This document shows, in pieces, positions 1 through 64,000 of a stretch of 64,000 nt of DNA (its first letter is position 1; each line of letters opens with the position of its first letter). The position numbers and the translations under genes were made by a program. Origin of the DNA: Arabidopsis thaliana. Taxonomy: Eukaryota; Streptophyta; Magnoliopsida; Brassicales; Brassicaceae. The stretch lies in contig NC_003076.8 of NCBI RefSeq assembly GCF_000001735.4, positions 6,076,001-6,140,000 of the forward strand, given 5' to 3'. The notes under the pieces were generated by a model that was not told the origin of the DNA, did no database searches, and saw only the letters and a list, made by a program, of their open reading frames with translations.

Positions 1-2569
1 TGGGGAGAGTCACCAGTTTATAACAACGCATGAGTTCCAATACCTTGAGATTAGTTAACTTACCAATAGATTTGGGGAGTTCCTCGAAACTTTCGCAATG
101 GAAAAGATCCAACACTTGGAGATTCGTGGCATCTCCGATAGAGGAAGGTAGCTTTTTCAAAAGAGAGCAACAGGCAAGTTTCAATCTCTTAAGATTAGTG
201 GCTTTTCCAATAGAGTCGGTGAGCTCTAACAAACCTGAGCAGCTAGAGAGATCTAGTTCCTCGAGATTAGTAGCATTTGAAAGATCTGGAATCTCTTTCA
301 GATCCTTAGAGTGACTCAAATCCATCCGCTTGAGACTTTTTAGCGGCTGTACAAATAAAGGGAACACTCAAGAGTCAAGACAGGTTTATATATCTATTCA
401 AACACTCAAGAGTTAAGAGTTAAGACAGGTTTATCAAAACAAAAGAATCATGATATTTTACCAGGATTTTTTCCCATAGTTTCTCAAAGTTGTTCCCCCG
501 CATGACAAGCTCAACAAGAAAATTTGCGGAGAATTTAGAGGGCCACAATCTCAACGGACAATAGTTCCAATGCAATACTCTGAGCTTACCGGGTAGACAA
601 TTCAGGCCTCGTGGTAAACTCAACTTATCCCCAAAACCCTCATTAACAAATAAAAATTGGAGATTAGTCATCCCATCAAATACCAGTTCATCAATAACTA
701 TTTTTTCCTCTATCTCCGGGACGTTGAGACGTATGCCTAGAATAGACTTAGTGCCCTAAGCAAGAAAAATAATGGGTTAGTCAATTGACAAACGATATTT
801 AGAAACGCAGTCAGCTATAAAGAGATAACTATGAATATATTTACCGCGGTATTGTAGGTGAAAACATCAGAAATGTCGTTAACATCTACTAAAAACTGAC
901 GTTCTCTAGGCTCTTGACTAGATTGGTTACGAACAATTTCGACACCCAGTTGTTGCAGCAAAGAATGCATATTTAGGAAACCCATATCGATAGATATGAG
1001 TGATTTCTGTCTTAGAACATCAAGCCCATGGTCGACATCCAAATCACTCTTACCAAGCCACTGTTTCACATGACCGACTTCATAACCACGAAACAAACAT
1101 GCTATGTGCAGAAAGAGAGCTTGATCTTTACGGCTTAAGGCATCGTAGCTATATCTTAGAGTTTTCTCAATGTCACCGTCAAGGCAAGTCTTTAACCGTG
1201 GTAGTGCATTTTTCCACTCCTCCAGGGACATTCCTTTCAGATAAGATCCCAAAACTTTCAGACCAAGAGGAAGTTCACCCGCAAGTTGTGTAACTTCGCA
1301 AGCAAGGTACTGAAAATCATCATGTGGGAAGTTTTGACCAAAAGCAGAAAGACAGAAGATCTGTAGAGCATCATCCTTACGTGGAAGTCCCACCTCGTAG
1401 ATATAGTCGATATTATGTGCCTTCAAAAGTTTTCGATCTTGTGTTGTGATGATAATCCTACTCCCATAGCCGAACCACCCAGTTTCTTTCGCCATTGCAT
1501 CTAGTTGCTCTAAATGATCCACGTCATCAAGAATGACAAGAACTTTTCGGTCTTTGAGCCAATTCGGCGCCGCATTTAGATTATGAATTACGATATCTTT
1601 TTGGTTTAATATTTCAGACAAAAAGTTCGTTTGTAAGACAATCTTCCTTCGGTCATCATTCATGAACGCAGTTGGCGGTTTCAGACCACTCTCACCGTAG
1701 CAACGTCTCGGGTAGGTTAGTCTGATATCGTCTATAAACGCAGTCAACTGAAAATTTTCAGAGATTTGATCACGTAAAGCTCTTGCAATGGTGGTCTTCC
1801 CAATCCCAGGAGGACCCACTATCCCTATCATTCTCACATCACCAGACTCTAGGCATAACAAGGATTTCATCTTTCTCATATGACGTCCGATTCCAACATA
1901 GCCATCAAAATCTCTCGACATCGTATAGTTCAACTCGTCCAATACATCTTCTGCAATTTTGTCAATCAAGTCTGACTCTTTGCTCCTGAGAATTAAGAGA
2001 GAGAGAGATCAAAGAAGTCACAAACACACGCATAACGGTCAAGGAGATGATAAAACTGATTAGCTAATTGATACAAACCATATGCGATAAACCTCTCCGA
2101 CTATATTCGAGACGTCTATCAACGCTTGCCTCCAACTCTGCTTCACCTCTTCCGTTTTGCCCACACAGGTTGTCTCAAAGGCTATCCCGAAATCTCCGGT
2201 CTGCTTTCTCACATCAGATGGATCCACTTCATAGAAAACGGTCATCACAGTTTGACCAAACTCTTCCCTGCACTTCATAATATTCACCAATTCGTTGAGG
2301 CACCAGGTCGACGAAGCGTAATTCTTTGAGAGCAAGACAATCGCAATCTTTGATACTATAATTGCATCAGAGAGTACAGGACCGATCGAGCTACCTCTCT
2401 TCATCTTAGTATCAACGAATGGAAAAATTCCTTTGCGTTCGAACTCCTTCTGAATATGACTCAGAAAACCTTTGCGTACGTCTTCCCCGCGGAAGCTCAG
2501 GAACACGTGGTGTGTCCAGGTTCGGGTTGGAGTAGATGAAAGAGACGACGAGGCTCGATTAGGTTGCAT
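1..2569 (-). CDS. AT5G18350: TIR-NB-ARC-LRR immune receptor, 3' part cut off by window start
   Basis: Exons deduced from GT-AG sites and reading phase: TIR 2079-2569, NB-ARC 845-1985, linker/first LRR 462-755, LRR exon 346 down to 1, which runs off the window. The TIR domain has the [10 protein letters not shown] box and the S-x-x-Y-A-S-S-x-W-C-L-x-E-L motif carrying the expected NADase Glu. The NB-ARC has P-loop GPPGIGKTT, kinase-2 [25 protein letters not shown]-type GELPLGLK and an MHS variant of the MHD motif. The last exon encodes repeated L-x-x-L-x-L-x-x-C units. Intracellular receptor for pathogen effectors by family. I start it at the ATG at 2567-2569; an open frame runs further 5' to about 2668 but has only a TTG there. 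It is closest in structure to the third TNL of the window (9036-12926). Locus name from memory of gene order. Confidence 0.9.
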
Positions 2570-3037
2570 TTCTTGTTGAGAATTTGAGTTTTCTTTGAAA
2601 AAAGTTTGAAGAAACCAATCGCAACAGAAGCCTAAAATGAGGAATTCATTAGAGAGAAGAATAAGCAAATAGACAAAACTTTCACGCCAACGTCCGATTC
2701 TTTTAACTATTCTTCATTGAAAAATTCAGCGCTGGAAATTCTATGAGAAGATTCAAACACCCTAGATGATGCTAAACATGACTCTTTTAAGAGCATTTTA
2801 ATAATATTTACTCATTCTACCTTGTGGGTAACCAAATATTGTACAAGTACGCCACTAACTTTAAGAGCATTTTACTCTTGGACACATTATATTTATGATT
2901 ACTAAGGCAATGAGACAGTACTTTCCTATAGGCCGCCGAGGTGTAATTTGGCTAGCAAAGATTCAAGTTTTGACATTTCAAAAGGAAAATATTCAAATTA
3001 TAACACATAGTTACCGAAAACAAATGCATCGGTTAAT

Positions 3038-3059
3038 AAATAGGTACCATGAATTACAA

Positions 3060-3093
<34 letters not shown>

Positions 3094-3113
3094 GGTACCA
3101 TGAATTACAACTA
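3038..3113. repeat. Poly(A) tract flanked by a 25-bp direct repeat
   Basis: A 25-base sequence containing TAGGTACCATGAATTACAAC occurs at 3038-3062 and again at 3089-3113. The space between is pure A (about 3063-3091). The layout target repeat / poly(A) / target repeat is what a non-LTR retroposon leaves when reverse transcription stops inside the tail. The A run makes the exact left edge of the second copy ambiguous by a few bases. Confidence 0.65.
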
Positions 3114-3574
3114 CTTAAAACAAACATTTTTACTCCACACAGATCAAACGAACTAAACACAAGAGCTACCCGAATGCAAGATATGTTTAAGGGAAGCAGA
3201 CCTGGAAACTGGTTTGCCTAAGTTTGATTTGTCCAGAAGAAAGATCTTAACCCACATCATGGAGCCGAGGCAACAAGTTCTATGTACAGTGTACACAAGA
3301 GCAAAGACAACTATACTAACAATCTAACATTACACATATAAACACTCAAATTGTTCAAAAGATGTTAAACCAGGGTAAAAACCTCAACTCAAAATCAATG
3401 AATTAACTATTATTTACAGGTCTAAAAACTCGCCTTGTTACTTGTTAGAAGTTATTTGATCAAGTATAGCTCAGTCACAACAAGCCACATCATTCACATA
3501 GACTAAACAACAAGCTCAAACTTGTTGACACAAATGCAGATTATATGCAGTAATTGACATAACAAATGATCAAA

Positions 3575-3645
3575 ACTATGCAAATGTCATACATCTCGGG
3601 ACAAGAAATAAGGAGTAAGAAGACAAGACATTAGATTTAAAATAA
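3575..3645 (-). repeat. Remnant of RPS16 downstream flank
   Basis: The stretch beginning ACTATGCAAATG and continuing through GGGACAAGAAATAA lines up base by base, with scattered changes, with 14017-14085 just 3' of the intact RPS16 gene, and with about 7420-7495 in the RPS16/DRE2 remnant. It is non-coding. It suggests a third copy of the duplicated segment, although only some tens of bases are convincing. Confidence 0.5.
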
Positions 3646-3767
3646 GAACTTGATAGTATAGTTGTCTTTGCTTGGATCAAATTCAGAATTTCTTTTTACA
3701 AAAAAAAAAAACATTTTTATTTTCTTAAGTGGTTTTATCTGGACCATTTCTTTACATATGTTTGAAG

Positions 3768-3878
3768 TCAACAATAATAACGTGCCCAACGTACACGGAT
3801 ATACAAACAATTGTCTATAAGCTATATCTTACAAGAACCTACATTTCAACAATAATAACGTGCCCAACGTACACGGAT
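3768..3878. repeat. 33-bp direct repeat, offset 78 bp
   Basis: The 33 bases starting TCAACAATAATAACGTGCCC and ending ACACGGAT occur exactly at 3768-3800 and 3846-3878. They lie in the 3' flank of the second TNL gene. There is no tail or terminal inverted repeat, so this looks like a local tandem duplication. Confidence 0.85.
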
Positions 3879-4048
3879 TTCATTCTCAGTTTCAGAGATG
3901 TTGAACTATATGGTCTGGAACACTTGCAGTGCCCAAAGATGGGTCCACAGGGGAAAAGTCAAATGATGTCACTTACAATTGTAATGAGCAGGGTTTGAAG
4001 ATGAAACTCCATCTGACTCATCATTATCATGCAATTCTTCACTGATAT

Positions 4049-7027
4049 TTATTTATCGAACCAGATGAAATCATTCTCTATCTTGCTGGAGATTGATCCT
4101 GATGAATTCAGAAAAGGCAGCTTGCAGTGACGTGTAATACAATCTGGAATAGTGTCAATATAGTTGTTCTTGAAATAAAATGGTCGAGGAAGATCAGGGT
4201 TTTGAATGTTTCTCATCTCCATCACCAGATTATGACAGAACCGAGAGCTCTCGAATATCTCTACAGGAAAGCTCACAATATTCTTGCACCCCAAAAAATC
4301 TAGTGTTTTGATATGTTCCAGCGTAGAGATCCCAGAAGAGATGCTTCTTAGCTTCATGCAGCTGTTCATCAATAGTTTATTGAGCTTTGAGAGTTTATCG
4401 ATCCACAAAGGAACTTCTTCGATCTCTGTCCTGCTCAAATCCAACCATTCTATAGTTTTTGGAAGACATGGAAACGTCTTGAGGTTCTTGCAGCCTGACA
4501 TGTCCAATGCTGCCAGACATGGCCAAGACGCGACTGTTGTGGGAATTTCTTCTATTGCAGTTTCTGACAGAGAGAGAAATCCAATCTTCGAAGAAATTTC
4601 TGGAAAACTCTCCAATCGTGAGCATCCATCAAGATTGAGGATGCTAAGGGACTCTAAGTCCATATTGCAGGGGATAATCTCTAGCTTTGAGCAATACTTC
4701 ATGTCAAGAACAACCAATTTGTTGAGGTTCTTGATCGAGGAAGGTAACATCACCAAACTTCCACAATAACTGAGACAGAGTTCCTCGATATTTACCGCTT
4801 TCGAAAGATCAGGAATCTCTTTTAGATTCTCAGACTTACTTAAATCCATCTGCTTTAGACTTCTAAGAGGCTAAAAGAACCCACATGAAACAAAGAAAGA
4901 AAAACAATCAGATAATAATCTTATGCAATTTGAGAAAGGTGAGCTATTAAAATTAGCTTACTTGTGTTCCTTCCCACAGCTTCTCAAGCTGGCTCTCCCT
5001 TATGTTTATCACAACAAGAAACTGTGGACAAAAACTCAGAGGCATTGATGTCATGGGGAATGCATCCCAATGCAGCAGCCTAAGTTTACGGGGTAAATAA
5101 TCCAAGCCTCGAGGTAAATGAAGCTCAGGTTGATCTTTACTCGAAGAGGACTTGTAGAATCTTAGAAACAACAGATTATGCATCCCACCAAAAGCTCTTT
5201 CATTCAGAAACAACTCATTGATCTTAGATATGTCCAAAGATATGCCCAAAACAGCTCCAGTACCCTGAAGCACAAAAATACCAATTGCAAGTATTGTTTA
5301 TGTGCAAGTGTAGTGAACTTACAAATGAAAGTAACGTAGCAAAACATTTGACTTACAGTGTTATCAGCAAGTACATCATAAATCTCTGAAGCATCCATCA
5401 AGAATTGACGTTTGCCAGGCTCGGCAATAGATTGTTCGCAAACAATTTCTCGACCCAATTGTTCTAGCAAATTGTGCATCGTAATAGTACGATTGCATCT
5501 CGATATGTGTATGAGAGACCTACTGGTAAGGACTTGAAGCCCAAATGTGACATCCAAGCCAGAACTTGCAAGTATTTGCTTCACATAATCAACGTTCTCA
5601 CCATTGAATAAACAAGCAATATGAAGGAATATGACCTTATCCTTGTCATGTATACCATCATAACCGACTCGTAAAACATTTCTAATATCCTCATTAAGAC
5701 TGGTTCTGAGTCGAGGCAATGCTGATTTTTGCTCATCTTTGCTCATCCCTCGCAGAGAGGACCCCAAAACCTTTAGAGCTAGGGGAAGATAGCCAGCAAG
5801 CTTTGTTATTTCAGTAGCAAGCTCGATACAACCATCTGGTGCAGAACTCTCTCCAAATGCATATTGGCAGAAAATCTGAAGAGAATCACTTCTAGATGGA
5901 AAACCCAACTCATATATGCAAGTGATCCCATGCGCTCTCAATAGCTGTTTGTTTTCCGTGGTCACAATGATCCTACTTCCAGAACCAAACCACTGAGATT
6001 GTTTCACTAAGGCATCAAGTTGTTCTAGTTTATCAACATCATCAAGAACAACAAGAACTTTCAGATCCTGCAATCTTTCTTTTACCAAACCTAAATCATG
6101 TATCTTCATATGCTTATGATCAATAACTTCAGACAGAAACTGTTCTTGCAAACGCAACTGGAAGCCATAGGCATCGAGCTCCGAGGTCCTAGAACTTCCC
6201 TTAACATTCTCCATAAAAATAGTGTGTTGGAAGTTTTCAGATAGCCGGTTGAATAAAGCTCTGGCAATTGTTGTCTTGCCAATACCTGCAGGACCCCAAA
6301 TCCCCACCATTTTCACTTCAGTTGATTCCAGACATAACAAAGAATCCAGCTCTCTCATATGATTGTCGATTCCAACCAGATTGTAGGAATCTCGTGATAA
6401 TGTAGAATTCAATTCATATGAAATGCTCATAGCAATCTTGTCAATCAGATCTGCTTCATTGTCCCTATCAATAAGAAAAGATTACTCCCACCAAATCATC
6501 AAAGAAACTTATAGCAGAGGCACATCAATAACTAATAACGGAATCAGAACAACTAACCAGTTTTGAGAAGACTCGCCGGCTATATTAGCTATATAGACCA
6601 ATGCTTCTCTCCATTTCTGCTTCACTTCCTCATCTGGTTGTCTTTCACATGCTTCCTCAAACGCCTTTCCAAATTCTCCCGTTCGTTTCCTCACATCAGA
6701 TGGATCCACCTCGTAGAAAACCGGCATGATCATCTGGCTTACTTTCTTTATCTCCACCAACTCATTCAAACACCAGCTTGAAGATGCATAGGTCCGCGAC
6801 AACACTACAACCGCAATCCTAGATTCTCTGATAGCTCGTACAAGCTCAGAACTGATCATTTGGCTTCTCTTGATATCATTATCTATGAAAGTACGGATTC
6901 CCTTACGCCGGAACTCCTTGAGAAGGTGGCTGAGAAAGGTTCTGCGGACATCTTTGCCGCTGAAGCTTGGAAACACATGGTGTCTCCAATTGCAAGACTG
7001 CAATGACAAAGATGAAGATTCTTCCAT
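4049..7027 (-). CDS. AT5G18360: TIR-NB-ARC-LRR immune receptor, 900 aa, short C-terminus
   Basis: Four exons: 6558-7027, 5357-6464, 4962-5264 and 4049-4870; 2703 nt, 900 residues, all phases consistent. TIR is at about residues 15-155. The usual SFRGED box reads SFSGKDVR, but the [14 protein letters not shown] motif with the catalytic Glu is intact. NB-ARC motifs: GPAGIGKTT, LVVLDDVD, GSRIIVTT, GYLPLALK, and MHN in place of MHD. LRRs fill the last two exons. After the IPDCI repeat the protein ends within about 35 residues, so most of the post-LRR C-JID domain seen in the third TNL is absent. Two W-box cores (GGTCAA 7156-7161, TTGACT 7193-7198) lie upstream. Effector-sensing role is by family; I recall this locus as BAR1, linked to recognition of the effector HopB, but am not certain. 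Confidence 0.92.
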
Positions 7028-7323
7028 GAGAGAAGCTGAAAAGTAAGTATAGCTTATAATCCTTCTTTGTTTTTTTGTAAAGTTAAGTTACCACACAGCT
7101 TGAGAGATGATGATACATATCTGGACTTTTGATTGGCTTGTCCTCTTCGGATTTGGGTCAACACTTGAGAATCGCTTTGCGCGTCCAGAAGGTTGACTTT
7201 TTGCCTTATGTTTGCTTCTACCGACACGAGTTTTAGTTTTAGTAGTGGAATCACAACAGCATTTTAGAAATGAAATCCAACAAAAGAGATTAGTTTGAAT
7301 CAAAGTCTAATCAGATATCTGAT
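7028..7323 (-). promoter_or_regulatory. Upstream region of the second TNL gene, with W-box cores
   Basis: About 300 bases between the start codon and the RPS16/DRE2 remnant. It contains W-box cores at 7156-7161 (reverse) and 7193-7198, typical WRKY sites in defence promoters. Bases around 7190-7260 resemble 13,440-13,520 beside the decayed TNL fragment, so this promoter was part of the duplicated segment. No transcription start can be fixed from sequence alone. Confidence 0.5.
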
Positions 7324-8297
7324 CACTAGTTTATAGCTAAGCCACATCAAGTAACAGCTTCTCATAAACTTAACAAACCTAATATTTAGCAGCAGAACAA
7401 TGAGTGAATCAAGCTATTGATAGAACAAAGCAAATGTCATCATACATCATGGGACAAGAACGAAAGAGTGAAAAACACAAGATATTGAAATAAAGATAAC
7501 AACTGTAAGATAGCAAACGAGTAGACATAACAAAACATAAGTTTCTAGGAGAATCACCATTATCCAATAAAGCTGAAAAATATAAATCTAAAGAGTCTCA
7601 CAAGTCCATACTCCAAAAAAAACTTACGATAACTCGAAATTGAAAAACAAAACAAACCAGCTTTTTAACGGCAACTCTTCTGGTAACAAGCACGAGCACC
7701 ACGACCAACAAACTCTTAAGAAGCTTATGCTGCCACATGATGATTGTGGATTCTCGATTTGATCCTCTGTGAGGCCCAGCTTCACAGCTTTTCTCTCGAT
7801 CTCATCTCGACCACAGACACAGTTCTTGCAAGCTTTTTTGGGGGTCTCACAACCGCTGGCTGCAAAAAATGCAAGACATCTTAAACACAAGGGATGTACA
7901 ATGATAAGAAAGATCATGTGGCTGTCTTTAATTACCAGCAGGAACTTGAGGCTTCTTCAAGTCATCCTCCGTTAGCAGAGAATCTTCATCAATAAGATCC
8001 AAGTCATCATCTAGATTATCCTTTAAGAGAAATTTTGCAGGCTTTTTGAGAGCAAATGATGAACCAATCTTCCAAGAATTTTTTTTGCCTTAATCTGCAT
8101 TTGACAACATGTTTCTCTGTTATATGGATGAGCTATAGTGAGAGCATATATGCAAGTTTGGCATATAAGTAGAATGCAGATCTTTCATCCTTCATGTTAA
8201 AGGCCTCATACTAGAAGCAAGACAAGACGTGTAAAACTGCTCACCCCAAAGGATAAAATGAAAGTAGACAGCTTAATTGATTTCAAATCAAGACACT
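7324..8297 (-). pseudogene. Chimeric remnant: RPS16 3' end fused to DRE2 internal exons
   Basis: From about 7324 to 7714 the sequence follows the 3' flank and last codons of RPS16 (compare 13,915-14,305). The codons for VGRGAR-x-x-YQKS-x-R and the stop survive at 7661-7712, with Ser and Arg changed to Ala and Cys and the last Tyr to Cys. At about 7715 homology switches to DRE2 exon 5 (compare 17,240 on), then the exon 5-4 intron, exon 4 with indels, and part of exon 3, ending at about 8297. The DRE2 exon 5 donor reads AT instead of GT, and no start or full frame remains. Relative to the intact locus about 2.9 kb is missing, including the RPS16 body, the PPR gene and DRE2 exons 6-7. Confidence 0.85.
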
Positions 8298-9035
8298 TCA
8301 AGCTGTGGCAGCAATTGCAGTTCTCTACCTTCACTACAAGCTGTTGTAGTCGAGGGAGACATACGTTACAGTGTGGTAGCGCCTTAAATCATTACGGAAC
8401 AAGAACACCAAAATTGGAGAAGTGTAAGCCTTCTCAGGTATGGATATTGTGCATCAAGTTAGAGCCCCACTTGATTGCTGCATCAAGAACACCATCTTGA
8501 TCCCACTGACTTCGACAATAATTTAGACACAATTAGTCTGCGATGATTATATAGACTGAAGAAGAATCAATTAGATTCCATCTTTGGTGGAATTTGAAAT
8601 TGATTAGCCAAAACTAAAGTGTATGCAAAAACAAGAAGAAACGTATAACAACAGCATCACTTATTTTTAAGGAAGCACAATGAATCCGTCCAGTGATCAA
8701 AGTTGAAAGGTAGAGCTAGGCTCTGACATATATAGCACGTACAAAGAAACCACAGAAGAGATACTGCATAAATATAGCACACGGAGACAAAAAAACAGAA
8801 GAGGCTCTGACATGTATTACCTTTACCATCGAAGATTTTGTTTTCACAAAATATAAGTTAGTATTTTACTTTCCATTTCTTATAAAATAGTTTCTAGCTT
8901 CATATATTACCTTTCATATATGCACCAGAGAGGTTTATACAGATGTCACTATTTTTTTTGCTCATCCTCGTTATTGCCAGATTCTTCTCCATCTGGCTGT
9001 CTGCACAACCTCTGCTACTACATCTGAAGCTCTTG
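8298..9035. other. 3' flank of the third TNL, no gene supported
   Basis: No complete gene. On the minus strand, 8298-8520 translates in pieces into residues that look protein-like (a Cys- and Leu-rich stretch and one containing WDQDGVLDAAIKWG) but is interrupted by stops. The rest is AT-rich, with the motif GGCTCTGACAT twice (about 8719 and 8802). The 3' UTR of the third TNL must lie here. Confidence 0.5.
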
Positions 9036-12000
9036 TCAATCGTCTCCATGAGCATGAGGGAGCTCCAAGAGTCGAAGACCACACTCTTTTATCGCCCAAA
9101 AGTAATCGTGAACCTTGAAGTCAAAGACAAGCTCGCTTTCTGCTTCAGGACTGTTGCACTCGCCTAGGGAGAAAGAAGCTTCAAATATATACACATGCTC
9201 TGTATACCTATGCGGAGTTGGTAGAAGGTGCACACTAGATCCATACTGAATAGTGAGGCCATTCTGTTTGCCTTCGACACGACAAGATAACCTCATGGTC
9301 TCCTGTTTGGTATAATCATCGCTATGAGGGTAACTATCATAATCACCATAGACTATGACCTCCTCGTCATAGTCATCATCATCGTCATCATCGTAATCGT
9401 AATTGATTTCATCGTCATTGAACAGCACTAGAGAAGCCTTAAATATCAAATATAGAGGAAGATGCCTCTCTTTCAAATGAATTGTTACGGAATCTCCAAT
9501 AGCTCGATGAATGAAGTATGCAGGAACTTCTCCAGAAGGTAACAGAGCATGTTTGCAAACCGATTTCTGGATGAGTTCTCTTGCTTCTTGATTCAAGTTG
9601 TTGCAGTTTAAAAAATTCAGACGGATATCTGGATTGTGAAAGGAGCCATCTATTGTCTCAAGTGACACACAATTTTCTGCATCTAGAGATGAGAGGCAGT
9701 CTGAAAGTTGCGGCAGCGATACAAGCTTATGGCATCTATAGAACGAAAGCTGATGTAGTTGAGAAAGATTTTTGATGCAATCTGGAATAGTCTTGAATTC
9801 ATTACTGATGAAGTGTAGGGACACTGGGGAAGTATAAACCAACTCTGGCAGACAAATTTGTAACATATCCGACTGTAAAGTCCATTGGTTTGGGAAGTTA
9901 GAGTACCACCTGATGTTTACTATCGAATCACCAGAGACATCCTCATCACCACGAGTAATTTGCAGACAATGAACACCTTCCATCTTGGAAATTCTTGATA
10001 ATGAGATGTTGTCCAGCTTCTTGCATCTGATCATAACGAAGTGTCGAAGCTGAGAGAGATTCTCGACCCACGGAGGAATGTCTTCTATTTCTGTCTCACT
10101 CAAGTTTAGCACTGAAATTCCATCAGGAACAGGTGGAAACATCTTCAGGTTTTTGCACCGCGACATATCTAATTTATCGAGACGAGACCACAACCTGATC
10201 GATGAAGGCACTTCTTCTATCGCTGTACCACTCAGATTGAGTTCTTGGATGTTTGTGGAGATCTCTGGAAAAGTTTTCAACCGTGAGCTTCCGTTCAAAA
10301 GAAGTTTAGACAGAGATCTCATATTGCTGTCGCCAGGAAGAGCACAGGGGAGCTCCACCAAATTTGAGCAAGCACTAAGATTCAATTCTTCGAGACTAGT
10401 GGCATTACAAATACAGGAAGAGAGCTTCACCAGACTTGCGCAACCACCGAGATCCAATTCCTTGAGATTAGTGGTGCCTCTAATAGAGGAAGGAATTTCC
10501 AACAGACTAGTGCAAAAAGAGAGAAGCAATGACTCGAGGTTAGTGGCATTTGAGAGATCTGGAATCTCTTTCAGGTTCCTGGCGTCACCCAGCTCCATCC
10601 TTTTGAGATTTTTAAGTGGCTGTACAACAAAAAGGCACATTTTGTGCGTTTATATCAATGTTTAGACACATAAAAACAGTTTGTTTCAATACAATTATAA
10701 AATTTTACCTGAATTCCTTCCCACAGTTTTTCAAATTTGTTCGCCCGCATGATAAGCTCAACGAGAAACTTTGCAGAGAACTTAGAGGGCCAAATGCTCA
10801 ACGGACAATAGTCCCAACGCAATAACCTGATTTTACGGGGTAGACAATTCAGGCCTAGTGGTAAGTTCAACTTATCCCTCAAACACTCGTCCAATATTAA
10901 AAACTGGAGATTAGTCATCCTATCAAACACCGTTTCTTCTATAACTAATACATCCTCGATCTTAGAGACATGAAGCATTATGCCTAGAATAGTCCCAGTG
11001 CCCTAAGGTATGTCCAAAGCAAGAAAATATCAAGAGTTATTAATTATGATTTAGTTAATAGACAAACAATATTAGAAAGGAAAGAGACAACTGTAAATAT
11101 ACTTACTGTATTGTCGGTGATAACATCAGAAATCTCATTAACGTCAACTAAAAACTGACGTTTTTCAGGCTCTCCAATAGATTGTTTACGGACAATGTCA
11201 ACACCTAGTTGTTGAAGCAAAGAATGCATCCGTACGAGTCCCATATCTGTAGATATGAGAGACTTATTGCTCAAGACTTCAAAGCCATGGTTAACGTCCA
11301 AACTGCTGTTAGCAAGCCACTGTTTCACATGATTAACTTGACAGCCGTTGAACAAACATGCTATATGGAGAAAAAGAGATTTATCTTTATCGCTCAAGAC
11401 ATTGTAGGCAAATCTTAGAGTTTTCTCAATTTCACCGTCAAGGCTAGTCCTTAACCGTGGTAGTGCGTTTTTCCACTCCTCCAAGGACATTCCTCGCAAA
11501 TAAGATCCCAAAACTCTTAGACCTAGAGGAAGTTCACCTGCAAGTGCAGTAAACTCCCGAGCAAGTTTCTTAAAACCATCATATGGGAACTTTTGACCAA
11601 AAGCATACAGACAGAAGATCTGGAGAGCTTCATCTGTAGCAGGGAGGTCCACCTTGTAAACATGGTTGATCTCATGCGCTCTCAAAAGCCTTTGATCTTG
11701 TGTTGTGATGATAATCCTACTTCCATAGCCGAACCACTGAGTTTCTTTCGCCAATGCAGTTAGCTGCTCTAATTGATCGACGCCATCAAGAATGACAAGA
11801 ACTTTGTGGTCCCTGAGCCTCTCCTGAACTGCACCTAAATGACGAACCTGGATATCCTTCTGGTTGAATAACTCAGACAAAAGCCGTCTTTGTAAATTCA
11901 ACTTCCTTTGCCGGTCTCCAGTCATGATCTCAACTGGAAAATCCAAATTACCCTCATCGTGCCAGCCTTTCCAGTAGCTTAGTCTGATGTTCTCTATAAA

Positions 12001-12926
12001 GGCAGAAAACTGGAACTTTTCAGAGATTTGATCATATAAAACTCGTGCAATGGTGGTCTTGCCAATCCCAGGAGGACCCAATATCCCTATCATCCTCACA
12101 TCACTAGACTCTAGGCATAACAAGGAATTGATTCTTGTGATATGAGGACGGATTCCAACATAGTCATCAAAATCCCTCGACGGCGTATAGCTCAAGACGT
12201 CTGATACATCTTTTGCAACTTTCACAATCATGTCCGCTTCTTTATCCCTGAGAATCAAAAGAGAGGTTAAGGAACTCGTAAAAACAGGAAAAATATGAAA
12301 TGCGAGACGAACCATTTGCGAGAATCTTGTCCGAGTATGTTTGCGACGTCCATCAAAGCTCGACTCCATCTCTGCTTCACCTCTTGTGTTTTGCCAACAC
12401 AGGTTTTCTTAAAGGCTTTACCGAAATCTCCGGTCTGTTTTCTCACATCAGATGGATCCACTTGATAGAAAACAGTCATCACCGTTTGACCAATCTCTTC
12501 CCTGCAATTCATAATCTCCACCAATTCGTTGAGGCACCAGCTAGACGAAGCGTAGTTCTTTGAGAGCAAGACAATTGCTATCTTTGATTCTCTAATGGCC
12601 TGAAACAGCCCCGGACCGATCGATTCGCCTCTCTTCATTTCGTCATCAATAAAGGGAACGATTCCTTTGCTTTTGAACTCCTTCTGGATATGACTAAGAA
12701 ACCCTTTCCGTACGTCTTCCCCGCGGAAGCTCGGAAAGACTTGGTGTGTCCAGGTTCGAGATATAGGAGACGAAAGAGATGGAGGAGATGAAAGGGACGA
12801 CGAAGAAGAAGAAGACTCGATTGATGATCTGCATATCTTCAGCTGCAAATTCTTGTGCTTTTTGTAAACCCAATACCAAATTACACAAACAAGTGTGAAG
12901 AAACCAATCACCTCTGCAATAGCCAT
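9036..12926 (-). CDS. DSC2: TIR-NB-ARC-LRR immune receptor with N-terminal anchor and C-JID, 1210 aa
   Basis: Four exons: 12313-12926, 11107-12247, 10709-11002 and 9036-10619; 3633 nt, 1210 residues. Residues about 5-22 ([17 protein letters not shown]) form a hydrophobic segment followed by Lys/His, a likely membrane anchor. A Ser-rich linker leads to TIR (about 58-200) with [10 protein letters not shown] and the catalytic Glu in [14 protein letters not shown]-loop GPPGIGKTT near residue 262, [21 protein letters not shown], and MHS for MHD. Kinase-2 reads LVILDGVD, with Gly for the second Asp. LRRs cover about 690-960; then a post-LRR C-JID region containing an Asp-rich tract (DDDEINYDY-type, coded at about 9364-9415). 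I recall AT5G18370 as DSC2, whose dominant-negative form suppresses camta3 autoimmunity. A W-box core TTGACC is upstream at 13,017. Confidence 0.93.
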
Positions 12927-13080
12927 TGAACGACTACAGTCTGATGGAGAGACAAAGACTTTACCGATATACGTAAAAGAAAAAATGCTAAGCCAACATA
13001 ATCATTACTATTTTCGTTGACCAAAACAATAAAATAAAAAAATCAATACTATTCTTTTACTAACTACTATACTAGCTAGT
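12927..13080 (-). promoter_or_regulatory. Proximal upstream region of DSC2
   Basis: Short AT-rich upstream region between the DSC2 start codon and the decayed TNL fragment. A W-box core TTGACC lies at 13,017-13,022. The upstream space is only about 150 bases before pseudogene sequence begins, so further control sites would lie inside the remnant. Confidence 0.4.
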
Positions 13081-13500
13081 AGCAAGCATCTGCTGCATAG
13101 CGATCTCTGAATGCAAAGTGGCAGAAAATCTGGAGTCACTTCTTCGTCCCATGCCCTTTTTCCGTGGTCACAAACTCAGACTGATCCTACTTCTAGAACC
13201 AAACCACTGAGATTGTTCCGCTGAGGCATCAAGTTGTTCTTAATTTAACATCATCAAGGACAACAATAGTTTTTAGATCCAACACTTTTTTTCTTTTACC
13301 GAACCTAAATCATGTATCTTCTTCATATGTTTACGATCAATAGGGTCAGACAGAAACTCTTCTTTCAAACACAACTTGAAGCCATAGGCCCATATGCATC
13401 GAGTTTTGGAAGTTTTGAGAGAAACATGCAGGACTACTAATGGTTTGACTTTTTGCCTAATGTTTGCTTGAAAATACAAATTATACAATGGAGTTAATAA
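13081..13500 (-). pseudogene. Decayed TIR-NBS-LRR fragment (NB-ARC piece plus upstream piece)
   Basis: Bases 13,120-13,395 align with the NB-ARC exon of the second TNL (about 5855-6180): the segments for RNBS-B (ACAAACTCAGACTGATCCTA against ACAATGATCCTA), kinase-2 and the helix before it are recognisable. Several indels break the frame. At about 13,396 the match jumps to the region upstream of that TNL (about 7190-7260; GGTTTGACTTTTTGCC against GGTTGACTTTTTGCC). The first NB-ARC part, the TIR exon and the LRRs are missing. It is a dead copy of the second TNL lying next to the intact RPS16 gene. Confidence 0.8.
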
Positions 13501-14252
13501 AAGTTTAGAACTTGTGGAATCACAAAAATTACGGTCAGGCAAGAGGTATATGTTTAGGATCAGCAAGTTATTTGATTAACTATCCTTTGATTATTAATCG
13601 AGGCCCTCCAAGCACGATTCCAATTCTAACCTCGATAATCAATAGACAACACAAATTTTGCATTGCAAAGATCAATTTTTGTGAAATCCAAAAGTAAGCA
13701 AGTCAAAGGGAGAAAACTTAAGATATGATTAACAGCACACAGCTAGATTAGGTCAAATGGGAAATCAAAAGATTAAAACAATATATGCTATGTGCTTCAC
13801 TTAGCTTACAGATCAAAACAACATCAAACTAAGCATAACACAACTTCTATTGATCTACTCAGGAGCAAAGACTAACGTTAAGTCCATTTGTTTAACAGAG
13901 ATTTCATCACACTGTAGTTTATAGCTAAGCCACATTAAACAACAGCCTTCTCATAAACTCAACAACACCTAGATTAAGTTTGTATAAGAAACGATTAACC
14001 TAACCTTTGATCGGACTATGCAAATGCCACACATATCAGGACAAGATATAAAGAGTAAATACCGACAAGACAATGAAATAAAAATAAGAAAATAGTAGAC
14101 ATAACAAAACATAAGTTTCTTGGAGAATCACCATAATCCAACAAGCATAATAAAGCAGAAATTATAAAATCTAAAGAGTCTCACAAGTCCATACTCCCAA
14201 AAAAACCTTACGATGATTCCAAATTGAAAAACAAAACACAAACCAGCTTTGT
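13501..14252. other. RPS16 downstream flank
   Basis: Non-coding AT-rich DNA. Its right half (about 13,915-14,252) is the RPS16 3' flank, copied at 7324-7660 and in part at 3575-3645. No gene or RNA structure seen. Confidence 0.6.
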
Positions 14253-14953
<701 letters not shown>

Positions 14954-16333
14954 ATGTTACTCCTTCGTCGTTATTCCGGCGGAAGTCTTTACTCGATCCT
15001 CCCTATCAGAGCCTCTATTGAATCTACTATTCGTCATTTCAACAGCCTCGAGCCTTTGCAAAGCTCTGATTCGACTCCAACTAAAGGCGATTACTTCGCC
15101 GCGATCAACCACGTTGTCAATATCGTCCGCCGCGAGATTCACCCGGAGAGATCATTGAACAGTCTCCGTCTACCTGTAACCTCCGAATTCGTGTTCAGAG
15201 TCCTCCGCGCAACTTCTCGTTCCTCCAACGATTCTCTCCGATTCTTCAATTGGGCTCGATCGAACCCTAGCTACACACCAACCTCCATGGAATATGAAGA
15301 GCTTGCTAAGTCCTTAGCTTCACATAAAAAATACGAATCGATGTGGAAGATCCTCAAACAGATGAAGGATTTGTCTCTCGACATCTCCGGTGAGACACTC
15401 TGCTTCATCATTGAGCAATACGGTAAGAACGGTCATGTAGATCAAGCCGTAGAGCTTTTCAACGGCGTCCCGAAGACTCTAGGATGTCAACAAACCGTTG
15501 ATGTTTACAATTCCTTGCTCCATGCGCTTTGTGATGTGAAGATGTTCCATGGTGCTTATGCTTTGATTCGGCGAATGATTAGGAAAGGTCTCAAGCCTGA
15601 TAAGCGGACATACGCTATCTTGGTTAACGGATGGTGTTCCGCTGGAAAAATGAAGGAGGCTCAAGAGTTTCTTGATGAAATGAGTAGGAGAGGGTTTAAT
15701 CCACCGGCTCGTGGTCGTGATTTGCTTATTGAAGGTTTGTTGAATGCTGGTTACTTGGAATCTGCTAAAGAGATGGTGAGTAAGATGACCAAAGGAGGGT
15801 TTGTTCCTGATATTCAAACTTTTAATATTTTGATTGAAGCTATATCTAAATCAGGGGAAGTTGAATTTTGCATTGAGATGTATTATACAGCTTGCAAGTT
15901 AGGTCTTTGTGTAGATATTGATACTTACAAGACACTAATACCTGCGGTTTCAAAGATTGGAAAGATTGATGAAGCGTTTCGGTTGTTGAACAATTGTGTG
16001 GAAGATGGGCATAAGCCGTTTCCGAGTTTGTATGCTCCGATAATCAAAGGAATGTGTAGGAATGGGATGTTTGATGATGCATTTAGCTTTTTTAGTGACA
16101 TGAAGGTGAAGGCTCATCCGCCTAACAGGCCGGTTTATACAATGCTGATTACAATGTGTGGTCGTGGTGGGAAATTTGTGGATGCGGCTAATTACTTGGT
16201 TGAGATGACAGAGATGGGTTTGGTTCCGATATCACGGTGCTTTGATATGGTTACTGATGGGTTGAAGAATGGCGGGAAGCATGATTTGGCTATGCGAATA
16301 GAGCAGTTGGAAGTTCAGCTTAGAGGAGTTTGA
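14954..16333 (+). CDS. AT5G18390: P-class pentatricopeptide repeat protein, 459 aa
   Basis: Intronless, as usual for PPR genes. The N-terminus (MLLLRRYSGGSLYS) is basic and Ser-rich without acidic residues, the look of a mitochondrial targeting peptide. About nine degenerate 35-residue helical repeats follow from about residue 110, for example the TYAILVNGWCSAGKMKEAQ and TFNILIEAISKSGEVEF types. There is no E or DYW extension, so RNA stabilisation or processing in an organelle is the likely role rather than editing. It shares its promoter region with RPS16 and is convergent with DRE2. A copy of this gene is missing from the duplicated segment at 7324-8297. Confidence 0.93.
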   Translation: MLLLRRYSGGSLYSILPIRASIESTIRHFNSLEPLQSSDSTPTKGDYFAAINHVVNIVRREIHPERSLNSLRLPVTSEFVFRVLRATSRSSNDSLRFFNWARSNPSYTPTSMEYEELAKSLASHKKYESMWKILKQMKDLSLDISGETLCFIIEQYGKNGHVDQAVELFNGVPKTLGCQQTVDVYNSLLHALCDVKMFHGAYALIRRMIRKGLKPDKRTYAILVNGWCSAGKMKEAQEFLDEMSRRGFNPPARGRDLLIEGLLNAGYLESAKEMVSKMTKGGFVPDIQTFNILIEAISKSGEVEFCIEMYYTACKLGLCVDIDTYKTLIPAVSKIGKIDEAFRLLNNCVEDGHKPFPSLYAPIIKGMCRNGMFDDAFSFFSDMKVKAHPPNRPVYTMLITMCGRGGKFVDAANYLVEMTEMGLVPISRCFDMVTDGLKNGGKHDLAMRIEQLEVQLRGV

Positions 16334-16954
16334 TACTGCTAAGAAAGGCTTTTGAGGCTTCTCCTAAACTCGGATACTTGGGATTCTGTAGAAATTCAGC
16401 TACTTCTCCATTGATCTACCCTGTATATCTTGTAGTCGAAGCTTGTCTAACTGTTGGTTAGGTTATACTTCGGTTTGGGGGTTGAGTTTAGTTGGTCTCC
16501 TGACTAGTTTCTTTCCAGGGAAAGTGGCGAGAAACATTTTGTTGTACTACTGTTTTTTTTATAGATCCATCTGTCAGATCAAATTTACGTATTGTGCTTT
16601 TCGTACAGATTACGACAGATGAATCTTCAGAGCTCACATTACCAAAGAAACAGTGATGCACATAATACAAGCTCTGATGTTAATGCATTGATTCGTTTGC
16701 AAAACTAAGGTCCAAGCCAGACAGAGAAATAATTATTTAACCAATGCAAAACCGTTCTTCATTGATACTAAGGTGTGTGCTTTGTGGGCAACCCAAACAA
16801 TATTCTACAAGCTTTTAGAGCCACAAAATAAAAGAAGTACCAACAAACAAATTATACGAAAGGGCACAAAGTAAATGATGAAACTACTCTGCGATTAGCA
16901 AAAGGTTTTGGCCTCGGCGAGAAACACCCATGTATGAAGATGCCTTTCACATGC
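16334..16954. other. Convergent 3' region between PPR gene and DRE2
   Basis: About 620 bases between the two stop codons hold both 3' UTRs. I see no other gene; short open frames here have no family character. Confidence 0.6.
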
Positions 16955-18876
16955 TTATATGTCAGCTTCAAGGAAGTTTTGAGATAGGGTTACCTAAAGA
17001 GGAAGAAAAGTTACATGAATAAGGTGTATTCTTAAAAGGATTAACAAGACTTTACAATGGTGATAGATATAAAGGATTCAGTTACCTTCTCGCCTAATTT
17101 GAAGGGTGGCAGACCCTTGTAAGGGCATGTACCGCAGCGGAAGGCATCACCGAGCCCACACTGAAAGAATTGTTTAAGAAATTTTCAGTCTTGTGGAACC
17201 AAAAATCCAATGCATACTGAGAAAGAGATGGGTAAAGAAGCTTACGCTGCCGCATGATGATTGTGGATTCTCGATTTGATCCTCTGTGAGGCCCAGCTTC
17301 ACAGCTTTCTCCTCAATTTCAGCTCTACCACAGACGCAGTTCTTGCAAGCTTTTTTAGTGGTCTCACAACCGCTGGCTGCAAAAGATGCAAGATATCTTA
17401 AACACAAGGAATGATATAAGGATAACAAAGATCATGTGGCTGTCTTTAATTACCAACAGGAAGCTGTGGCTTCATCAAGTCCTCCTCTGTTAAAAGAGAA
17501 TCTTCATCAATAAGATCCACGTCGTCATCTAGATCAATCTTAAAGAGATTTGTTACAGGCTTTTTGAGAGCAAATGATGAACCAATCTTCCAAGAAGGTT
17601 TCTTTGCCTTAATCTGCATTTGACAACATGATTAACTGTTATATGATGAGACAAAGTGAGAGTATATATGCAAGTTTGACAGATAAGTAGAATGAAGATC
17701 TTTTATCCTTCATGTTAAAGGCCTAGAATAAGCCTGAACCGAAAAAGCAAGCTTATATTCTTATTTCCGTTCAAGAAAAAACGTTTCCTCATACTAAAAG
17801 AAAGAGAAGATAGACAGGACGTGTAAAAGTGCTCACCCCAAAGGATAAACTGAACGTAGACAATTTAATTGATTTCAAATCAAGACACTGTGGCTCAAGA
17901 AAACCAGCCAATGTCACTCTCCTTTGAATGGTCTGCAAGGAAGACGCCATAAGATTAATAAAGAAAAGTTCAAAGACACCCCATTATACATAGACTAGAT
18001 ACACGACACAAACCTGTTGAATTTCTCCCGTTTCACCCTCCAAAACTTTGCACACAGAAACCGTGCCGCCAGGCTTCAAGATTCTTGAGAACTCACCACA
18101 TATTTTATCACTTGGGAAATCAGATGTTTTGGAAATGGCTAATACCGCCTCCACAGAGGAAGCATCCAAAGGAAACTGATCTGCAAAAATAATCAATAGT
18201 CCAACATAAAGAGAAGAGGACACAAAAGAATATCCCACAGCATGTCGTCTTCAAGTGTTCTCACCCTACAAAATTGCTCATCTCTCCATATACAGACACG
18301 AATCTTCCTATCTACATACACACCAGACTAACCATACTACAAGCTTAACTAAAGCAGTCTAACAACTATTTCATAACCTGAGCTAAAAAAAAAAATCGGA
18401 GAACAATTAGGAACAGAGATTTACTTATTGTGGATGCTTGAGTAATAATCAGAGGATCAAAACTCTCAATCACTTCCTTTCCAAGCTCTTTCATTATAGC
18501 TAAAACAGAGCTAACAGGTAACACCACATCATCCGTCACAGCCAAAACAGTCTTCTGATTCATCATCGAATCCTACAAACCAAAAAACCCAAAAACATTA
18601 AAAGACTAAACTTTGAAAATAAAATCCACAGATCATCAAGCTACAAACACAAAAAGCTAACAACTTTTATTGCTTTTTACAACCTAAAGAAGCAATTTTT
18701 TTCTCCCGAAGCTCTTATGACATGCAAATGAATCAAGAGAAACAAATAATCGATTCGCGCAACCCAACACAAGGCTAAAAAGTTTAGAGATACACAAAAA
18801 CAGAAATCGATCTGAGGAACAACAAACAATCAGAAAATAAAATTGAAGATAGACAACAGAAACATTAACTTACCAT
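16955..18876 (-). CDS. DRE2: DRE2 / CIAPIN1 homologue, cytosolic Fe-S assembly protein, 272 aa
   Basis: Eight coding exons: 18874-18876, 18425-18572, 18014-18180, 17837-17932, 17454-17613, 17246-17376, 17086-17160 and 16955-16993. The first carries only the ATG, which sits directly against a GT donor; the next exon continues GAT TCG ATG ATG, giving M-D-S-M-M-N. The N-terminal half is a methyltransferase-like fold without obvious catalysis. The C-terminal half has the two Fe-S motifs: a Cys cluster with CKNCVC, and twin CX2C motifs (CGSC...CGTC) split by an intron. It ends SQNFLEADI. By family it works with the diflavin reductase TAH18/ATR3 to pass electrons in cytosolic Fe-S assembly. A broken copy of exons 3-5 is at 7722-8297. 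Confidence 0.95.
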
Positions 18877-19342
18877 AATGGAGAAATCTATGTAAAACCT
18901 CGCGAGATACTCAAAAACCCTAAAAATATATATATAGCTGTGTAAATTGTTTGCCTTTGAAGAGGAATAAGAAAAATCAAATCTTCTGACCTTTGTCTCT
19001 CTCGCTGGCTTTTTTATATCTTTTTCGCCGACTCTTTCCTTTTCCTTGGTTCTGCTATAACGCGGTTTGGTCAAACCGGGTTTACGTAGAGAAATCAGGA
19101 AAAAAAAAAAAAACGGGTTACCCGATTGTTTATTGTGTTTTTTAAAACGGGTTCGGATCCAAAAGTAATAGATACGGCCCATTTAGACACACGGGCTTAG
19201 TGCCCATTTTAATATGAAAAAAAAAAAAAAACTACTTTTAAGAAAAAAAACGTTAACTACTGTATTTTGTAACATAAATAAAAGGTATATATATATGACA
19301 TTGTGACACTATCTCATATTAATAACTTCTAAGGAAAACAAA
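18877..19342. other. Divergent upstream region of DRE2 and the first defensin-like gene
   Basis: Holds the DRE2 5' leader and the first defensin-like promoter. Two A runs (about 19,099 and 19,217) are present. From about 19,258 the sequence (TTTTGTAACATAAATAAAAG then TATATATATGACA) recurs at about 20,693 upstream of the second defensin-like gene. Confidence 0.6.
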
Positions 19343-19715
19343 ATGAAGACAATTGTTTGTTTCTTAACTATTCTAATCTTAGTTTCATCATGTAAGTATT
19401 TATAACTTAATCTTAGAATCAAACGTATATCAATAATTTAACTATATTTTCTTTCTCTAATAATATTTTAGTTAATAATAATCTTGTTGTATAATAATAG
19501 GTGAATCGAAGAACAAGAAAGTGGTGATAATACCGGGCCCAAAAGGAGAGCGTCCTGATATTAAGGTGGTAGAAGGCCCATCAACAGTTGAAGATGACTT
19601 TTGTTACGATTGTGTACGTCGTTGTATGGTAAAGGGTGTCGGTTTCTATTTTCGTAGTTGTAAAGGCTTTGTCTGTCGTTGTTATTATCCATTCATGGGT
19701 GGCTACGGACCGTAG
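19343..19715 (+). CDS. Defensin-like cysteine-rich secreted peptide, 87 aa
   Basis: Two exons, 19343-19391 and 19501-19715, the usual layout for defensin-like genes: exon 1 codes most of the signal peptide (MKTIVCFLTILILVSS) and the intron splits the next Cys codon. The mature part carries C-x2-C-x3-C-x10-C-x4-C-x-C, six cysteines able to make three disulphides, preceded by a charged stretch with VVEGPSTVEDD. Secreted antimicrobial or signalling peptide by family. It is paralogous to the gene at 20781-21124, sharing the RVEGP/VVEGP and FCY-x-C blocks and the promoter. Probably AT5G18403 by order. Confidence 0.85.
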
Positions 19716-20780
19716 TTACAAAAACTTTGTCATTGTTATACACCTATAGTTTGGTGATGATTATTGATCATCATTTCTATAATTAATCAAATAAAATAAA
19801 TTTTCTTGTTTTCCTCTTTTCTTAACGATTTTTTATGTAAGTTTTCTGTCATATATTGATTTCGATGATTCAACCATCTATAAGTGAGTGCTACATTTTC
19901 TAATCTTTTGCTTTCACTTATTTCTCACAAGTTTAATCTTAAAATTCACTGTTTGCGCCAAAAAAAAAAAAAAAAAAAAACTGTGATTACTTGTAGAAAT
20001 ACTTCGGATTTCGCAACTAATAAAACAGTTTTGTTTTAATTAACGTTTGATAGGAGAAAACAAAATTAGCAGTTTTTTGGTCTTATAATGAAACAAAAGG
20101 ACACATCTTCCATATATCAAAATATAAAGAAACAAATCAACAATCGTCATGAAATGCCTCTCTGAGGTAATTAAAGTCTCGAAAGCAGACACATCATTCT
20201 CAAACCTGATATGTGACAGCAGTGCGCGGCTTTGTTTGATGGCACAAGCCGTTTTGTCTTCGAGAGGACAACGAGCTTTAAGCATGGAGAAGATATGGTT
20301 GTTTAGCCGCCCAATCGAGCTTTCTTCATCTCTTCCAACAAACCGTCCCGATGGGTCGCACGCCCGACACACATGTTTGGCCTTGTGTGTCCATAACTCA
20401 AAATAGGTGACCATCCCTTTCTTACACATTAAAAAAGAAGAAAAAAAAAAGAACATTCAGACAGAGAATGAGTGGATTCGACACCTCTAAATGTAACTAC
20501 ATATGCATTCATTAGAACAAAACGATTATAATTTTATTTTGTATATCACTTAACATATAAAAAGTTCATAAACAAAACGATCAAAAAGTTTGTGAGTATT
20601 ATCTTTTAATCTGAAATAAACATTCAATTACTAAATACCATAACTATGCTATTACTTCTTTGAAAGATAAATGTTACTTATAAAATTAATTATTTTGTAA
20701 CATAAGTAAAAGATATATATATGACACTATGGCACTCTCTTATCTCAATAACTTAAAAGCGCTTAGCAAAAGAAAAGAAA
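19716..20780. other. Region between the two defensin-like genes
   Basis: Contains the PIR last-exon fragment (separate entry), an A run at about 19,959-19,980, and the promoter of the second defensin-like gene. No other gene seen. Confidence 0.6.
20149..20440 (-). pseudogene. Duplicated fragment of the last PIR exon
   Basis: The minus-strand frame reads RLNNHIFSMLKARCPLED, TACAIKQS and RFENDVSAFETL, near-identical to the true last PIR exon at 21456-21665. The end after SAFETL has diverged. About 66 bases unrelated to PIR (about 20,343-20,408) interrupt the copy where the real exon joins its intron, after which PIR intron sequence (CATCCCTTTC...) resumes. It has no start or upstream exons and cannot be a gene. 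Confidence 0.88.
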
Positions 20781-21124
20781 ATGAAGAGTACTATTTTTGT
20801 TTTGACTCTTCTAATATTCGTTTCATTATGTAAGTATATTTTCGGTTAATTAGGGTAAACACGTATCATGTTTTATACTATGTTTGATAACAATTTCTTT
20901 ACCAATAAGATTTCAATATAATCGTTTATGTTTCCTTTTCCTTTATAGGTACATCGGAAATAGTGGTTCCTTCTTCTTTTAAGCGTGTCGAAGGTCCTGT
21001 AACAGCTGCATCGGCTGATTTTTGTTACAAGTGTTCACGTGGTTGTTATAGAAGGTATCGACGTCCTGTTTTTTGTCAAGGCTCTATCTGTCGTTGTTCT
21101 TCCTTTATTGATGATGGTTATTGA
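20781..21124 (+). CDS. Defensin-like cysteine-rich secreted peptide, 74 aa
   Basis: Two exons, 20781-20829 and 20949-21124. The signal peptide MKSTIFVLTLLIFVSL is split from the mature peptide by an intron inside the next Cys codon, exactly as in the gene at 19343. The mature part has C-x2-C-x3-C-x9-C-x4-C-x-C and a basic RRYRRP loop. It is shorter than its paralogue before the first Cys. It lies just beyond the 3' end of PIR, which is on the opposite strand. Probably AT5G18407 by order. Confidence 0.83.
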
Positions 21125-21455
21125 TAACTTATATAATTAATAAATTAAATAACTTTATAAAGTATATCAACCCAATTTGGCCCCCCAAAAAAAAAGAAAG
21201 TATATCAACCCAAATGTTATATGTTTTGAATACATGCACCAAGGTGAAAGATTATGGGAAGGTACTGAGTATATAACCAAACGGACCCGAAAGCCAAAAT
21301 TACTAGGAACGTCTGTGTATGCGTTTATCTTCGGTAACATACAAAGAAAACTCCATTGATACAAACGATTTTCCAGGTTACTTGTTCAGAAAGAAAGGTG
21401 GATACATGGTTATTATGAAGAAGAAAAACACATTCTGGTTATTGTACAAATTGTA
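21125..21455. other. Convergent 3' region of the second defensin-like gene and PIR
   Basis: About 330 bases that must contain both 3' UTRs. TATATCAACCCAA occurs twice (about 21,163 and 21,200), a small local repeat. No gene seen. Confidence 0.55.
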
Positions 21456-24400
21456 TCAGCCAACGGTGCCTTTCTGAGGTAGAGTCTCGAAAGCAGACAC
21501 GGTATTCTCAAACCTGACACGTGGCAGCGGTGCGCCGCTCTGTTTGATGGCACATGCCGTTTTGTCTTCTAGAGGACAACGAGCTTTAAGCATGGAGAAG
21601 ACATGGTTGTTCAGCCTCCGAGCTTTCTTCATCCCTTCCAACAAACCTTCCCATCCCTTTCGTACACATAAAGAAAAAAGATATTCAAATGGAGAATGAG
21701 AGGATTTAAAAAAAGATATGTACATGAAAAAGATATGTAGTGAAAATCTACCTGATGGATTTGTGGATTCCTATGGGTATGTGAAGCAGAGACAGTTTCA
21801 ACCTCAGAGACATTGAGTACTTGGTACGAGAAATCAAACAACTCAAAGTGAAGTTGCTGGCCGAGCAAGTAAATAATGGTGCAACCACCCCAAGCTATTG
21901 AATCACCGAGGACTTCATGTTGAGCTGACTGTGGAGCTGTTATCTCCTCTAGATATCCCTGAGTTCATTGCAAACTTTATATAAGAATTGAAAAGAGAGA
22001 AATGTTGCTGCGATTCAAAAAAGATGTTTTGATAAGGTTTGCGGTTTTGGATGGCTTACAATCTGAAGACCACCGTATATACGGTAAAAATCCTTTGAAG
22101 TTGTAATATCAACGAAGCCAGTCTTTGGAGGAGCACTCCATTTACTGCAATATTTGTCGAGCGACGCACTTGTGAATGCAAGTGTGTATTCAAGAACACT
22201 CCCACCGTTCATGTTTGCCTTGTACAAAAGATCTGCACATATAATATAATACCGAAAAGATTAAAACTGTCACAAAAAAAAGAAAGAGTAAAAAGGAAAC
22301 GGGTGATGAATAGCTACAGCTCTTAATTAACCTGCAGCTTCTGCCTGTTTGGACATGGTATAGAACGCAGCTGGATTAAGACAACCTGGACTTGATACAA
22401 CTGCAGAAGTTGCTGACTTTAAGAGATTGACAAGAGGGCTTTCGCCGTCTTGAGCATTAACTATCTGTCCTTCAGCACCTGGGATTAATCCCAACCATGG
22501 AGCTGTTTGCATGAACCGCTTTGTGTCTACCTCTCTCTGCGTAATAAAGTATTATAAACATATGATAGACTAAATCAGAAGAACTTTTAAATTTAAATCT
22601 TTACAATCTGTCTGACAGGACTGACCAATACGATATCGAGAAGTCCCATTGTATATATCACACTTCCAATTTCCTTTATTCCTCGTAGAACTTCTGATTT
22701 GAGTTCTGACTTAGTGCCCCAGTTTAGTTGCTCTCGTATAAGCTTCATACAACCTTTAAATGAAACACCAAACATATCAGTAAATATAACATCACAGAAA
22801 ATCGAAACACAACAAGAATACTGCAACCGGGCATTAACCTGTAACACCACCATCAAAAGAAAGCAATCCAATGGACTTGGGCAATGCTTCTTGCAATCCA
22901 GAGATCATTGGCTCAAGTGTTGTTATCTGAAAGTTTTAAGACAAAAGAGCTATTTTAGCTGGTTCCTTTGTATAATTAGTACTTCACAAAAGGAATAAAT
23001 GGTACAAAAAGTGCAAATATACCTTATTTGATATATGGTCCAGTAAAGCTCTTATTAGCCAAGGCAATGATCTGGACCCAAGAAGTTTAACTATGGAAAA
23101 TAAATGTGGTATCCCGAAAAATCCACTATGCAATCGTGCAAAACTTTGATGCGCTGCATTTAAGTCCTACCAGAGAAGGAAAAAAATGCATGAGAACAAA
23201 AAATATAATATGAGACCAAAGACACTATAGAGGTAACCACAAAATGGGTCTATAAGATTGTTTCTGAACAAATTAAAAGTACAAAAATGGCCTAAAAGAT
23301 TGTTCTTACTTGAGTGCCACAATAGAAACTAGGCTTAGCAGAAGGCACTGATGGTTTCTGAGTAGGAGGAACTTTCGATGAACGGACAAATCGCTGAGTG
23401 GTATTGCAAAGAATGAAGTTTGGTAGGAAATCACTCTGCATCTCTGACCAAATCTAGCAGGCAACAAAAAAAAAAAAATCAAAGATTGAGAAAAATTAGA
23501 CTCAGGACTTATATTTTGTATGGCTGACCTGTGTAGCAAGTCGACTTGAAAATGAGACAAGAGATATGTTTTCTTGCATTTCATTCAACATGAGACTGAA
23601 AGGGTCTATGGAAAGATCTTGTGAAAGCAATTCATGCGAGTGCTTTAGGATATCTATCAGCTTCTCCAGTTCCTACAATTGAAGAGAGCATCCACTTTTG
23701 TATATTTTAAACGAAACTTGTTATACATACAGAATCAAGATTATGAAAAAGGAAAACAAACTTACCACTACAGCACATAGGTCCTGGGACTCAAAACGGT
23801 CAAAAAGAAACTCCAGATTCTCTCTAAAGATTCTATTCATCCTTTGAGCGATCAAACTTCTTAAATTAATTGTTCTACCAAGTATCTGCATGTCACACCA
23901 AAACTCAGTAAGAAGATTGTTTAAACATGCCAAGCCACACATAATTAGAACCACTGCTTGAAACATAATCTAATCCTATGTTAGGTCATAACAATGGAGC
24001 TAAAGATTCAACTAATTGTGACTTTCTCTATAACAGGAGAGTAGTATTATTATTCACCTTTACTTTTGTCATCTTAAATAACGCAGTAAACCTCACAGGC
24101 TGGATGGAGAACTTTTCACCATTGTCCAAGGCAAAGAGAAATGATGGATCAAGAAGCTCACTGTTGAACTCGACAATGGATGATAAAAGGGTTTAGTTCC
24201 TCATTAGTTAACAGTGAAGGGGGTAAATATATCAAAAACCGTGTAATTAGGTACCTTGCTGACCAACTCTTGTAATATGTGAATATAGACTCCGAGAGCC
24301 TTGAAACAAATATATCAAAACCATGGTCCACCTACAGAAAGAAGACAGGAGACAAGAAACGATAGTATTGTTCAAGGAACCTTTTCATTCAAGAAGACCT

Positions 24401-27400
24401 ATAGGATTATACCTGTTGAGATCAGAATTGAAATCTAATTACCTCAGCTTCAATTTCATCATAGAGGAATCTCTGCCTCAGAACAACCAGAGCTTGTTGA
24501 GCTGAGTCATTATAAATGTCAAAAGGTAGCAGAACACTCTCAAGAAGGCCTGAATTCTGGGCTTCCAGAATGTAGTCTATCAGCATCCATGGTAGTGAAC
24601 ACTCAATCGGGAACTGCAGTAATGAACGTATAATTTGTAAGAACAAGTCAGGGCTGCAGTGAAAACAAAGTGGCAAAATATAGTTATAACCTTTTTGTAA
24701 TTCCGCATACCTGAATAACACGTGAAGACTCCAGGTAAAATTCTCTAAACCACAGGAACCCCAGATCAGTCAATATTCCAATACTTGCTGCAGCCATCGT
24801 AAATTGAAGTTGAGGAGTCAGCTTACAAAGCTATTGATATGGCTCAATAAACCAACCAAAAAGACATTTAAGCATGTGGGTTACCCGAGTAGTCCAATAT
24901 GTGCAAGAAAAAGCTGAGCTTGTAAAAAAAAGTTTCTAATTGCTTTAAGTCATTAACAGGAATCTCAGAGCCATTATTTCCAAAGAATCCCCCTGGCCTC
25001 CTCAGATTTCCACCAGAGACAACCTCATATATCAAAAACTGCAAGCAATGCACCTGAAACAACAAAAAAGCAAGAAGTTCAAGCACTGGATCTTACCATC
25101 TGTTGTTGTACTTAAAATCATCTTGAAATGGACCCAAACCTGTGCTGCTGTTGGGGCAACAGGCCTCGGATAAAAGAAATTCCCTCTGCTTTCATCATTT
25201 CCATGTTGTGAAGATGGCATCTCATGTTCGGGCCTGGTATTTGCCATCCAGTCAGCTGAAAGTGTCCGCATATCAGAAAGAATCCTGAAATGCAACCATA
25301 CATATGATAAGTTAACAATATGCAAAGCTTAAGTTTAAGAGAACATGGACTTGAAACAGAAAGAAAATAAAGGAAAACCAATTCACCTTGAGAGATCTTT
25401 CTTCTTTCGGAAGGTGGTACGCAACATTGTGGCTAACGTGTTCTGTACAAAATCTTGAACTTCGGCATGTATTGTCTCCCATAAAGCATCTGCAACTAAT
25501 GTGTCACAGCGCTGCAGCATCGATCCTACACTCTTTATATAGCCAACAAGTTCTACCAAGGCTTTCCTTTCTTCTGCAGTATAATTGAACCTCACCACCT
25601 ATTTAAAAGAATCCAAAACTTGTTACCATAAAAGATAAAACTTTTCGAAAATATTTCACAAGTATTACCTTCTCGTAATCAGAATATGATCCGGAGGCTT
25701 CAGGAGTCTCTCCTGCATCCCTACATGGGCGAGAGAATTTCCAAGCACATTGCTCCCAAATGCGTGCTGTCCATCTACTTAACAGTTGGAAACCTTCAAC
25801 AACCATATCGTACATGTTTCCTTTGACCTCTCTGCACCATTCAGTATATGCTCCATCGTTTGACTTCAACAGCAATAACTGCATGAAAGCAAGTGAGAAC
25901 AACATCCTAGAGACTCAAAATAAGAACAAGAAAATTGGAGCTCCAGGGATAGAGATAGCTTGAGCACCTGATTCATGGATGAAGCAAATCGGATTGTGAA
26001 ATCGTCATGCTCAGCACGGAGAGCTCCAATGTGATTGACTATCAAATAGTGCCTCTGATATGTAAAATATGTTAAGGCTTGCAATTTTCAAAGCATGTGT
26101 ACGGTTAACAATAATCCAGATAATAGTTAAAATAGGCAAGTAACAGTGAAAATATTAAAGGATATTCTAGCGCTTCACGTGGAGGGAGCTCATGAGGTGC
26201 TGGAAGAGTCAGAAGGCGAGTCTGTGATGAAAACTTTTGAAAGTATACCGACAATTCTTTCAAAATTGCAGCAGGAGAAAGATGGAGATCTGGAAACGCA
26301 GGAATGACAGGATCATTCTGATAGCCGAAAAACACACAACAAATATGACAATTAGCGACTTGGAAACAAGGCTTTGCGGTATATTGGTTGTGAATGCGAA
26401 AACAGGTATAACATGAATCTCAATACCTTGAAAATGTTTATCAATCTGTTGAGTTTTACCCTCTTGTATAAAGCCTCGGTATCTTTCTCAGATGGTGTTG
26501 CTAAGACAACAAGAACAGGTAGAACCCGGAGAAGAATATACCGCTCAGGAAAAAGTAGTGCAAAATCCAACTCCAGAGACTCCACGATGAAGACTATGAG
26601 AACTTGGAGAATATCTTCCACACTGAATTTACTAAGGAATCCAAAAGCTTGCAATATAGTCAAATGGCACAAGGGACTTGAGCAGCATGCATATCTCAGA
26701 TAGACAAACCCATAATAATGTCTTTAACAGCCACACGATGGTGATAAATGTCTGGAAGAAAGGATACTTGTTTACACGGAACATCTCAACGTGCAGGTTG
26801 AGTAAAATAGCCCATCTTGTGCTCAGGAAGATCTGCATACATAAGAACTCACATTTTCATTTACGACAAACCACAGGGGAAGGCATTATCAAATGATTGC
26901 ATAAACAAGCCATGCAAACACCTGCAAGTCGTCTAACTCTTCTCTCATTGTATCTGTATCTTGCCACTGCGCACTGACTTGAGTGAATGTTCTGAAAAGA
27001 GTGAAACTATCTTAAGAACATAAACTAAAAAAAAAAGCTTCTAGGAAACTAATTCAACTCTTAAATAGAGCTTTAGTAGCTGAAAGGATTAGTAACAAAC
27101 ATCGATCTACCTACATTCAAGTGTCCTATTTGCAGAAAATATAGATAGGAAAGATAAAAGTATTATATCTTTCACCTCTTATACCAAGAGAAATCATTAG
27201 GAATGCTAGCTTTAGCATTTTTAAGATGATCCAGCTGAACCAAGACGTCAAGCAACTTTAGCATTGACCTATATTAAGTAAAATCACAGTTAAACTATAT
27301 ACACGAGGAAAGTTAATCATCCAAGGATCTAATACAAAACACAAAATAAGAGTTATAACCCACCAAAGATGTGTGACTGTGGGACCATTGATCCGCCGTT

Positions 27401-28783
27401 CAGGTCTGGAAAACCGCTGCATGTCAGCAGCTAACTGCACAGACAGAGAATATACGCACATTATTTCTGATACAGGAATTTATATAAAACGAGTTGGACG
27501 AGGAAGGATATACACCGCACTTTAGCTGAAGCCGACGATTGCCATCTTTGAATTTCGCGTAAACGGCTCATTTCTAAGTCCAAAACTTGATATGTTTCTA
27601 GATACAAATCCGCTTGACTATGCTTCATAGATTCGGGAAGCTGCATGTATATCATTAATAAAGAAAGTTATGTGTGTTATGGAAGAAATATACACAACAA
27701 CACCCAGCAAGAAGTACTGTATTTGATATTATTTTCAGTAATTTCTATCATTCGCTATTATTTATACAGAGAACTTTGTTGTTGCTTTTATTTTTGCATT
27801 ATAACTGCATTATACTTTGTAGTTCAAAAAAGAGTCTCGTACAGTTGCTACGAGATTTCGAATACCATGAAGAACTAACGCATAGCATAATTCTCAAAGC
27901 TACATTTTATCAGATAAAATGTCTAAAGGTAGATATGCAATGGAGACAAGGAGTGTAGTGATAGATTTCACAAGGACCTGAGGCAGTGCTTTGACACAAC
28001 TTCTATATGTGTATAGAATTGACGCCATCTCTTTTCCTTCTTGTATAAGTGTATTCTGCATATATACAATTGGTTGAAAACTTACTTGAAGTATTCAAAT
28101 ATAACACGATTAACACAACATAACCGTAAAAATATCAAATCGTAATTTAATCAGTCTTTCTAAGATGAGGCAAATGAAGAAGAATAGCCATATACCAGCT
28201 GGTTAAGAGCTTTTGTGTCTTCTGATAGAGACAACCGGTATGCAGCGACGTCACTATATTCTACAGAATAGTAATAAAAAAAAAAACATCTTGATTATTT
28301 GGATTTTATGGTAAAAGAGTGACAAGAGAACAATGAAGCATACCGATGGGACTATCGGTTGCTGCTCTTTCAGCTGAAACCATCACAGCCGGTCCTTGGA
28401 CTTCTGGTTGCTCATCCTATAACCAAAATTCAAAATGCTTCAAGAAAATGTACTAGAGTGACTTCAAATTTTTCAAGAAGCTACTTAAATCTTCAACATT
28501 TCGTTGAAACTTATTTTACTGCTAACTTAGGCAAAGATCCACAGGTGATTAAACAATATATGTGATAATTTTACACGAAAAGGATTTAACAAGAAATAGA
28601 AACAATAATTTCATATCCTTTCTAGAAGAAAATTTTGAAATATGAACTCCGGAAAGAAAATTTGTAGTCAAAAGGATCCAAAGACCCACAATTTCTAAAT
28701 TTTACCAAAATCTAGAATATCGAAGTTACCTCTAAGGAGAATGTGGAAAGAGCTGCGATTGCTTCCTCTACAGGAACCGCCAT
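21456..28783 (-). CDS. PIR: PIR/SRA1 (CYFIP homologue), WAVE/SCAR complex subunit
   Basis: A long gene with roughly 30 short exons. The first is 28730-28783 (MAVPVEEAIAALSTFSLE) and the last ends at the TGA at 21456 after SAFETLPQKGTVG. Joining exons at clear splice sites gives a continuous protein of about 1280 residues, the CYFIP/SRA1 length, with family blocks such as NGPTVTHLW, STRWAILLNLHVEMFRVN, LNRLINIFKNDPVIPAFPDL, RPVAPTAAQVHCLQFLIYE, FPIECSLPWMLIDYILE and APWLGLIPGAEGQ. By family it sits in the SCAR/WAVE complex that receives ROP GTPase signals and activates ARP2/3; loss in Arabidopsis gives distorted trichomes and poorly lobed pavement cells. I did not fix every internal exon boundary. 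Its last exon is partly duplicated at 20149-20440. Confidence 0.95.
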
Positions 28784-29637
28784 TGAGTCACCTGGAAAGA
28801 TCAGACGAAGCAATTAGCAACATTGGGCGACTAAAGGATAAAGCTTTCAACTTTAAGGCTCTTACCCAACAACAATGGAGAGGAGAGGAGAGCTGCTACT
28901 ACTTCAAGTCAATTGATTCGCCTTTCTTCTGATTCTTTACGGACAGAGATCGATAAATTCGCTACTACTCTGTCCGAACCAAATATTTCGCAAAGTTGGA
29001 AGCTTTCTTTTTCTATTTGTTTTTCTGTAACAAAAAAAAAATGTTTCTTTTTGGGTCCTCGTTTGTATTTTCACCTTTCAGAATTTTTCTTTAGTACATA
29101 TTTGTTCAATCCGATTAAAGCTTTGAGAAGAAGCATTACATTTGTGTCTTTACTATGAAGCAAACTTGATGACAGCTAAATCATTATTTACTGATTCCTT
29201 TATCCTCAACCATTTCTTATTTTGGGAAAATACATAAGAGTAATACCAGTAACAAAACAAAATAGATATAAATACAATTTTACAGTGAACAACTACTGAA
29301 CATAAAATAAGTTACTTTGTAGAATCAGTAACAACTTTTAAGGTTTAACCGGAGCCTTAAACCAATCCGGATAAGAACCAGCAGGTGTTGGTGCTATCGG
29401 TGTGAGCATGTAAACCGTTCACGGTTAAGTGTTAGTAGCCTAATGGAAAGGACATGCCGTCTAAGTCTAACCAGAAATTTTTGTTGTAAAAACATATGAA
29501 TTGAGAATGAAACTCTAGAAAAAGCGAAAACTGTCTTGGATTCAAAATAAAGTACTTTCTTTAGCTACAAAAATAGGGAATACAATAAAATGGAGACGAA
29601 GATGATTAGAAGAAGAAGAAGAAGAAGAAAGAGTAAA
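28784..29637. other. Region upstream of PIR and downstream of NOT11
   Basis: Holds the PIR promoter and leader (to about 29,000) and the 3' UTR of NOT11, including a (GAA)n run at about 29,608-29,628. A protein-like tail at 29,338-29,420 on the minus strand is reported as a finding. A stretch at 29,430-29,470 faintly resembles a tRNA but does not fold (see rejected). Confidence 0.55.
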
Positions 29638-33337
<3,700 letters not shown>

Positions 33338-34362
33338 CCCTAAACCTGGATTCCCAAATTCAATTCCCAATCTATCTCTCTGTAGGGATTTTGTTTTCAA
33401 AGTTTCATGCTCTGAAATAGACCTTATACCTCTTTCTCAGTGAGAAGGTTCGAGTCTTTTTGGGAAGGCTACTTTTGGTAATTTGACTTTTCCTCACAGC
33501 TTTATTAACTTTGTAAAGGTTTTTAAGAGTTTTGTAAACTTAGTAATATCTATGTTTTTGGAAATATATTCAAAGGATTAAATCAAAATGAATATATTTA
33601 GTTCATATAATAGGGAGTTTGACAAATATTAAATCTGAAAAAATCAGAAAGTAAATAACAAGAAATATATACATTTTTAGATTTTAAGATTTGATAATTT
33701 AAACTAGATTTAAGATTAACTATTTTAGACTACTTTTATTATTACGTATTTATGATTTTTGTCATATTTTTTAAAGACTTTTGTCGTTTCTAAAAATGAT
33801 TACGTGTTTTATAAGATTTTATGCAAAATGACATTAATGTCTTTTCATTGATATATCCGTCACACAATATATTTAATATAAATAAATTATGTCATATTTA
33901 AAGTCACTTTAAATTTGGTAAAACTAATATCTTTATTTTGGAAACTATATTGATATATGTATGTGTCTTATGAATAAATTTTAGTTTCTCAAAGTTAGTA
34001 TTAACTAATATGATCTAGTACTTGTCAATTAATTGATTGGATTGTGACACGGGTTAAACTTTAACAACTATTTAATAAACCCACTTTAAGAATATATTTT
34101 TTTTTTGCTATTATTAACCAAATTTCTTTTAATCATTGCTATATTTACTTACCTGTTTTTCATTCTATGTCATTGGGTGCAAAATGCAAATACTCTATAA
34201 GTAAATCAAATCAAAACAAGTTTATCCAATTAAAATTTTAAGAAAGAACAAGTTAAATTGAGACTGAGTTATCTTATTTCATACTCTTGTACTCGGTAGT
34301 CGATACATATATCTTGCGAGTGAAATAAACAAAACCGAGTTTCCCACTTCAACGTGTGTGGC
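33338..34362. other. Intergenic region between NOT11 and the GDSL gene
   Basis: About 1 kb of AT-rich DNA with the NOT11 promoter at its left end and the GDSL 3' UTR at its right. No open frame of note and no repeat recognised. Confidence 0.6.
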
Positions 34363-35934
34363 TCATAGGGCAAGAGCAGAGCTAAGGTTCATGGGGTTCA
34401 TATACTTGGTGGTACCGGTCAAGATATGTCGGACTATCATGCGGTTTGCTTTCTCAGTCGGATGAAACGCATCCCAAAAGACGTATAACTCACGGTTCGG
34501 ACACAAGTTTGATAGAACCGTACACAAACCCATCCCATTGTACGGCCCTTGTCCGCAACAAGCAACCTTCGATGTTACAAATCCTATAACATAAATAAAT
34601 AATTGTTATAACCCTTTCTTCTCGACAAAAAGTAGATAATTAGAAAGGGAAAACTAGTGGTAATTACCATATCTTCGTGGAGTGCTTAGAAAATCCTCTT
34701 GCATTTGGTTAGTGTTAGCAGCAATAAACACATTTCTCCCAATTTTTTTGTTAAGTTCATTTATCATTTGAAGTAGCTGAGGATCATATAGAGATGCAGC
34801 TCGTTGTAGCTCGGCCGAGCATCTTCCATTCGACGTACCTGATCTCGCCAGTTCGGCCGGTGCACATCCTAGTGGTCCAGCTCCTGTCACTAGAACTCGA
34901 CCCACTCCAAGTGAATTTAACCTCTACAAATAACACACAATTAAATTGTTTGCAACAATACTCAAATAGTCAAATCATTGCAAGAGAGTGAAAGTTCTTG
35001 AAATCATATGAGTTCAACTGCCTAAGACTATATCATCATTCCAATTCAATTTTGGTCTTACAATAATGAAGCAAATTATAATAAGACTGTTACCACTTAC
35101 CAATAGTATTTTTTTGTATTCAGAAATTAGGAGTCGGACGTAATCCGGTAGAGTGAATTGGCGTGATCTAGCGGAATATGGAAACAAGAAATAGTTGTTC
35201 ACAAAATCGTTTCCACCGACCGTGATTAATACAAGCGCTTGACTCACGAGCCGCTGAGTTTGCGGTTTCCCAATCAAGCGACTCACACGTTGTTGGTATT
35301 GTTGGAAGTAATCGAGTTGTTGGTACATTCTTATAATGTTGATCTGCATGCCAAAATTTATATCTAATAAATAACCGGAAACTAATATGAAAATTTTCAT
35401 TTGATGTCAGACTCGGTTATATATATACTTACGAATTGAAATCCGGTATCATTGAGAATTCCGATACCAGCGGAGGCGAAATTAGCACCGTTAAGAAGAC
35501 TCCGGCCCCTTAGCTCTGGACTAAGGTAAGGTAACGGTGGCTCTTCGTTACCGATTGCCTCACCTAACCAATATTTAACCAGTTTATTATTATGTCTTTT
35601 TGGTAAATAAATAGCTTCTTATGACTAAATATTTGTATACTCATCTGAATCAAGATTACTCTAAACCGGTTTATGAGATTAGTAACCAAACGTAACTGAT
35701 AAGATCTGGAATGTTAAGACCGTTGGAAAACCGGCCGGTTGGTCTCCGAGTTGGAAAATCGATTCCATACGGTGGAGAGTCGGCACGTGCAGTTGTCACC
35801 AGATAGTTGTTGTTGCCACTGTCGACGAGCGAGTCACCGAACACGAAAAAAGCACGTCCCTCCACCACTATCGGACCAGACATAACAAATACTAGGAACA
35901 TGGACATGAATGCTATAACCGTTGATATCGTCAT
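34363..35934 (-). CDS. AT5G18430: GDSL-type esterase/lipase, secreted, 362 aa
   Basis: Five exons, the typical plant GDSL layout: 35697-35934, 35433-35563, 35101-35343, 34668-34923 and 34363-34583; 1089 nt. N-terminal signal peptide (about residues 1-27, [18 protein letters not shown]). SGNH blocks: [15 protein letters not shown] with the nucleophile Ser, [13 protein letters not shown] with the Gly, [14 protein letters not shown] with the Asn, and [12 protein letters not shown] with the Asp and His. Apoplastic or secretory-pathway esterase acting on unknown lipid or cell-wall esters; the substrate cannot be read from sequence. Stop TGA after NLSSALAL. Confidence 0.95.
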
Positions 35935-37091
35935 AAAAGCGTTTTGTTTAATGACTGTGACAAAAATTACAATTGAAATGGAAAACGAAGGAAGGCTGGA
36001 AATTATATAGCTAAGAGTTTTGGTTTCTCACTTTTTCATATGGTTTATTCAAATGTATTCGATCCCGTGTTATGACATATTGACAGCCAAAAAGGTGCTT
36101 CAATTGTTTTTAGGTTTTTATAGTATTGCTACCAAAAAACAAGAACAGACTACTATATTACACAATATTTATTAGAATTATCAAAGTACTGGTAGTCCAA
36201 GGGAATGATAATATTGTACATTTATGTATTATTATCGTACATAAGTTCACATCCTTTTTCTGCTATTGCTATCTCACTGACTACTCTTAACACTTTACTT
36301 AAAAAGACCTGCTTTGGTTTTATACAATTGTTTGTTGTATGTTATAAACTAAATTACGAATCATCAAATACTAGTGTTAAACATTTTCAAGTTAGAACCA
36401 TTTTTTTGTTTGTTTTCCTTGTGAGATTATTTCTCTTTTTTTTTAACATAATGATGAGATCATTTCCATCCAATTGTTATTTAATACCACCTATATCCAC
36501 CTCTCAAGTTTCACAAGAAGGAACGAACGTAAGCGTTGGGACACAAATGACAAAACCCTTTACTCTTTAACAAGAACTCACATGAGGCTTGCGTAATGTT
36601 TATGACAGAACAATGATATTATACTGTCCTAGCGATATTTGGGTTTGATTGAGTTACCAATATAACCCAATTGGCCCACAAGTATCCAACATTCTGGCCC
36701 ATTTGACGTTCAGTATATTATCAGCGTGGACCATCAATCTGACTCCGCGCCACGTCTTCAAGCAAATTAACCGGTTTGGTTCGCGGTTTAATTATGAGAA
36801 TGAGATATACAAAACAGAGTCTTCGATTTCAGAGTTGATTTAGGTTTCTTGATTCTTTCTTCTTTCGCTTCAACACAGTCGAGTGACTCGCCATAGCTTC
36901 AACGCCGACGAAACCCACTATTCAAGGTAGCCAATTTCTTCTACAGAGCAACGTATCGATTTGATTTCGACCTCTTTTTGTTTCTTCTTACTTGCCCATT
37001 ATCTCAATTTGTCACTGAACAGAGATTTAAGTTTTAGAGTTCAAAAGCAATCCTAAAACCCTAAACCCTAAGCTGAGCAAAATCCTTCATA
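35935..37091. promoter_or_regulatory. Divergent upstream region of the GDSL gene and NUFIP, with site II and telo-box motifs
   Basis: The left part is the GDSL upstream region. The right part carries two site II type motifs (GGCCCA at 36,673-36,678 and 36,696-36,701) and a double telo-box (AAACCCTAAACCCTAA, 37,056-37,071) in the leader just before the NUFIP ATG. This pairing is the known signature of plant ribosome-biogenesis and translation genes, and fits a snoRNP assembly factor. Nothing else is seen between about 36,050 and 36,640. Confidence 0.7.
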
Positions 37092-39748
37092 ATGCGACCT
37101 CCGTACAATTCCTTCCAGCCTCAAGCTCGTCCTTATCGACCGCAACATCAACTACAACAACAACAACAGGTCTTTCTCTTTCTATTTCTCTGCCACTCAA
37201 TAAAAATCTCTCCTTTTTCACCACAAAGTAAAAAACTTTTCGTATTGATGTCTCTGTGTTTGCTTTGCCATCTGCAGATCAATGGGTTTTCTAATCATCA
37301 ACAACAACAACATAATGGGTATCAGAACCCAATGAACGCTAATCAATTAGGGATGATGAATCCACAGATGATGAATAATCCAATGATGGGTCACAACATG
37401 CCAATGCCCAATATGCCAATACATCCTCAGTTCTTTAACAATATGCCTCAACAACTTCCTCAGTTTGCTATGCCCAACCATATCAACCAGCTACTTCCCA
37501 ATCTCTTGGGGAATCTTCAGTTTGCAGTTGCTAACAGTAACCTTATGGGTCACTCTCTTCCCAACTTTTTCCAGCCTTCTCTTGAACCTCATGCTTTCTC
37601 TTCTCGACCACAGCTTAATTCCTTTAACTCCCTTCCTTATCCTCCGGTTCCAAATCCCCATCAAAATCACCAATCAGGGCCTCCGGGTTTCTCAGAGCCA
37701 AGACCACAGGTAAAAACTTCTTATTTACATTGCTTTTTCTCTATCAAAAGGGAGACTTGTCTAAGTTGTTTCCAGTACTTCTTGCTCTCTAAGTTAACTT
37801 GAGCTTCTACAGGGGCAGTCTGTCGATAATACCAATGGTTCAGGTCCTAACGGGAATGATTTTCGAAATAAGTTTCCAAAGCATCAAAATTTCAAAGGCC
37901 CTGGTCAAGGGTATGTTCCTACTACTTACTCGCCTTTCAGTGATTTGTTTGCTATAATCTTGGTTTATATGTATTCTGAGTTTATTGTAGATTCCAGAGA
38001 CCTCAGTTGCATCAAGCAGATAATGGCAAGAGAAAGTCTGGATTCAATAAGGATCACAGGGGCAAAGGTTAGCTTTTTACATCGGATTACATCTCTGGTT
38101 TGCAATTGTAAGAATTTTGGTCAAAATGGTATAAACTTCCAACTCTTTCAGTTTTCCCTGGATATGTCTACTGTCATTAGGGAGAGGATTGTTGACTATA
38201 GTTGTTAGCTATATAGCTATATATTTCAAGTTAGTAGTGTTGTTGTATTATCATTGTATTGCCAATATTTCTGTATTCCTTTCCTTTAATTTTCTGGAAC
38301 ATTTTTGAGAATGTTTGAAGGTGTTTTTCTGATCTCTCCATATATGACTTCATATACAGGGAACAATAATAAGATGAAAACAGGGCTCGATGGATCTGAT
38401 ACTGGTAACATAGCTAAGGAGAAGAAAAGGTAGTGTTAGGTGTCACTGAATTTCTTTTCGTTCCTAAGGCATTTTGACTCCCTAAATTTTCACGTTCATG
38501 AAGCAGTGTGATCCTTATAAGTCGTAGTATTGAATGGGATTTAATCTGGATTACATCTTTTGTTATCATGTCAGCCAATCTCTAATATTTTTTTTTGATG
38601 TTGTTTTTCTCCAAGAGAAGATCATATGCTTTGATGTATACACCAAGAGAAGTTCAGCAATGGCGTGAAGCTCGACGTAAGAATTATCCAACGAAATTCC
38701 TTGTTGAAAAGGTTAGAGTCGCTCTCCCTCTCCCACCAGCTTTAATTTGTTGAAATTCACTCCTTTGGTGAAAATTTTGAATGCTAAATTACCTGTTTGC
38801 AGAAAGTAAAGAAAAATGTTTCAGCCAGCATCCTTGATGAGGAAGCAAAAATGCGTCGTCAGGTACCCTTTATTTTGGTCTAGACACTCTGCATTAATAG
38901 AAATATAGGATCAATTTGAGAAATTCCACTTAAACTATTTTAGGAAAAGGTGAATAGGAGCTATAGCTGATCTGCTATGGTGTATAAATATGAATACTAA
39001 AATTATAAGTTAGTAAATCTTCATGAAGCTCAAGTCACACCTTTAAGATCAGCTGGCCAATAATGAAACTGAAATCTCAGTAGTTTATGGTTTTTGTTTT
39101 GTTTTCAAGTTCAGGCCTAACAAAATACACCTTCAAGTTAAATATCCAGAAGGTTATGATGGTGAAAAAAGCATCTATGCTCATATATGTAACGCGTAAT
39201 GAAAAGTTATTGGATTCATGGTTTTTCTATTGGCATTGCAGCAACTCCGGGAAGTTTTAGCAAAGCAGGCTGAGTTAGGTGTTGAAGTTGCAGAAGTTCC
39301 TTCGCATTATTTATCCAATAATGATGAACAAGTTAATGGAGATAGAGGAAACAACAATGGGCGAAAGGGACGATTCCAGAATAATAGACGTAATAAGAGA
39401 AGACATGACAGAAAAGATAAGTTTGATAATAAGAAACCAAGATTGGAAGACAAAAAATCGTCTCAAGATTCTTCCATAACGACTAGAAAACCTACATTGC
39501 TTGAGAAGCTCCTAAGCGCAGACATAAAGAGAGACAAAAGCCAGTTATTACAGGTCTTCCGCTTCATGGTAATGAATTCATTGTTGAAGGAGTTTCCAGA
39601 GCAACCTCTGAAGTTACCTTTGATTACAGTAAAAGAAACTGGCTGTGAAGATGCTATGGAAGATCCCTCAATTGAAGGTTTATGTGATGGCCTTAGTGAT
39701 GGCGATGATGTGGATGGCGATGATAGCTCATGTGATGAAGATGTTTGA
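37092..39748 (+). CDS. NUFIP: NUFIP homologue, box C/D snoRNP assembly factor, 471 aa
   Basis: Eight exons: 37092-37169, 37278-37709, 37813-37910, 37991-38067, 38360-38429, 38618-38711, 38803-38862 and 39242-39748; 1416 nt, all phases consistent. The N-terminal third is low-complexity, rich in Gln, Asn, Met and Pro. Exon 4 codes GFQRPQLHQADNGKRK, and the conserved NUFIP1-domain peptide Y-T-P-R-E-V-Q-Q-W-R-E-A-R-R-K-N-Y-P-T is in exon 6. A Lys/Arg/Asp-rich segment and an acidic tail follow. By family it bridges 15.5K/NHP2L1 to the R2TP machinery during box C/D snoRNP assembly in the nucleus. Its leader has telo-box and site II motifs, matching ribosome biogenesis genes. Convergent with DREB2G. 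Confidence 0.9.
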
Positions 39749-40096
39749 TGTTTAAATTTGTAAGACCGGACACATGAGCAGTATAAGGATTTGTGATATT
39801 AATCTATATGTGTTTTCGTTTTGAAGATATGTCCGCAGGAAACAGTAAGATAAATAATCTGATACAAGGAACATGAGAGTAAAAATAGTGTCACATTCGA
39901 AACTTGCTTCATCTCTATTAATTTGTTTTTACAAAACGTGTAAGAAAATTCACATTATGCCCAAACCTATTTACACACATAAGCACTACATGCAAGGAGA
40001 AAACAAAAAATCCCACGATTGATGTATAACAAATAAACAATCCTAAGTCAAATATAAGAAATATGTATGATAAATAATAGTAATAAATAAAAACTC
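39749..40096. other. Convergent 3' region of NUFIP and DREB2G
   Basis: About 350 bases between two stop codons holding both 3' UTRs. AT-rich, with no other feature. Confidence 0.6.
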
Positions 40097-41020
40097 TCAG
40101 AACCAATTCCATGGATGTTGAAACTCTTCACAACACCAATTCTTGAAATCTCCATTTTTGCCAATCAACAAACCTAAATCATCAATCTCCAAAAGATCAT
40201 CCATTTCCAAATATCCTGTTCGCTCTTCCAACTCCGGCCTATGCATCCTCTCTCCGCCGCAACTAGGAACCAACATACTCTCCTTGTTGTCCGACGATCC
40301 ACACGACGATGACACGTCATGTTCCGTCTTCTTTTCTTGCCCCACAAGAAACCTAGACCAAGCTCCATTGTATAATCCATAATTCTGACTCATCAAATTC
40401 TTTGGTTTCAAATTGGTCGAAAACGTTAACGTAGAGCCACCACCGCCTTCACCGCCATAACTAGTCGTAGCATTAACGGTCTCTTGATCTTGTGAATCAC
40501 TTTGTTTAGGTAATAACCAACAAAGATTCGAACCACTTGAAGACGAACATCGATTATGACTATGATCATCATCTTCTTGTAGAAAACTCGATCTCTCTGA
40601 GCAAGAACCTCGTGAACAACTTGCCTGGCCGAGACCAAGGTCCAACCCATGAACCATATCGAGCTTCTTATTATAAGCCCAAGAACCCGACCCGTGGCCA
40701 GAAAAAGACAAGTTTCTGTTCACTACTACTTGTTGTTGTTGTTGTGGGTGCACCAAGTTGAGTTTAGCCTCGTGTCCATAGAGTTTCTTAGCGGCTTCAT
40801 CGTAAGCCATGGCGGCCTCGACCGAGGTATTAAACGTGCCGAGCCAGAGACGAGTCCCACGGTTAGGCTCACGGATCTCAGCCACCCATTTACCCCAAGT
40901 CCGTTGCCTAACTCCACGGAAAGTACACGTGGCGTTCTCTGGACCGCCTTTACCTTTCATGCAACCTTTTCTAGATCTCCCCATGTTTCGTTTCTTGGCC
41001 GGAGGTTGCTCTTCTTCCAT
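40097..41020 (-). CDS. DREB2G: AP2/ERF transcription factor, DREB A-2 subgroup, 307 aa
   Basis: Intronless. A basic N-terminus ([18 protein letters not shown]) leads into the subgroup motif KGKGGPEN and one AP2 domain at about residues 33-90 ([20 protein letters not shown], then [20 protein letters not shown]). Val and Glu sit at domain positions 14 and 19, which marks DREB rather than ERF binding preference (DRE core, A/GCCGAC). The C-terminal half is Ser/Gly-rich and ends in an acidic, aromatic stretch ([16 protein letters not shown]...WNWF), a plausible activation region. Nuclear regulator; a stress role is inferred from the family. Identified as DREB2G by subgroup and locus order. Confidence 0.93.
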
Positions 41021-41330
41021 GGTGTTTCTTTGAGAGTCTCAAATTAAATCTGGTTTAGTGAATGAAAAATTGAAGTGTGCGTGTGTATATATATACAGGA
41101 CACGTCAGGAGTATACGTATTCTTACGTGGCAAATGTAAATATGAGTGTGTACGTGTGTTCTGTGTGTATACACTAAGGTAAAGGATCTCTCGTTTTGTT
41201 TATTTGATTTAATGTCTGTGTTACACGAAAGTGACCCCCGACCACTGTCTTGATGATGACTCACGTGTTTGTGTTTCTCTCTAAGCCCCTCTCCTTAAAA
41301 AGTGAAAATTAAGGAGATACTATGTTATAT
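41021..41330 (-). promoter_or_regulatory. DREB2G upstream region with G-box/ABRE cores
   Basis: A CACGTG core lies at 41,262-41,267 and an ACGTGGC core at 41,125-41,131 upstream of the DREB2G ATG. These are bZIP or bHLH type sites common in abscisic-acid and stress promoters. Occupancy cannot be judged from sequence. Confidence 0.45.
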
Positions 41331-41373
41331 ATCCAATGTATTTTTTGATTTTTTTGTTTATTTAAAACATATA

Positions 41374-42081
41374 GAGTAGAAACTTTATAAATTAATAATG
41401 TTGGGACCAATAAAATTTTATTAATTTATAGTAATATTAATTTATCTTATAAATTAATATTTATAATTTATTATATAAATATTAAATATTAATTTATAGA
41501 AATATTTACGTAAAATACAATACTATAATTTTTAAAAAATGTCTGTTAATTTAATTTTCTATATGATTTGTTGTTTGCATATATTATTATGTCAGATTTT
41601 TATTTTTCCTTGACTTCTTTTATTTATTTTTCGGTAAGATATTGTATCTGTATATCTACGATATTAACGTGAACGTAAACACAAACATGAAACTTAATCC
41701 AATTTCTCTTTACACAAATCTTACCAATGCTTTCTCAAATAAAAGATTTTACAAAATCAATTATGACGAATCAAATATGCAAATAGTTATGTGAGTAAAA
41801 CATAAATCATACGAGTTGTATTTTAAAAAGAGTTGTAATTATAATTTGAACAAAAATTTCATATAAAAATTAGTCTTAAAATATATTCTTAAGATCTATA
41901 ATTATTAATTTATAATATTATTGAGACTATAATTTTACATAGAAATTTCAAAAAAAAATATTATCTTATTATCTTATCGATTTTGGTTAATTTTTACATT
42001 GGTCCGACTTGGGACTAACAAAATTTATTAATTTATCGTGTTTATTAATTTATCAATTATTAATTTATAGAGATTGTACGG
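41374..42081. mobile_element. Non-autonomous pogo-like (Emigrant/Lemi type) DNA element
   Basis: The left end reads GAGTAGAAACTTTATAAATT and runs on into AATA. The complement of the right end (42,058-42,081) reads CCGTACAATCTCTATAAATT then AATA. Both are degenerate forms of the Emigrant/pogo terminal inverted repeat I remember (CAGTAAAACCTCTATAAATT). TA flanks each side (41,372-41,373 and 42,082-42,083). Both subterminal regions carry TTTATTAATTTAT repeats and a GGGAC motif. About 708 bases, no transposase frame. Family name is from memory; the inverted ends and TA flanks are visible. Confidence 0.6.
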
Positions 42082-42083
42082 TA

Positions 42084-45000
42084 ATTCCCTAATATATAAA
42101 TACACATGCATAATTAAAAAAATTATAATTTTAAAAGATATAAAATAAACTAATATATGTGGAAGATTTTCAGAACGGTAATAAAAATTCATAAACTTTT
42201 CATCATTAATTTTTCCTAATGCAAAATATAAAAATGGATAATCTGACACAAAAAATTTATATTCTACTGTTTCATGATATGTAAATAATATCTTTTAAAA
42301 TTAGTTTTTGTGAGTTTTTAAACAAAAACTGATTAAAAAAAGATTAATATATTTAGTGAATGTTAGATTTAACAATAATTAATTGATTTATTATTTTCTC
42401 TTTTTTTTTTTTTTTTTTGAAACATCCGAAAACTGTTTTTCTTAACAAATTTACAACACAAACCTGAATAAAACCACACTCCAAATAGCTCGAGTCATAT
42501 CCATATGTAATACTTACAGATTTTGTATACGATTCTTAGGTTTTCGTTTTCGAGGTTTTACTTAGATTATAAGTTTCACCGTTTAGTTTTTGGATAGGAG
42601 TAATAATATAAGATAAACAACAAAATAAATGCGAAGTATATAAGTCTACGTACATGCGAAAATGGAATATGTCATGTTCATATGCCAGGTGTCAAGATCG
42701 AGGGTGGCCTGGCAAACGACTCGGAACACATGGCTCTACCATTGATTAGGTGCTTCGGCACGAAGTATCTGTTTTTACACCACTACTTATTAAATCCTCT
42801 GTTTTTGTTTCAATCATACATGGGATTATCTATTTCCCTAGTTGGAAAAAAACTTCGAATTTCTTAATATTCTTAACAATTTTCGCTGAAAAAAAACTTA
42901 CGTGAATCAATGTATGTTGATCACACAGTGTAATTACACTGTACACATAATTAACTATACTAATCAACATTCGATCATTGCTTTTTGGAGAAAATGTCCT
43001 CAATCCGTTCTACATAAACAAATTAAAGTAGTTAACTAATAACTAAAAAATGTTTTGCACTTTACGGTCAATAATAATTGAAGTTCTTAAACTGAAAATT
43101 AGTTTATTTCCATTGCACAAGATGTCAAATAAAGAGAGTTTACAAAATTAGGTGTTGACGATGTAAAGAGCATAGAGCAAAAACTTTCGTGAAAATGAAT
43201 CTAACAATAGTTATATATATATAAAAAATCAATCAATCAAAAGTTAAGGGAAATTATTTTTGACTAGCTTCTATTAACTGAGGGTGTAGTATTGTCGAAA
43301 GAAATTTGTAGCATATACATGCATATTCTAGAAAGGTACAGTAGCCGGTATAATTTAAAACATGAGCTTTAGATTGCATGAGGACGAGCAAGTCAGTGTG
43401 AGATACTATGGCTCTGGGGATGGGTGTCACTCTTACATCGTGGACAATGCGACACTTGTTTTCTTCTTTTCCCCTACTTCTTGGAAGTTATTATTAAACT
43501 CATATAGATACGGGTACCTTCAGAGAACCTGTATATTTACAATATGATCAAAGTTTTCAAATAATATCGCTTTTATTTTAACTGATCTAGTTACATCCAC
43601 ATGAGTTGATTTCGAAATATATTTTCACCATTTATATTATTTTTTTCGAACTATTGATTGAAGCTTGAAAATTTATAATTTGATTGAATCTTTGGAGTTA
43701 TCTTGATTCAATCTCGAATTTTTGGGCAAGTGTATTGGTTGGGCCTGCTTGATATTAACAATATAGGTTCAAATTCAAGAGGAGCTCATGATACAAGCCC
43801 AAGTGATCCAACATCCTTATCTAGAACAGTGCGTCATCATGACCCAAATGACGTTTACATTTTATTGTACCTCAAAAAGCGTAAGCCATGGTAGTCCATT
43901 AATCTGACCCCGACTCATACATATTACGACCTCATCAAGCATATTAGTATATTACCGGAACGTACCACGTCGACCGTCATAATTTCTTTGATTAGTTTAT
44001 CGGATTTTATTTTTCTCTAGTAATAATTCTAGGAAATTTTATAGAATGATGATAAAGATTTTTCATATTTTGTTACATTTTATATGATCAAAAAAATTAT
44101 GTTCAACAATTCAGTTAAATTTTGTCATTTATTATTATTTATGATATGTTGGTCCTCCGATCACCAATCTCACATTATATCGTAGTTTGGTTGAAACTCT
44201 TCAATACTAACATGTGCTAGTATGTACATCTCTTTTTATTGTGCAATAAATATATGGTTATTGATGCATTATCTCCCAAAACATGATATAGTACTTTATA
44301 TCTCGAAACTCTTCAATACTTAGTTAAAATATAAATATGATCGCTATCACTTGAACTGCAGAACTAACATCAAAACGTGTTGGTCATCGTTGTCAACAAT
44401 TGGAAAGTGAACAAGAAACCAATATGTGATTTTTGGCGCAGCGTTTGCTATGCTTTGAAAGTCCCTCATCATGCCATGTTGATATCCGATTATCGGGCGA
44501 CCATTTATAGTTAATTATACTGTATTTATAGAAATTTAATATATAGAAATTTCTGCCTGGTTAAGATTGTATATAAAAAAACATATATAGCTATATAATT
44601 GTCACACATAAAAAGTAGATCACTGAAGTTCTACGTAACAAAAAGGTATTATTGTAGTTAAGAACATGATACTACTGTCTACTGATGACTTAGTAGTTGC
44701 TATATAGGTAGGTTCACACTAATTGCATAATGATTTAATTAATGTAACATTATAAATACATTAATTAGATTCAACTAGTATTACGAATCAGACGACGCAG
44801 AAGCATCTAAAGTTGGGGATTTGAGCAGAGTCCAAAGAAAAACCATTATAAATAATCCGTTTTGTTCATCTTGACCATCGGATTAAGATATATGTTTACC
44901 TTACTCTTTTTCTTCTAATCTAATCTAATCCAACAACCTTTCTTTTTGTAATTTATATGCAATCTTATGATAATGTATCCAAAAAAATTTAGAAGTACAT

Positions 45001-47204
45001 TAGTCATATCATATAATTTCACCCACGTGAACATTGATTGTAAACATGCATGCATATATTTTTCTTTTCTTTTCATTTTTTTTTACAGCCAAAACATGTA
45101 TGTACATATGCGATCCACCCATTTATTTTTCAGTGACTCTAACATGTAAGCAATTCAGATTTATACACGAAATTCAAATGATTATTTGGCACAATTGCTA
45201 ACTATTTTGTCGGTGTATACTGTTATTCATCACGAATTATTTGTAGTGACACTAAACATAAACTTAAGATCTTGAAATATTTAACAAGCTTTTCAAAACA
45301 ATATACGATTATTGTTTATCCTAAGATATATATTGTTTTGAGCAGACTTTTTTTAGAATGAAATTTCCATAAGTTTTCTCTCATGCGAATGATAGATATG
45401 CATGTAAATCAACGTTACAGTATTATGAACCCCTCGTCCGAAACAGCTGGATCAGACTCCGTTTTCCATCTTAAAAAGAAATATAAAAAAATATACAAAT
45501 TATGGGGACGATTAGTTGAATTGTTTATAATTTTCTTACATATCCATATCCCAAAAGATCAGATCAACTTGAATCTGATAATTCTTTTCGAACTAAGTTC
45601 GGATCAAACTCGAGCCGGATATATTGATTGACCCAATTGATAGACGTATAAATTTTACTAGACGATCTGTCGTGGACCACTACAATAAAATGGTCCACAG
45701 TGACTTTATATACGCATTTGTTATTTTTTTAACTTTGACTTGTACATATCATTTGATTGAGTAGGAAAAAATTAATCTTGATCCTAGATTAGCATTTAGA
45801 TTTTTTTGGTCAACGAGATTAAATATTACTACTATTTAGTTGCACAAAACAAAAGGGAATATAAATTTTAGGGAAATGACAAAAATTTAATTGATTATAA
45901 CTTTGAATTCAGTTGGTATGTTCATAATTCATTTGTTGAAATTGGTTCAGCCATCGCATTCAGAGTGTGTACTTATGTGCATATACGCAAAATATATCTT
46001 AAATCGGTGTGTATGAGTACGCAATTAAAGAACGCCACGTGGGACAAACTACCAAATTTAGATGATGTAACTAAAAAAGCTGGATCGATTGAGAGACCCT
46101 CAAGCAAAGATATTAAAAGTCTCCCATAAAGTTTTACTGAAAATTCAAAATGATTAGATTATTATTATACTCATGTGACTGGTTTTGATCTGCCTCGTGC
46201 ATTTCCACTAGAACCTTAATTACTAGATCTTTGTAACAGAAGCAATGTGATGATATTATATTGGACGCTAACCAGAATTCTTATTGAACTCCTCCTACTA
46301 TGAAAGGAAAATGAACTCAACCATATTAAAACACTTTCTCTACTTTGACTCTTTGCTATATAATATATAGTTCCAAACTAAATTTAAACCAAGAAAAAAT
46401 TCGTTCATTTTAAAAAGGTAAAACAATTTTGGTTATTGTTGTCTTGTATAGACAAGTTATACAATTCACACGAGTCGAATTTTACGACGTACAAGTACAA
46501 TACCAAAAATATGTACTCTTACATTTTTGGCTATAAAGTATTTTCTAAGTTGGAATTTAAATTTTAGAAAAAAGAGAAAAAAGAAAAGAGTAGTGACAGA
46601 TGAAAACATTGAAGGAGTGTCATAAAAGGGAAGAAAGGTTTAGTTAGTTGGGTAGGTCTCTCTATTGTATTTATAGTTTTTCCTTTGCTTCTTTTTCATT
46701 TATTTCCCTTAACTTTATTTTAATCAATTTTGCTTTAGTCTCTCTCACACACATGTATAAAATGAATAATTTCTCATCTTCTCTCTTTTTTATTTATAAG
46801 AAAGAAAAGACAAGAATTAAATCTATCAACTATATAAAAATGAAGCCAATGCAGGGCAATGATGATGAATCTTGATTTGATCTTCTTCTCGAAAACCTCA
46901 TTGCTTCTGCTTCTTCTCTTCCATTTCCATATTTACACTTCATAATATCTCTTCACCCACTTCTCTTCTTCCCCATTTATAACTCACAAATATATACATA
47001 CTCTTACATTTATATATCTTGGGCTAGCTAAGTAGCTATAGTAATTTTCTAATATCTCTTTCCATTTCTTGAAATGGTCCTCCTCTCACCTTAACTTTAT
47101 AAGAATCTGACCACCTCTCAGGTTTCCAGTTTCTTCACTTTCTCGTTCTCTGGACACTGAATGTGATACATATATAGAAGAAGAAAGCTATAAGAGATTG
47201 ATCG
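42084..47204. other. Long AT-rich intergenic region, no gene supported
   Basis: About 5.1 kb. Open frames are short and compositionally random; I found no splice-joined coding series. It contains a T run at about 42,400-42,418 and a 16-base repeat (GAAACTCTTCAATACT) near 44,193 and 44,304. The last 600 bases, with CT-rich stretches, are the likely promoter and 5' leader of the neprosin gene. Confidence 0.55.
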
Positions 47205-50200
47205 ATGGAGGTGAATGTTCTTGCATCCAAGAGAAGTCTTCTCCTTTTTCTTCTTATTGTAAGTCTCTCTTTGAGCCAGAAGGTCAGACATATCTCTGCC
47301 TTTAACGACACCAAACCATACAGACAAGTCAGTAGCTTGAGACTTGCGAGGATCCAAAAGCACTTGAACAAGATCAACAAGTCTCCTGTCTTCACCATTC
47401 AGGTTATATATATGTACATGTTTCAAATGAATTTTAATTTGATTTTGTCTAATCATTATGCAAAATATTTAACTTTTTTATAAAATAATAATTTACAGAG
47501 TCCAGATGGTGATGTAATAGATTGTGTACCCAAAAGAAAGCAGCCAGCTTTGGATCATCCACTCTTAAAGCATCACAAGATTCAGGTATTGCTGACCACG
47601 CAACTTTTTCTTTTATCTATTGCTAACATAAAACAAATAGTTTTAAAACTTTATTGAATAATTTTAACATTTTTTTAGGTAGCTTCCAATTATGTATTTA
47701 TGAAAAAATTGGTGATTTGGATGTGACAAGATTATATATAAGCTCATTGTTTTTCTTAAATTTTTTTTTTGTCCTGAAATGAATAGTACAAAATAAGTCG
47801 TTTTGATTATGATAAGAAGCCATTTTTACGATGAGAAGAAATTTTGATTATGATAAATAATGCAGAAAGCACCGAAGAAAATGCCGAAGATGAAGGGAAA
47901 AGATGATGATGTTAAAGAAGCAGAGAATGTATTGGAAGGTGCATGGCAAATGTGGCACGTGAACGGCACGAGGTGCCCTAAGGGGACCGTTCCCATACGA
48001 CGCAACACAATGAACGATGTGCTCAGAGCCAAGTCTTTGTTTGACTTTGGCAAAAAGCGACGGAGTATTTACCTTGATCAACGGACAGAAAAGCCTGATG
48101 CCCTTGGTACCAATGGACATGAGGTACACTCGATTCTAAATCTCTCTTCTTACGCGGTTGACTAATACGACTACTAACTTAATAATCAAACTGATTAATT
48201 AATTTTACTAGCATTGAAAACGTTAATTAATTTAACTGGTTTGTCTCAGCTTATCTTAATTCTAATTTTTTACAGCATATATATATATAATTTGTTGATA
48301 CGTAGATATGATATATACACGATACCTATGTATATGAATGTTTAATGTGAATTGTCTATGTAATCATTTAATTATGGACCCATATAACAGTTTCCAATGT
48401 CAGTTTCACATTAATCAGATTCATAAAATACATAAAAACATAAGCATTCAATGGATTTTAAGATCCGGTCTCGTTATCATAATTCTTGAAAGATACAACT
48501 ATCATAAAGGATTAATACAGTACTAATATAAATGCACGGCATTTCATTCGCATATATTGGGATTATAAATGTGATTTAGAAGTTAATCTCGAAGTATATA
48601 ATAAGACTTGAATACTGATTCTTTTTTAATGATTTGTGGTGGGGAATGATAGCATGCGATCGCTTATACAGAATCATCGTCGGAGATATATGGAGCAAAG
48701 GCGACTATAAACGTTTGGGATCCAAAGATAGAAGAAGTGAATGAGTTTAGTCTCTCTCAGATTTGGATTCTCTCTGGATCTTTCGTAGGTCCTGATCTCA
48801 ATAGTATTGAAGCTGGCTGGCAGGTACTGTTTTTACTGTTTTACCCTTCTCATAATACTGTTTTAGTTTACGTTACTTTCATAAGTCATAACTACTGTTA
48901 AGTGTACATGTTTAAGAAAAGGATTATATCTAAAGCTGAGATTGTTCTACTAGTCAGGTCAGTCCGGAGCTGTATGGTGACAACAGACCAAGATTGTTCA
49001 CTTATTGGACGGTATGTTGTTGTTTTCTATTTGTTTGTTTTTAATATTATGATGCAAATCACTTTCATTAGTTTAAATCAAGAGTCTAAACCTAATTGAG
49101 GGTATAAATTGAATATATTTGAGAAGAAGATAAACTTTAATGTGTTGCTTTTAAGGACAATCATGTGACAGTGGAGTAGTTTCTAGGTGTAGTTCAGCGT
49201 CTAGTTTTGGTATATAAATTGTATTCCCAGATTTACCAAATATTGCTTTGAAGGCACCCTTCCAATATTATACTTTATTTTTCTATATACAGTTTCATTT
49301 TTCTGAAACAGGAATTTATAATGAATATCATCTAAAAATTCAGTGATACTGTGCATGAAAATTCTGATAGGGTAACTTGAAGGTAATTTATGCTACAAAA
49401 ACAAAAATAAAGGATCATTTTGAAGTTAATGGTAGAACAGAGTCATCATGATAATGTTTGGTGTAGAGCATTTATTATTGCATTAATAGCATATTATCAA
49501 TTGGATTGATACCAGTCCAATTTCTGTACTACTCTCCAAATCATTAAATTTGGTTCTGTCCAAAAGCTAGAATTAGGATGACATATCTACTCATATTTTT
49601 TGGTCGTAAATTTTGAAAATATGTGTTAAATTGTTATTTGATCATTGCTTGGCAATAATTTGGTTAAACAATTTTTTTTGGTTTTTGAGCATATCCTAAA
49701 CTGATGGTAATTTTTGTATTGTTAAAGAGTGATTCATATCAAGCAACAGGATGTTACAATCTTCTATGTTCGGGATTTATCCAAACAAATAACAAGATTG
49801 CCATTGGAGCAGCCATATCTCCTCTTTCTACGTTCAAAGGAAACCAGTTTGATATCACAATACTCATTTGGAAGGTTAGCTAGTCTTTCTCTTACGACAT
49901 CTCTATTTATCATCTATATAACTTAATATAGAAACATGCTTATACACGTACACTTTCGTATTATGGATGCCACATCTTGAATTTAGTTGAACTTGAACGG
50001 CGTAATTAATTTTTTCTATATGAGAATGTGGACGACATAGAATAACGGTGTAAAAGCATGCTACTAATACAAAAGAATTCATTTCTTCTAAGAAAGATGT
50101 CTAAATTATATTCTTTGGGATTTGCAGGATCCGAAAATGGGGAATTGGTGGATGGGTTTAGGGGATAGCACACTAGTCGGGTATTGGCCAGCCGAGCTAT

Positions 50201-50505
50201 TCACGCACTTGGCCGACCACGCGACTACCGTGGAATGGGGCGGTGAAGTCGTCAACACACGTGCTTCAGGCAGGCACACGACGACCCAAATGGGCTCTGG
50301 TCATTTTCCAGACGAAGGGTTTGGGAAAGCAAGTTATTTTCGGAATTTGGAAGTTGTGGATTCGGACAACAGTCTCGTACCGGTGCATGATGTCAAGATA
50401 CTAGCCGAGAACACCGAATGTTACGACATTAAGAGTTCGTATAGTAATGAATGGGGAACTTATTTTTACTATGGTGGGCCGGGGTTTAATCCTAGGTGTA
50501 ATTGA
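47205..50505 (+). CDS. AT5G18460: Neprosin-family protein (DUF239), secreted, 430 aa
   Basis: Seven exons: 47205-47402, 47499-47585, 47866-48123, 48653-48823, 48958-49011, 49728-49874 and 50128-50505; 1293 nt. Signal peptide at about residues 1-25 ([16 protein letters not shown]). An N-terminal activation-type domain follows ([37 protein letters not shown]). The C-terminal neprosin domain starts near HAIAYTE and includes [40 protein letters not shown] and VEWGGEV. The founding neprosin of pitcher plants is a glutamic peptidase; Glu residues in EAGWQ-x-x-PELYG and in EWGGE are candidates for the catalytic pair, which is inference. Extracellular protein of unknown substrate. The intron from 49,012 to 49,727 is the longest. 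Confidence 0.92.
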
Positions 50506-50919
50506 AATTAAAGTGTACATAGTTCGGGTTGGAGGAGTGGAGGAAAAAAAAGAGGGGGTCGAAATATGTAATTTTTTTCAAGTATGGGTAGTGAAAGATT
50601 GAATATTGGCTTATTGTTTTTGATTTGTCATATTGTTGGTTGAAATCTAGTAATTTATTGCCCTCATAGGAAAAAGAAGTGTGTATGCAATAATGAAAGT
50701 ATGAGACAAATTTTTCTTTGCTTTATAAGTTGCATTAATCTTCAAATCTAAAATCAGAAATCTTTGATCCCACTGACAACGTGAAAACATTTTTACTGTA
50801 TTGGTTGGCTAAATGAGTTTTAGTTATTACACCAAGAGATTTGAGTTCAAACTTCAAAATATACTATTTTTGTTTGAGTTTGTTGTTCAAGTATTACATA
50901 GCTGATTACAGAAACCAAA

Positions 50920-51146
50920 GAAATATAAGATCCAATGTACTTGGACTTCTTTTCTTTTTTTGTCGTCAATTTCATTAAATCCTTAAAAGGATTACATGGT
51001 GAAAGGAAAACCCACATATACACAAAGTTAAAGCCCAATTAACCCAAATATTGATTACGATGAAAGAACAAAATGGGCTAAAAAGAGACACGTGTGTACA
51101 CGTGGAGGCATGGATGAAATATAAGATCCAATGTACTTGGACTTCT
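50920..51146 (-). mobile_element. 5'-truncated non-LTR retroposon with 31-bp target duplication
   Basis: The 31 bases beginning GAAATATAAGATCCAATGTA and ending CTTGGACTTCT occur exactly at 50,920-50,950 and 51,116-51,146. The 165 bases between, read on the minus strand, end in TTTAATGAAATTGACGAC followed by an A-rich tail that abuts the duplication. No Pol III A or B box is evident, so a LINE 3' end is likelier than a SINE. The target duplication is longer than usual for plant LINEs. Confidence 0.72.
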
Positions 51147-51777
51147 AAAATAACAAATAATGTAACACTAGATTTTAGAAAACAAAAACCATCCAACTCG
51201 ATCATTCATCAATATTATATAGAGAAAACAGTCATAATGTTAGAGAGAGACGTATGAATCGAAATTCATATTACTGTATTTCGATTACCTAAAAAGTTTC
51301 GAAAAAGAATTAAAAGTTTGTGTGGAAGATTCCAATACACGTTGCTATCGGAAGAAGACTTGGAAAATTATTCCTCAAGTCGTTAATGCTTGGAATTAGT
51401 GACTAACAATCATCATTATTCCATTGAAAGAGCCGCCCACGACGCGTTTCCATTTTCCACACCAGTCAAAGTTGATGTCTCAAATTAGTAACTGATTTAC
51501 AATTTTAAATTACAAAATACAAAGCCCGTACAAGCTAATGTAAACGGAAGTAAAACCAAATACATTAACAACTTTTAGTTTAGCTGTTCAAAGGACAGAG
51601 ATATGACCTCAACCTTAACCCAATCTTTCGTCTGTGTTTGAAACTTCTGCTCGTAAAGAGACTCTAGTAAAACCCTTCGGAAGAAATTTTTTAGGTAGTC
51701 GCCATCATATAATTTAAAGCTTATGAGACTTGTTATGTTACAAGCAGAGACCAAAGACTATTCATAATCACTTATCA

Positions 51778-51822
51778 GAGTATAAAATACTCTTTTTTTG
51801 TCAATCGAGTATAAAATACTCT
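51778..51822 (-). repeat. 16-bp direct repeat around a 13-bp T-rich insert
   Basis: GAGTATAAAATACTCT occurs at 51,778-51,793 and 51,807-51,822. The 13 bases between, read on the minus strand, are GATTGACAAAAAA, resembling the extreme 3' end of the retroposon at 50,951 (ATTGACGACAAAAAAA). It may be a very short retroposition scar; the repeat itself is nearly palindromic, so slippage is an alternative. Confidence 0.45.
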
Positions 51823-51951
51823 GATATCACTTATACAAAGTTCTACGAAACTCATTAAAGATTTGAGAGTGTACAAGGGACAAAAGGTGCTATAAATATC
51901 TCTTAAAAGAGAGCTAAAAGTTAAGGAAACACTTAACCAAGCAAACAACAA

Positions 51952-53193
51952 ATGGCTCTTTCAATCGTTCTTCTTCCCTTCATTCTCATTCTCATACCGA
52001 CTTTTCTCAGTTCGGTTTTCGCCGTTTCACCACTCAAAACTGATACGTTAAAACCGGGGCAGCAGCTCAGAGACTGGGAGCAGTTGATCTCTGCGGATGG
52101 TATCTTCACTCTCGGATTCTTTACACCTAAAGACTCATCTACTTCCGAACTCGGGTCAGCTGGTCTTAGATATCTTGGTATTTGGCCTCAAAGTATTCCA
52201 ATAAATCTAGTTTGGGTGGGTAACCCAACCGAATCAGTTTCTGATTCATCTGGTTCTCTATCCATTGACACCAATGGGGTTCTAAAGATAACACAGGCAA
52301 ACGCTATTCCAATCTTGGTGAACCAAAGACCAGCCGCGCAGCTTTCATTGGTCGGGAATGTGTCTGCCATTTTACTCGATACCGGGAACTTTGTGGTCCG
52401 AGAGATCAGGCCAGGAGGAGTTCCGGGTCGTGTTCTATGGCAAAGCTTTGACCATCCCACAAACACATTACTTCCCGGGATGAAGATTGGGTTTAACCTA
52501 AGAACCAAGAAAGAAGTATCAGTTACGTCTTGGATAACTGACCAAGTCCCAGTCCCAGGAGCATTCAGACTAGGACTAGACCCATCAGGAGCTAACCAGT
52601 TACTCGTCTGGCGCCGCGGGGAAATCTACTGGTCCAGTGGAATCTTGACGAACAATGGAAGCTCTCATTTGAACTTAGAAGTATCCAGACACTACATTGA
52701 TTATGAATTCAAGTTCGATTCAAATAAGTACATGAAGTACTTCAGCTACTCAATCAAGAAAGCTAATAGTTCGGTCTTTTCCAGCTGGTTCTTGGATACT
52801 CTAGGCCAAATCACTGTAACCTTTTCTCTCAGCAGTAACAATAGCAGCACCTGGATTTCCGAAAGCAGTGAACCCTGCAAGACGGATTTAAAGAACAGTT
52901 CAGCAATCTGCATCACGGAGAAGCCAACGGCTTGTAGGAAAGGGTCAGAGTATTTCGAACCCAGAAGAGGATACATGATGGAAAATAATACCGGTTATTA
53001 TCCATTTTACTATGACGATAGTTTGAGCGCTGGTCTTAGCGACTGTCATGGAACCTGCTGGAGAAACTGTTCTTGCATAGCTTTCCAAGCCTTTCCTGAT
53101 GGATGCCAATATTGGGAAAAAGGATCAAAGTTTGTTCCTTATGATAGCTTCAACTCCAATTTAGTAACTTATGTTCTTGATTCTGTAAAGTGA
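51952..53193 (+). CDS. AT5G18470: S-domain (curculin-like) lectin protein without kinase, 413 aa
   Basis: Single exon. Signal peptide at about residues 1-24 (LLPFILILIPTFLSSVFA). B-lectin (G-type, mannose-binding-like) domain at about 28-180: the KPGQQLRDWEQLISADGIFT and LGFFTPKDSS blocks, then VWVGNPTESVSDSSGSLSID, LDTGNFVVRE and VLWQSFDHPTNTLLPGMKIG. A second beta-rich region follows, then a Cys-rich PAN-like end (CHGTCWRNCSCIAFQAFPDGCQYW). In S-domain receptor kinases a transmembrane helix and kinase come next; here the frame ends, so this is a free extracellular lectin. Convergent with the PPR gene, with 61 bases between stop codons. Confidence 0.93.
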   Translation: MALSIVLLPFILILIPTFLSSVFAVSPLKTDTLKPGQQLRDWEQLISADGIFTLGFFTPKDSSTSELGSAGLRYLGIWPQSIPINLVWVGNPTESVSDSSGSLSIDTNGVLKITQANAIPILVNQRPAAQLSLVGNVSAILLDTGNFVVREIRPGGVPGRVLWQSFDHPTNTLLPGMKIGFNLRTKKEVSVTSWITDQVPVPGAFRLGLDPSGANQLLVWRRGEIYWSSGILTNNGSSHLNLEVSRHYIDYEFKFDSNKYMKYFSYSIKKANSSVFSSWFLDTLGQITVTFSLSSNNSSTWISESSEPCKTDLKNSSAICITEKPTACRKGSEYFEPRRGYMMENNTGYYPFYYDDSLSAGLSDCHGTCWRNCSCIAFQAFPDGCQYWEKGSKFVPYDSFNSNLVTYVLDSVK

Positions 53194-53254
53194 TGTGTGG
53201 TTGTAACTTGAACGAGCAATTATGTAACCAGACTAGTATCAGTAAAGGGGTTTA

Positions 53255-54775
53255 TTAAGAAACTAAAGAATCAAGCAGTTCAAAGACATGCACCAACTTC
53301 CTCTCTTTACAAATTGATTCAACCACAGCTCCCCAAGATTTGGGCCCTGGTATGAGACCTATCCTCAGAAATCCAATAAGAACCCGAACCCCGATTTCTG
53401 TATACCCGGATTCGCAAAGCCGAACCACCAATTCATTCCAAGTAGCATGGTGAGGCCAAATCCCTCTCTCAGACATCACACTCAGAAACTTCACCGCTTT
53501 CTCGAGCTCACCATTACAACACAACGCGTTCAATATGATCCTATAACTACCTTTGTTCAGATGAACTCCTTCAGATCCCCATTGATCCAGCATCTGAAGA
53601 GCTTCCTCTGATCTTCCTTCGCTGGACAAGCCCCTGAGTATTACATTATAAGTTAATGTATCAGCTCTGCATCTGGATGCTTTCATCTCTCCAAGTAGTT
53701 TCATAGCCTCATCAGTTTCACCATTTCTACAAAAGCAGTTCATCAATGTGGTATAACCAACAGTGTCGAGTTTCAACCCCGTTTTCTTCACCTCGTCAAA
53801 AGTTTGTTTAGCTTCCTGAATCTTTCCCACTTTACAAAACCCATTCATTAGAGCTGAGTAATTGTACACATTTGGGTTGCACCCATTCTTCTTCATGAAG
53901 TCTAAAATCTTCTTGGCTCTCTCAACTTCCCCTGCACGACAGAATCCGTTGATCATAACATTGAAAGTCACAGGGTCTGGCGAAATCCCTTCTTTCGAGA
54001 TCATATCCTCGAACAATTCCACCGCTTCTTTCGATCTCGAGTGTGCAAACAGACAGTCCATAAGGGTTGAGTAAGTGATCGAATTGGGATACGAAATCCC
54101 AGACCTTTTCATCTCCTCCACAACTAGAAACGCAAAATTGATATCCCCATTCTTGCAGTGGTGCTTCACTAGAATATTGAAAATGCAAGTATTTGGCTGC
54201 AATCCAAGATTGTGTTTGGCATACAAGAGTAGTTTCCGGGACAAATTAACCTCCCCTGAATCAATAAGGAGATTCAAACAAGTACTAATGGCATTGAGAG
54301 AAGGCTTGACACGAGCAATCACTTGAATCAAGTTAAACATCTCCATAACTTTATCATGCAAATCAGACCTGGAGAAATGTCTCATCAGGTTAAGAAACAA
54401 ACTTTCTTGGAACCTGCAAGTCTCATACTTCATCTGATGAAGAATGGCATCAACAGCTAGAAACTTCTTGTGCCTAACGAGATTATCTAAAAGAACAGAG
54501 TATGTAGCATTGTTATGGTTAAAACCTTTCTGCTGAGAAGCTTTGTTGAAGATATCAAGCACACCCTGAGGATCTCTCTCTCGTTTCATCAAACTGACAG
54601 CAGATTCGTGAGAGATAAACTTGGTTTTGGGGTTTGTTTCCACAGGTGAGATAGAGGATTCTGGTGGTGGGCTTGGTTTCTTCTTCTTCTCCGAGAAGCA
54701 AATGGGAGATACCCATGATCGTGAAGACGATGAGAACCGGCGATGTTCATTGATTATCGAAGTTGTGAAGCGCAT
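53255..54775 (-). CDS. AT5G18475: P-class pentatricopeptide repeat protein, 506 aa
   Basis: Intronless. I chose the ATG at 54,773-54,775 because the protein then begins MRFTTSIINEHRRFSSSSRS, a convincing organelle presequence; an in-frame ATG at 54,866-54,868 would add 31 residues. About ten PPR motifs follow from about residue 100, for example TFNVMINGFCRAGEVERAKK, YNYSALMNGFCKVGKIQEAK and GYTTLMNCFCRNGETDEAMK. There is no E or DYW tail. Organelle RNA-binding protein by family. Its stop lies 61 bases from the lectin gene's stop on the other strand, so the two transcripts probably overlap. Confidence 0.93.
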   Translation of the reverse strand: MRFTTSIINEHRRFSSSSRSWVSPICFSEKKKKPSPPPESSISPVETNPKTKFISHESAVSLMKRERDPQGVLDIFNKASQQKGFNHNNATYSVLLDNLVRHKKFLAVDAILHQMKYETCRFQESLFLNLMRHFSRSDLHDKVMEMFNLIQVIARVKPSLNAISTCLNLLIDSGEVNLSRKLLLYAKHNLGLQPNTCIFNILVKHHCKNGDINFAFLVVEEMKRSGISYPNSITYSTLMDCLFAHSRSKEAVELFEDMISKEGISPDPVTFNVMINGFCRAGEVERAKKILDFMKKNGCNPNVYNYSALMNGFCKVGKIQEAKQTFDEVKKTGLKLDTVGYTTLMNCFCRNGETDEAMKLLGEMKASRCRADTLTYNVILRGLSSEGRSEEALQMLDQWGSEGVHLNKGSYRIILNALCCNGELEKAVKFLSVMSERGIWPHHATWNELVVRLCESGYTEIGVRVLIGFLRIGLIPGPKSWGAVVESICKERKLVHVFELLDSLVS

Positions 54776-55306
54776 TGTATCTCCTCTGTAATCAAGAGAA
54801 GAAGACAGTAAAATTAGGTTAAGAAGAGTAAAGCTACTTCCTTTAAACTTAAAGCAATCCATTGGCATTCAATTGAACATGAAGAATCAGATATTCGATA
54901 TTACCTTATTGGATTGACGGCACCACCGTAAGGAGTGATAAGTTCTATGGTGGATTAAAGTTGTGATTTTTAATGGGTTTTCTCAGAAATCGAAACAGAG
55001 CAAAACTGCGAAATCAATAAACTCATCGGAGAGGTTGAGTGAAGACGATGGTGGAAATCCGGTTCGGTTAATTCAAAATTAAATCCCGGTCCGTACGGTT
55101 TGGATTACAAATGGTTAAACCCACGGTTTGGTTTAAAAATGTGTCTCTTCTGGTTCTTGTTGAATTCTGATAGGATCTTGTGTTGTTGTTATGAGACATA
55201 ATGACAAAGAAAGAACAAAGGTGTAACCATTTCAAGACAGAATTATAGGCTCTGTTGTTTCTGAAAGTTACAATGGTGATTGGTGACACTTTTACATATT
55301 TTGTTG
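54776..55306. other. PPR upstream region and IPUT1 3' flank
   Basis: About 530 bases: the leader and promoter of the PPR gene on the left, the 3' UTR of IPUT1 on the right. No other feature. Confidence 0.55.
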
Positions 55307-57787
55307 TCAACAGAGGAAACATAGGGAATTTGATCTCGTCGTGTCACGACGGTCTTCTAGACCTTTCAAGAACCATCTCACCGCGAGGTGCTCTGAAGCA
55401 TAAGTCATGAAGGCAGCTAGAATTATGGCTAGACCCACCATTAGACCCAACCTGTTCAATATGTGATAAACCAGCAACTATAAGGACAAGAATGTGTTGA
55501 ATCAATAACAAGAACCTTTCTTTCACGAGTTGATTAAGAAAATTTACCTCGTGAATAAAGCAGTGATCCCCAAAATGTAAGGTAAAGAAACTGCAGCAAT
55601 AGCCAGAAAAGCCATCCCTAATCCATAATACAATGTAGTAACGTCACAAGACCCACCTGCTCGCTGATGAACTATTGAGACAAGAAAAATGGTCTTAGTT
55701 CCCAACTTTGTAGAGAATGGTACGATTACCGATTATCACAATTTGTTGTTTTCTTCTCATGTCCATACCTTTTGCGGAATCATCCAAGGAAGATGATTCT
55801 GATTGTATCGCTATTCTCTTTCCATGTTGATGCACAAAAAGCAAGAAGACACCAAACAAAAGAAAGAAGATTGTAAAAGTCCATTCATACACCAAGACCA
55901 AGCCAGTCCATGGCATGATTTGCCTAGGCACAATCGCAAAGGAAATTCCAAGAGATAACAGAACAGCAGTAAAACAGACGACAACTGAAACTGCGCCTAA
56001 GTGTTGAGGAACCTTGGACTGTGCGTTGCCACTGTGGGGCTGCAGACAGAAGCAATAGTAACATTGTTCAGATTAGATCAAAAAAATTTAAAAGTTAACC
56101 ATAACGATTTGATGTAGAAACTCACTTGATAGCTGGGACTCATGGTAGATACACCGCCATAACCAAGTGTTCCATTAGATCTAACTTTGTAATAAAGATA
56201 TCTAATCTGATTGCTGAACGAGCTCCAGCACAATGAACCCTCACGGCCCTGCGAGAAATCAGAAAACATAAAATCAAATTACAATCCAAGAACGATGAAT
56301 GTAGTCGAGGTGAAGGTACCAAAGAAGTCTTAACCTGAATGGATCGGTAAATGCAGAACAAAAGTGCACAAAGAGGTAACAAGAAAAGGAACTTGACGAC
56401 GAGTTCATCATGTTGGTTACTACCACCTCCAGTTCCAGGAAGAGTTTCCTCAAGCTTTACCCTAATGCTCTGCAATTGTTCACGGTGAAATCAGACTTAG
56501 AGAAATTCACTCAATAGAAACCTAAAAATCATAGTGAAGAAGAAGACCTACATGCCAAGCATCAACAGGTTTCACGAGCCATGCTGTCCACCAGTCCCAA
56601 GGCTTAAGAGGGCCTAGAGTGTAGTGAATGACGTGAAGTTTACTGTCATCAACCATCCACTGCAGAAATAATGAGAAAACACAAAGATTCAAACAGCTGA
56701 AGAAAAAGACAGTTATACTTTTAAACCAATCAAAACCAATCCCAAATTAACCACTACGTATTCCAAGATCACTTCGACTTCATAGAAAGCCATAGACTTT
56801 AACAGCAAAAATGAAAAACAGAACCAAATAGACACCACGAGACTAACTACAACTTTGTTTCCTAACTAAATACCTTATTAGCAAGCATATAAAGACCAAC
56901 ATCCGCATTGTATAATGTCGAAAGCCTCTCCATAGCAGGAACTGGTCTGGTTTTCAAGACTTCAGGAGTTACACTAGGATCGAAAACACGAGCATTCGGG
57001 AAATCCGGATAATACGAATTCAAGAACCCTTGATCTCCTCCAGTATAAGAAGACAAAGTCTTCACTTTCCGCATCATGTCATTAAAAAGAGCTTCAGATG
57101 GTTCAACAACCATCACACCAGAGTTTAGCCTCTCAGAATGCTTCAAGTTTGCGCAAAACTTAGAACACTTAAACAGATCCTCAATGTTCTTTACCACAAT
57201 AGTATCAGCATCAAGATACACAACTACACAAAAAAAAAGACAAAGCTTTTGAGATTTAAGTTCTCAAACCGGAATCCAACGAAAAAAACTGCTGAAATCT
57301 CCTACCTTTCTTATAATCAGTCATGTTAAAGATCTTAAGCTTTGTATAAACACCCCAGAACCTAGTCGGATGAACTTGATTTGGATTTGCCAGTAAACTA
57401 ATCTTCTCTACTTTCCATCCATCAGCCTATAGAATCAAAAGCAAACAACTTTAAACAAAGCAGTATGTGATCAAATTTAAGCTCAAACTCAATCGAAAGG
57501 AGAACTCTTTAGATCTTTAAACTACTATAACTAGACAATAAAAACCAAACCTTGAGTAACTTCTTAGAGTAGTCTGAGACACCATCAGAAACCAAAGCGA
57601 CCATATCCTTAGTGGATCCAGTGTCACGAATCGATTTACCCAATACCCTAACTCCTAATAAGAACTCATCTCCATACAAAAGTGTGACATAAGCTACTTT
57701 ACTTGATTCAGATCCAAACGAACCATTTAACTGAATTGAAACGAGGGCAAGGAGAAGAACCCAGAGACTCGTCTTGAGTCTCACCAT
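55307..57787 (-). CDS. IPUT1: Inositol phosphorylceramide glucuronosyltransferase (GT8, IPUT1/PGSIP6), 537 aa
   Basis: Nine exons: 57551-57787, 57306-57426, 56874-57223, 56552-56659, 56335-56469, 56126-56248, 55769-56039, 55548-55671 and 55307-55451; 1614 nt. Signal peptide or anchor at residues 1-20 (LWVLLLALVSIQL). GT8 catalytic domain at about 30-290: VAYVTLLYGDEFLLGVRVLG, the DXD metal site in VVYLDADTIVV, LNSGVMVVEPS, GGDQGFLNSYYPDF and HVIHYTLGPLKPW. The C-terminal half has five or six hydrophobic membrane segments (FLFLLPLCALLFCIY, AVSVVVCFTAVLLSLGISF, WTFTIFFLLFGVFLLFV, ALFTRLGLMVGLAIILAAF and others). By family and recalled locus (AT5G18480) it moves glucuronic acid from UDP-GlcA to inositol phosphorylceramide in the Golgi, an essential step for plant GIPC sphingolipids. 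It had earlier been called PGSIP6 from glycogenin similarity. Confidence 0.93.
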
Positions 57788-58274
57788 AGTTATTCGGATC
57801 TCAATTTTCTCGAAAACCAAATTCCTAATTTAAGGAAAGTATACGTTGAATTGAAATAAGATTTTGAATTTTCTTCGTTGTTTGTTCTGTCTGTGTCTGA
57901 AACCTCACCTTTGTTCCTTGTCACCGCCGTCGTTTTAGAAACCGAGAAAGTTTTTATAACCTACGACGAAGTCTACCACAACATATTCTAGATCCTTATG
58001 TTAATTATTAAACTACGTCGTTTCCTCGTTTCGATAAGTAAAAAGGCACATGTTCACTAATCCAACTTTGATCACTTAGGAATCTATCTATCTGTACCTC
58101 ACATGGATTTAAGGGCAATTTGAATATATATATAGAGTTAATAACAGGCTTGTAAGATCGAAATGATTAATATTGAATCCAAAATTTGTATACAATTTCC
58201 ATATATATATATATACACACTTATTTACACATACACTTAGCAAAAAGCTTCACTGAAACAGAGGAGCTCTGTTT
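57788..58274. other. IPUT1 promoter and 3' flank of the VPS62-like gene
   Basis: About 490 bases with the IPUT1 leader at the left and an (AT)n/(AC)n run at about 58,199-58,220. No gene seen. Confidence 0.55.
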
Positions 58275-60554
58275 TCAACAAATTTCATCTCCTTCCCAAT
58301 TATCCTTCTCCTTTGGTCCTGTAGGACCTTCCTCACCGTAAAGCTCAATAGGAAACAGACTCTCAAAAGAATTCCTCAGAATCAGTGGAAGTAGATCAAT
58401 GATCTTATTGATCTCAGCTGCTGAATCATATACTATAGTTGGTCCCCATTCTCTCATAAACTGCAGCCAGTACGGTTCTGAAACCGCTCCTTCGCCTAAA
58501 TACTCTGCTGCTACGATTCTGTACCTTTGACTAGAATCCACCATATACTTGCTTTTCGCAACATCGTTTCTTACTCCAATCCCGAGCTTCGACGGGCCTT
58601 GAAGATACATTCCCGGGTGTGGGAAACTAGCGTGACCGTGTTTGGATGAGTACACAACCGGTTTATTGCTTCCTTTGACAAACTCAAGATCCGATACATC
58701 AACCCATCCTCCACCACTATGCTGTGAGAAGAACATCTGTGTAAGATCGCCGTTGAAGTTGCTTATCCGGAATGTGAAATGTTCCCAATCACCAACATGC
58801 TCTCCAAGGCGGTTCATTGGTACCGTGAGAAGCCCGATTTTGAGAGTGGCTGGACCATTAAATGGACAGAATATCCACATTACAACGTCCGTGAAAATCC
58901 CGCCAAGCGCGGGTTTCACGTGGACGTAAAGCTCTGAGCTTTCTATATTTCCCTTCTTTAGATTACTTCTAACTTCTTCATCTTCAGGGAGATCAATCCA
59001 GAAGCTCCCATCGTTTTCTCCACCCGCAGGCAAGTTCGAGCCAGCTGAGTTAATCGGTTCGCCTTGAGATTTCCCAAACCGGTGCAACAAAGCTCCGTTT
59101 TTAAAGAACCATGGCACAGACGAAGGCATGTAAGTCTCTTCGGGATGGAAGTAGACCATCGGTCCATAATGGTGAATAAGTGCATGGACCTGATCAAGAT
59201 TTGGCATACCTTGTAGGCTCGGGTCGAGATTTTTCAAACACGCAATGTTCATGGCGGCTTTATTATCAGAAGACAGATCATTAGTAGAGCAAACGAATGA
59301 CCCAACCTCCACTCCACGAGACCAAATACCTCTCTCGCAAGGTTTAGTGCTCCAAACATTAAAAGATCCTACACCAAGAACCTTCTCACCGGTTTCACAG
59401 CTCTCTGTAAGATCCTCTCGTACACATCTCACTTCATCAACTTCAGGCTCCTCTGATCCATCAGTGACAATAACTCCCACGGCTCTATAACCAACAGGAG
59501 GATTAGGTAACCAGAAGTAGCAATCTGAATCTGAACTCCAAACTAAAGAATAATTCAAAGGCTTTTTCAAAGGAGGGCGATGATCATCCGCTAGATGACC
59601 GGGCTTGTTAGCCCGAGCTGCAAGAACAAAGCCTCTCAATGGCTGATTGTTTGGCTGGCAGTAATGACCAAGGCAATGGAAACCTTCTGGTATCCCCACA
59701 GGTTTGTAAAAAGATGCGCATCTTAATTTACCACGCGAGGTGCCACATTTCCAAACTCTATCGAACTCGGTGACTTTCACCACTTGGATTTCTCCAAGAC
59801 TTATCCTTCCAGTAGCAAAACCTCTGCCTGAAACAAAGACAAACAACCATTAGAAACAAAGACTAATCAACACGTTATCATCATCAACCATTACTCAACA
59901 TTATCCAAAGGGTTGTTGGGAAACGATAAAGAATTAAAGAATCAAAACTATGATAGAGTAATTATACCATATCCATTTTCATCGTGCTACATTAATAACT
60001 CTTTCTATAAGGTCATGCATTATTGCTCACATTATTGAAGCTCAAAAAAACCTACCTTGTGTAAGTCAGTAACTAATTTTTCTTAAGGTCAATTAAAATG
60101 TTGTTAGTCCAAAAACTTTGACCACAGAACAAAAATCATGAAACAAATGTCAAAACAATGAACTAGTAAAACAGACAACAACAGGTGCCAATGTTGAATA
60201 TTCCAACGAATTTTATTCAGAAAAGGAAAACTCAAAAAGTAAAATTATTATCCATAACATTGAATATCAATTCATGATGATATGGAAACATTAAACATCA
60301 ATTTGATCTTTAATGTAATGTATAGAAATCATGAAAATATCCAAAATTAGAAATAAAAATAGATAACTGTTTGACAACAAAAAAATCTGCAAGTTGATTT
60401 GTAAATAATTGCAATTTCCAAGAAAAGATGATGGTACTACTGTACCTTGTGGCCATTGAGGAAGAGGAGATGGAAGCGAGAAGGGCTTTGACTCGGACGA
60501 TTCCGATTCCAACTCGGAGAAACCTTTATTCCAGTAGAAGCAATCGCAAAACAT
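58275..60554 (-). CDS. AT5G18490: VPS62-like / DUF946 protein, 553 aa
   Basis: Two exons, 60446-60554 and 58275-59827; 1662 nt. The short first exon codes MFCDCFYWNKGFSELE and a Ser-rich stretch; the second codes the whole conserved plant DUF946 / vacuolar-sorting-62 domain: VTEFDRVW, GFHCLGHYCQPNNQPLRGFV, YFWLPNPPVGYRAVGV, YGPMVYFHPEETYMPSSV, NRLGEHVGDWEHFTFRI, FFSQHSGGGWV and YSSKHGHASFPHPG. No signal peptide or membrane segment. The molecular function of the plant family is unknown to me; the VPS62 name comes from similarity to a yeast protein. The leader region contains a (CT)n repeat on the coding strand (60,702-60,719). Confidence 0.92.
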
Positions 60555-62440
60555 CGTTTTGATTTCGAGACTAAGATTATCAGGAGCAAATCGGCGACTT
60601 CTTTCTCCGGAGACTCAAGGAAACTCACAGTTCCTATCAGATCGGAGCTTCTCTCTACTTCTCAGAGCTTCAAGGCGATGAGAGAAAAAGAAAAGAGATG
60701 ATAGAGAGAGAGAGAGAGAAGGTGTGGTACTTGCGTGTGAGGGAAGTTCAATTCAATGGTGGTGTGCCTTTGGAGTTTGGAGTTTGGCCCTTTTTATTTG
60801 TTTTCTGTGCTTTTTATTCCCTTTTTCAGATTTTGTCCCTTTCTTTCAACGTTTTCTATTAAGACCCCTGTATTTACAAATAATTCAAATTTCACCCCAA
60901 CAAAACCAAATGTCAAAAAATTTCTCGTTTCTTTCAAAAGGAAATTATCTTGAAATAATAAACATTGGTTTTGATAATGTCAGTTTACGAGAATTTTATG
61001 CACGTCTTTCAGAATTTTTTAATAAGAAATTGTAGTATGTTTTTAACGTTTTGGGATTATACATAAGTTTTTGTAATTCTTCTGTTTGTTTGCTTATCCG
61101 CAAAGAAGAATAATGCTTACAAGTTTTATCATAGTGCGGGTTGGATTGTATTTAATGCACACTTTTCATATTATTTTTTCTGTCTTAATGTGTTTTGGAA
61201 AGTTCCACTACTGTTTTTCTATACGCAAGAAAACTCCGACTAATTTCAGACATATTAAATACCAGATATTTCTTATTTAAACATAAAATAGCTAAAACAA
61301 TTCTCTATTCTCTAAGATTAAGGTTTTGTATACTACTTTTCATGTTTAGCAAAGGGATTTAGCTAGTATATTAGTCATAGTGTCATACCCTATGTGTTTT
61401 TTGTATCAATGTTACTCTATACCATTTTTTAAAAACGTACTAATAGTCTAAAACACATCATTAGGTTGTTTACCGTTTCCAACATGTTAACAACTTAACA
61501 TAAAAGAAATTTCCGTAAGTTTTATTATACTTTCATAATAGTATTATTAGAGGTAGTAGTACTCATGAAATAAATAAATAAATCTAATGATGATATTGAT
61601 TTCAGAGAAACTATCTAGTAATAGACCGTTAATCTTTCCAGGGGCTAATTAATCAAACAAGTGAAATTAGCATCAACTTGATAATTTTACGTTATCTGAA
61701 ACATAAAGTCATTTTCATCGGTTTGTCATGGAGATGATTATTTTAAAGAATTCTTCAAAACGAACCAAGCCGCCTAACTAGACTGTGGACATTCTCTTCT
61801 TTTTGAACTTGGGCTTTATGAATTTGATTATATCAGCTAAACTTGGGATATATCAAAATTATGTCTCAGCTGCTTAAAATTAAATTAACACTCGTACTTT
61901 CACATGCATTAAAAATTATGTCTTTCTTTCCTTACAAACATTTGCTGATAATGATATATATATATATATATATAAATGTCTTTCTTTATTTATTTTTGTC
62001 TATCTATTTATCGAAAAACTTCAATGAGATTATTTACTTGCATAAACAAAGTTTTGAGAGAAAACCAAACATCAGAATAGTGAAACAAATGGCATTAATT
62101 TGACATTTATTTATAATAAAACAGACCCAAAACAAACATATGTTCAACAATTTCATTTAAGACCAAAAGTAAAAGAGTTGTGTATTTAGTCAACGAGATT
62201 TAGTTTGACATTCCCATTAGTTACACACTCTGTCAGTTACAACAAGATTAAAACTTTTTAGGTTAGTCTTCTTCTTCACTCTTTTTATCCATTCCTCACA
62301 AAACCAAAAAAGTCTTCACCTTTGCACCAAAAAAAAAAAAAAAGTCTTGACATTGTTTCGTCGGTCGTCACTTTTGCTAGCTAATAAAAGCCAGAATAAA
62401 TAATTGGATTAAATCTTTTTTTTCTTTTCTTACTGTTTAT
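60555..62440. other. Intergenic region upstream of the VPS62-like and kinase genes
   Basis: The left end is the VPS62-like leader and promoter with a GA/CT microsatellite (60,702-60,719). The rest is AT-rich, with an (AT)n run at about 61,950-61,974 and an A run at about 62,328-62,343. No open frame with family character. Confidence 0.55.
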
Positions 62441-63262
62441 TATTGGAACACAGCTACAAGGAGGGTAAAGCTTCAATCTTTCCCACTCACATTCATTTTC
62501 TCTGGTCTTTGATTGCTTTTCTTTTCACTGCTTAGGTTCTTTGTCTGTTAGGTTTAGAGAGATCCTTTCCAAAGATCCAAAGCTGGAAACTTTCTAGTCA
62601 ATGCTGCTTAAGATCTGACTTTTTCCCTTCAATGTCGCTCTGAAATCCCCTAAATTTTTGGGCCCATCAGGTTGGTTCTTCTCTCACTTATGAACCCTAG
62701 TTTCTAATTGTAAGTTCAATTCTTGAATTTCTCTAGACTCTGTTTTTTGGGTGTTTATCAGACAATGCGACGGATTTTTGTGTGTTCTGAATAGTTTCTA
62801 TTGTCGGTAGATATTTTTTAGTTTTCTTCAGCTGTAGTTTTCTTTCCAGCGTAGTGTTTAGCTGGCGTTTGGTCTGAGAACTGAATATTCTGGCAGCTGG
62901 CAATTCTTGGGACTTAGGTACAAATACAATGTTGGTTTTGTTGAATCTGATTTTTCTTAGTCCTTTTTTGTTCAATTTCTTGTCTTTTTGCTTGTTCCTT
63001 TCCAATTTTGACTTCTTAAGAGAGAGGCTATGTGCATTTTCTTTATGGGTTTGGTTAGATTTCTATGTTTGAGTAGCTCAAATCTAATATTTGGTATAAG
63101 CTTTGTGTTTCTGGTTTGTTTTGATTACTTTGATTCAGGTCTTGAAATGATTCTTCTCGAACTTCTTTTTTTCTTGTTTAAGCAGCAAAAGTTATGGTTT
63201 ATACAAGAGTTTTGAGTTTAAAATTCTCTGCCTTTTCAGGTGAATAAAGCGGAGGTCAGAAG
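62441..63262 (+). promoter_or_regulatory. Probable 5' leader and leader intron of the kinase gene
   Basis: Pyrimidine-rich leader sequence, a candidate GT donor (CATCAG|GTTGGT, about 62,670) and a strong acceptor (CCTTTTCAG, ending 63,239) shortly before the ATG at 63,263 suggest a leader intron of about 570 bases. This is inferred from splice consensus only. Confidence 0.5.
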
Positions 63263-64000
63263 ATGGGTTCTGGTTTAAATGACACATTATCTCGGAACTA
63301 CAATGGTTTGGAGCTATGGGAGATAATAGTGATTGTTCTCTCCGCGATATTCGTTGTAGTTTTAGCTATATCGCTATGGCTTACTTTCAGAAGAAAAACC
63401 TCTAGATCTTCTTCTAATCTAATCCCTGTTAGTCGCCAGATTCCTCCTAGTGTTCCTGAAGAGATTAAAGAGATTAGAGTCGACGAGGTTTCTTCAAGCA
63501 ATGGTGGGAATGGATACCCCTCTATTAGTGAGAAATTTGGCGATAAAGAACCCGAAAAAGGGATAAAAGCAGAGTCAGAAAATGGCGATAGTAGCCGGTC
63601 AGGCTCGTTTAATCACTTGGAGAAAAAAGACGGATCGAGCGTATCTTCTGCTAATCCTTTGACAGCTCCATCTCCTTTGTCTGGTCTTCCTGAGTTTTCT
63701 CACCTTGGATGGGGACATTGGTTCACTCTTAGAGATCTTCAGATGGCTACTAATCAGTTTTCAAGGGATAATATCATCGGTGATGGTGGATATGGAGTTG
63801 TTTACCGCGGTAACCTTGTTAATGGTACTCCTGTTGCTGTTAAAAAGTTGCTCAACAATTTGTAAGTTTTTTTTCACAAATGGTGAATCAAGATTCAAGA
63901 TTTCATTTCTTGAATCCTTTTTTCTTTTAATGGTGATGTTTTTGTATTTCTTAGAGGACAAGCTGATAAAGACTTCAGAGTTGAAGTTGAAGCTATAGGT
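63263..64000 (+). CDS. AT5G18500: Membrane-anchored receptor-like protein kinase, 5' part, cut by window end
   Basis: First coding exon 63263-63861; the second starts at 63955 and runs off the window. There is no classical signal peptide, but residues about 19-43 (LWEIIVIVLSAIFVVVLAIS) form one transmembrane segment followed by RRKTSR. A Ser/Glu-rich juxtamembrane stretch of about 100 residues leads into HWFTLRDLQMATNQFS and the kinase N-lobe: glycine loop GDGGYGVVYRG and the VAVKK lysine. The intron splits the Leu codon after VKKLLNN. The extracellular part would be only about 18 residues, so it belongs to the TM-kinase group without a ligand-binding ectodomain. Catalytic loop and activation segment are outside the window. 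Confidence 0.9.

Follow-up and report, generated by a model that had tools for sequence, protein, structure and literature searches.

The locus examined here raises the question of how a cluster of TNL immune-receptor genes on chromosome 5 of Arabidopsis thaliana came to hold one order of receptor and housekeeping genes twice, with different members surviving in each copy. Coordinates are positions in the window, the whole stretch of 64,000 nucleotides that was analysed; the part discussed corresponds to 6.076–6.095 Mb of the chromosome, and negative positions lie left of the window. A preliminary description had proposed that a unit of TNL-A, TNL-B, RPS16 and DRE2 was duplicated once as a whole and that dosage-sensitive genes were then pruned to one copy. 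The features are as follows.

1–2569, minus strand: TNL-A1, 5' part, the rest of the gene lying left of the window (TIR PF01582, 6e-49; NB-ARC PF00931, 4e-22); the end at 2569 is taken over from the preliminary description.
3442–3652, no strand assigned: old remnant of RPS16 3'-flank type, 5' of TNL-A1 (3465–3648 matches 13920–14090, E 3e-19).
3705–7087, minus strand: TNL-B1 and downstream sequence (TIR 6e-50, NB-ARC 2e-20, LRR).
7305–7714, minus strand: what copy 1 keeps of RPS16, its 3' flank and the final 15 residues with the stop.
7718–8297, minus strand: what remains of DRE2 in copy 1, exons 6 and 5 with a portion of exon 4 (89–91% identical to 17235–17889).
8298–9054, no strand assigned: spacer from the DRE2 break to TNL-A2.
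9036–12926, minus strand: TNL-A2 (TIR 4e-55, NB-ARC 1e-19, LRR).
13074–13469, minus strand: remains of TNL-B2, made up of NB-ARC exon pieces and a 25-base scrap of 5' flank.
14253–14693, minus strand: RPS16C coding sequence, intact, 146 residues (PF00380, 3.6e-37), with its 3' flank at 13890–14252.
14861–16333, plus strand: open frame of a PPR gene between RPS16 and DRE2 (PPR families, best 3.5e-49).
16955–18876, minus strand: DRE2, intact, eight exons and 272 residues in a GT-AG spliced model with no internal stop.

The exon frames of TNL-A1, TNL-A2 and TNL-B1 match TIR, NB-ARC and LRR families in Pfam, identifying all three as TNLs; their description as intact refers to long open exons and existing annotation, not to full spliced models. 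We take TNL-A1 to be AT5G18350, TNL-B1 to be AT5G18360, TNL-A2 to be DSC2 (AT5G18370, with gene ends taken as 9036 and 12926), the PPR gene to be AT5G18390, and the gene at 16955–18876 to be AT5G18400, named DRE2.

TNL-A, TNL-B, the 3' end of RPS16 and pieces of DRE2 recur in the same order and on the same strand in BLAST comparisons. TNL-A matches over 74–2545 and 10347–12779, and the match extends left of the window (–1227 to –1046 with 9055–9228; –990 to –93 with 9385–10285). TNL-B is matched at 5820–5893 and 13074–13143 and at 5952–6172 and 13158–13389, followed by scraps at 6211–6241 and 13390–13420 (E 0.05) and at 7193–7217 and 13445–13469 (E 1e-4). The RPS16 3' flank matches over 7305–7714 and 13890–14302, and DRE2 over 7718–8206 and 17235–17724 and over 8213–8297 and 17805–17889. 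None of 200 dinucleotide shuffles of 7090–9030 matched 12930–19000 at E<=1e-4, nor did any of 22 segments of 1.94 kb taken from elsewhere in the window; the real stretch scored 636, 305, 118 and 41.9 bits against 32.8 bits for the best shuffle. This control covers the RPS16–DRE2 part, and the TNL parts were judged by BLAST E-values. The repeated order described earlier is therefore real, although that description overlooked the PPR gene at 14861–16333.

The repeat thus spans several genes whose order and strand are kept, together with non-coding sequence, as in a segmental duplication. Since introns and flanks match, the duplication occurred at the DNA level and not by retroposition, as had been proposed; copy 1 of DRE2 retains intron 5/6 and most of intron 4/5, where retroposition would have entailed intron loss.

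Relative to copy 2, copy 1 lacks 2,932 bp (14303–17234) at a single junction (7714/7718), a stretch that holds the greater part of RPS16, the PPR gene and exons 7–8 of DRE2. The earlier view that RPS16 and DRE2 are dead in copy 1 holds in that only remnants are present, but there is no decayed RPS16 gene, just the 3' flank, the last 15 residues and the stop joined to DRE2. The DRE2 remnant is shifted in frame by a one-base gap in exon 5 and ends abruptly within exon 4. No trace of DRE2 exons 1–3 was found in copy 1, where the gene may have been incomplete from the start and never have had a 5' end. In copy 2, TNL-B is indeed dead, with stops in all three frames of 13074–13420, and RPS16 and DRE2 are intact, both as previously stated. 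Duplication of the TNL neighbourhood thus carried along parts of its housekeeping neighbours, with different parts lost from each copy. The earlier inventory missed two further remnants: the flank at 3442–3652 and a 3' remnant of TNL-B left of the window (–2283 to –1654) matching parts of 3705–4968. The spacer at 8298–9054 finds no counterpart in the flank left of TNL-A1 and gave only weak matches of 43–127 bases when compared with the left flank, chromosomes 2 and 3, a TNL cluster at 18.85 Mb of chromosome 5, and 17000–64000; an overlapping open reading frame (8201–8500, plus strand) matches no Pfam family.

The duplicated pairs are not equally diverged. The TNL-A pair differs at 0.327 of synonymous sites (33%), at 60/190 columns around introns and at 954/3647 of all sites. 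Its divergence is roughly threefold that of the DRE2 pair (58/579 = 0.100, all sites) and of the TNL-B pair (27/219 = 0.123, all sites, the 219 being all well-aligned bases of TNL-B2). With TNL-A synonymous sites set against all sites of the other two, TNL-B and DRE2 agree (p=0.37) and both differ from TNL-A (p=7e-9 and 3e-19, respectively). These inequalities make it unlikely that the whole unit was duplicated in one clean event, contrary to the preliminary description. The TNL-B remnant left of the window is also young relative to TNL-B1 (K 0.08–0.13), and the RPS16-type flank at 3442–3652 is old (K2P 0.42–0.45 to three other flanks). Within the copied segment, the TNL-B promoter half (7305–7506 against 13890–14080) has a K of 0.32±0.05 (48/184), as high as TNL-A though flanked by two young parts.

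In an NB-ARC tree of 20 sequences, TNL-A1 groups with TNL-A2 as its sister (bootstrap 100), whereas TNL-B1 belongs to a different TNL lineage, so that TNL-A and TNL-B were rejected as copies of each other; backbone support near TNL-B1 is weak (45–84). A listing of Brassica rapa counterparts, from which we took the pairs rather than from a comparison of our own, gives in the part used here Bra002154 and Bra006452 for AT5G18350, Bra002153 for AT5G18370 and none for AT5G18360 (PMC4008172), as expected if the TNL-A pair is old and the TNL-B segment young. None of the three genes is entered in the B. oleracea table of the same paper (PMC4008172), which tells against that reading.

Relatives of this neighbourhood occur at other loci. 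Chromosome 2 holds a collinear relative with a broken PUB48-like gene, a TNL-B fragment and an intact RPS16A, in which divergence is low in the PUB48 part (0.08) and high in the TNL zone (0.18–0.48). Site counts do not favour its being an offshoot of copy 1 over one of copy 2: with 3442–3652 as outgroup, six informative sites join copies 1 and 2, four join copy 1 and chromosome 2, and four join copy 2 and chromosome 2. Chromosome 3 holds an intact RPS16B, and the RPS16 frames on both chromosomes encode 146 residues. Chromosomes 5 and 3 are collinear at –25k/1068k, 14k/1113k, 34k/1134k and 58k/1154k (104 kb compared with 90 kb), the 14k/1113k match being RPS16B (Ks 0.67), and we take this segment to derive from the alpha whole-genome duplication. 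A linkage of TNL and RPS16 older than that duplication was considered but is not claimed: positions agree, but neither of the two chromosome 3 TNLs sampled is sister to TNL-A or TNL-B in the 20-sequence tree (about 100 matches exist). Another piece of DRE2 is embedded in the TNL cluster at 18.85 Mb of chromosome 5, with a low divergence similar to that of the TNL-B remnant left of the window (K 0.08–0.14 for both). It contains exons 3 and 8 and a portion of exon 7, without 5–6, and was rejected as a copy of copy 1, where those exons are absent.

We favour, with a probability of roughly 0.55, a history in which the TNL cluster grew in two layers or more. TNL-A1 and TNL-A2, as a tandem pair of long standing, would have been neighbours of RPS16; much later the segment from TNL-B through RPS16 into DRE2 exon 4 would have been copied, presumably by unequal or ectopic recombination, one copy landing between TNL-A1 and TNL-A2 and adjoining the older RPS16-type flank. 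That copy would then have lost 2.93 kb, and the other most of TNL-B. Further observations sit uneasily with this order of events. The diverged promoter half would fit better with a mosaic produced by conversion or diverged haplotypes, and the spacer matches nothing on the left flank, with no empty site between TNL-A1 and TNL-A2 seen.

Next in rank, though somewhat unlikely, is a single unequal exchange between long-diverged haplotypes, by which TNL-A1 and TNL-A2 are old alleles now in tandem and the less diverged TNL-B, RPS16 and DRE2 came along. One exchange yields both age classes if divergence before the event varied along the haplotypes, and this would accommodate the patchy divergence, including the promoter half, the sharp DRE2 break within exon 4, as at an exchange junction, and the similar profile of the chromosome 2 copy. 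It would, however, call for alleles some 0.2–0.3 apart at synonymous sites beforehand, which is extreme, and leaves the spacer without its match left of TNL-A1. Gene conversion between tandem copies is common, and a single duplication of the whole unit with later partial homogenization of TNL-B, the RPS16 3'UTR and DRE2 would give order, strand and patchiness from one event. We consider this improbable, as conversion must have hit the remnant of TNL-B and a DRE2 piece that is itself truncated, yet spared the long TNL-A genes, and divergence is similarly low in the TNL-B remnant left of the window and the 18.85-Mb DRE2 fragment.

Least probable is one clean segmental duplication followed by selection that pruned dosage-sensitive RPS16 and DRE2 to single copy. 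The same order occurs twice, and a DNA search with 16400–19000, which would miss a diverged paralogue, found one full DRE2 match (DRE2 itself) and only two fragments. Against pruning stand the unequal pair divergences, the single junction by which the PPR gene disappears together with most of RPS16 and part of DRE2, and the intact RPS16 genes on chromosomes 2 and 3, which contradict the claim that RPS16 was reduced to one copy. Ordinary decay of linked passengers would suffice and dosage selection need not be invoked, a caution against reading passenger gene loss as dosage selection.

More tentatively, we suggest that the TNL neighbourhood has been a repeated donor, pieces from PUB47 to DRE2 having been copied within the array, to chromosome 2 and to 18.85 Mb of chromosome 5, possibly at similar times (K ~0.08–0.16 outside the TNL zone), with RPS16A surviving as a working ribosomal protein gene. 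If so, new copies of housekeeping genes could arise through the instability of an immune cluster. The passenger fragments of slow-evolving genes serve as clocks within a fast-evolving immune cluster, separating the old TNL-A pair from a younger rearrangement where receptor sequences alone would blur both.

Our search of titles and starts of abstracts in open-licence PMC articles found no report about the RPS16–DRE2/TNL duplication; the RPS16 pair appears in PMC3756979, and the portion of PMC11093987 considered does not mention these genes. RPS16A (At2g09990) was identified as a lineage-specific new duplicate of RPS16C (At5g18380) with a Ka of 0.0029 (Table 4 of PMC3756979), in agreement with our pair and value of 0.003. 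In the part of that study used here, pairs are classed as tandem or dispersed, whereas we find that the collinearity extends further and takes in PUB-like and TNL-B sequence, which gives a structural context for the origin of RPS16A and suggests that exported immune-receptor neighbours can survive. The PUB genes left of the TNL cluster are, judged by their gene numbers and their order, the AtPUB46–48 tandem triplet (PMC5225562); the chromosome 2 PUB-like copies found here go unmentioned in the portion of that account used.

The process at this locus is of a known kind. Plant NLR clusters expand through tandem and segmental duplications that bring passenger genes with them, and here too TNLs multiply at the DNA level and carried-along neighbours decay. 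Unlike the general case, the passenger fragments separate two age classes and fragments of the same stretch sit at two other loci, making this a well-preserved example.

Comparing the window (contig 5, 6,076,001-6,140,000; genome 119.7 Mb) with itself confirms a repeat of TNL-A, TNL-B, RPS16 and DRE2 parts, as given in the preliminary description, with all paired segments in the same order and on the same strand. All comparisons are within a single genome, that of A. thaliana.

Paired segments (copy 1 / copy 2, same strand)
74-2545 / 10347-12779: TNL-A pair, 76% identity
5952-6172 / 13158-13389: TNL-B pair, 83%
7312-7714 / 13896-14302: RPS16 3' flank pair, 78%
7718-8206 / 17235-17724: DRE2 pair, first piece, 89%
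8213-8297 / 17805-17889: DRE2 pair, second piece, 91%

As a control for the match of 7090-9030 to 12930-19000, 200 dinucleotide shuffles and 22 control stretches were compared at a cut-off of E<=1e-4, and none of them matched. TNL-B1 (3705-7087) resembles TNL-A2 (9036-12926) and other TNLs at family level (63-68%); the listed pairs are closer. We take TNL-A1 (1-2569), TNL-B1 and TNL-A2 to be AT5G18350, AT5G18360 and AT5G18370/DSC2, and the RPS16 gene of the window (RPS16C), the PPR gene and DRE2 to be AT5G18380, AT5G18390 and AT5G18400. A Pfam domain search finds TIR, NB-ARC and LRR domains in all three TNLs, a ribosomal S9/S16 domain in RPS16 and PPR repeats in the PPR gene, and no match in three separately searched DRE2 frames; the name DRE2 is our assumption, beside a spliced model of eight exons and 272 residues.

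RPS16 and DRE2, described as dead in copy 1, are indeed both remnants there, although the RPS16 part is just the 3' flank, the last 15 residues and the stop, with DRE2 exon 6 directly after. Copy 1 lacks 2,932 bp (copy-2 coordinates 14303-17234) comprising most of RPS16, the PPR gene and DRE2 exons 7-8. In its DRE2 remnant a one-base gap puts exon 5 out of frame, 65 and 9 bases of the exon 4-5 intron are missing, and the sequence ends abruptly within exon 4, exons 1-3 having no match in copy 1 by DNA comparison. TNL-B of copy 2 is dead as described, with only pieces within 13074-13469 remaining and the equivalents of about 2620-5820 and 6241-7193 lost (gap ends set by short matches).

A single clean duplication of the whole unit predicts equal divergence of all paired parts, and the parts differ. 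TNL-A1 and TNL-A2 have Ks of 0.41+-0.05 (NB exon), 0.51+-0.09 (TIR) and 0.35+-0.09 (LRR exon), with an overall K2P of 0.325+-0.012 (954/3647), versus 0.113+-0.019 and 0.101+-0.022 for DRE2 exons and introns and 0.136+-0.027 for TNL-B. Raw proportions for TNL-A are concordant at synonymous sites (0.327) and columns around introns (0.316); against these, all sites of DRE2 (0.100, p=3e-19) and TNL-B (0.123, p=7e-9) are lower, and agree with each other (p=0.37). We favour an old TNL-A pair, to which later copying of a stretch spanning TNL-B through exon 4 of DRE2 would have been added. This fits the B. rapa table in the part of the source available, which lists counterparts for AT5G18350 and AT5G18370 and none for AT5G18360; the B. 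oleracea table there lists none of the three and is uninformative (PMC4008172). The RPS16 flank (0.219+-0.028 overall) splits into a 3'UTR half at 0.13+-0.03 and a TNL-B promoter half at 0.32+-0.05; this promoter half is at odds with two age classes and argues against them. The main rival is unequal exchange between diverged haplotypes, a single event that would account for the divergence mosaic. Pruning of dosage-sensitive genes is not needed, because one junction explains loss across several genes, copy 1 DRE2 may have been truncated from birth, and at least three intact RPS16 copies exist in the genome, contradicting reduction of RPS16 to one.

The array has further layers, its order being B0(remnant)-A1-B1-RPS16/DRE2(remnants)-A2-B2(remnant)-RPS16-PPR-DRE2. 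An NB-ARC tree built from 20 sequences pairs A1 with A2 as sisters (bootstrap 100) and puts B1 in another part. TNL-B0, a TNL-B 3' remnant left of the window (-2283..-1654), has K of 0.08-0.13 to TNL-B1; on the TNL-B1 side this match starts at 3705, which is 53 bases to the right of an old RPS16-type flank (3442-3652, 5' of TNL-A1) with K of 0.42-0.45 to three other flanks. A young repeat (-2965..-2413, copies 94-96% identical) adjoins TNL-B0. In the part of the source available, AT5G18350 has a listed size of 4,500 bp in six exons, against 3,890 bp in four for AT5G18370 (PMC4008172). Should AT5G18350 end near -1931, as we assume, its additional 3' sequence would run into the LRR remnant of TNL-B0 (-1859..-1654), and the annotated TNL-A1 (-1931..0 plus window 1-2569) may therefore be a chimera. 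The spacer 8298-9054 has no clear relative among the stretches compared; its part 8558-8681 shows weak similarity (E 2e-4) to sequence at a chr3 TNL's 5' end. Just upstream of DRE2 (19263-21652) lies a direct repeat (19263-19399/20691-20837, 75%; 20155-20349/21467-21652, 86%).

Elsewhere in the genome, chr2 3,781,222-3,794,600 is a collinear, reversed relative of the TNL neighbourhood, containing two PUB-like stretches (PUB47- and PUB48-like, assigned by position), a TNL-B 5' end (84%; one stop in its best frame) and intact RPS16A. Stops interrupt each of the three frames read in the PUB48-like stretch, and the PUB47-like match consists of overlapping pieces. Between them lie ~8.5 kb of unexplained sequence (3,785,522-3,793,987), perhaps an insertion. 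Divergence between chr2 and chr5 is 0.08 (PUB48 part), 0.16 (PUB47 part) and 0.135 (RPS16 5' flank), with a CDS Ks of 0.073+-0.028 between RPS16A and RPS16C, and is maximal in the TNL zone (TNL-B TIR, 0.18; RPS16 3' flank, 0.22 in the 3'UTR half to 0.45-0.48 in the promoter half). In the part of the source available, At2g09990 is listed as a duplicate of At5g18380 that is specific to the A. thaliana lineage and differs in expression (PMC3756979). An RPS16-like match of 110 bases is also present at chr2 3,673,320. On chr3 (1.106-1.114 Mb) two TNLs adjoin RPS16B (Ks 0.67 to RPS16C) within a collinear segment. A DRE2 fragment (K 0.08-0.14) at chr5 18,847,960-18,848,645 lies between TNLs of a second cluster, which we take to be RPS6/VICTR.
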